DNA from: Atrina japonica
Lineage: Eukaryota; Mollusca; Bivalvia; Pterioida; Pinnidae
Length of the DNA: 64,000 nt
Assembly: GCA_030159075.1 (NCBI GenBank)
Contig: BROG01001151.1
Location: forward strand, 52,276-116,275
Reading direction: 5' to 3'
In this document: one piece after another, positions 1 to 64,000 of the stretch
Position numbering within the stretch: the stretch's first letter is position 1
Layout of the letters: every line of letters begins with the position of its first letter
The notes under the pieces: generated by a model
Seen by the model: the letters and a program-made list of their open reading frames with translations, nothing else
The model's database searches: none
What the model was told of the DNA's origin: nothing
Translations under genes and position numbers: made by a program

Positions 1-332
1 TGAGACTGGGAGTTCATACATGTACATATACCTGTCAATTCAGTTAATGTATTCCAGACTCAGGTACTAATTCCAATTTTGCAAACTATTGATTTTATTG
101 GCTTGTGTTTACAAGATATTCAATTTTGATTTGTTTATCAAAAAGGTGACCTACATCAGATCAATGGTACACACTCCCAGAAAAAAAAAAAAAAGTCTAG
201 GCAAATATTTCGGGAAAGTTTGACTGAAACATCAGTTTTCTTTCACTAAATGTTTCACAGATACAGAGAAAAGAGATTACCATGAATATACTACTCCAGA
301 AATAGATATAACATCTTATGCATTCTTTCCAG

Positions 333-508
333 GTTCTGTTGTGTCCACTCTATGTGATAAGGTCACACTTGCCAAGGTCACTTGTGGTTCACATGGAAAC
401 AACAAAGGTAAAAGAACATCACCAAATGGAAGTACCAGGACAAGGGAGAGAACTCCAACTTAAATGTTTGGGCGCTGACTTTACTCATTCACTTTCATTT
501 CAATTAAG
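333..508 (+). CDS. VPS13B: VPS13B exon a (adaptor-binding domain)
   Basis: Acceptor ttctttccag and donor aag|gtaagt. The exon enters in phase 0 and leaves two bases of a split codon. It encodes CPLYVIRSHLPRSLVVHME, the opening of a VPS13 adaptor-binding repeat (Pro-Leu-Tyr followed by a hydrophobic strand). An in-frame TAA at 309-311 rules out extension upstream. Confidence 0.85.
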
Positions 509-3500
509 GTAAGTTTTTTCCACATTGATATGAATTAATGATAATATATATAGAATAGCACATGGCAAAATCTGTATTGCCTCCAGCCCTTGGGCTAATA
601 TTGGACTCCAAGATTGATGTGGCATGTGATACAGAGTTTTTATTTATAGAATAACACATGGCAAAATCTGTATCGCCTACAGCCCTCTGGCTGATATTGG
701 AGTCACGGGTTGATATGACATGTGATAGAGAGTTTGTATTGTATTGTTTTTTTTCTACCCCCAGCATGAAAGGTCCGCTGGGAGCATCTAGTGTGGATCT
801 CATCTGTCTGTCTGTTTGTTTTTCTTGTCTTTAATTCCATCCCACTTACATATAAAGTGCAATATTTCAAGTTTGGATTGTAATACACTAACCAAACTTA
901 GACTACAAGTACATCTAAGGGTTGCTCACACTTCACTGGCATCACATGCCCCTGGGGGTAGGGTTGGGTCAAAATGTAGGACATTGCAATATTTAAAGTA
1001 TGCATATTATTTGCCAGCACAGAAATTTGTTGTGACCGGGGGCATTTGTTATCATATATTTTAAACCCTACTGGTAAATAGACAAGTAATGTAGCATAGA
1101 TTTTTATGCTATTACGACTTGCATCCCTTTATGGGAATTCCCATTTGGGCAGGTCTAAAATTAGAGAGTACACTTTACATTACTGTAGTGGTACACAATC
1201 GAGGTATTCCAAATAAACACACAAGAAGCATTCCAAATGGGGTGTGATAAAAGGTTAAAGGGTGTGATAAAGGCAGGTCTGATACAGAATATGCGATAAA
1301 TGGCATGTGCTGGCTCCTGTTTTGGAGGTGAAAAAAGCCTGTATTTTGTACTAAATATATATATATATATATATATATACATACTGTGTGAGTTATTTAA
1401 ACTGCTTAAATCAATGCAGAGAGATGTTTAATCTTTTGGTAATTATCTTTGGAAGTGGGGGAGTGGATACAAAAATTTATATCGCATCAGACAGGCATGA
1501 AAAATCAACACCATATGATATGGAGTTTTGCATGCTGATTTGATGCCTGATATGGATCATGCAGTTTATCCAATATCATACCATGCAAATATTACATATC
1601 AAGAACTAAGTATATGATATATGCCTAGAATATCGCAGATATAAGCTCTGGCTATCTAACATCTCGTAATTCCTTGATTATCATTACTTTATTTCCTGCA
1701 GCCAAGGAATTGAAAAGTCTACATCAGCCGTTACGTTGTCAGCCGGTCTGATAGATCAGGTGGAAAGAACGAAGATAGAAAACGTAGATGTGGAATGCCT
1801 CACAACAATGTGGAAAAAATCTTCAGCGGAAACTTGGCCGTACTGTTTCTCAGAAAAAATGAAGTAAGTTTTTATTTGACTGCTACAGAAATGGATACAA
1901 CAAAATTTAATTTATTTTACTAGTCAGTCATTTTGAAGTGTTTTTCATTCAGTTATAGTCCAGTTTACATAACTTGGCGTTGCCAAGAAACCTTTTGATT
2001 ATCATATGGATGATTCTACTCACTCTTTGAAAATGAAAAGCTTCAGAGAAAACATTTTATTATTTTTCATTGCATTCTGATAGGTATGGTGAAAAGTATG
2101 GACCATTACTCTGGTCAGTGATATTTCAATGTCCTTTAGCTTTATTACCAATCTTTTTAGGGAGGTGGTCTTTATATAGAGGTTGATTTGTACACAAATG
2201 GTGCTATTGGGGACAGCAAAAAAACAGTATGTGACCAGGTGGTCTTTATACACAGATGGTCGCTAAAGCAGGTTTTACTGTATATTGATTTTACTGTATC
2301 TATTGTTCACATTGTTTATCTGTCCTTAATACTGAGGATCAGGCATAATGTATGACTTGACTCATAATGGCATAATGCATCCAAAACAGGAAGATTTTCT
2401 AAGTAAGTTTAAGCTTACATTGATTGTTCCATTTCCACAGATAAAGGGTGAAAAATATGTAGTAGTCCTGAGACGGGTATATGTGTCAGGAGAGGGGCGG
2501 GGGTTGTTAAAGTTTAGTAATTGCTCACCATTCACTATATTATGGATTCACAGTTAGTGGATATTTACCGATTCATTAATATTCTCAGAATGCTTACAAT
2601 TTTTAGTATCAAGATATTTGTCAGTGTATTCTGTGTGTGTGTAATTTTGTTTGTTTGTTTGTTTTTCGCATGTGGTGTAAGTTAATTTATTCCTTTCTCT
2701 TTCTATTACAGAGATCAGGACTGTGTGGATTCAGATACACTTTCTCCTGGCTCAAGCGATGAACATACCACCACACAAAACTCCAACACACTCGAGACTG
2801 TGCTTTCACAGCCGAGCTTGAATTTGCATATCAACTTATCTGAATACTGGCCTGAATGTAGCACTCTGCTGATTGATGTATATCCATGGTGTTTGATGTC
2901 AAATCAGAGTGACGTTGATCTGATCGTCATAGAAACTAATGGCACAACATGGCAACTGCCTTCTGGGAAAACATTTACTCCACCTAAATTTGATGTAAGT
3001 GTTGAGATATTGTTGTAATCATTCATATGTTGACAGATGTGGTGTCAGTTTTGTGTCTCCATAGATTTTTCATGTAAGGTACACATTAATTGTCATAGGT
3101 GTGACCCTCGTTTGACTCTTATTTCAAGAGTTATTTCCCCTTTTTGTTGGCTGCTTTCAGTGGTCTGGAGTAGAGGGTTCAACTCTCAAGTTGAAGATTC
3201 AGGGATAAGATTCCTACAGGGTATAGGTCATACCAGACTATTAATTAGTCATGACTTTTCCTTGGCCAAGTGCTTGGCGTACAAAATTAAAGTCACAGGT
3301 CTCTCTAATGAGTCTTCAAACTGAGGTTCTGTGTTGTGGCAGACACACCACACAAAAGAACCCTCACTGCATTGGTGCCAGTCTGTATCACAAGTCAAAA
3401 TCTGTGGCACTTCACCTAAAGCTGGTGACATCTCTGTATAAGTGAAAAATTCTTGGCATGATGTACAACAAGAATCAAACAGCCAAACTTTTGTTGTTAT

Positions 3501-6500
3501 GTGCAGAGTATAGGAGCTATCACTTGGTCTAGGATTTCACAACCGATGGTGATTGTAATTTGTCTGAAGACTTAAAGCTACTATGAATTATGCAGCTAAT
3601 TACACAGCATTATCAAGTCAGTTAAAAAAAGGATAGTGCTATACAGTTAAACTTGTCTTGGAACAGGCAAAGGTAGCTGTTATACAAAGATGGCTTTTAT
3701 AATGTAGCTGTTATACAAAGATGACTTTTATAACATAAAAAGATGTATATTCATTATAAAATTGTTAACAAAGGTTATGGTCAAATGGCCTTTATAGACA
3801 GGTGCCCTTTATGGAAAGGTGGCTTTTAGTACAAGTTTGGCTGTATATGCATACAATGTTGAGACATGTGAATCCAATTTTTGTAGAAGTAATATTTTTT
3901 CAGTAGTGTTCATTTCAAACACCATCGTCATTACTATTGGCACCATCATCGTCATTAAGTCAAATCATTGGCAGGATTGCAAAAGAAATACTGGTCAATG
4001 AAATGACGTATCTGTCTGTTCATCTGTCCGTGCCTCTGTCTATCCCTCTGTGTCCATCTGTCTGCATTAACAGTTAGGTTTAGCTATTGGTTAAAGCTTT
4101 GTTGAGCATGTTGTGAAAATCAAGTTGTAACTTCACATATTGGTAGAACATGTTGAGTATGGACTTCACATTTTACCCCAACTTTCACCTCTGACCTTGA
4201 AAGTTAAATTCCAATATTATAATTATTGTTACTATGATTATAATTATCATAATTAGTAGTAGTAGTAGTAGTAGTAACAGTAGTAGTAGTAGTAGTAGTA
4301 TCAGTATCACATGCTATTATTAACATTTTTATCATCATTTTTATCAGAATCATTAAAATTATTATTACTATTATTATCTTATTTAATACATTAAATATAT
4401 GTTAACAGGATACGTTTAAACTCGCACTTATACATGATGGCAACTTACACGAGACATCAGTGATACCGTTGTCTGAGGAGGAAGTGGATCTACAGAGATA
4501 CCGACCTGACAAAGGGAAAACATTATATTTAGATGGCTATGTGCAGACAAAAATAGACGTCAAATCGGAAGGAAAACACACGGTAAATGTGGTTTATTAC
4601 TCACATTATTTGGTACAAAGTCATGAAAATATGAATTAACAAAGTATATTTGAATGATTGAAACCTAAAAAGTTTAAACTTGAAGTATAAATTTTATTTT
4701 AAAATGATTAAATTTGTCACGTGGGAGGAAACCAAGGGCACCCAGAGAAAAACCCATGTGTCCAACTTGTTGACTTATCATTTTCAGGTTAATTTTTGGT
4801 CTTAATGATTTGATTATCTCCCTTGTTACACTGAAGTTACAGTTTTATACTTTGTTACCTCCCTTCCATTAATTTCAGGTCTATATGTAACCTGATTAGT
4901 CCAATTGTTGTATTTTGTACACTTGGATTACTACATAAACACCTGAATTCATACACAATCAGAACCCGTCAACTGGAAGAAATTTTTACTGTGCTAGATT
5001 TTGATGTCATAGTAATTTATGTCAGAATATTATGACGTTGTATAGGCTACTGGTTTTTTTTTTTTTTTTTTTTAAATAATTGGTCAATGAAAGTTTTGAT
5101 TTATCATAACCAGTCAGTAGACCTATCATTCATTAGCAGCATATGTTTAATATATTTTGTTTGTTTGTTTGTTTGTTTTTTTAATTCAAACATATATTTA
5201 TCCTTGATAGCTAGCGATATCCACATGTGTTCATTGTTTATTGTTGTTTAACGTCCCACTCAATAATCTATCCCTCATGTGGAGACATCACCATTGCCGA
5301 TGAATTGCTTCAAATTTTGACCTATGCTCAGCACTTACAGCCATTGAGCAGTGAGGGTTCTTTAAAATGCTGTGACACGAGACATCGGTTTTTACTGTCC
5401 CATCCGAAGGACAGGAAACCAACCTGCCGCCAGCTGGACTAAAACTCATGACCTCACAATCAAGAGTCTAGCGTGCTACCGACTGAGCCAGGTCGGCTCT
5501 CAATATTTTTAAACAAACAGGTGATTGAAGGAAATCACAACTGTGTACTCTTTAAGTTGTTACGTGCGATTAGTCCAAAATATTTGTATTGGGAGTGACA
5601 CGTTTTATCAATACTTTGTCTTCAAGCCCTCAAGAGGACCCTGGCCATTAGAGGGCACTGTAATTATTCGAGTTAGTCTAGTCTAGTCTTTATATTGCTT
5701 AGTTTTCAAGTCCAATTAATTGCATTATCTTCCTTGTTAATGTTCCTCCCTTTGTTCTATTTCAGGTTTATTTCCTGACCCTACAGTCCACTGTGAAGGA
5801 CAAGATGAGGATTATAACAATAAGAGAGACTTACTGTGTCACTAATTTCTGCTCCACTCTCATGGCAACTTTACATTGCATTCCATTGACACAGAAAAAG
5901 GTTTGCATTTGTTTTTAGCTCAAAAAACAAGAAAGTCTGAACTACCAACTTAAATTTTTTAGGCAGTTTTGCCCACTTTTTTGTAAAAAAATTTGCAATT
6001 TTTACAAATTTAGATATCAAGCTAGAAAATTGCCTACTGACTAACCCACCAAATATTTAAATATTTTCAAAATATATTTTTAAAATTTTACTTCCATAAA
6101 GCTCTTAATGGCCCCATGTGAATCACTTGATGTTCTTTGTATAATTGTAAAGGTATGTGTTTTTTTGTTGTCTTTTTTTTTTTTTTTTTTTTTTGATAAC
6201 TTAATTATTAATTTTATATTGTGTGTATATAATATCTTTGCAGGTTAATGCATCTCATAATTCCAGTGTGAACATTCCAAGTCATACTTCCTGTAAAGCA
6301 GGTCAAAGTGACATTTATTCTCTGTTGTGTTGGAAAGTGGCTGGTGGTAACCTTGACAACAAACCACCAGATCAAGAGGTGACATATGTGAATTACATAT
6401 CTCTAAAATTTGCAGAATTACAGAAGCATTCAAAAATAGATAATGATCACTCTGCAGATAATGGTGATCTAGTATCTGATTGGTCACTTCCAACAAGACT

Positions 6501-9500
6501 TATAGCCAATGAAGCTGGTTCAAGAGTCACAATGGCTGTGCCACTCAGAAATGGCTTTTTGCAGACTAAACCAGTTTGTATAACAGGTTTCACAAGGAAT
6601 GGTGTCGTCTACTACACAATCAGATATGACAGATCTCCGGTTTGTTTGTTGCACAACAAAACATCATATCCAGTCATCTATGGTCATCAAAATCCTTCTG
6701 TCATTGCTACCAGTAAGTTTGTCTCTCTTGTTGGAAATATCACACATTGTTTTCATTTTTATCACGCTATTTTACACCGTTAAATTTATTTTTATGTATT
6801 ACTCATCTTTAAATGGCTACGTTTGATGGTCAAGTGGTAGAGCAATTGACTTGCAAGCAAAAGGTTCATGGTTCAACTCCTAGTACCAGGTAATATCTTG
6901 GACTTTGGCAGACAGAGTAGCTTAGTTGGAAGAGCAACAGATCTTCATCATGAAGGTTCCTGTTTTGATACCCAGTCGTGCCTGATTTTCAGAGGTGAAA
7001 TTTCATCTCCAGTCCGCACAGCTCTATGCCTAGATAGAGAATAAATGGTCTAGGATGTGCTGTTTGATTACCTTGGTCAAATTATACAAGTGTAATGGCA
7101 GTTGGAAATATGGACCACTAAAGCAAGGACATAAACACACACACACACTAAACATCTCTCTCCCTACCTCATGTGGATGAGTGTCAAGGGCTTTAAGTAG
7201 TCATGTCGTTCTTTAGATCAACCATGGCAAGCAAGCATCTTGGACTTTGGAAAAAATGTAATGATTGTCCCTTGCTGAGCATATCAGCATAAGATATGAA
7301 AACCATGCATCTTTTAGATAGGACCTAAAACAGGTCCAGTGTCAGGACTTTGGTGTTGGTCCATAGTACAGGTCATATTTAGTGGCACTTCACCTGTAGC
7401 TGTAGAACAGGTCAAATTTAGTGGCACTTCACCTATAGCACAGGTCAAATTTAGTGGCACTTCACCTATAACTGTAATATGCTACAGGTATAGTCGCACT
7501 TCACCTATAACTGGTGAAGTCACCGTCTAAATGAGGAATTCATGACTATGCTTATTATTAATTGTAGTGCCACCTAAAACAAAGATCAGGGATTGGGTTG
7601 GGAGTTTTTGATTAGGCTTGTCCCAGTCTCTATATGTATCTGTCAGAAGCCTTATCTTCATGTATACAGCATGTGTACAAATATTGTAGATTTGGTACAT
7701 TGATATTGTGATCCAGGCCTTTTTCTGTAGATCCCACGGGGCCGAAATTTGTCCCTATTCTCTATGCAAAATACATGAATTTTTACCCAATTTGATGAAA
7801 TAATTTCCAATATGGTGTACAGACTGTGACTGTAATGAAAAATGGATTATTTCTGGGGGAAATACATTGAAAAAAGAGAATCCATTGCATGTGGATTTAC
7901 ATGTGTTCTAACTATTTTTCTCAATTTGACACATATTCACATTAAATTTCCCAAATTGTGTTGCCAATGGCATTTTCCCAAAATTGGCAGAAAAAGGCCT
8001 GTGATGAGTATAATAAGTTACAGAAAAAAATGGACACAAATTCTACAGTATTGCCATAGGTATTGGTGATCTTGGGACAAGTGATAATATAATGATCTTA
8101 TGTCTGCGAGTTCCACAGATCACCACCAAGCTGAAGTTGAGGAGCTTAAAAGGCAACCACATGCACCTGTTTATTATACTCGAATCATTTGGGGTCTGTG
8201 TTATATGTGTTCTTCCAAGGAAAGCAACTGTATCTACATGTATGTATATTACAATATCTGTTCTTTAACAATGGCTCATGTCTTTTCAGGTGTACATATC
8301 CAAGAGGAAACAGAACTTATTAATGGCCTACCAACTTTACATTCCTATTGTAATACGTTTTACACTCCAGCCATAATCAATGAAAAATTCCCTGATTCTG
8401 TTGGTGACAGAAAATTACCCAAAATGGCTTTTGGTATAGATCCAAGTCAGCTAAGTGCTTCATCAAAGGATGCATCAGGAACACTCCCTAATATACATTG
8501 GAGTGCTCCGGTGGACATAAATGCTGATATGGAATGTTTTGTGCCTATCCCAGAGTGCATTGACATTAAGGTTAAAGTTCAAAATATTGCCATGGTAACT
8601 CATGTCACAGTAGAACCTATAAGCAAAGCTGAAGTATCTGCAAAAGAAGTGAGAAGTCGAATAAGTGGAAAAGATACTGTTACCATGACAATGCCAAAGG
8701 AGAAAGTTGCATCAGAAAATCTTTCTGGTGAAAATATAAATCCATCGGAATTAAGTCATGTGACTCCTCGGGAGGTAAAAAAAGATGTCAAAAAATCGCC
8801 CACTGTGCAGTTTTGTGTTGGACTGCATTTCCAGCATTTGTGTTTTGTACTTCAAGATGAAACATCTTCTGCAGAGGAGATTATGGAGATTTTACAGATA
8901 ACAGTTGACGACCTCTTTCTTGGACATTTGCCCTCCTCAAAGAAACATTCTGCTGACCAAGATCAGCATACTTGTCTGTCAGTGTGTGTGGGAAACTTGC
9001 AAATAGATAACCAACAGTACTTTACCCGCGGGCTGTACGACTTTCCTGTTTTACTCATCTGCCAAGAGTCTGTAGCTAAATCAAAAGGCCAAGGTCCAGA
9101 TGTACAAGGCTTGAATGTGATAGAAAAGTTAGCTGTGATAAAATCGTTTAGTTTCGCTCATGTTCAGATCGTCATGGAGACGGATTGTCTTGGAAACTCT
9201 GTGATAAAATCTTTAGAGATAGGTACCCAACCAGCCGCTGTGAATCTGGATGACAATTTTGTCTTTCGAATACTGAAAGAGATTGAAGGCCTTATTCCAA
9301 CAAAACTGTCATATTCCAAACATATGTACCCAGGGGTCAAAACTCTACCAAAGTCTTTCAAATCATTGTCTGCAGCATCTTGTGATCCAATCAAAATTGG
9401 ACATCTCTGTGTTCATCCAATGTCTATGTTATTCAGTGTTCATGCATCACTCAAAGTATTTATAGCATCTGACCGTACCCCGCTGTCATTCGGGAAGTTC

Positions 9501-10464
9501 GACAAGAAGGAAGTTTGCACAACAACCCATCATTTAGTTCGAGTGCTAGCTATGCATTATGCGTCAGGTGCCCTGTTTAGAGCAGGTATGTTTTCATTTG
9601 TGTCTGTTCATTAGGTAATTAAAAGTAAGCATTAAGTTACTAAGGAGGCCCCAAATAATATTTACGGTACTGTACCTATACTTTTAAGTGGCAGATGTAG
9701 GGCCTCTCAAGAGAGGTTTCATTGTATATACATGAAATCCAAGTGAAATGATAAACATAACGTTCATACTAGAACACAATAGTGATGGGGGGAGGGGGGG
9801 GGGGGGTGGGGGTGCTCTGAGGCCGATTGGATAGTATGTCACTTTTTAAACCATGAAGTCCCTCACCTCTTGTCAGCACAGGATTTAGCCTTGTTGGAAC
9901 CTAAACTAATTTTGTGAGAAAGTTTGTTAGTTTACATGTGGAAGTTCAGTGTTCTCTTTGCAGGTAAATTGTAACTGGGTTTTCTCTTCCATTAAAAAAT
10001 TCTGGCACCCACCATATAACTGAAAAGTTGTTAAATGTGGCATAAAAAACAAAAACAAAACAAGAACTAGTGATAACAGAGAACATCTACATGTGTAAAG
10101 TCATCTTAGTTTTAATTAATTTGTTTGATTTAAAATTCTTGTTACATTCATGTGTCAGTGATATAAGCAAACTTTTTCATGATATTACATCATGTTACTA
10201 CAAATGTATAGATGGATGTGTATTACATCATGTTGCTAAAGATGGACATATATTTCCAAATTTTGTATTCCTTTAAGGCATTGTTGTTGGTTCATTGGAG
10301 ATTCTGGGAAATCCCACTGGACTTGTTCGCAGTATAGGGACTGGAGTTGCAGACCTCATTAAAATGCCCTATTCTGGTCTGACAAAGGGTCCAGGAGCAT
10401 TTGTATCTGGAATTTCAAGTGGAATGTCTTCATTTGCCAGAAATATTTCCTCGGGTAAATATCA

Positions 10465-10541
<77 letters not shown>

Positions 10542-13500
10542 GTTTGTGCAATATCAACACACAGTTTAACATAAAACTAAAACTTTCTTTGTTATGTTGA
10601 GAGTGGTCAGACCATCCCGCCATGAATTCTCTCACCTCGGGGCCTTACACCATAAAACTTAAGAATTACTTAAGTCTAAACATTTTACTTAACTTTGGCT
10701 AATCCTGTAATCTGATTGGCTGAGCAGGCAAAGTTGAGAAAATTCTCAGACTTGAGTAAATTCTCAACGTTCATGGTGCGGTGCCCTGGTCAACACAGGT
10801 TTGTGTCCTGCTGGAACCTAAGCTGAGTTTTGTGAGAAAGTTTGCCACTTTACTTGTGGAAGGCCGGTGTTCTCTTCCTGTGTACATTGTAACCGGTTTC
10901 TCTCCTCCACCAATAAAAATTGCTGCCACCATATCACTGAAAAACTGTTGAGTGTGGCATACAACACCACTAAATTTAAACAAAAAAATTACTGTTTACA
11001 GGAATGATAACATCGGTTACAAAATTCGCCTCTAGTGTGTCTAGAAATATGGATCGATTGTCGTTGGATGATTCTCACAAGGTGAGACAGGAAGAGAGAC
11101 GGAGACAACAACCTGATGGAATTTCCAGTGGCTTGAAGCAAGGTCTTACGGGATTCGGGATGAGCTTGTTAGGTAAGAGATTGTTGTGAAAAATGATCGG
11201 TGCTCTCATACATGTACACATACATATATACACACATACACACTTTACATTACAATTCTTTATTGCTTAAGGTACAACATCTTCATACTGTATACAAATG
11301 ATTGTGATGTAATATACAGGTAAATTGTGTTTCAATAGTGTAACGCTACACACATACAAACATACATGTTTAAAGAAATACAATCACACACACACACACA
11401 CTATCAGAACATGCAGACATCCGACACACACAAACACAAGCAGGAAATGAGAGCAACTCATTTCTAAAACACACAGTGAAAGACACATTCAAAAACAAAC
11501 AAACATTGAGAAAATACAGAGACACATTAAGACACACACAAACAATGGACACACACAGCATGTACAGACACACACAAACAATGGACACACACAGCATGTA
11601 CAGACACACACAAACAATGGACACACACAAACAATGGACACACACAGCATGTACAGACACACACAAACAATGGACACACACAGCATGTACAGACACACAC
11701 AAACAATAGACACACACAACATGTACAGACACACACAAACAATGGACACACAAATGTACAGACACACACAAACAATGGACACACACAGCATGTACAGACA
11801 CACACAAACAATGGACACACAGCATGTACAGACACACACAAACAATGGACACACACAGCATGTACACACACAATGGACACACACATTTAGACACACACTT
11901 GTAAGACACACACACACACACACACAAACAGACTCATGTACAGACACACACAAACAATGGACAACACAGCAAACATCACACACAAACACACGACAACCAG
12001 CATTACAGACACACACCATCACATGGACACACACAGCATGTACAGACACACACACACACACACAACATGACACACACAGACACAGACACACAGCATGTTC
12101 ACACACACATACAGACACACACAGCATGTAAGTCAATAGACATTTGCATGTACAGTTCAAACTTGGACACACACAGCATGTACAGACACACACAAACAAT
12201 GGCATAATTGACAAACAATGGACACACACAATGTACAGACTAATGGACACAGCATGTACAGACACACACAAACAATGGACACACACAAACAATGGACACA
12301 CACAGCATTTATGTTCTTATGTACGACACACACAAACAATGGACACTCATGTACAGACACATAAACATGGACACACAAACAGACAACACAAACAAACACA
12401 CGCATGTATATAGGCATGAGAACACACAAACAATGGACACACAGTGCAGACACACACAAACAATGGACACACACAAACAATGGACACAATGCATTACAGA
12501 CACACACAAACAATAGACACACACAACATACAGACACTTCAAACAATGGACAATCCAGCATGTACAGACACACACAAACAATGGACACACAGCATGTACA
12601 GACACACACAAACAATGGACACACACAGCATGTACAGACACACACAAACAATGGACACACACAGCATGTACAGACACACACAAACAATGGACACACACAA
12701 CATGTAGGACACACATGCATAAACAGCAATGGACACACAGCATTACGATTGGACACACACAACATGTACAGACACACACAAACAATAGACACACACAACA
12801 TGTACAGACACACACAAACAATGGACACACAGCATGTAATAAAAGTATGTAACAGACACACACAAACATACACACACAACTGTACAGGTGGACAACATGT
12901 TACACACACAAACAATAGACAGCCAATACAGACACACACAAACAATAGGACACACAGTACAGACACAACAAACGACAACAACATGTGACACACACAAACA
13001 ATGGACACACAGCATGTAACACAAACAATGGACACACACACACATGTACAGAAACAGTGACACACACTCTGTGACACACCAAACAATGACAAATGTACAG
13101 ACACACACAAATGGACTCATGTACAGACACACACAAATCAATGGACATCACACATATGTATTTGACACACACAAAACAATGGACACACAACAGTACAGGT
13201 TACACAAACATGGACACTCTGTACATCACAAACAATGGACACACAGCATGTACAGACACACACAAACAATGGACACACACAGCATGTACAGCAAAATGGA
13301 CACACACAGTTTACAGACACACAAACAATGGACACACACTGCATTACAGACACACAAACAATTTTACATTACGTACAATGGACAAACAGTGTACAGCAAA
13401 CAATGGGCACCACACAGCATGTACAGACACACACAAACAATGGACACACACAACATGTACAGACACACACAAACAATGGACACACACACATGTACAGACA

Positions 13501-16500
13501 CACACAAACAATGGACACACACAACATGTACAGACACACACAAACAATGGACACACACGCATGTACAGAAAACAATGGACACACAGGCATGTACAGTTGG
13601 ACACACACAACATGTACACACAAACAATGGACACACACAGCATGTACAGACACACACGCTGACACACACAACATGTACAGACACACACAAACAATGGACA
13701 CACACAGCATGTACAGACACACACAAAGAGTTACATATTCAGACACCAGCACACACTCAAAGACACACAAAGAAACATCAAGAACCAATGGTTCACATTT
13801 TGATTGTAAGACACACACACACACAGACTCTTCAGACACAGACACACATTCAGACACATACAGACATAAAGCAAGTCATAATTGATTTAGTTCCTTTGGA
13901 AGAGTTTGCATAATTGACCTTTGATAGACAATAGACTAATGACATAGAACAGTCCAAATGTGTCTTTATGTTCTTATTCGTTTCACTCAAACGAACATAA
14001 ATCATTTATAAATTGCAAACACTTAGGATGAGAAGCGCTCTGAAAGTGCAGTTTAATGATTAATCATTTTATACAATAGCAAAAAATCAGTCTTCCTTCA
14101 ATCCAGTTCTACAACACAAAAAATAAAAGCAATAAGTTTTAAATGCATGAAGTATTTAATTAGAAAACAATGGGTGGGTGTGTGGGTATAAATAAACTGC
14201 ACGGAGAAGAGCCTTCGATTGGTTTAATACGCAATCCTATCCGGTTTTACCCGTAGCGCATGCTAAAAGTATAGATAGTCACCTGACAGGTGACATTTAA
14301 CTCAACAAAGTAGCCAATAGATCTTAACTAGGAGTAAACACGAACACGTGTTTTTGTAACACTTCAATAAATACATTTAACAGTCAGTGACTTAACTCTT
14401 GAACCCCTGAAAAGCAATGGACTTTTCTGTAAATCAATGATCTAATATGTATTTGAAATAGAATATTTTTTCAACAGTAAGGTTATCCAGACTCTGTAAT
14501 CATTAAATAAACTGTTTGCTGATACTCAATTTTATAACTTTTTCAAAATTACTAGTTTTATAAAATTGCCTGTATTTTGAGATATTTTACTTTTGTATTT
14601 TGTAAAACAGGTGCAATTGCTGGGCTAGCAGATCAGCCCATACAAAATTTAATCGCCAATCAGGATAACTCGGAAAGACCATCTAGGCTTTCTCCTGCCA
14701 CTGGGATCGTGAAAGGCGTTGGCAAAGGCATAGTTGGTGTATTCACAAAGCCTATAGGGGGCGCTGCTGAATTAGTCTCTCAGACTGGTCAAGGTATAGT
14801 ATATTGTTGAAAACATTCAATAAATGGTTGTTGATTATAGATAAACTTGCCAGACATATTTGAAGATAATGTTGAATTTTCCCTTTAATAATGACCGTGC
14901 TTGTTCCAGTTTTCTGTTAATTAATCTTTCATTTGCATACTTAATTGGCGCTTTTTTGCAGTTGTATATCAAAGTCTATATTGATTACAGTGTATCTGTC
15001 TGTAAATTGAATTTTCTAGATTAATGGAAAAAAGAAGCTAATATTTTAAATTAACCTTGCCATGAATACAATTTTGGCCAGTTACATAGTAAAATCCATA
15101 TAACCGGGTAGGGTGGAGTCTTGTGAACCCTTTCTTGACCTGGACGAGTTTAAACTTTAGGTAATAAAGCATAACATTAAAATTACACTGACATCTTTCT
15201 GACACCTTTCTTGTCACCATACATACGATAGTATCCAGTGAGGAGTAAAATGTTTTTCCTGTGAAGCTTGTCATAAACGAAAAGTGGGTAGAATCATCCA
15301 TATGATAATCAAAAGGTTACTCTGACAAACCATCTCATGTGAATCAGACAATAGTTAACATGTTGATATAGCCCTTTATTTAAACCAAAGGAGTAATCAC
15401 CAGTAAAATATTGTCAAGTTTTTAACAAGTATAAAACAATAATATCAATATAATATGAAATCCGTGTAGGCTTGTCTGTATTCATCTGTCTTTTATGCTT
15501 TAGAGTTATGTCTTGTAATTGCTTACCATTCACTTTAAAATGGTTTCACAGGTGGATGTCATGTCTTGAGTCATCAGCAATCTCATAATGCTTGTTTATA
15601 ATGATATCACGGGTAGGTGTCAGGTCTTGAGTCATCAGTACTCTCATAATGCTCGTTTATAATGATTTCACAGGCAGGTGTAACATCTTGAGTCATCAGT
15701 ACTCTTGTAATGCTCGTTTATAATGGTTTCACATGCAGGTATCATGAATCGAGTCATCAATACTCTCAGAATGCTCGTTTATAATGGTTTTACATGCAGG
15801 TGTCATGTCTTGTGTCATCAATACTCTCAGAATGCTTGTTTATTTCAAACAGTCAAGTGATAATGCTTTGCCTCTACATTTTCCAGGGTTGTTACAAGGA
15901 ACTGGATTAGCAGGGAATTTACCTGGCCCACGGTATGTGGCAGAAAATTTTGCAGTTTCCGCAGCAAATAATTCCCGAGTCAAGTACACAGTGTAAGTAT
16001 ATCTGCATGTCTTTATCTGTGGACTTAAATTTATAGAGAGCACTGCGTGAGGCAAAGTAACTGGTACAGAGAGTAGAAATGAACTCAAATACGTACACGA
16101 TACTATCAAACAATTTAATGTGTATCAAGCGAGAATCACTGCTGTTAAGTCAAATTCTTTGTGGGAAACACTGTCATCACTCCACTGTTTGCCACCATGT
16201 TGTTTTTTTTCATGGTAAAATGCCAATATCTCGATCTCAATCATTTTGCTGCTCTATGAGGTATCTGCCCACTGTTAGTACTATGTGGTTATACAATCTT
16301 AAACTAAACATAATAAACATACCAAAGTTATAATGCTCAAGATGATCGCTTTTGTCAATTAGACTTCATCAGTTGAGCTCCAATTTAAAATAGATTTAGT
16401 AAACGGAAAGTGGTATCATACAAAGCCAAAAAATGAATCTAAATCCTTAGCCAAATCTGTCTAAGAGTAACCACTGTAAAAAGATGGCTATCTTAGCTTA

Positions 16501-18898
16501 GAAAACTTTGGAATTTAAATGGTATTATCAGTGCCAAATATTACTTTAGCATAAGATTATCAGCTGGTACCGAAATACCAGATACTAGGTTTATGTATAC
16601 CCTCGGGGACTCAAACGGTCCAACAGCAGTTGCAACGACCTTACGGTTATAAAATATCATAAACATAATACCAAAGTTATAATGCTCAAGACGATTGTTT
16701 CAGTCAATTAAACTTCATCAGTTGAGCTCCAATTTAAAAACAATGAAACACATTTATGTTATGTTCTCTCATAAGCAATGCCTACATCGTACAGTATCTG
16801 CTTATTTTGTTTTCTTTTCTTTTGTTGTTGTTTAACGTCTCAATACCTCACTCATTGCCTCTGTGGCCCAGGGGTTAGAGCATCACACTTTACAAAATGA
16901 AGTCGCTCACCTCTGATCAGTGCGGCATGGAGTCCAACTGGAACTTTTACGGATTTTGTGAGATATATTGTCGGTTTACTTGCAGATGGTCTCCAGGATA
17001 CATTGTAACTAGGTTCTCTATTTCATCATTTAAAACTGCCCAGGCTTCAATACACTGTTTTGTACTTGACACTTTTTTTAGTCACAACCTTTTTTTTTTA
17101 AACCCTTTCACCCCCAAGTATGTTAATGGTATGCTCTCTTCTATTGTACATTTTGTACTGAACTAGTCTATATCATGTTTATGGGGGTTATAAGGGTCCA
17201 TGAAGATTCAGGTATGACATGTTAATGGGAATAGAACCTGGTGGCTAGTTTTATACAAAATTTGTCAATCCTAAGTTACACAGTTAATTGACCTAAATAC
17301 AAAAGACTCCATTTTTTAAATGATGGAGACCCCCCCCACCCTATGATATTTGATAGGAATCAGTGATACAATTTAGAAATCAGTATAAATAATTTGATTT
17401 TCAATTTGTAGGAAATATTTGCAGTCCTTGCCGTCTACAGAGTTGATAAATTCATTTCATGCCGATTTTCTAGACTTACTAGAAAATGAGGTCAAAGTTG
17501 AACTTGTGCTGACCAATGAACTTTTGATTGTGATGAACTGTGAAGAAGATTCACAAGAACAGGCGTTTTCATTGACGGACCTGGAAATATCCAATAGACC
17601 AGGAAATATACTAACTTTAATTTGGAAAGATTCCCAACATGACCAGTATTCCAATCAGGTAAATTTTAGTATTTTGATGTCCTTTGTTTTTGTAAACTTT
17701 TGCAGAATAAAAACGGCAGTCTATGGATTGATGATGTCAACAATCTGGTTAACTCATTCAACCCTAAAGACACATTTGGACAGGTCTAAGTCATTGGTTT
17801 ATAGAATAGCCCATTTGTTTTCAGGGGTTGATGAGTTGGCCATTGTTTTTAGCTCTGTTCCTGAAGTCACCACATTGACTCAGTACTCAAGCTCAACTTT
17901 TATTTTGTTGTTTTGATTATATTATTGTGATTTTTATATTTTAGTTATATAGTTGTGGTCAGTTCTGATGATAGAAAACCAATTACAATGTACCCAAGAT
18001 AGGATTATATGTGATATATTAGTAAATTAGGTTCCATCAAGACTCAATCCCTGGCCGAGATGGGCCAACAACTAGCATAGATTCCATTAATACTCAATTC
18101 CTGGCTGAAATGGGCCAACATCTTGCTCAGGTTCCATCAAAACTCAATCCCTAGCTGAGATGGGTCAACAACTAGCTCAGGTTCTACCAAGACTCAATCC
18201 CTGGCTGAGATGGGCCAAAAAGTAGCGCAGGTTCCATCAAGACTCAATCCCTGGCTGATATGGTCCAAAAACTGGCTCAGGTTCCATCAAGACTCAATCC
18301 CTGGCTGAGATGGGCCAAAAAGTAGCTCAGGTTCCATCAAGACTCAATCCCTTGCCAAATATTGGATATAAGCATATAGTGATATTGATAGAAAATCATA
18401 TGTTCTACAGCAATGCATTGTAAAGGAAAACTCAATATATACATGTGTTTAGTAAGAGCATAAAGTCCCTTTGTGATATTAACTCTCAAAACCAAACTTT
18501 GACATTTCTCAGTTGACCATCTAGGACCTTGGGCCTCATGTTTGTCTCTAATTATCATGTTGGTCAGTATGGTATCTCTGGAAGACAAAACAAAAGTTGT
18601 TTTTTAATGCTTCTTATAATTCAGATATTTGTTTATTTGGTATTTACAGACCTATGATGAGGAAAACAAAGATCGTGTTGAAGAGTATATTGACGGAACA
18701 TTGGGATATGTTAAAGTTTCACCACCAAGTACACCACCAGTACCACTCGATAGCCAATCAGATTCCTCTTCACCCTGTAGAAGAGTGGCAGAGTCACCAA
18801 AATATCACTACATATTAGATCCAACGGTTCGAAGTACTTTTGTGGCTCAGTTTAACCTTCTTCAGAATGGTTTGAATGGCAGAGGGTTTGTCGTATGA
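333..18898 (+). CDS. VPS13B: VPS13B (COH1), C-terminal 1275 codons, 13 exons; 5' part lies outside the window
   Basis: Bridge-like lipid transfer protein of the VPS13 family. VPS13B acts at the Golgi and its loss causes Cohen syndrome in humans; that role is family knowledge. Exons seen: 333-508, 1702-1863, 2712-2994, 4409-4582, 5766-5900, 6244-6712, 8290-9585, 10278-10454, 11002-11172, 14611-14793, 15887-15992, 17412-17658, 18650-18898. All junctions are GT-AG, phases agree throughout, and the total of 3828 nt ends in TGA. Counting from the window start, residues 1 to about 310 resemble the VPS13 adaptor-binding domain, about 690-900 the conserved C-terminal region, 900-1075 the amphipathic ATG2_C-like helices, and 1105-1215 a PH-like domain. 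The stretches GSLEILGNPTGLVRSIG and GVFTKPIGGAAELVSQTG mark VPS13B rather than VPS13A, C or D. No frameshift or internal stop is present. The N-terminal chorein end must lie upstream of base 1. Confidence 0.93.
549..740 (+). repeat. Two tandem 96-bp units in VPS13B intron
   Basis: Units at 549-644 and 645-740 share tatagaata, acacatggcaaaatctgta and gtgata landmarks, with about 15-20% divergence. Confidence 0.75.
745..1060 (+). repeat. Dispersed repeat, first of two copies
   Basis: Matches 39378-39550 in the same orientation: a ctaccccc/tacccccg word, gtctgtctgtttgt, ttgctcacacttcactg, catcacatgcccctggg, atgtaggacattgca. No coding capacity. A (TA)n tract of 25 bases follows at 1355-1379; the rest of this intron to 1701 shows nothing notable. 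Confidence 0.6.
1702..1863 (+). CDS. VPS13B: VPS13B exon b
   Basis: Acceptor tttcctgcag and donor gaa|gtaagt. It completes the split Ser codon from the previous exon and leaves two bases. It encodes about 54 residues, including TWPYCFSEKMK at its end. Too short for the six-frame cutoff, but forced by phase and by both splice signals. Confidence 0.8.
2712..2994 (+). CDS. VPS13B: VPS13B exon c (adaptor-binding domain repeat)
   Basis: Acceptor tctattacag and donor gat|gtaagt. It carries a Ser/Thr-rich linker, then LLIDVYPWCLMSNQSDVDL, a typical adaptor-binding beta repeat with the Pro-Trp and Asn landmarks. Ends in phase 0. Confidence 0.9.
3275..3490 (+). repeat. SINE family C tail in VPS13B intron
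   Basis: Matches 38270-38460 in its body (gaaccctc/cctcgctgcatt, gtgcc, ggcacttcac) and ends with gacatctctgtataagtg and ttcttgg. The tRNA-like head is missing here. Confidence 0.5.
4210..4400 (+). repeat. (AGT)n and ATT-rich simple sequence
   Basis: (AGT)n from about 4255 to 4301, flanked by ATT/TAA-rich sequence ending at the acceptor of VPS13B exon d. Confidence 0.8.
4409..4582 (+). CDS. VPS13B: VPS13B exon d
   Basis: Acceptor tatgttaacag and donor acg|gtaaat, exactly 58 codons in phase 0-0. It continues the adaptor-binding beta domain (DTFKLALIHDGNLHETSVIP). Not visible as a long ORF because short stops flank it. Confidence 0.82.
5229..5502 (-). mobile_element. SINE family A, tRNA-derived, minus strand
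   Basis: On the minus strand it opens with tggctcagtcggtag (A box) and a diverged gaggtcatgagttttagtcc (B box). A body shared with 58025-58312 follows, then a tail reading gagtgggacgttaaacaac. A poly-T/AT-rich run lies before it. In VPS13B intron. Confidence 0.7.
5766..5900 (+). CDS. VPS13B: VPS13B exon e
   Basis: Acceptor ctatttcag and donor aag|gtttgc, 45 codons in phase 0-0. It encodes VYFLTLQSTVKDKMRIITI, a beta-strand pattern matching the adaptor-binding domain. The gtttgc donor is weaker than the others in the gene. Confidence 0.8.
6244..6712 (+). CDS. VPS13B: VPS13B exon f
   Basis: Acceptor atctttgcag and donor cca|gtaagt. It encodes 156 residues plus one hanging base, including the Leu-Cys-Trp strand and VYYTIRYDRSPVCLLHNKT near the end, the latter typical of a closing adaptor-binding repeat (hydrophobic strand, basic residue, Asn). 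Confidence 0.88.
6816..6990 (+). repeat. Two tRNA-like units in tandem (composite SINE head)
   Basis: 6822-6897 has tggtcaagtggtagagc (A box) and ggttcaactcc (B box). 6907-6985 has gtagcttagttggaagagc and gttttgatacc. Neither folds as a clean tRNA, so they are SINE-like, not tRNA genes. The following 150 bases look like SINE body, with a short (AC)n at about 7136-7148. Confidence 0.5.
7360..7515 (+). repeat. Short tandem repeat, units of about 33-36 bp
   Basis: Four degenerate units built on acaggtcaaatttagtggc followed by acttcacctata. The word resembles the end of SINE family C. The remainder of this intron, to 8289, shows no gene apart from the open frame from 8100 into exon g. Confidence 0.65.
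8290..9585 (+). CDS. VPS13B: VPS13B exon g (large exon, conserved C-terminal region)
   Basis: Acceptor gtcttttcag and donor gcag|gtatgt. At 1296 nt it is the largest coding exon in the window. The first half is poorly conserved linker. The second half has VGNLQIDNQQYF, DDNFVFRILKEIEGL and DRTPLSFGKFDK, all hallmarks of the VPS13 C-terminal conserved region before the helical tail. The frame stays open upstream to 8100, so an alternative 3' splice site at 8118/8119 is possible. Confidence 0.92.
9815..10060 (+). mobile_element. SINE family B copy
   Basis: Diverged head (gaggccgattggatagtat), then tggaacctaaactaa, gtgagaaagtttg, tgtaactgggttttctc, accatataactgaaaag, and a tail like gttaaatgtggcataaaa. 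A G-rich run at 9788-9813 precedes it. In VPS13B intron. Confidence 0.65.
10278..10454 (+). CDS. VPS13B: VPS13B exon h (ATG2_C-like amphipathic helices)
   Basis: Acceptor cctttaag and donor tcgg|gtaaat. It encodes GSLEILGNPTGLVRSIG and LTKGPGAFVSGISSGMSSF, the most recognisable VPS13 C-terminal signature: Gly-Asn-Pro, then a Gly/Phe amphipathic segment thought to sit on membranes. A (TC)n tract begins about 13 bases after the donor. Confidence 0.94.
10468..10538 (+). repeat. (TC)n microsatellite close to a splice donor
   Basis: About 35 uninterrupted TC units starting 13 bases after the donor of VPS13B exon h. Confidence 0.95.
10600..10985 (+). mobile_element. SINE family B split by a palindromic MITE
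   Basis: Head fragment 10600-10638 and body 10787-10985 (gctggaacctaagctga, gtgagaaagtttgcc, attgtaaccggttt, ctgttgagtgtggcat) are separated by a 148-bp insert. The split falls inside the usual cacctctggtca word. Confidence 0.65.
10639..10786. mobile_element. 148-bp palindromic MITE nested in a SINE
   Basis: Arms starting ggggccttacaccataaa and ending ttcatggtgcggtgccc are imperfect inverted repeats that extend inward (aagaattacttaagtct against agacttgagtaaattct). No coding capacity. A clear target duplication is not visible. Confidence 0.55.
11002..11172 (+). CDS. VPS13B: VPS13B exon i
   Basis: Acceptor tgtttacag and donor ttag|gtaaga, phase 1-1. It encodes MDRLSLDDSHKVRQEERRR, close to the VPS13B-specific segment between the two helical blocks, then GLKQGLTGFGMSLL, an amphipathic helix. 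Confidence 0.93.
11376..13862 (+). repeat. 36-bp minisatellite, about 2.2 kb core within AC-rich DNA
   Basis: Unit built from gacacacacaaacaatgg and acacacacagcatgtaca, 36 bases, repeated dozens of times between about 11515 and 13735 with many short deletions. Because 36 is 12 codons, several frames on both strands stay open and give spurious His/Thr- or Cys/Val-rich ORFs. In VPS13B intron. The 13863-14610 remainder is AT-rich with no feature seen. Confidence 0.93.
14611..14793 (+). CDS. VPS13B: VPS13B exon j
   Basis: Acceptor tgtaaaacag and donor caag|gtatag, phase 1-1. It encodes GAIAGLADQPIQNL and GVFTKPIGGAAELVSQTG. The last motif is nearly invariant in VPS13 proteins. This exon lies after the 36-bp repeat intron, so the gene continues across that array. 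Confidence 0.95.
15539..15843 (+). repeat. 61-bp tandem repeat, five units
   Basis: Units begin at 15539, 15600, 15661, 15722 and 15783, each with a tttcacagg-like start, cttgagtcatca, and aatgctcgttta at its end. It stops about 43 bases before VPS13B exon k. The earlier part of this intron (14810-15538) shows nothing clear. Confidence 0.85.
15887..15992 (+). CDS. VPS13B: VPS13B exon k
   Basis: Acceptor acattttccag and donor cagt|gtaagt. It enters in phase 1 and leaves two bases. It encodes GLLQGTGLAGNLPGPRYV and the SRVKYTV strand that leads into the PH-like domain. The 61-bp tandem repeat ends only about 40 bases before its acceptor. Confidence 0.88.
16300..16752 (-). repeat. Two copies of dispersed repeat D, minus strand
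   Basis: Copies at about 16300-16530 and 16630-16752 share ccaaagttataatgctcaag and cttcatcagttgagctcca. On the minus strand they begin with ttacagtggttactct. Other copies are at 46680-46750, 54855-55025 and 58975-59152. Confidence 0.55.
16853..17060 (+). mobile_element. SINE family B copy with tRNA-like head
   Basis: gcctctgtggcccaggggttag looks like a tRNA A-box region, followed by agcatcacacttta, ctcacctctgatcag, and the body word tgtgagatatattgtcgg. In VPS13B intron. The bases from 17060 to 17411 hold AT-rich sequence and a C-run only. Confidence 0.6.
17412..17658 (+). CDS. VPS13B: VPS13B exon l (PH-like domain)
   Basis: Acceptor aatttgtag and donor cag|gtaaat. It encodes KVELVLTNELLIVMNCEED and QAFSLTDLEIS, the beta-strand register of the C-terminal PH-like domain of VPS13 proteins. 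Confidence 0.88.
18029..18356 (+). repeat. 50-bp tandem repeat, nearly seven units
   Basis: Units start at 18029, 18079, 18129, 18179, 18229, 18279 and 18329, each aggttccatcaagactcaat then ccctggctgagatgggcca. Spacing is exactly 50. In the last VPS13B intron. Confidence 0.9.
18650..18898 (+). CDS. VPS13B: VPS13B last coding exon
   Basis: Acceptor tatttacag; stop TGA at 18896-18898. It encodes DEENKDRVEEYIDG (the C-terminal helix of the PH-like domain), a Pro/Ser linker, then YHYILDPTVRSTFVAQFNLL, matching the end of VPS13B. The final ten codons and the stop are the first unit of a tandem repeat that runs into the 3' flank. Confidence 0.92.
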   Translation, partial: TYDEENKDRVEEYIDGTLGYVKVSPPSTPPVPLDSQSDSSSPCRRVAESPKYHYILDPTVRSTFVAQFNLLQNGLNGRGFVV

Positions 18899-19084
18899 GG
18901 TTCTGAATGATAGAGGTTTTGTTGTATGGGGTTCTGAATGATAGAGGGTTTGTTATATAAGGTTTTGAATGAAAGAGGGTTTGTTATATGAGGTTTTGAA
19001 TGGCAGAGGTTTTGTTTTATGAGGTTCTGAATGATAAAGGGTTTGTTATATGAGGTTTTAAATGGCAGAAGGTTTGTTGTACCA
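18869..19084 (+). repeat. 30/31-bp tandem repeat overlapping the VPS13B stop codon
   Basis: Seven units start at 18869, 18899, 18930, 18961, 18992, 19023 and 19054 (type ggttctgaatgatagaggg then tttgttgtatga). Unit 1 is coding and contains the TGA at 18896-18898; the rest is 3' UTR. Confidence 0.88.
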
Positions 19085-19639
19085 GGACACTCTACAGTTT
19101 TATATTTTGAAATAAGTGACCTGAAATATCCAAGATGGATAATTTGTTTTATCATGCAGTTTATATAAACATTTCCATGTTTGACATAAAATCTTCTTGG
19201 TTCCAAGTCAGATTTTAGCCATGTTGTAACATTGCCTTTATTTTGAGAAATTTTTAGTGAACATGTGGAATGTTGCTTGTTATTTTTTTCCATGGTGTGT
19301 AACACTAAAAAGTTTCACATTCTAATTATAGCTTAACTGAGTAAAGATTAACTTCTTCATGTTCTTGGAAATCAAGCAATGAAAATACTTTAAACTTTTT
19401 ATGAATTGTATATGTAAAAGCCAAATCATGTATTATATTTAGTCTTCTGGGCAAGAAGATGGAAGGATATTTGATTTGGCCAGACTGTTGGCCACAACAT
19501 TTTGATTTCTGTCCAATAACTCTTTATTAACCAATGACCAATTTAGCAGAAATTGAACTCGTTGTATATCTTACTCCAATAAGAGTTATGGGACTTTAAA
19601 CTCTTCATGAATGTCTTACAGTTCCTATTCTGGTCAGCA

Positions 19640-20015
19640 TTTTTTCAAGTCCTGCTGGAACCTTAGCTTATTTTGTTAGAGAGTTTGCCAGTTTCTTAGT
19701 GGAAAATTGGTTCTCTTTTCCCGGGTACACTGTAACCAGGGTCTCTGCTCCATTTTTGTGATAATGTATGGAATGCTGGATGTTTCCTCCAAAGTACATT
19801 GCAACCATGTTCTCTTCACCATTGAAATCTGGCCCCACCTTGTTTCCTCCAAGGTACATTGCAACCATGTTCTCTTCACCATTGAAATCTGGCCCCACCT
19901 TGTTTCCTCCAAGGTACATTGCAATCATGTTCTCTTCACCATTGAAATCTGGCCCCACCTTATGACTGAAAGTTTGTTGAATGTGGTGTAAAATACCAGT
20001 GAAACAAAATAAAGA
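19640..20015 (+). mobile_element. SINE family B copy with an internal 60-bp triplication
   Basis: Body words cctgctggaaccttagct and gagtttgccagttt, then three 60-bp units at 19781, 19841 and 19901 that repeat ggtacattgcaaccatgtt and attgaaatctggccccacc. The tail ends ttgttgaatgtggtgtaaaa. AATAAA at 20008 could serve as a VPS13B poly(A) signal. Confidence 0.7.
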
Positions 20016-20161
20016 AATGAACAGTTGTGTGTACTGTAAGAATGCTAGTATAGGGGCCTATCATGTTATCAAGACGTTTTATTTCATAATTTTATAATTA
20101 ATATTATCTTTGTTATTTTTTTTTACATGACTTTAGAGGGTTTTCCTACAAGTATTCTTTA

Positions 20162-20402
20162 GGCCTCTGTGACCATGTAGTTAAAATATGGTTGGATTAT
20201 CACTTTGAATGATGAAGACTCACCTCTGGTCATTACGGTCATGAGCCATGCTAAAACCTAAACTGATTATATGAGAAATTTTGTCTATATTCTCAGAAAG
20301 CTGATTGTCTTTTCCCAGGAACAGTGTCACCACCATTGACAACTGGATGTGTATCATTGAAAAATTGTTGTCGAGTGTAGCATACACCACCGTTGAAAGA
20401 AA
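20162..20402 (+). mobile_element. SINE family B copy, diverged
   Basis: gcctctgtgaccatgtagtt head, ctcacctctggtcatta, aaacctaaactgatta, and tail ttgttgtcgagtgtagcat. Confidence 0.55.
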
Positions 20403-20910
20403 GAAACAAAATTTAAATATACGTATGGTATAAAAGAGGATCTAGTCTAGTTGTCATAGAAAATAAAATATTCTGGTTCTTGCTTGATCTTAAGTCATTT
20501 ACAAACACTATTTACAAAGATGGGAAATATATGAAGTAAGATTTTCACATGTGTGAAGAGTCTTACTTTAATTAATTTTTTTTTATAAAACAAAAAAGTG
20601 CTAGAAATTGAAAAGTCTGTGAAATAGAGTTCCACAGTTGTGAATTCTTTGTTGATTGTCCCAAATTTTACGGTGTCATAATATTTTGTTTCAGTTATTT
20701 TTCTTTACTGAGATGTTTGATAAAGCTTTATCAATTGTTGATTGGATGATTATTAAATATTAATCAACCAATCAACTATAGACCAATTTTCAGATTCCGT
20801 TTTGTTAGAATAGTTAGTACTCAGATCACATTATTTGAACTAAAAGTCGGGCAAATTTCTGGTTACGTTATATTTACATTGACTACATTCAATAAAATAT
20901 TTCGGTTCAC

Positions 20911-21100
20911 CTGCGAGGAATGAAGTTTAGATAGATGTTCGTTCTTGTGAAGACCAAGTATCGTCACTTTCCTGTTTCCTGTAGGGTGTTTTTCAAATCT
21001 GTCACCTATCACAGCATGGTATCCATATTCAAGGTCAAGAATATGATAATCTGCTTTAACGAAAGTGATGTTGCCGTACTTTTTGCTTTGAAACTGCATA
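20911..21100 (-). CDS. Candidate coding exon, minus strand, unknown protein
   Basis: Read on the minus strand: acceptor ctttaatag at the right, 63 codons, then donor gcag|gtgaac at the left. Inside are KYGNITFVKADYHILDLEYG and GYHAVIGDRFEKHPTGNRK, which have the residue balance and charge pattern of a globular protein. No family is recognised. Codon choice is not repetitive and the stretch is unique within the window. It could be one exon of an otherwise unseen gene between VPS13B and the SDR, a decayed gene, or chance. Confidence 0.33.
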
Positions 21101-22137
21101 CTATTAAAGGAACAATGACAGAATGAAACACCTCGAAAAAAACGTCTATTGCCAAAGCTTAATCACCACAGCCCATTTTAGCCTGATTGTACACCATGTT
21201 AATATTTTCTCTGCCACCCTTGAGAATTTCTGTTTTAATGCTGTTTATTGTTTGACATGTCAAAAGATTCAACAGATTTCAAAGTTATTGTCTTTTATTT
21301 TTGTATAAATTATATTTTAAACATCCTAAATGTCAACAAAATCAATTTTGAAAAATATTGTGATTACAACTCTTAATTTTCCTCCTGTGATCATCCCTGT
21401 TATTTTTTAAATGGTAATCTTATAGTACAAATGAATCTTAAGATGTATATAGGGTGGAAAATATTGATTAATTTATCATTACTTCATGGTGTAATCATTA
21501 TCACATTATTATTAATTCATCGACCCCTATAGCCACAATTGGACTGTTCCATTTTCAAAGAATGATAAAGTCCAGTGTCAGAATTCAGGTGTGTATGATT
21601 CTAAATCCAAGTTTTGTTATAATTTGACATGGCAATATTAACATGTTCATATCTCAATTATGACATTAAACATTTTAAACCATACTATTTATTGATTTGG
21701 ACGAGTCTTAATGTTATCAAAGGGCTCGTTGAGTTGAATGTAGAAATGTAGTTTCATACTCTTAATATGTTAATGATGAGGTCCAGTCTAACAGGGCTTA
21801 TTGAGTGTGTGTAGGAATAAACCCTATATCTGTAATAATGAAATCCATTGTCATGGTAACATAATTACCACTGACAAAATCATGTGAAAAGGGATACAAT
21901 ATTGTTTTATATCCATTATATTATATCTATATAAAAGAAATATGTTGTGTTTATCCCATAATAAATTATATTTGATTCCGGATCATCATCATCATCATTT
22001 TATGTTTTATTTAATTAAATATGGGTATTTATTTACATATGCAGACATCCTATTGATTGAGTTTGCTATTAAAGTGGTAATCATAATTAAATAATTGCTT
22101 GTTTTATTTTACGGTTTAATACATCATCATGTCATAC

Positions 22138-22246
22138 CTAAATCAGACAAAGTTGGTCTTTTCCGTTGTTTCAAAACATTCGTTTCTGAAATTGTCCACG
22201 TGCCGGGTATATCAGGTGATCTCGATTCATTTTTAACTTGTCCCAT
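22138..22246 (-). CDS. Candidate first coding exon, minus strand
   Basis: On the minus strand, ATG at 22246-22244 (purine at -3, G at +4) opens 36 codons ending at a strong donor ttag|gtatga. It reads MGQVKNESRSPDIPGTWTIS and then a Lys/Arg-rich stretch. It leaves one hanging base, which does not match the phase of the exon candidate at 20911-21100, so an intermediate exon would be needed if both belong to one gene. Unrecognised and short. Confidence 0.25.
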
Positions 22247-22613
22247 CGCATTCTCAGCTTTATCATTCTTGAGTGACACATATTAACTGTCCAACTTCAA
22301 TGGACATGGCGGCACGATTGTAAAACACGAGATACATTTAGTTTTCACAGTTATAAGGTTTTCAATTTAGCAATGTTAGCATTTATTCAGAGTAGCATTA
22401 AAGATTTGAAAAAAATCTTTTAGTGAGCTGATAATTTTATATTTTTCAGGTATTTAAAATAGCGTTGAAAAAAATATTTTACATAATACATGTACTTTCC
22501 AATAGAAAATCACGCCCTCTATTTTAAAAGTAAATATAGAACACATAAAAATAGGCCGAGTTTAACATACGCGGATTGTGTCAAGAGCCGAGATTGTTGA
22601 TAGACCAAGCACG

Positions 22614-22763
22614 TAAAGGACCAAGATCCGTAAGTTCTTTGTTAAAGATTATTTTATTAACGACCAGATTGATGCATGTTATATCAATGACAGTGACATC
22701 GAAATTTCGGAGAAAAATATGAAGAACATCGATATGAGCAACATTGATATAGATCCGCCCTGA
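22614..22763 (+). CDS. Candidate terminal exon or decayed ORF, plus strand
   Basis: About 50 open codons without an early Met, from KIRKFFVKDYFINDQIDAC to an acidic Asp/Ile-rich end, closed by TGA. AATAAA follows at about 22819, as expected of a last exon. No family is recognised; chance is quite possible. Confidence 0.2.
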
Positions 22764-23504
22764 AATACAAATTGAACAAATTGTTCACTATACACATCTG
22801 ATACTTATCATTATAAGAATAAAGTAAAATGAACAAAACAATTTAGTAATACAACACAAAATATTAACTATATATACCTTTGTGTGGCACAGAGCATCAG
22901 ATATACGAAATAAATTTATAGATTTCAGGTGTGGTTGATGACTACCAAAATATGTTGTTATTGTCGTCGTCTGACAGAGCAAGTCCCTCAATTTTGCCGT
23001 GCAAAACCTTTTATACTAACGTTGCACAAAAGAAACCAGTTTTACAGGATTCTTATTTTTTTATAATAAAAAAACAGTATTATTGGTGATGAAGATCTAG
23101 AAAATACACCAAAATAATTCTTTAATAAAAAATCAAAATACGACAACTTTGTTGATAGGTATACCGAACGTCAACCAAGAAAGACAACGACTAACTTATA
23201 AGAGTTAATTCCCTTATTTAAATATCGTCACAATGTTATGAAATTCAATCCTGTTACAGTATCATAGACCAAAAGGCTATAGATACGCTTCAGTTGTAGG
23301 TTCATATTTTTATTAGGAAATTCGTTTAAATGAATTGTCGTCCATCCACGGATATTTATCTGATTTATTTTTCTCTTTGGAATCCGATTTACAACATGAC
23401 ACCACATATCAGCACTTGCATTTTTTATTTATATTGATTTCCTCTACCCTCCATGGTTAGATCTAATTCGTATTCACCACGACAATCAATCAGAGTTGAT
23501 TTAA

Positions 23505-23830
23505 CGTGCGGCGTGACTACTCAAAGCCCTTGCCACACGCCGGAGCTACCCTGTAGCTCTGGAGAGGCTCCTTGTGTTTAACGTGTAACCATGATGGAAT
23601 TTGTTACACATGCTCGCCCCTACGGAGTAGGCTTGAGCTGTGGATCTGGTGGTGGCGTTGGGCGGTTTTGGGTCCTCTTCTCCCTGGGTTGGTCGGATCC
23701 CGGATGGGAGGGGCCTTCTGGCAGATCACCGGCCGGCTCCTCTGTCTCTTCTGGCTCTGGTCCGATGCATGTGGAGGGTCCGAGGTGGGGAGTAAGGCAC
23801 AGCTGCAAAATCACAACGGCTATAGAATTT
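23505..23830. other. GC-rich block upstream of the first 1.97 kb duplicate
   Basis: Much richer in GC than its surroundings. Starts near gccacacgccggagctaccc with a perfect hairpin gagctac/cct/gtagctc. The open frames over it look like shadows of base composition. It is probably the older neighbour or 5' part of a mobile element; its right end runs into the duplicated segment. Confidence 0.35.
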
Positions 23831-25757
23831 TGAATTTAGAAGATTTACGGCCACCTTATATTGGAGGATAGTCTAAATGAGATATTTATTTATAGAGAAA
23901 TGCCAATAAGATAGAAGAAGTGCATTAGTCGAATGATATAGCCAAAGTGTTTAAACTTGGAGTTGTCCAGGGTCGCACGTCTGAGTACCTATAAGAGGTA
24001 AACAGGTGTGGAAATACGCCTAGTAATCTGCTAGAAAAATCACATTATTACCTTTCTTAAAAGAAAAAAGTTACTTTACTTCCAGACATTAAATTATGTC
24101 CTCTTTATCATAAAGTTGATTGATTTATTCGAAAGCCCGATCTCTATCTTCCAGACACAAAATCATCGTTTACTTTCCCCATGATCCAGCTGGGTATGCT
24201 TCCCAGAATTTTTTTGAGGGGGGGGGGGGGGGAGCAAGATGTCGTACACGTGAAAATGTTCTCTTTATACAGAATTGGATATCATCGATTATTAAATTTT
24301 AATGTCTTTAGCTGATAATAAACACAGGGGAAACTCTATATCCATTTTTATCCAATGCAAATTTGGTTTACAAATAGATTTTCATATTAATACACATAGG
24401 CGTCGGAACCGGGGGGGGGGGGCTTACCCCTCCCCACCCCACTTTTTTTGCAAAGATAGACATAGGTGTTGAAAATTGGGGCTTAGCCCCCAGACGTTTC
24501 TGGCGTGTGTGTGTGTTTTAAGTTGGTTTAGCCCCCCCCCACTTTCAATTTGCTTCCGACGCCTATGATACATGCTGATAATTTTGAATGGTGTTTTATG
24601 CCAATTTTAAAGTTTTATAGTGGCTGGTAGGTGTTAGTTTAGTTACACATAGATATATTTATTTGCAAATTATATAGCAGACGGATTGGGAACAAGTTTT
24701 CAAACTTATTAACTCCCTCGGTATTGTAGCATAGACTTCCCCCGCATAGAGTTCCCCGGAAGAACGGCCCCGGGTCCAACTTTTCCCCCCGGAAAAAACA
24801 GATCAACTTTAAATTTTAGTTAAAAATAAAATGATTGAAATCACGAAATCTGGTATTAAGATTTTTTTTTATTAAAATCTTTGTCGATTTATGTCCTTAT
24901 GTCATCAGGATGACCTATTGCGATCGTCTTTTGTCTATCGTCGTCCGTCGTTCGTTGTCCTTAACATTTACACATTTTCGACTTCTTCTCAAGAACCAGT
25001 GGACCAATTTTTAACGAAACTTGGAATGTATCATCCCCATGTGAAGCTGAATAAGTATTCGAATAAAAAAGGGCTAGCACCAATAGAGGCCCAAAAAGGG
25101 ACCAAAAAGAACCAAAACTTAGTACATCTATAAAAATATCTTCTCATGAACCCAATAATTAGATGGACTTTCAAATTTTGTATGACATGATTGTTATGTC
25201 CAATATCTACAAAGGTTTGCCAATGAAAATGAAATCTGTTCATAAATGAGCCAATAGGGGGCGCTTCAGTAATTCAGGATACAGTTGCATAACAAATTGT
25301 TTTAATAACTCAAAACTGATAAATTTTTGTATATATGAGAAAGTTGTTAGGAGTTATCTAAGGATCATTTTGACCAAATGTCAAGGTCATGGGGTCCAAA
25401 GGTCAAAGTCACAGACACATAAACTAAACGGAAATTTTTTTTCAACATATTTGATCTCTCCAGAACCATAAGGTCAATTTTAACCAAACTTGACAGAAAG
25501 TATAACCATGTAAAGCTGCATAAAGTTTGTGACGAAAAGGAGCAGGACCAAAGATGGATTTCATGGCTAAAAATAGAATAAATGAGTCAGCAGTTTTTTT
25601 CATTAATACATGTATCTCCAAAATTATTTTAAAAAACCGTTACCTTAAGATGAGCGGCTGGCAACAATCTACCAAAAGTTTAATTTGGTGGAAATCGTCG
25701 GGTTGACCTTTATGTGAGTTATTTCTTAAGATTTACAAAAAAGTCAACATGCCGTAA
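23776..25757 (+). repeat. 1.98 kb direct duplication, copy 1 (intergenic)
   Basis: From gggtccgaggtgggg to acatgccgtaa it matches 28511-30478 with only scattered single-base and run-length differences. It contains the TIR element at 24395-24567, a G-run at 24220-24232, and a known mollusc-style dispersed repeat (gtcgtccgtcgttcgttgtc, then ggaccaatttttaacgaaac). Confidence 0.95.
24395..24567. mobile_element. 173-bp TIR element with 5-bp target duplication, copy 1
   Basis: Starts cataggcgtcggaacc, ends ggcttccgacgcctatg-like bases (tgcttccgacgcctatg), and is flanked by ATACA at 24390-24394 and 24568-24572. The interior has G- and C-runs and no coding sequence. A non-autonomous DNA element. Confidence 0.75.
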
Positions 25758-28138
25758 CTTACTCTACTGCCTATCTTGCCTTAATGTAACCTACATAAAA
25801 TAAAAGCCATTACTATATTTTATACAATACTATCACTATTCTGACCTATATATCATCCGGAGAGAGGGGAATCCCTGTGTCAAGACATCGTAAGGGGGAT
25901 GCCTGAGCCAAAATAGTCCATGTGGGATTTCCTCCACCGCTGATTCCTAAGTAACTTGTATTAGGAATATTACCTATTGTGATGTGAATAACATCATCCT
26001 AAGTATATACAAAGTAATAATATTTATTATCTAACTAAACTGTTGGATATCCACCGTCCAGCGGTGGGGCAATCCCTACACACAGGGACTTGTCACCAGC
26101 TAGAAAGGGGGTTCTGACCGGGGTTTAGTCTTAGTGACATGTCTTGGTTATTTAAATTAATACTAAAATCAATAAAATACGCTTCCTAGCTACCTAAGAT
26201 AGGACAGAAGAGTATAACCATGTGGTGATTGTGACTAGGCTTGTCTGTGTTTGATTTTAGGGTCCTACCTGTGCCACCCTCCACTATTTGGACAAACCAG
26301 CTGCTAACCGTGAGGTCGCACCGCTTTTCAAATGGTTATAGGCAGGGTTGGAGTACCACCAACACTTTGAGTGATAGTGTAAAAATTTAAATGTTTACTA
26401 AAAAGATAACCGTCAGATATATTAAAGATGGTATGAATCTTCTCTAGGACATGTATCAAGGCTAGTTGAAGTGGATCTGACCTGTCTAGTCGTAGAAACA
26501 TGTCCTCTATTGAGATTAAATTAATAAATTAAAACAATATTGACGGCAGAAGTGGAAAACAAGGTATATATAGATCCTAAATGTAGTGGAACCGGTTACG
26601 AATTACAGTAATTACAGCCATTAAAAGTTAATGGGATGAAATTGGTACTTACTTATATATTTATCCGTATTTGTACATCCAGTAGGTTTTGTCTGTAGGG
26701 ATTGGTAAATCCATTAAGCTACAGAATTATGGAAGTAACGTGGTGTAGCGTTTAATTCGTTTTGATTTCAGCGCCATACTGGATTTTGACGCTGTTTTGA
26801 GGAAGTGGTTGTAAGGCTTCTTATTTTTTGGTTGATTGTCAGAGATTTGGAAAATCAATGACAATTTTAGTTATTTTGACCTAAGGTTAGATTTACAGGG
26901 ACTATGTAAGGGGTAAAAAATTCGTGAATATTGCTTTTGTATGACTGGAAAGCCAGTTGCACGGAACAGGTGAGGAAAACCATACTATTCATGCTCTGAA
27001 GACAAAACAAAACGTAAATTTTATTATGTATTAGTTAAAATAAATTATTTCCTTTTGGAACTAAAGCCTAAAATAGGATTTTATAGGTTTAGGAAGGGGA
27101 ATTTTAGATAATTATGAAGTAAATAAAAACCATTTTATTTCCAGAAAGTATCATTTGAACAACTTGTGCATTTTCTTTATCTGATTAATTATATCATATA
27201 CAATATGTTACTTTATTACAGCGAATTTATTTTCTTCTATTAAAATATTTATAAACTTTTATTTGACTTTTCTGTATTTATTTGGACTCTAACACTCCTC
27301 TGCCATTGGAGATAACTTAAAATAGGAAACAGTTGAGAGGACTTTTTGTTTATCAAAATAGTAAATTTTGTAACACAACGCGAAGTCAAATACAGATAAC
27401 AAACTCTCATCTGCAGCATTTCCTATTACATAATATCAAACAGTGAATTGTGAGTAATAAATTAAAAAAAGTTTAAAGAAAATGAATGAGCAAAATATAC
27501 CAATATTCTTCTAAGAATACTAATATCTATACTGAAAAATAATTAGATTAATAAAAACACTACCTTAAATCTTAATATACGTGTGTGTGTGTGTGTGTGC
27601 TTGCTCTTGTTTAATAGCGTCAGGGATCAGCGGTGCCGTCGATAAACATATGGGTGTTTTCGACGACGTCCGGTTGAATTTGACTGCTAAAAATCACGAG
27701 CTCTGACCTGTGGATGTACTATGTGACCTACTTTAATGACTGCAGGATGAATGCAAGGTGAGTGCATAATTCACCGCGACCAAAGTGCCCTAAACATATT
27801 AATATACTCACGGTCACATGATCAGTGCATTGTAATTTCTGAACCATTCCGGATCTCGGAAACGATGTATTGTAGCTGTGGTGTTTTGTAATATGTAACT
27901 ACGTTGTAATTGTCTATTAGGAACATGAACTCGCATGATAATGTTAACGTCATTTTAGTATTATTGAACATTTATGCAAATATAGATTTGATAGGGAAAC
28001 TGTGTGCTTTCGTCAATCAGATTGCATGATACATTTGTATATTAATTTCACTTTCTTGAGCCACCCCCTTTCCGTCTTAACTCCGACATTACCTATACCG
28101 GTGTAATATTTCTGCACAACAGACATACAGGCTCAACA
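25758..28138. other. Intergenic and 5' flank of the SDR gene
   Basis: Mostly unique AT-rich DNA. Holds a (GT)n run at 27580-27599 and a slightly GC-richer zone at 25855-26350 with short direct words but no gene. No TATA box or clear transcription start could be assigned; an acceptor-like ctgcacaacag at about 28111-28121 leaves a 5' UTR intron possible. Confidence 0.4.
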
Positions 28139-44510
<16,372 letters not shown>

Positions 44511-44728
44511 CCAGATAACTAAGGCGTTTTTAAATTCTAAATGTTACAACTTTACATTTTTGTGAAATAATACGGAAAGTCTAAATCACATTGATGAGTT
44601 AAACCTAGTTTGTTCTTACTTAAACAGTTTTTCTCCAGTTAATTCAAGTTTTTTTCAGTAACCCACATTAATTGGAGAAAACTGGGTTTAGCAGCGACAA
44701 AATCACATTATATATATATTAGTTTTGG

Positions 44729-44734
44729 AATAAA
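44729..44734 (+). promoter_or_regulatory. Poly(A) signal of the SDR gene
   Basis: Canonical AATAAA 219 bases after the SDR stop, followed by a T-rich stretch, which fits cleavage near 44750-44760. Another AATAAA at about 44813 could be an alternative. Confidence 0.6.
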
Positions 44735-45353
44735 TGATAAAAATGACTTTACTTTTGTTTTTCTTTTTGGTTTTTGACAAAATGTCATTGTCAAACAAAT
44801 TTCTCTTTTAAATAAAATATTTCTCCAACATAACCGAGATAAGACAAGTTACAATAAAACAGGAAATTACCTTTTTCAGTCTCTTAATAATAAAATTAAC
44901 GATCTATATTGTCATTAATTAATTAATCCATATTTTAAAATAAAACAAGATCTTTAAAGACATCTAATACATTTAAAAGCAAACGCAGTTTCATTAGATC
45001 TATTAAATCACAAAATGTATTTCTGGAGGTCAAGGACAAACTTATAACTACACAAAATATTTAAAGAGGCATTAGCTGTGGTTACCACAATTATTCCAAT
45101 TTTAAGCGATAACCGGCTATAGCAATCGTCGAGTTGTGCGCAATCGTCATTTGGTGTATATTTTGGTCTCCACGTTACCCTCAGAGTAAATGAAACGTTC
45201 TGCGCGATATGATATAGTGCATGTATGTTATTAGCCTGGGTTCCTGGTCCAATCTTACTTCGTGTTATCAGCGCAAAACAGGACTGAAAATTATCACGTG
45301 ACCAAGATACCGGATATAGAAATGCCCATGCCCATATTAGTAAACTGAGAAAA

Positions 45354-45482
45354 TGGCGGTATCCATCTCATCCACGCTGAGACTTAATGTTAAAGGTGAT
45401 GGTACACCATCACGTGGGAATCTACAATCTACAGTCCTGGTTCCATTACACACACTTGTACCAGGTACACATTTCTTCTGAT
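45354..45482 (+). CDS. Candidate short ORF or first exon with strong start context
   Basis: gagaaaATGGCGG is an excellent animal start context. It opens 42 codons beginning MAVSISSTLRLNVK, an amphipathic, mitochondrial-presequence-like N-terminus. A donor-like ccag|gtacac near 45464 would make it a first exon. Downstream exons were not found, so this stays speculative. Confidence 0.2.
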
Positions 45483-47921
45483 GTCGGACAACACTACAAA
45501 TATAATTTGTATTTGTAATATTTCTAATATTTCACTATCATCTATGTTGACGGGTAGCCTACTTTAGAAATGAAACATCGGTCGAACCTTCACCTGGCGA
45601 TTTAAATGCTGAAACAATATTCTTTCCAATTTATTTGAAATCAATATTTGATATGATTATTTAATCGTGAATGATTTCTTTCTATCAATTTTGATACATT
45701 TTCCATCGACTCTATCTGTCCTATCGGACTAGAACAAGTGAAGTATACATCTAGTATGAATATAACAATTAAACAACTTATGCATTTACACAAAGTCAAT
45801 GAAATATTGTGTATACAAATAAAATACAGACACTAGATGCGTGTAAATACACACTATTCGTGGAGCATCAAACGTCACGTCCGCCCCTTTTGAATTCCGA
45901 TCCTTGATCTCTGCGCGATGATCTAGCCACGGAAGTTCCTAGTTATGAATGGAAATTAGGCCATGTAGTGTCAAGCATAGTGTAGAATATATCATTTAAT
46001 GCACTGTTTGTTTCGTGGTAGTTCATTGACCGGTGAAATTGACACCGCGTAGGAGATTCACGTTTCACTGTCTGTTGTATATGTCACAATGTTTTGTTGA
46101 TTTACTCCAATTCACATGTTGAACTTTATTTTTTTTTACATATTTTCATTTTATATTGAAACATTTTTCTATGTCTAGAATTAATCGATTCAAACATGAA
46201 GCAAACATATATTGTTTCACCCCTTATTGCAATAAATCGTTATTGAATTTCAGTATAAAATCCAACTGATAAATCAGTAACTACATTTTAACGCATTGAT
46301 ATTCTCAAAACAGTACTTTGGATATTGATAAATGTAGGGCCTGGCATTAGCTTATGTTTGCTCGTATCTGTATTCAAAATGTGCAGGCAATACTGAACTC
46401 CAGGAATTAATTTCGAGTTTGTATTCTAAAATAATATACACGTATAACAATATCTACATTTTCATTTATACTCTTATGTAAATGTTTATGCGCAAATTTT
46501 ATTTCCATCGCTCAGAATATAATTTTCAGATCATCAAACATATCTATGTTTCGCTTATTTTTTAATGTAAGGCCATTCCAAGTGGTTTTTTTTTTTCTAT
46601 ATTTAGCGTCCATCCTAAAATCAAAACCTATCTTTCTATAAGGCAAAACGACAGAAAAAAAAACACGAGACATTTGATGACGTCTAATTGACAGAAACGA
46701 TCGTCTTGAGCATTATAACTTTGGTATTATGTTTATAATATTTTATGAGAACAAATGCAATTTCATGCACATTTATTATTTTTCTAAAACATTAACAAAA
46801 GAAAAACAAAATTAAACTTATAAAAAACATATCTTTGGCACATACTAATAAATAACATATGGAATGTTAGTTTTCACAATGGTGAAAATACTTGTTCATG
46901 TTTGACTTTTCATTTTAGGCCATATTTCAAATTTCTTCTCCACACGTTTTTTATTTCGTTTAATGATCTCAAAATCTATCTATCAGCGGACACTAAACAG
47001 AGAACAAATGGAAATGTCTAATCGTAAATGGTTGAAACCAATATACGGTTTCTTTAAACATGATATATAGAACATGTCGGACCGTTGTAAAATATGTAGA
47101 TGGGACCAGGTTAGCATCCCTTCTGATCGGTCTGATGACAGTGCCGAACATAGACCAAAATTTGATGCCCTTCCCCCGGCATTTGGTGATAGATTCTTGA
47201 GTGTGGCATTAAACAACAATACAACAACAACAACATGAGTTAAATTACATGTAAATACATATGTGTATATCTATAAAATCATATACAGTTTATATAAGAT
47301 TTGTTTTTTTATATTTTCATTTTAACAGACATGTGTTTTACAAATTAGGATCTAATCCTAATGTTATTTATGTTCTAATGCAGCACCAAGAATAAAAAAA
47401 ATATTAAAAAAGACATTAAAAGTTTGTTTTTTGTAACACTCATCAGTACTATAAAACAAAGCAATGGAAACCTATAACAAATTACTCACAAAAACATTAA
47501 TGGTTAATTGGAGAAATTGTATTGAAATTGAATAGGAATTGACTTTGTAAAAACTTTATTTTAAAATGTGGTTTTATATGAATTATATAGAGAAAAACAA
47601 AATGTTGTATCAATTTTAGCACATCACATAAATTGAATTAGATGATCTTTTAAAAAATTATTTTCCATATGTCGCGTGTATTATGGGTGACAAAGAAGAA
47701 CAGATCTAATGTGAGAGAGGGGGGGACAATACTCTAAGCAAAACGTTTACTATTGGCAATATTCTTGTGTACTTGTTCATTACAATGATTACTTTTATCT
47801 TGGTTTCCATACAATGCTGTTCTTTTGTCCAAATTACATTATAGCTGTTTAAAAATTTTTTGGAATTGAGTTGAATTGTATATTAATCAGAAATCAAGAA
47901 AAAAAGGGTTACACTCTCACT

Positions 47922-48150
47922 CAGGGACCGAATGGTTATATCCTAGCGCTTTAAACCTTGAAGTATGTCACCTCTAGTCAGTGCTGGTTGTAATCTGGCT
48001 AGGTTGATATATTGAGAGTGTTTGCTATTTTACTTGCGGAAGGTTGGTGGTCATTTCACAGGTACTCCGTAACTGGGCTCTCTCCTCCACCATTAGAAAA
48101 CTGACCGTCACAGTATAACTGAAAGTTGTTGAGAGTAAAACAACATTCAT
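47922..48150 (+). mobile_element. SINE family B copy
   Basis: agggaccgaatggttatatc head, cacctctagtcagtgctgg, tacttgcggaaggttggtgg, ctctctcctccaccatta, and tail gttgttgagagtaaaacaac. Confidence 0.6.
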
Positions 48151-49774
48151 CACTCTGTCACCGTACCATACATGGTAAACGCGATAAGGGTTTGTTAAGA
48201 AGTACAAATAGTATGGCATCATTCTTACGTAAATGCTGAGTCGACATGGGCGACCTAGATTCCTATCATGGGTGTTGAGGTACGCAGGTACTGTGAGAAT
48301 AATGATGGAAATTCCATTCTAGAGTGCAAACCGATCGTCAACATATATACTGCCTATTTTCATTATATGATACTGTGGATCTGTTCCTTTTTCTTGCGGA
48401 ATCCTTTAGTGATCTCTGTCTCTCACGATTCGGTTTGTCACTTTTGTTTACCAGGTTTGGCATGCGCGAATAGCTCTCCGATTTCTGTCATCATGCAACA
48501 AAATTCAACGAAATTTCATTTCACATGTTAGACTGAAAACAAAGTAAAATGTTTCAACTTATGACAGTATTACATTTGATATTAGCAACAAAAAATGCGA
48601 TTTTCTGTATTCAAATCCAGACAAAAAATTGAGATACAATACCCTTTACGGATGATATACATATACAAGTTTCTTTTCTTTTCATTTTTCGAGCTCGGCT
48701 TAGCGATTACCTGCTGATTATATAAATTCAAACGAGTCAAGATTTTTTGAGGTTTTAAAAAAGTTAATACTGAAAATTTTATCGGCCTACCGGTTCAATC
48801 GTTCAGTGTGCTACAAACGATACACTTTTTAAGAGGGAGAAACAAAAATGGAAAATAAAGATAATAATGAGAATGACATCTAACACGAGTGAAAATCAAA
48901 TCTAATGTGTTTGTGTCCAAAACAAAATTTGATTATTTTCATTCTTGTCAAGTTAAAGTACATTTACAGATTAGTGATGAAATGTACAGGAATAAAAACA
49001 TTTTCTCGACACTAATTATTTATAAGATTAATAGTAGCATCTTATTAATTTACAAAGTTTTTCATCATATTTATGTAAAAATTAATACTATTAATCACAT
49101 GTAGATAATAAAAAAGTCTTTTGACGTGCGTTTGCTTTCTTCCGCATTTTTAAATTCATAAACAAACCTAGATAATACACAAATCTTGTCAATAGCGTTT
49201 TCTTTTTTTTTCCCCCTATTTTTTCAAATTCATCAACATTTTGATTTGAGAATCTTTTGTGAAATGTTTTGATAATTTTAATCATGCGTTCAAAAACTTC
49301 ATGAATGTATCATTGCAAGAGATTGTCTACACACATTTCGGTTCTTGTTAGAGAAAATTTCTTTACTTATTTTACTTATACGTTGTGGACTTCTACTTTT
49401 CACTTTAACTGAAGAAAATGCTACTCTTGTTACAAAGGTCACAAACCGGAACATGTCGGACAATCCTACTGGCTGGTGATCTGTTCTCGACAATATCAAT
49501 TCTCGCCAAAATAAACACATGGGGATATGAATGCAATTGTCTATTTGACGTGAAACCATTATGCAGCCAAGGATTGGTACTTAGCGATAACTAGTCACCA
49601 AAAACTAAAAGTCATAAAGATAATGAACTAAGTACAACAACGTTACGCAGGTCACCATTTAGACCAATAGGTCTATTATTTGGTGGCTTTTAAAAATATC
49701 CCGATAAGAATGTTTTACATGTCGACGATGTCACCAGATTTAGATTCTTACCAGTGCTATTGAATAACGCCAAT

Positions 49775-49960
49775 ATAGTAAGGGTAATTGTATGTGCCAC
49801 ACCTGACCTTGGACAAGGAAGACCGTGACAGTGACTTTGTATGCTCAGCTCATGGCAAAGGAACAATCACAATAGATTTCTAAAGTTTTAGACACGACTC
49901 AGTGCCGGGAATCGAACCAATGACCCTCAGCTTTCGAGACAACGATCTGCCATAAGATCA
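49775..49960 (-). mobile_element. SINE family C-like copy, minus strand
   Basis: The minus strand has ggttcgattcccggcac (B box), then a body with gattgttcctttgcc and caaggtcaggtgtggcac, similar in order to the copy at 38228. Confidence 0.45.
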
Positions 49961-51386
49961 TCATTTCAGATCGTGAACATGACACGTTTAGTGACGAACG
50001 AGATCATACTGTTGACCGTAACAATTTCGAAATCTTTATTTTAACGCGATATTCTTCTAACAACAGCTTGGCACTAAGTATTATATAATTTTACATTGAA
50101 CAGGCTTTAGTATATTACACTTGGTTTTGGGAGATATACACAGTACCAAAATGGTTATTGTTAAGAGGTATCTTTTCTTAAATGTGGAGGGTTGGTAGTA
50201 GGAAAGCCGGCATATCCACGCACGCCGTATTACATTTATCATGTAATGTAAAACTGAGATATAGGAATGAGGTCATGGGTCCTGTATTTGTGAAGTGTCA
50301 CTCAATTATCCTCACGTTGAGCAGAAATAACTGGATGGTACGATGACCTGAAAATATCATTATATATATATATACATTAATATAGTACAGTATATAAAAA
50401 AGAACATAAATACTGTATATATCTGAGAAATTTTTAGACATTAACTTAAAGAATGTGTATTCATACTTCGTCAAAAAGTGGTGAATTAAAAATAGTTTTA
50501 AAGACACTATGTTTTGTTGCAAATCAAAAGAGCATTGACTGGAATTCTTTCAAAACAAAATTTCCTCTTTTACTACTTAGATTGATATACAATAACAAAA
50601 GACAGATATACACAGGTATAAAAGTTCGTAAAATTCTATATATTTTGTGAAACCTGCTGGAGAAACCCAGGTTTGACACTTTTTCAATTGCAATTAATTG
50701 ATTCAACCTTACTATTTGTATATGCATACCACACCGAACTTGATCTTATTTTCACAAAATATATAGGAATGTAAGAATTTGAATTCCTATGTATAACTCT
50801 TTTTTTGTTAAAGTACATCAAGTACAAGGAGAAAAAAATCAAAATGACACATTTTGGATAACACAGCTAATACCCGTTGGAATAATAACCATTACTACTT
50901 CCATATTTAAGATCCTATTTCATCTGACTTTACAATTTAACAGTACAATTCACGGATCAATTGCTGACTTAATTATCGTTCTTTTTTCATTATTTCAGTT
51001 TCATTTGGGAAATAATATCGCAGAGACCAAAATTTATAAAGTAATGAAAATGATCATTTGTCTTAGTTTTAGTTATCCGTATTAAAAGATGAATATGGCA
51101 AGTATGATTATTCTACATATATGATCTTCACTTAATTAATCATAACTTAATCTTCCAGTTGTGAAAAAAGAACAAAAACCTAATATTTCATAGATTATGT
51201 ACGACGTATTTTGACGTTAATGTAAAGATAATATATTTGTATTGTTTCATTAACATAATGTTACTAGTATATATAATAAGTAGATTACACGAAGTACTTG
51301 TAGCGTAACATTGGCGCCTGTTAAATCTTTACAAGAATCAGTACCCTAGGCAAGTATATCACTTAAATTTACTGTTATAATTATTC

Positions 51387-51423
<37 letters not shown>

Positions 51424-51582
51424 ATCTGAAATTAATGACAAATTTGGACTTCTGTGAAAATGAAACTATATAAATATTTGTTTATTAATAGCAGTACTCT
51501 CTTACTAGTAATAATAGTACTGTTTTTTTATTATTATTTAATTATTATTATACACATCATATAAAAGTTATAATCCTCAAAC

Positions 51583-51607
51583 AGTAGTAGTAATAGTAGT
51601 AGTAGTA

Positions 51608-51697
<90 letters not shown>

Positions 51698-51735
51698 ACA
51701 GTAGTAGTGGAAGTAGTAGTAGTAGTAGCAGTAGC

Positions 51736-51766
<31 letters not shown>

Positions 51767-51788
51767 ATAGTAGTAGTAGTAGTAGTAG
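51583..51788 (+). repeat. Long (AGT)n array 143 bases before peptide exon 1
   Basis: About 68 triplets with a few variants (ggt, aac, aag, agc). It may lie in an intron or 5' flank of the peptide gene. Confidence 0.9.
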
Positions 51789-51931
51789 AAATGAAATTCC
51801 TTATTATCATTTGAATTTCACCATAATTTTGTTTCAAGTGATTAGTTTTATTTGAGATCATTTATAACAAAATGTTTGCTTAAGCGTCCATATCCTATTA
51901 ATGTATGAATCTTATGTTTGTTTTGTTTCAG

Positions 51932-54900
51932 GTGTAAAATCCATTCCAACCATGTCCATAACAAAGACTTTTCTTCTTATTTTCGTCGTATTTGGTAAGT
52001 ACAATTTATGATGCTCAAAAACTTACAACCAACATGATAATTAATTTTTGATATTTTTAAATTGATTTAAATTGCCAGCGCGTGCTTTTGATGAGAGATA
52101 ACAAATAAAATGTTGTGTTGCTTCTAAAATCTGTTAGCTTTGGGCGGGGTGATGTCGTAAATTTGAATTGTATAGTTGCTTCCAAAACTGTTAGCTTTAA
52201 GCGGGGCGATGTCGTATATTTGAATTGTATAGTTGGTTCAAAATTATGTTAGTTTTAGGCGGGATGATGTCGTATATTTGAATTGTATAGTTGTTCCCAA
52301 AATGTTTACTTTCGGCGGGGTGATGTATATTTGAATTATAAAGTTGATTCCAAAATCGGTCTTCTTCAGGTGGGATGATGCCGTATATTGAAAATGTATA
52401 GTTGCTTTCAAAGATTGTTTTCTTCAGGTGGGTCATGCCGTATATTGAAAGTGTATAGTTGTTTTCAAATTTCAAACCAATTATTTATTTATTTATTTAT
52501 TTATTTGTACTGAAAGGGCTATTTTAAAATCGAAGATTTGCTAACTCTTATCTGATATATTGTATTAGAGTGTACGAAATACTATTTTTTCTCTTTCTTG
52601 ATAATACGAAAAGAAAATAATTATACACTGGTGTCGAATTTGTACATTTGTGTAGATATAAGAATATTTCCAAAACAAAACAAAAAATTCCAAGATCCAC
52701 TCTGTCAGGCGACTCCCGGTTTTCCTCATTTTTTCAAGATTTTTAGCAGTTGCTGATTTTTTCCCTGAATTTGTCAAATAAAATCCTGATAATTCCTGAT
52801 TTTGTACTTTTTCCCCACCAACAAGTAACATAAAAATGTGTTGAATTTTTTATGATAAAACCTTGTTGTAGATAAGTAAGATATGTTTTAAATTGTAATA
52901 TTTTTTCTGTAAATTTTACATTATGTTGGCAGTCAAAATAGGGTAATTTTCGTGAAAGTTCCTATTAAGAGGGGATGAAGGCGGCAATGTTCGGTGTTTT
53001 GTATTGTTTCATTACTTTTTATATAGAAATGTCCTCACATTGGATTTTAAACTTAAAAACTTCCTGATTTCCGAACTTAGCTCTAGAACTCTGTTGAAAG
53101 ATACGGATATCAGGTTTTGTGTCATTGTCAATGTAAACCTTATATGACCTATGACACTGCACCGTAATTTTCGTGCTTTTGCTCTAACTTGGCAAGCTCA
53201 AAAATGGCTTTTTTATACTAATTTTAATAGATTTTTGTAAATACTATTTTTATTTCATCTATATCCATGGCTATAGCACGTAGAAATAAAGCGTACACTT
53301 GATTTAAAGTTATTATATTAGTTTTTCACTTTAGATTTATCGTGGCCACGGTTTCCTCAACTAACTTATGTATATATGAACTGATACTTGTATTTGTCGG
53401 GCTGTTCCTTAATTTAACGCAGTTGTTCTTCTCATTTCCATTCAATTTGATTTAATGTTGTTTAACACCTCTCTGCATCTTTCAATTTATGTACTTGTAT
53501 CTATACATTAATAATTTGGTATCTAACTGGTCATTTTTCAATATTGTTTACTCGAAGTAAAGTTTGCCAGTTTACTTGCGGAAGGTCGGTGGTCTTTACC
53601 CGGGTAACCGGGGTTTCTCCTCCAGCAATAAAAACTGGACGGCATCATATGACTGAAAGATTGTTGAGTATGGCGTAAAACACTCTTCAAAAGAAACAAA
53701 GTATTCTGGGGTTTTAATCAGTACGTTATCGTGCCTTTTATACTGTGGGGTAAATAAGGGTGGGCGCCATAATAGTTTTCAAGAAGCTTCCTAACTGCGA
53801 GGAATTGGCTCATGCCTCTTTATTGGCCGACCTGTTCTTTTATTCATACTAAGCAGACTTCATTCAGAAACCGCTGAATCAGAAAAGATATATCGACGAC
53901 GTTTTGTCAATTAATAATGACAATTTTCATACATATGTCAATGCGATATATCCCAGTGAACTAGAAATTAAAGATACAACAGAATCAAGCACATACGCTT
54001 CATACTAAGACATTTTACTTACTAAAATTGGCAACTAAGCTATACGACAAACGCGACGATTTCGGCTTTCCCATCGTACATTTTCCACATTTAAGTAGTA
54101 ATATCACACACACAGTCACCCGCATATGGAGTTTATATTTCACAAATGAACCGATATGCCAGGACATGCTCAACATATGAAGATTTCATATACAGATGTA
54201 AACTACTCACTGACAAATGATTGACACAGGGAAATAGAAAACCGCGTTTGATGTCAACGTTTCGCAAATTTTACGGTTGATATAATAGTCTTGTTTGCCT
54301 TTCGTTGCCGGTTGTTGAGACGTCTGTACCAATTGTGACGAGGATTTGTTCCTCGTGCATTTCATTTGGACTTGACCGAGGACTCACGGCGGGTGTGACC
54401 GGTCGACAGGGGATGATTACTCCTTCGTGGCACCTGATCCCACCTCTTGGTTTTTAGAGGTCCGTGTTTGTTCATTTTTGCTGAATTTCTGTCTGTGTCC
54501 TGAACATATTAAGGATTTATACTTTGGTATCTGAGATGTTTTATATCCCTGTTGATTATCTCTTTTGGCGATTTATAATGAATTCTCTGTAAGAACCAAA
54601 ATCTAACATAGAAGTTCCACACTCGCCACATTCGGCTTTGGATGAAACTTAAAGAGAATGATTGGTTCAGTACATAAACACAACGGGTGGGTCTTAATTA
54701 TCATAGTTATGGTTACCATGGAAATGCATTAACCTTATTTTCCCGCCAAATAAGAATATGAACGTTAGCATATTTTGCATTATTCTGTACTGACGTAATA
54801 TTTCGCACTAATAACACCTTTTATATTCTAAATTCTTCAAAAGCTCATATAGTAATCATTTTACAGTGGTTACTTTTAGACGGGTTTTGCTATACATTTA

Positions 54901-57900
54901 GATTTATTAGTTCGCCTTGTGTAATGCCACTTTCTCTTTAGAAAATATGTATCTTTTATAAACTGGAGCTCAACTGATAAAGCCTAACTGACAGAAACGA
55001 TCGTCTTGAGCATTAACTTTTCTGTTTATCTATTATCTATAATTATTATTATTATTATTATTATTACTTTCTTTTGGGGTAAGTTTGCGATTTTCCATTT
55101 TGTTTCGTTGCAGTATGTTCGAATTATGTGGGAAAGTTTGCCAGTTTACTTGCGGAAGGTCGGTGGTCTTTACCCGGGTAACCGGAGTTTCTCCTCCACC
55201 AATAAAAACTGGACGCCATCATATGACTGAAAGATTGTTGAGTATGGCGTAAAACAAAAAATAAAAAAATCGTCGCAGTATGTTTTTAAATGTATTAATT
55301 TTCCTTACTGTTGAATACTTTTTAAAATCTGTTGAATCACTGTACTATTTCAGCTTTCGTACACGAAGGTCAGGGAAGCGCGCCAGTAGCACCATTAGGC
55401 AAGTATTCCGATTTAGTATCTTAAAGATGTATGGTCATTAAAGTGCATTAGCTTTTTTTTCACCCCCCTTTGTTTAGTACTTAAATTAATATACAGTAAC
55501 AAAAAGGAGATATACACACGCATAAAAATTCTTAAGTACCTTTATATTTAGTAAAAGTTGCTTGAGAAACCTAGGTTTGGCACTTTTGCAATTTATCAAC
55601 TCCAACTTATTATTTGTATAAACATGAATACCAAACTGGACCTGATCTTATGTCCACAAAATATATAGAAATATAAGATTTTTATGCCTATATATAGCTC
55701 TTATTTGTTATTGTACATCAAGTACAAGTAGTAAAAGTTGAAACTAACAAAATATATTTTTTTTGGTAAACACAGCTAGTGTTCCGTTAACTTCTCACCT
55801 AAATATACGAAAAATTATAAAGATTTTTACCGTTAAGTCAATTTGCTTACTTCCTGGTTATTCAGTAGAAAAAAACTTATCACATAGTTCTAAAATTTAG
55901 TTTTATTTCAAAAAATTAAATTTAACGAGTCGGTAAGTGCGCTCATAAAAATACAGAACAATAAGTGCTAATGGTATTAATTATATTAAGAATATTATCA
56001 ATGAATTAAGTTTTTTCAGAAATTCAATAATAATATACCATAATTTGAAATAATATACTTTGAACATTCAAACATATATTTTACAGGATCAATGAAAGGT
56101 AAGAGATTTAAATTATGTTATCAATTTGTGGCTAAATTAGAATTTGTAATATAGAAATCTAGACAAAGAAAATTAAAGTGTCACAGCTACCAAAGTATGT
56201 TATAAATCAACTTATTTTGAATTACAGTCCCAGTATAAATGTTGTTATTTGTTCTGTTTCCTTTCAAATCGAAATGAAAGATTGGGGCCTCATGCCATCA
56301 TAATTAATCAATACTCAAGCTCAACTATCATTTGATCATTTGGACAGAATCATTTGTACAATTACTGGTAGTGAATGATTAGGAACCACATATTGTTATT
56401 TTTTCATCTACATAAACACAATGAACCAAATACATGTTTTACTATAAAAATGAAACGAACGTCTCAAGTATAGTATTCAAAATTTGAGTATTTACTCAAA
56501 TTGATTTTTTGGTGTTTCTGAAGTTTTCTTCAAATGAGCATTAATTGTCATACTCATTTACAGTTGTTTATTAAATTTATACCACAATGATCAGCTGCAG
56601 CTTACATTCTTTGTGTTTTCATGTTAACCATTTGAACCCTGGTGGGGCCTCTGGTCCTTGGCTGAGTGTTTCGAGTATCGCACCTCACTTCCGGTCAGTA
56701 CAGGTTTGAGCCCCCCTGTAACATTGAAAATTTGTTAAGTGTGACGTAAAACACTCCAATACTAAAACATTGAACCTGGTGGTCCGAGGCCGACAACTCC
56801 TCCACTCTGAGCTCCCTATGGTTATTACGCCGAAATATGAAAATTATATAATTTAATTTAATGATTTCGATTAGATCTGTTATAAAATTTTCACTTTCGG
56901 TTTTGGAGATTTTGTTTCATTTACTGACTCCAAGTCCTGTCCATTCCTGTATTCATCAACATTCACTTTTCCGTAATAAAAAGTAATCACCTGTTCACCG
57001 GTAAGCATAGTATTCAGCAGGCAAACTACATGTATTTAGGTTCATTTACAAGTGGTAAAAACGCCGAGAATGAAAATAATCAAGAAACGTTATATGACGA
57101 TATGCCAACCTATTGTACATTTATGTCTCTGGTTGCAGGTTGATATGAAGTTTTATTTACCTGAAGTATTACTTTCCAAAGGTCGCACATGAGGGTAAAC
57201 TTCTGAAACTGCTGAGGGTAAACTACAATTGGGGACATAAATTGTTTGTTATATCGACTCGAACTTTCTAAAAATAAAACAAGTTGATTAAGTGTGTTAA
57301 TATTTAATGATAAATAAAAATATCTAATCTCATCTTTAGTTACCAGCTGAAAACGTATTCGTCTGCTATTATTGTTATGATTTCTGCCACGATGAAATAT
57401 AACTCTGATTGACATAAAAGCGAGTTTCCCAAGAGGGTACGCGCTCCAGGATGATATTATTTTTTCATTCCCTGGGATGCGTGTTCCAGGGTAGTATGAT
57501 GTTTTGGAAACAGGCCATGTCATGTGATTTAGCAATTCATGAAGACTATATATATGAGGTATAATAAGATATACACACAAAAAACATTATGGCCGCATTA
57601 CCGGCCGCCAGGTTTTACCAACTTTTGCCGTCAGTGTTCAGAGGTCAAGATTATAAAACGTTAGTATACCTTACTCAGTTTAGCAACTTTGAACCCAGGA
57701 GTAATCAGTCATTCAGTTAAATTATTTACCAGCATATCGAAAGTTTTAATGGTTAAAGAAATTTCGATCGATTGACTAAAACGTCATCTGATTCAGCGTA
57801 CATTGAAATTGACAATTCACTTATTTTCTCAGGTTTCGTAGCCGCAGCGGCTCCCGCAGACACTGTTCCAGGATATCCAGCACATCAAGGTATTTACATG

Positions 57901-59333
57901 TATATGTCTGTATCATAAACTGTTCATTTGAAGGAACACGTGTTTGTCATATATTTTGATAAAAGACGTTTACTTCTGGTACAAATGTTCACCATATTGG
58001 AGTCAATGGATTATGTCAAATATTTGGAAGCTTTTTTTATTGTTGTTTAAAGTCCCACTCAAGAATCTTTCACTCATATGGAGACGTCACCAAATGCCGG
58101 TGAAGGGCTTCAAATTTTGGCCTATGCTCGGCACTTACGGACTTTGAGCAGTGATGGTTCTTTAACGTGCCGACACCAACTGCGACACGGGACCTCGAGT
58201 TTTACTGTCTCATCCGAAGGACAGGAAACCAATCTGCCGCCGGCTGGACGCGAACTCACGACCTCACGATCAAGAGTCGAGCGCGCTACCGACTGAGCCA
58301 GGCCGGCTCTGTTTGGAAGAAATTTTGAAAATCTATCTTAATTTTTTATCAATCTATATTTCACGTGTTGATTCACATATTTTGAAATAGTATGGTCAAT
58401 ATTTTATATTTACGTACAATTTGTATAATTGTGGCTTTTTCACACTTTGTGCGTGAGGTATCCCGACAGACTTACCTTGTATCTTAATGATTTTATATAG
58501 ACTGCAGTGCCATAAAGCCATTCCAAGTATTTTTCTCTATTCAGCGTCCGCCGATAGATAGGTTTGAAACCATAAAACACACCAAAAAAAAAAAAAAGAC
58601 AAACATCTAGATGGGAAATCTGGAACATAGCCCTTAAATCAACAGTTAAACATCAAATTTATTTTCATCATTGTGAAAACTATCATTTTTTGTATTACGT
58701 ATGTATTAGTATGTACCAAAACCATAGCTTTTATCAATTTATTTTTTTCTTTGTTAACACATGGAGAAAATACTTTAAAAGTAAATTTGTTATACTAAAA
58801 ATGTTTTTTCTTTTGTTTAGTGTTTATATTTTTTGTTCTTGATAGAAAGATAGGTGGACCTATACATAAAAAATGGAATGGTGAAAGTTAATGAAAAAAC
58901 AAGTATCCTTGTACTTTCTCTTTATAGAAATTATTCTTCTGTGTATGTTTAAGTTTTAAACTTCTCAAAAGAAAGTCACCGTTTTACAGTGGGTACTCTA
59001 AGATGGATTTGGCGATGCATTTAGGTTTACTATTTCGATTTGTAGGATACCACTTCGGAACTTTGGACACCTTTCGGAAATATACATTTATACTAAATTC
59101 GAGCTCAACTGATGAAGTCTTATTGACCAAAACGATCGTCTTGAGCAAATATTTAGGACAAATGGGCCATTTTCTATCTTTTCACCATAGTGAAATCACA
59201 CCCCTGTCCTCTTCGTGCTTCCACTAACGCCCTCCACCGTTGCCGTCCATTCTACCTTTCCCATGTCATTCCTATGCTTCTCAAAACTTAAAATATACCT
59301 CGGATACCAAAGTATAAATCTTCAGGATGTGCA

Positions 59334-59426
<93 letters not shown>

Positions 59427-61590
59427 AATCTGGTGAAATATGGGCAAACATGGACCTCTGGAAATAAAGAGGGGGATTCAGGTACCATGGGTCGTAAGCT
59501 TCCCCTGTTTAACGATCACACCCACGAGGAACGAAATCCTTCGTCACAATTAGTACAAACGTCTCAACAACCGCTATTGAACAGACAATTCAACATTTCA
59601 TTTAATTAAACAGAGAAATCGTAAATAGGACTAATATAACGACCAAAAAAATTGAAAAACAGCGACATCAAACGCGGTTTTCGATATTTCTGTGTCAATA
59701 ATTTTTTTTATATAAATGTAATGGGGAAATGGCGTTTGTTCATAAACTTATGACATGATGTGCACTTTGTATAAAGAACTAGCAACGCGTAGGAAACGCC
59801 ATATTTCCATTTCCCCTCCACCATCGTCTTACTTAAGTGCAAATTTTAAAACAATTTTACAACAAGATGGTGACATCTCTATATTAGTGAACATTTATTG
59901 ACGGGATGTAAAAACAGTAATCATTAATTCTGGAAAACAGTAACTATTGATGACTGAACATAACTTAATCCACCTAAAACACTCTCATAACAAAAGGAAA
60001 CCATAATTTGGTATACTTTGTATGGTTTATTTCCAAAATTATGTTTCATATGCGCCGTCCTAATAGAGGATTGAATTTTTAAAATAATATTACGAGTAAT
60101 AATAATACCCTGCTTCAAAGTTGTGCGGATATAATGGGATCACCCTGTCTATCTGTGGACGCAACCTTGTCATCGCAACTTCGACACTAATGAATTGATT
60201 TCAATGATACTTTGCACAATGAAATATCACATTACGTAAATTTGCATAAGAGAAGTGAATTGATGTTAAATAAAATTATTATTTGAGTTATGGCCCTTTG
60301 GATTTAGAGTTATATTCCATATGCACGTGACACCTTGTCATTGCAACTCCTTCTAGAATTATGGATTTATTTGAATGAAAATTCACACAATAAAAAGTTT
60401 GAATGAAGAAAATGAATTGCTATTTAAAACTTTTTCACGTGATTTATGGCTAATTAGACATTGATTGTTTTATCCATACCTTTGACACCGTGTCTTCACA
60501 CTTTTCCATTATGCATTAAAATAGGTTTGCATATGTTACAGCGTCTGTGTTGTTTTTTAAACACTTTATTCTTTGGTATTTCAAACAACGCCTGATTACA
60601 ATTTCTACAATACGAGTGTTAAAATCAAGTATAAGCTATCGTGAATCCTGTTAACTATTAGAAACATATGTTAGAAATAAAGACATGAAACCCTTGTCGT
60701 CCTGGTCGTTGCCATTTAACAGACTTTTTCCGTTGCAGCTATCCAAAAACGATCGGCACCACTAATGAATGAAGAAACCTTGACTGAAGAATGAGTGAGG
60801 AACTGGTAAGACAAAAATTTTATTATGTTAAGATATGAAATCTTATATGTGGAATGGCAATGTTGGTTACTTCAATATTTAAGTCAATATGAAATACACA
60901 TTAAAGTCACTTTCCCGTACAATTATTGTAATAATTGACATTTTCTTTAGAAAATCATTCTTAAGGTAAGGAAATGAAAATTATTTTAAAAATACCGTCG
61001 TATTAATGGAGTTATTAACGAAATTAATTTTGAAAGCTGAAATATCCTTCGGTAAAAGATGTTACATTCCATATAATGAAAACCTTACCGGATTTAAGAT
61101 TATCAGCCAGTCAGTAAGGTCTTTCTTTTATGTAATGGCACATGCTCTAATCGCTTTACCGCCAGCCAATCAGCGAGCGTATCATTAAACTCGACGTACA
61201 TGTCTAAATTGCAATCGCAATCTTCAACAAATTAATATAAATCCGATCTTTCACCGATTCCGTTTTCTGATATGTTTGTTTAAAATCCTTAATATATTAT
61301 GATATTTTCTCTCTTGTCCATATTTCAGTGGATCTTTGGGAAGTGACGATATTTCGGGCAATACTGGACAACACGGAACAACATCGTACAGTAGTTTATA
61401 CTCTATTGTAATCTACATGTATATACATATATTTACTTCCTTGTCACCACGAACAGACGAGTTTATATTCTAAAAGATATAATTAGAATATCTTTATTTT
61501 CATTTAGACACTTATTAATCTTCATATGTAATCATAAAATCATATTTCCATAACTCTGTACAAATTATTAAATAGATTTAAAATGTTATG
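51932..61590 (+). CDS. Small predicted secreted pro-peptide, 70 aa, micro-exon gene
   Basis: Not recognised as a known family. Coding exons: 51952-51994, 55354-55398, 56087-56098, 57833-57889, 60739-60794 (213 nt, 70 codons plus TGA). A 5' UTR part begins at the acceptor at 51932, and the 3' UTR is split, continuing at 61329. Residues 1-17 form a hydrophobic signal sequence ([17 protein letters not shown]), with cleavage likely near Gly22-Ala24. The short mature part is Ala/Pro-rich and has Lys56-Arg57, a convertase site that would free an acidic 13-residue C-terminal peptide beginning SAPL. All four coding introns are phase 1, and the three middle exons (45, 12, 57 nt) are multiples of three, so any could be skipped without a frameshift. 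Intron 2 uses a GC donor. Neuropeptide, antimicrobial or mantle-secreted peptide are all open. The linkage is inferred from phase and splice consensus and needs a transcript. Confidence 0.62.
51952..51994 (+). CDS. Pro-peptide exon 1: start codon and signal-peptide core
   Basis: ATG follows a 20-base 5' UTR remnant after acceptor tttgtttcag. It encodes [14 protein letters not shown], then donor ttg|gtaagt. A hydrophobic run right after a Lys is a classical signal-peptide start. An upstream 5' UTR exon must exist and was not located. Confidence 0.7.
52095..52470 (+). repeat. Minisatellite of about 58 bp, six to seven degenerate units
   Basis: Each unit has ttgtatagttgcttccaaaa, then gcggggtgatgtcgtatatt. 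In peptide intron 1. From 52500 to 53550 only AT-rich DNA and a possible dispersed repeat at 52680-52830 are seen. Confidence 0.75.
53561..53700 (+). mobile_element. SINE family B 3' part
   Basis: Headless copy: gtttgccagtttacttgcgg, ggtggtctttacccggg, and tail gattgttgagtatggcgtaa. Nearly identical to 55123-55262, so the two are recent relatives. Confidence 0.65.
53860..54540 (+). mobile_element. 5'-truncated retroelement copy, plus strand, RT plus 3' tail
   Basis: The longest copy in the window. RT fragment, then untranslated tail with gtcgacaggggatgatt, cctgatcccacct, aggtccgtgttt, and the terminal atactttggtatctgaga. It defines the element's 3' end. It lies in pro-peptide intron 1. Confidence 0.6.
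53870..54240 (+). pseudogene. Reverse transcriptase relic (YIDD motif), broken
   Basis: Reads [11 protein letters not shown], then [13 protein letters not shown], a stop, and after a frameshift [17 protein letters not shown] is the metal-binding core of a reverse transcriptase. The downstream motifs are ones I know from a retroelement family common in molluscs and amphioxus, with a Penelope-like palm and thumb order (inference). Stops and frameshifts make it non-functional. Its 3' flank, 54240-54540, matches the retroelement tails scattered through the window. Confidence 0.6.
55123..55262 (+). mobile_element. SINE family B 3' part
   Basis: Near-identical to 53561-53700. Preceded by (ATT)n at about 55040-55065. 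It ends 90 bases before peptide exon 2. Confidence 0.65.
55354..55398 (+). CDS. Pro-peptide exon 2 (45 nt, GC donor)
   Basis: Acceptor actatttcag. It encodes [15 protein letters not shown], finishing the signal peptide and its small-residue cleavage zone. The donor reads ttag|gcaagt, the standard sequence of a GC-AG intron; no GT donor lies near in frame. Phase 1-1. Confidence 0.6.
55490..55870 (+). repeat. Diverged direct repeat with 50575-51010
   Basis: Shared words in order: atacagtaacaaaa, gagatatacaca, gagaaacc-aggtttg, ctgatctta-gt-cacaaaat, gtacatcaagtacaa, acacagcta. It lies just inside peptide intron 2. Confidence 0.6.
56087..56098 (+). CDS. Pro-peptide exon 3: 12-nt micro-exon
   Basis: The 12 bases gatcaatgaaag lie between acceptor tattttacag and donor gtaagag, both strong. 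They encode GSMK with split Gly codons at each end (phase 1-1). Gene finders would normally miss it. Confidence 0.55.
56641..56765 (+). mobile_element. Short SINE family B copy lacking the body
   Basis: Head ggcctctggtccttggctga, cacctcacttccggtcagta, then directly the tail gttaagtgtgacgtaaaaca. Confidence 0.55.
57110..57580 (-). CDS. 156-codon ORF inside pro-peptide intron 3, minus strand
   Basis: Unusually long for AT-rich intronic DNA (468 bases, no stop). It includes [16 protein letters not shown] and [20 protein letters not shown]. Small inverted repeats (ccctggga...ccaggg type) lie inside the DNA, which points to a repeat rather than a gene. No family is recognised and no splice context is needed. 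Confidence 0.18.
   Translation of the reverse strand: MCVYLIIPHIYSLHELLNHMTWPVSKTSYYPGTRIPGNEKIISSWSAYPLGKLAFMSIRVIFHRGRNHNNNSRRIRFQLVTKDEIRYFYLSLNINTLNQLVLFLESSSRYNKQFMSPIVVYPQQFQKFTLMCDLWKVILQVNKTSYQPATRDINVQ
57833..57889 (+). CDS. Pro-peptide exon 4 (57 nt)
   Basis: Acceptor attttctcag and donor caag|gtattt, phase 1-1. It encodes [19 protein letters not shown], an Ala/Pro-rich spacer. Its higher GC content than the flanks supports coding use. Confidence 0.6.
58025..58312 (-). mobile_element. SINE family A, well preserved, minus strand
   Basis: The minus strand starts agccggcctggctcagtcgg (A box), then gaggtcgtgagttcgcgtcc (B box) and the body shared with 5229-5502. It ends in a tail like gagtgggactttaaacaac. 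In peptide intron 4. Confidence 0.72.
58975..59152 (+). repeat. Dispersed repeat D, plus strand
   Basis: ttttacagtgggtactctaa start, taggataccacttcgg-like middle, gagctcaactgatgaagtct and aacgatcgtcttgagca end. A second copy is at 54855-55025. Confidence 0.55.
59300..59710 (-). mobile_element. Retroelement tail copy expanded by (TA)n
   Basis: The tail starts with cggataccaaagtataaatc and is interrupted by an 89-bp (TA)n at the spot where other copies have only gtccaggatatatgt. It then continues with caaatctggtgaa, acggacct-like and caggtaccatgg words. It lies in pro-peptide intron 4. Confidence 0.55.
59336..59424. repeat. (TA)n array inside a retroelement tail
   Basis: 89 bases of pure TA between aggata and caaatctgg of the tail. 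Confidence 0.95.
60130..60520 (+). repeat. Dispersed repeat of two degenerate units of about 170-180 bp
   Basis: Both units carry ttgtcattgcaactcc-like, atgaattgatttcaatga-like and cacaat(g)aaa words. The type is common in molluscan genomes (recollection). Confidence 0.45.
60739..60805 (+). CDS. Pro-peptide exon 5: dibasic site, C-terminal peptide, stop
   Basis: Acceptor ccgttgcag. It encodes [18 protein letters not shown], then TGA at 60792-60794, then 11 bases of 3' UTR to donor ctg|gtaaga. Lys-Arg precedes an acidic 13-mer. The stop is so close to the junction that nonsense-mediated decay would not be expected. Confidence 0.62.
61329..61590 (+). other. Probable 3' UTR exon of the pro-peptide gene
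   Basis: Begins after acceptor catatttcag. It is AT-rich with no ORF and has ATTAAA at 61567-61572 as the likely poly(A) signal. The end is approximate. Confidence 0.45.
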
Positions 61591-63144
61591 TGATGTTTTT
61601 CATATTTTCTGAAAAATCATTAATGTTTGAAATAATCTATGTTTTTTTTAACATGATATAAAGAATTTGCCGGGCCGTTGTAAAATATATAGATGGGATC
61701 AGGTGCCATGGATGTTAGCGTTTCTACCGATAGGTCACATGCGTCTTAGAGTCCGGAGTCAAATTTATGAACACATGCTGAAACTTAACCCTCTCAACCC
61801 TTCAGACCATAATAGACTGGTCTTAACAATAGAAAAGAGCATACTATCTTGATTTTCAGGGGTGAAAGTGAAAAATAATTCGTATCATTAGTGATCATTT
61901 CACATTGTGTACAAATGATTAAAATTATATATACAATGTGAAAACTATCGTGATCCCGGCACTTTGCTCTTAACCTTTCTCCGAAAGAATTCGGACTTTG
62001 TTCCTTGTTTTTGGTCAAATTGCAAAGCAAATACAGGTCTTTGAAATGTAATGTATGTCTGTCTGTCTTTCAGTTTGTTTGCGTCAACAATGCGGTTTAG
62101 CTGTTGGGTTTATCTCTGATGTGACAAAGCCGATAAGAGCATCACTGTAACGTCACAGGGTGATAGAACATTGTTATGGCATTAGTTGATTATGGTCTTT
62201 ATTTTTTCAACTTAACCTTCACCTTTGACTGTCGAATCCCAATTAGAAAATATTACTTCGCAGTTTGGCCTGACGTTATTTAGCATTTTGTTGTTTTGTT
62301 ATTTTTTTCTTCAATTCAATAGGCAATTAAGACTTTCATCCCTAAATAATTAAGTGATATATTCTTTTTATATTGTTTTAGACCGGCCAATTATGCTCTA
62401 GAGGGTTCAAAATGTAAAAACTCAAAGAAAAATAAACAAGATGTATTCGTTAAAGAAATGCTATCAATTTGGCCTCATTCTAACATGAATGCTGAGTTGA
62501 CATGTGCATCATTAGCCTCGTTCCGTTCCAATCCCGATGTCGATCATTAAGTTTTACGTTCAGTTCTGACACCGGTAAGATTTATTGTTGTTGATGTAAG
62601 TCATGTAAAGTACCTCAAAGTTCGATCTGTGTAATGGACAGTGAACATTGCTTAATTGACCACGCCTGTCATGTGACGATACCTCAGTTTAATGTCTTAC
62701 CCGATAAATACGAAACATTTAACCTACTTCTTATTGTGACCACTTGACAAAGAACAGTCCTCAAATGATTCGAATGTAGAACCCTTTCTTTGCAGGGCGG
62801 GTACTCTTACTGTACCATCATCGCTTTGTCGAAAGTATGTCGAAATTATTGTAATATATATTATCTTTGCCAAATATAAGGCGTGAATGAATTATTTTGT
62901 CAAAATCACGGTAGAAGCAAAAACCAATTGCTACAAGATATTCAACCTTGGTGGCATACAAATATATTTTCTTACTCTGAAATTGAAAAAAATCCTTACA
63001 CTTAATCTTAATAAATCTAGCTAAATAAATGTTCTTATAAAATCATTTTCTAGCAACGCGAATGCTTTACCACTATGATTAGTTTTGTTTTTTCATTACA
63101 TCTAATAATAATTCGAATTCTTTTGAGAGTCAATAAACCTTCTA

Positions 63145-63335
63145 TTCTGGTATTGACCTTGATTGAGCCCCCGACTGACTAATTTTTGTGAAAAAAAAAT
63201 TGCCAGTGTACTTGCGTAAGACCGGTGGTCTCTTCCCGGGTACATTGTAACCAGGTTCTTTCCTCCGCCAATGGTGGCCCCCATATAACTGGAAAAAATT
63301 GCTGAATGTGGCATTAAACACTATTCAAGGTCATA
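63145..63335 (+). mobile_element. SINE family B, plus strand
   Basis: tgccagtgtacttgcgtaag, ctcttcccgggtacattgta, and tail ttgctgaatgtggcattaaa. Confidence 0.6.
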
Positions 63336-63392
63336 ACATTGTTTAAATCACAACTGATTTATGTGGCTTTGTTCATATAATCATTTATTGAA

Positions 63393-63644
63393 TTTTGAAT
63401 GGTGTTTTACGCCACACTCAACAACTTTTCAGTTATATGATGACGACCAGTTTTTTAATGGTGGAGGAGAGACCCCGCTTACAATGTACCAGGGAAGAGA
63501 TTACCGGCCTTCCGCAAATAAACTGGTAAACTTTCTCACAAAAATCAGCTTAAGTTCCAGCGGGGATCGAACTTGCGCTGACCGGAAGTGAGAGAGTTCA
63601 AGGTTCAAAACGTGATGCTTTAACCAGTCGGTCACGGAGGCCCG
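63393..63644 (-). mobile_element. SINE family B, full length, minus strand
   Basis: Reverse complement reads gggcctccgtgaccgactgg head, then the full body and the tail ttgttgagtgtggcgtaaaa at 63400-63420. The best-preserved member in the window. Confidence 0.7.
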
Positions 63645-64000
63645 GTGTTGTAGCATAGACCCCTCCACCCCCATAGAGCTACATATCCGTTTCCAGTTCT
63701 ATTATTAGAAATCTATCAATCCATATAAGCCAAAGACTTAACAGATCAACTTTAATTTTGGGTTAAAAAATTAAATAATTTAAATCTGGTATCAAAATTC
63801 ATTAAATACAATCAAATCTTTGGCGATATATTTCATTGATACATTAAGTTGAGAATAAGCAAATATATTTGGAAACATATTTCCGATTTGTTAATGTTCG
63901 ATTTGCTTGTCCAATACATACACGAAAATATTGTAATCATTATTAAACATAGAGTTATTCCCCAGTACATTGGAATTGTTTTCTTTGTTTGTTTATTGTT

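Follow-up and report, generated by a model that had tools for sequence, protein, structure and literature searches.

A candidate gene with short phase-1 exons for a small secreted pro-peptide in the bivalve Atrina japonica

In animal genes for proteins with a signal peptide, phase 1 is described as the commonest intron phase, with a peak near the cleavage site, and a G at the exon end together with the ag-g junction belongs to the splice consensus, hence split codons that start with G (PMC1626468). The layout closest to that of the locus treated here is described for the myticalins and modiocalins of mussels. According to PMC5577615, the myticalin precursor is composed of a signal peptide, a central peptide, a Lys-Arg (KR) site and an anionic tail, and an intron is located just before the ATG. 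The antimicrobial product of myticalins is the central peptide preceding KR (pI above 11, more than 10% Arg) and the acidic tail is a pro-region, which is described also for mussel defensins, mytilins and myticins (PMC5577615). A further system is provided by the micro-exon genes of flatworms, for which small secreted-looking products, an absence of homologs and symmetric short exons are described: in schistosomes, up to 75% of the gene consists of exons of 3-36 bp (PMC10399815), and in tapeworms an operational rule calls for at least seven exons, at least half of them shorter than 70 nt and divisible by three, with a run of at least four (PMC7653826).

Here we describe a candidate gene on the plus strand (51932-61590) of a 64,000-nt stretch of the Atrina japonica assembly GCA_030159075.1 (contig BROG01001151.1), which is called the window below and in which all positions are counted. 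Like the animal signal-peptide genes treated in PMC1626468, it has coding introns that are all in phase 1 and lie in part around the end of the signal peptide, and split codons for Gly and Ala; it stands apart from them solely by its small exon 3, and its introns are 0.7-3.4 kb long. We give about an even chance to the reading that this bivalve gene is lineage-restricted, encodes the small precursor of a secreted peptide and follows the layout that such genes usually have in animals. For now it is a plausible orphan gene of common layout, so far unstudied. If transcribed, it would be a small secreted peptide gene of the kind that homology-based annotation would overlook, and its 12-nt exon is hard to detect without transcripts.

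Exon structure and predicted product

Splice scores given below were obtained with splice-site matrices. Exon 1 (51932-51994, acceptor 11.6, donor 8.4) contains 20 nt of 5'UTR, the ATG at 51952 with A at -3, and the first 14 codons up to a phase-1 donor; judged by eye, these codons form the hydrophobic core of a signal peptide. Because a strong acceptor lies only 20 nt before the ATG, a 5'UTR exon further upstream is implied; this exon was sought and could not be placed, and the TATA-like motifs between 44601 and 51931 (16 in all) were too numerous to pick one. Exon 2 (55354-55398, 45 nt, phase 1-1, acceptor 6.2, net score 9.5 with the coding term explained below) supplies the signal-peptide end and the probable cleavage site, and terminates at a GC donor (TAG|gcaagt) with a score of 4.65. 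An in-phase GT donor at 55368, 30 nt upstream of it, scores higher (8.2) and defines a rival short form of 15 nt (55354-55368, phase 1), which lacks ten residues. Exon 3 (56087-56098, phase 1-1, acceptor 8.0, donor 10.6) is a 12-nt micro-exon adding SMK and a split glycine, and exon 4 (57833-57889, 57 nt, phase 1-1, net score 18.0) is Ala/Pro-rich. Exon 5 (60739-60805, acceptor 7.8) carries the KR convertase site, the acidic C-terminal 13-mer, the TGA at 60792-60794 and the start of the 3'UTR. Since a strong donor at 60805 (9.5) is followed by an acceptor at 61329 (7.1), a 523-nt intron within the 3'UTR (60806-61328) is probable, together with a non-coding last exon (61329-61590) that has ATTAAA at 61567, about 20 nt before the predicted 3' end at 61590. 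Further ATTAAA motifs are present at 60900 and 61184.

The joined coding sequence from the ATG to the TGA has 213 nt and encodes 70 residues. All four coding introns (3359, 688, 1734, and 2849 nt) are in phase 1, and the first two interrupt codons 15 and 30, so that phase-1 introns are found near the signal-peptide end. The five-exon frame, the four phase-1 introns, the inner exons of 45, 12 and 57 nt, and the Lys-Arg site before an acidic 13-mer had all been claimed in the original prediction and were reproduced in the joined frame and its translation, with the borders 51932-51994, 55354-55398, 56087-56098 and 57833-57889 and the acceptor 60739 at AG/GT or AG/GC sites. The GC donor of exon 2 and its in-phase GT rival had been overlooked there, and the last exon had been drawn as a single block (60739-61590), of which the acceptor holds whereas the probable 3'UTR intron lies inside it.

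Exon skipping had also been proposed to keep the frame, and this is correct: eight alternative forms (seven skip patterns and the short exon 2) all end in EETLTEE. The use of phase 1 throughout, frame-neutral skipping and split codons starting with G are, however, one property, since phase 1 together with the splice consensus brings about the other two. These two have therefore been discarded as evidence, both being expected on the grounds described in PMC1626468. The exons are frame-neutral as claimed, but they are not fully exchangeable, because the last part of the signal peptide is encoded by exon 2.

The frame, the splice motifs and the local surplus of phase-1 exons with a coding-like score (described below) are observed, whereas transcription of the gene and cleavage and function of its product are inferred. 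Signal peptidase prefers small residues at -1 and -3, and a signal peptide of about 22 residues would be cut near HEGQG|SAP, where small residues occupy these positions; cleavage is thus expected near residue 22. A furin/PC-type convertase would then cut after KR and release the acidic 13-mer and a peptide of about 33 residues that is rich in Ala and Pro. The central peptide has a pI of 6.5 and a charge of -0.7 without KR, a pI of 9.7 with KR, and one Arg in 35 residues, and the pI of the tail is 4.1. As a default, one constitutive mRNA would be made, though all exons are left frame-neutral by the phase-1 introns. The likeliest variation would be a choice between the two donors of exon 2, because alternatively spliced genes of human, nematode and Arabidopsis are described as enriched in GC donors (PMC2490688). 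Loss of exons 3 and 4 would leave the signal peptide untouched. This does not hold for exon 2, in which both the last part of the hydrophobic core and the expected cut are located.

GC content is high in exon 2 (56%) and in exon 4 (58%), both of which lie in sequence without repeats elsewhere in the window, and exon 2 has four CpG. The GC content of exon 4 is matched by 0.6% of unmasked 57-nt windows; of the 169 candidate exons that are 40-63 nt long, 11 also have a value of at least 55%, and high GC is therefore not decisive. The first 15 nt of these two exons (55354-55368 and 57833-57847) agree at 11 positions in register, a level reached by 0.11% of 200,000 random AG-flank pairs, six exon pairs having been compared. 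This similarity may be a faint trace of exon duplication.

Coding-like exons against chance

The most serious competing reading is that splice-like motifs of AT-rich intergenic DNA make up the chain by chance, in which case some pieces, such as exon 1 or exon 4, may belong to other transcripts or to none; we give it a considerable probability, lower than that of a secreted precursor gene. A list of 697 candidate exons (9-200 nt, both strands) was ranked by splice score, and exons 1, 3 and 4 took ranks 2, 8 and 46, while exon 2 was at rank 466 (116 with the GT donor). The plus strand has 59 phase 1-1 candidates of 9-150 nt, and in this set exons 1, 3 and 4 ranked 1, 3 and 4, and exon 2 (score 10.8) far lower. 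Motifs cannot prove an exon of 12 nt, and strong candidates of 12-15 nt are found also at 27746 and 60951. When regions were simulated with a third-order Markov model and phase 1 alone was allowed, the splice-only score of the five-exon chain was reached in 45 of 200 simulations, and that of the chain with the GT donor in 12 of 200. When any phase was allowed, the two numbers were 170 and 90 of 200. The score of the five-exon chain was also reached by two of 14 minus-strand slices with phase 1 only. The best splice-only chain of the region differs from the five-exon chain. Splice signals alone are therefore not above chance, and motif strength does not prove the gene.

The signal exon is by itself unremarkable as well. 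Exons having an ATG followed by a hydrophobic stretch and a donor of at least 6 are present at six places on the plus strand and ten on the minus strand of the window, and exon 1 is the least hydrophobic among the six.

The picture changes in part with a coding term, which compares generic amino-acid frequencies with base composition. With phase 1 only, the score of the five-exon chain (51.6) was reached in two of 200 simulations and that of the region's best chain (64.3) in none of 200; with any phase, the corresponding numbers were 172 and 14 of 200. Overlapping minus-strand slices of equal length were less favorable: with phase 1 only, 51.6 was reached by five of 16 and 64.3 by none of 16, and with any phase the score of the region's best chain was reached by eight of 16. 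Real DNA is noisier than the simulations. When the end and phase of exon 1 were given, a phase-1-only gene-finder picked exons 2, 3 and 4 and the stop exon plus two extras, and the acceptor and stop of exon 5 were recovered by the automatic chain. A candidate exon added by this chain (55114-55158) sits mostly within a repeat copy; the repeat has two copies in intron 1 (53559-53701 and 55121-55269; GTTTGCCAGTTTACTTGCGGAAGG...).

Phase-1 exons that look coding are locally in excess, which speaks against a chance assembly. The interval from exon 1 to exon 5 contains just three phase 1-1 candidates of up to 100 nt that have a net score of at least 9, and these are exons 2, 3 and 4; simulations gave a mean of 0.14 and at least three in one of 300, figures that flatter the claim because the threshold and phase class were picked with the claim known. 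Seven minus-strand slices contained 0, 0, 0, 0, 1, 0, and 1 such exons. With any phase, the region has four candidates with a net score of at least 9, three of them being exons 2, 3 and 4, against a simulated mean of 1.15. Exon 4 is the top phase 1-1 candidate of up to 100 nt in the window, and no other such candidate on either strand has a net score of 14 or more. In a robustness scan over thresholds of 4-9 and length limits of 60, 100, and 200 nt, the observed count of 3-5 was reached in 0 to 9 of 150 simulations, and the minus strand gave 0 to 3.3 candidates per 8.7 kb; the excess over real DNA is thus clear only for the higher thresholds. Taking all of this into account, we lean toward a real gene, roughly in the five-exon form. 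A secreted pro-peptide gene, as the original prediction proposed, here of a bivalve, is the best reading of the signal-like N-terminus, the phase-1 introns, the KR site, this excess and a neighbouring dehydrogenase gene with bivalve sequences as its best named matches, although the parts of the precursor may have been named in reverse.

Comparison with mussel, flatworm and neuropeptide precursors

The comparison with myticalins was made by layout and chemistry, and a protein database search returned no scored match for the 70-mer. The order of signal peptide, central region, KR and anionic tail is the same in the candidate, which also has in common with myticalins and modiocalins the phase 1 of the last coding intron, and with myticalins the intron just before the ATG, as implied by the acceptor of exon 1, the upstream exon presumably being 5'UTR only (PMC5577615). 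Compared with the myticalins described in the same source, the central peptide of the candidate is not cationic or Arg-rich, its signal and central regions are spread over five exons instead of one, its last intron is placed before KR and not after it, and its tail has 13 residues instead of 35-75. Membership in the myticalins was rejected on the pI and Arg content of the central peptide given above, and the near-neutral chemistry of this peptide lends no support to an antimicrobial role. By analogy with the mussel antimicrobial precursors, it may rather be the middle peptide that is the secreted product, with the acidic tail as pro-part; the original naming, in which the Ala/Pro-rich part was a spacer, would then be reversed, because the product of myticalins is the central peptide (PMC5577615).

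The locus had also been likened to the micro-exon genes of schistosomes, where skipped exons give rise to protein variants, and a bivalve counterpart of them, in which regulated skipping of symmetric exons would produce a family of secreted variants, has several points on its side. The seven skip patterns keep the frame, the hydrophobic core and the KR tail; four exons in a row (63, 45, 12, and 57 nt) have lengths below 70 nt that are multiples of three, which agrees with the loose criterion used for tapeworms (PMC7653826); and exon 2 combines a GC donor, of a type enriched in alternatively spliced genes (PMC2490688), with an in-phase GT rival. The product is small and secreted-looking, without homologs found, and the short exons are symmetric, as described for schistosome and tapeworm genes (PMC10399815, PMC7653826). 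Against this, the candidate has few exons, only one coding exon of up to 36 nt, and no family found. Such exons make up 12 of the 213 coding nt, or about 6% (about 15% with the short exon 2), compared with up to 75% in the class (PMC10399815). The parallel is weak on this count, and the strict micro-exon gene label was rejected. The tapeworm run of four is present, and the number of seven exons is reached only if the 5'UTR exon, which could not be located, and the probable 3'UTR exon are counted. Skipping of exon 2 would delete the signal-peptide end, frame-neutrality is explained by phase 1 alone, and no paralogue is seen in the window. We consider such a counterpart improbable. Slightly less probable still is an independent origin of a micro-exon style outside flatworms, in which the in-phase short exons and the two exon 2 donors would give precursor variants sharing the signal core and the KR-acidic tail and differing in the central peptide. 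If the exons were really mixed, this would be a mollusc parallel to the flatworm micro-exon genes.

Neuropeptide precursors typically carry an amidation signal, or several copies of a peptide set between dibasic sites. The single Lys-Arg site immediately before the C-terminal peptide is consistent with a neuropeptide-like precursor whose active product would be the acidic 13-mer. The candidate, however, has one KR, one peptide copy and no Gly-Lys/Arg, the 13-mer lacks a C-terminal Gly for amidation and is acidic (pI 4.1), and in the mussel defence peptides described in PMC5577615 the acidic part that follows KR at the C-terminus is a pro-region. We therefore judge an active 13-mer quite unlikely.

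Searches for relatives and the surroundings of the locus

A search of 5.8 billion proteins, bivalves included, which needed exact five-residue words, gave no relative for the 70-residue product; words were shared with one candidate, and nothing scored. This is compatible with a chance assembly of motifs as well as with a lineage-restricted gene: short secreted peptides evolve fast, and because of this and the exact-word search, absent relatives are weak evidence either way. The 70-mer had no PDB match and no Pfam family, and neither an Rfam search of 44600-64000 nor a tRNA search gave anything useful. Three peptide words of the product had no occurrence in the 5.39 million papers searched, and a literature search for micro-exon genes together with bivalves found no paper.

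Upstream of the candidate, a short-chain dehydrogenase gene (Pfam adh_short / adh_short_C2) is located on the plus strand at 35120-44510, with about eight exons joined by eye. Its three best named matches, among the best 120 of 7855, are from Argopecten (53%), Pinctada (54%), and Ylistrum (52%), and further down these 120 are Mactra, Saccostrea, Ruditapes, Mytilus and gastropods, with insects and mites too. Identity to the best bivalve relatives is 50-54%, none of the matches listed being above 54%.

A tandem duplication of about 4.73 kb was observed at 23776-30476, where blocks lying 4721-4735 nt apart form pairs of 98-100% identity; this is either a recent event or an assembly artefact. The first 20 kb of the window resembles a long multi-exon gene; four of its ORFs had no Pfam family, and one ORF had no PDB match. 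The CpG observed/expected ratio is 0.19-0.33 over these first 20 kb and 0.73-0.98 beyond (20000-64000), a contrast that would be expected if only the body of this first gene were methylated in the germline. Within the same part, degenerate CACA-rich repeats with spacings of 17/19 nt (ACAAACAATGGACACACACAGCATGTACAG) extend over about 2.4 kb at 11400-13900.
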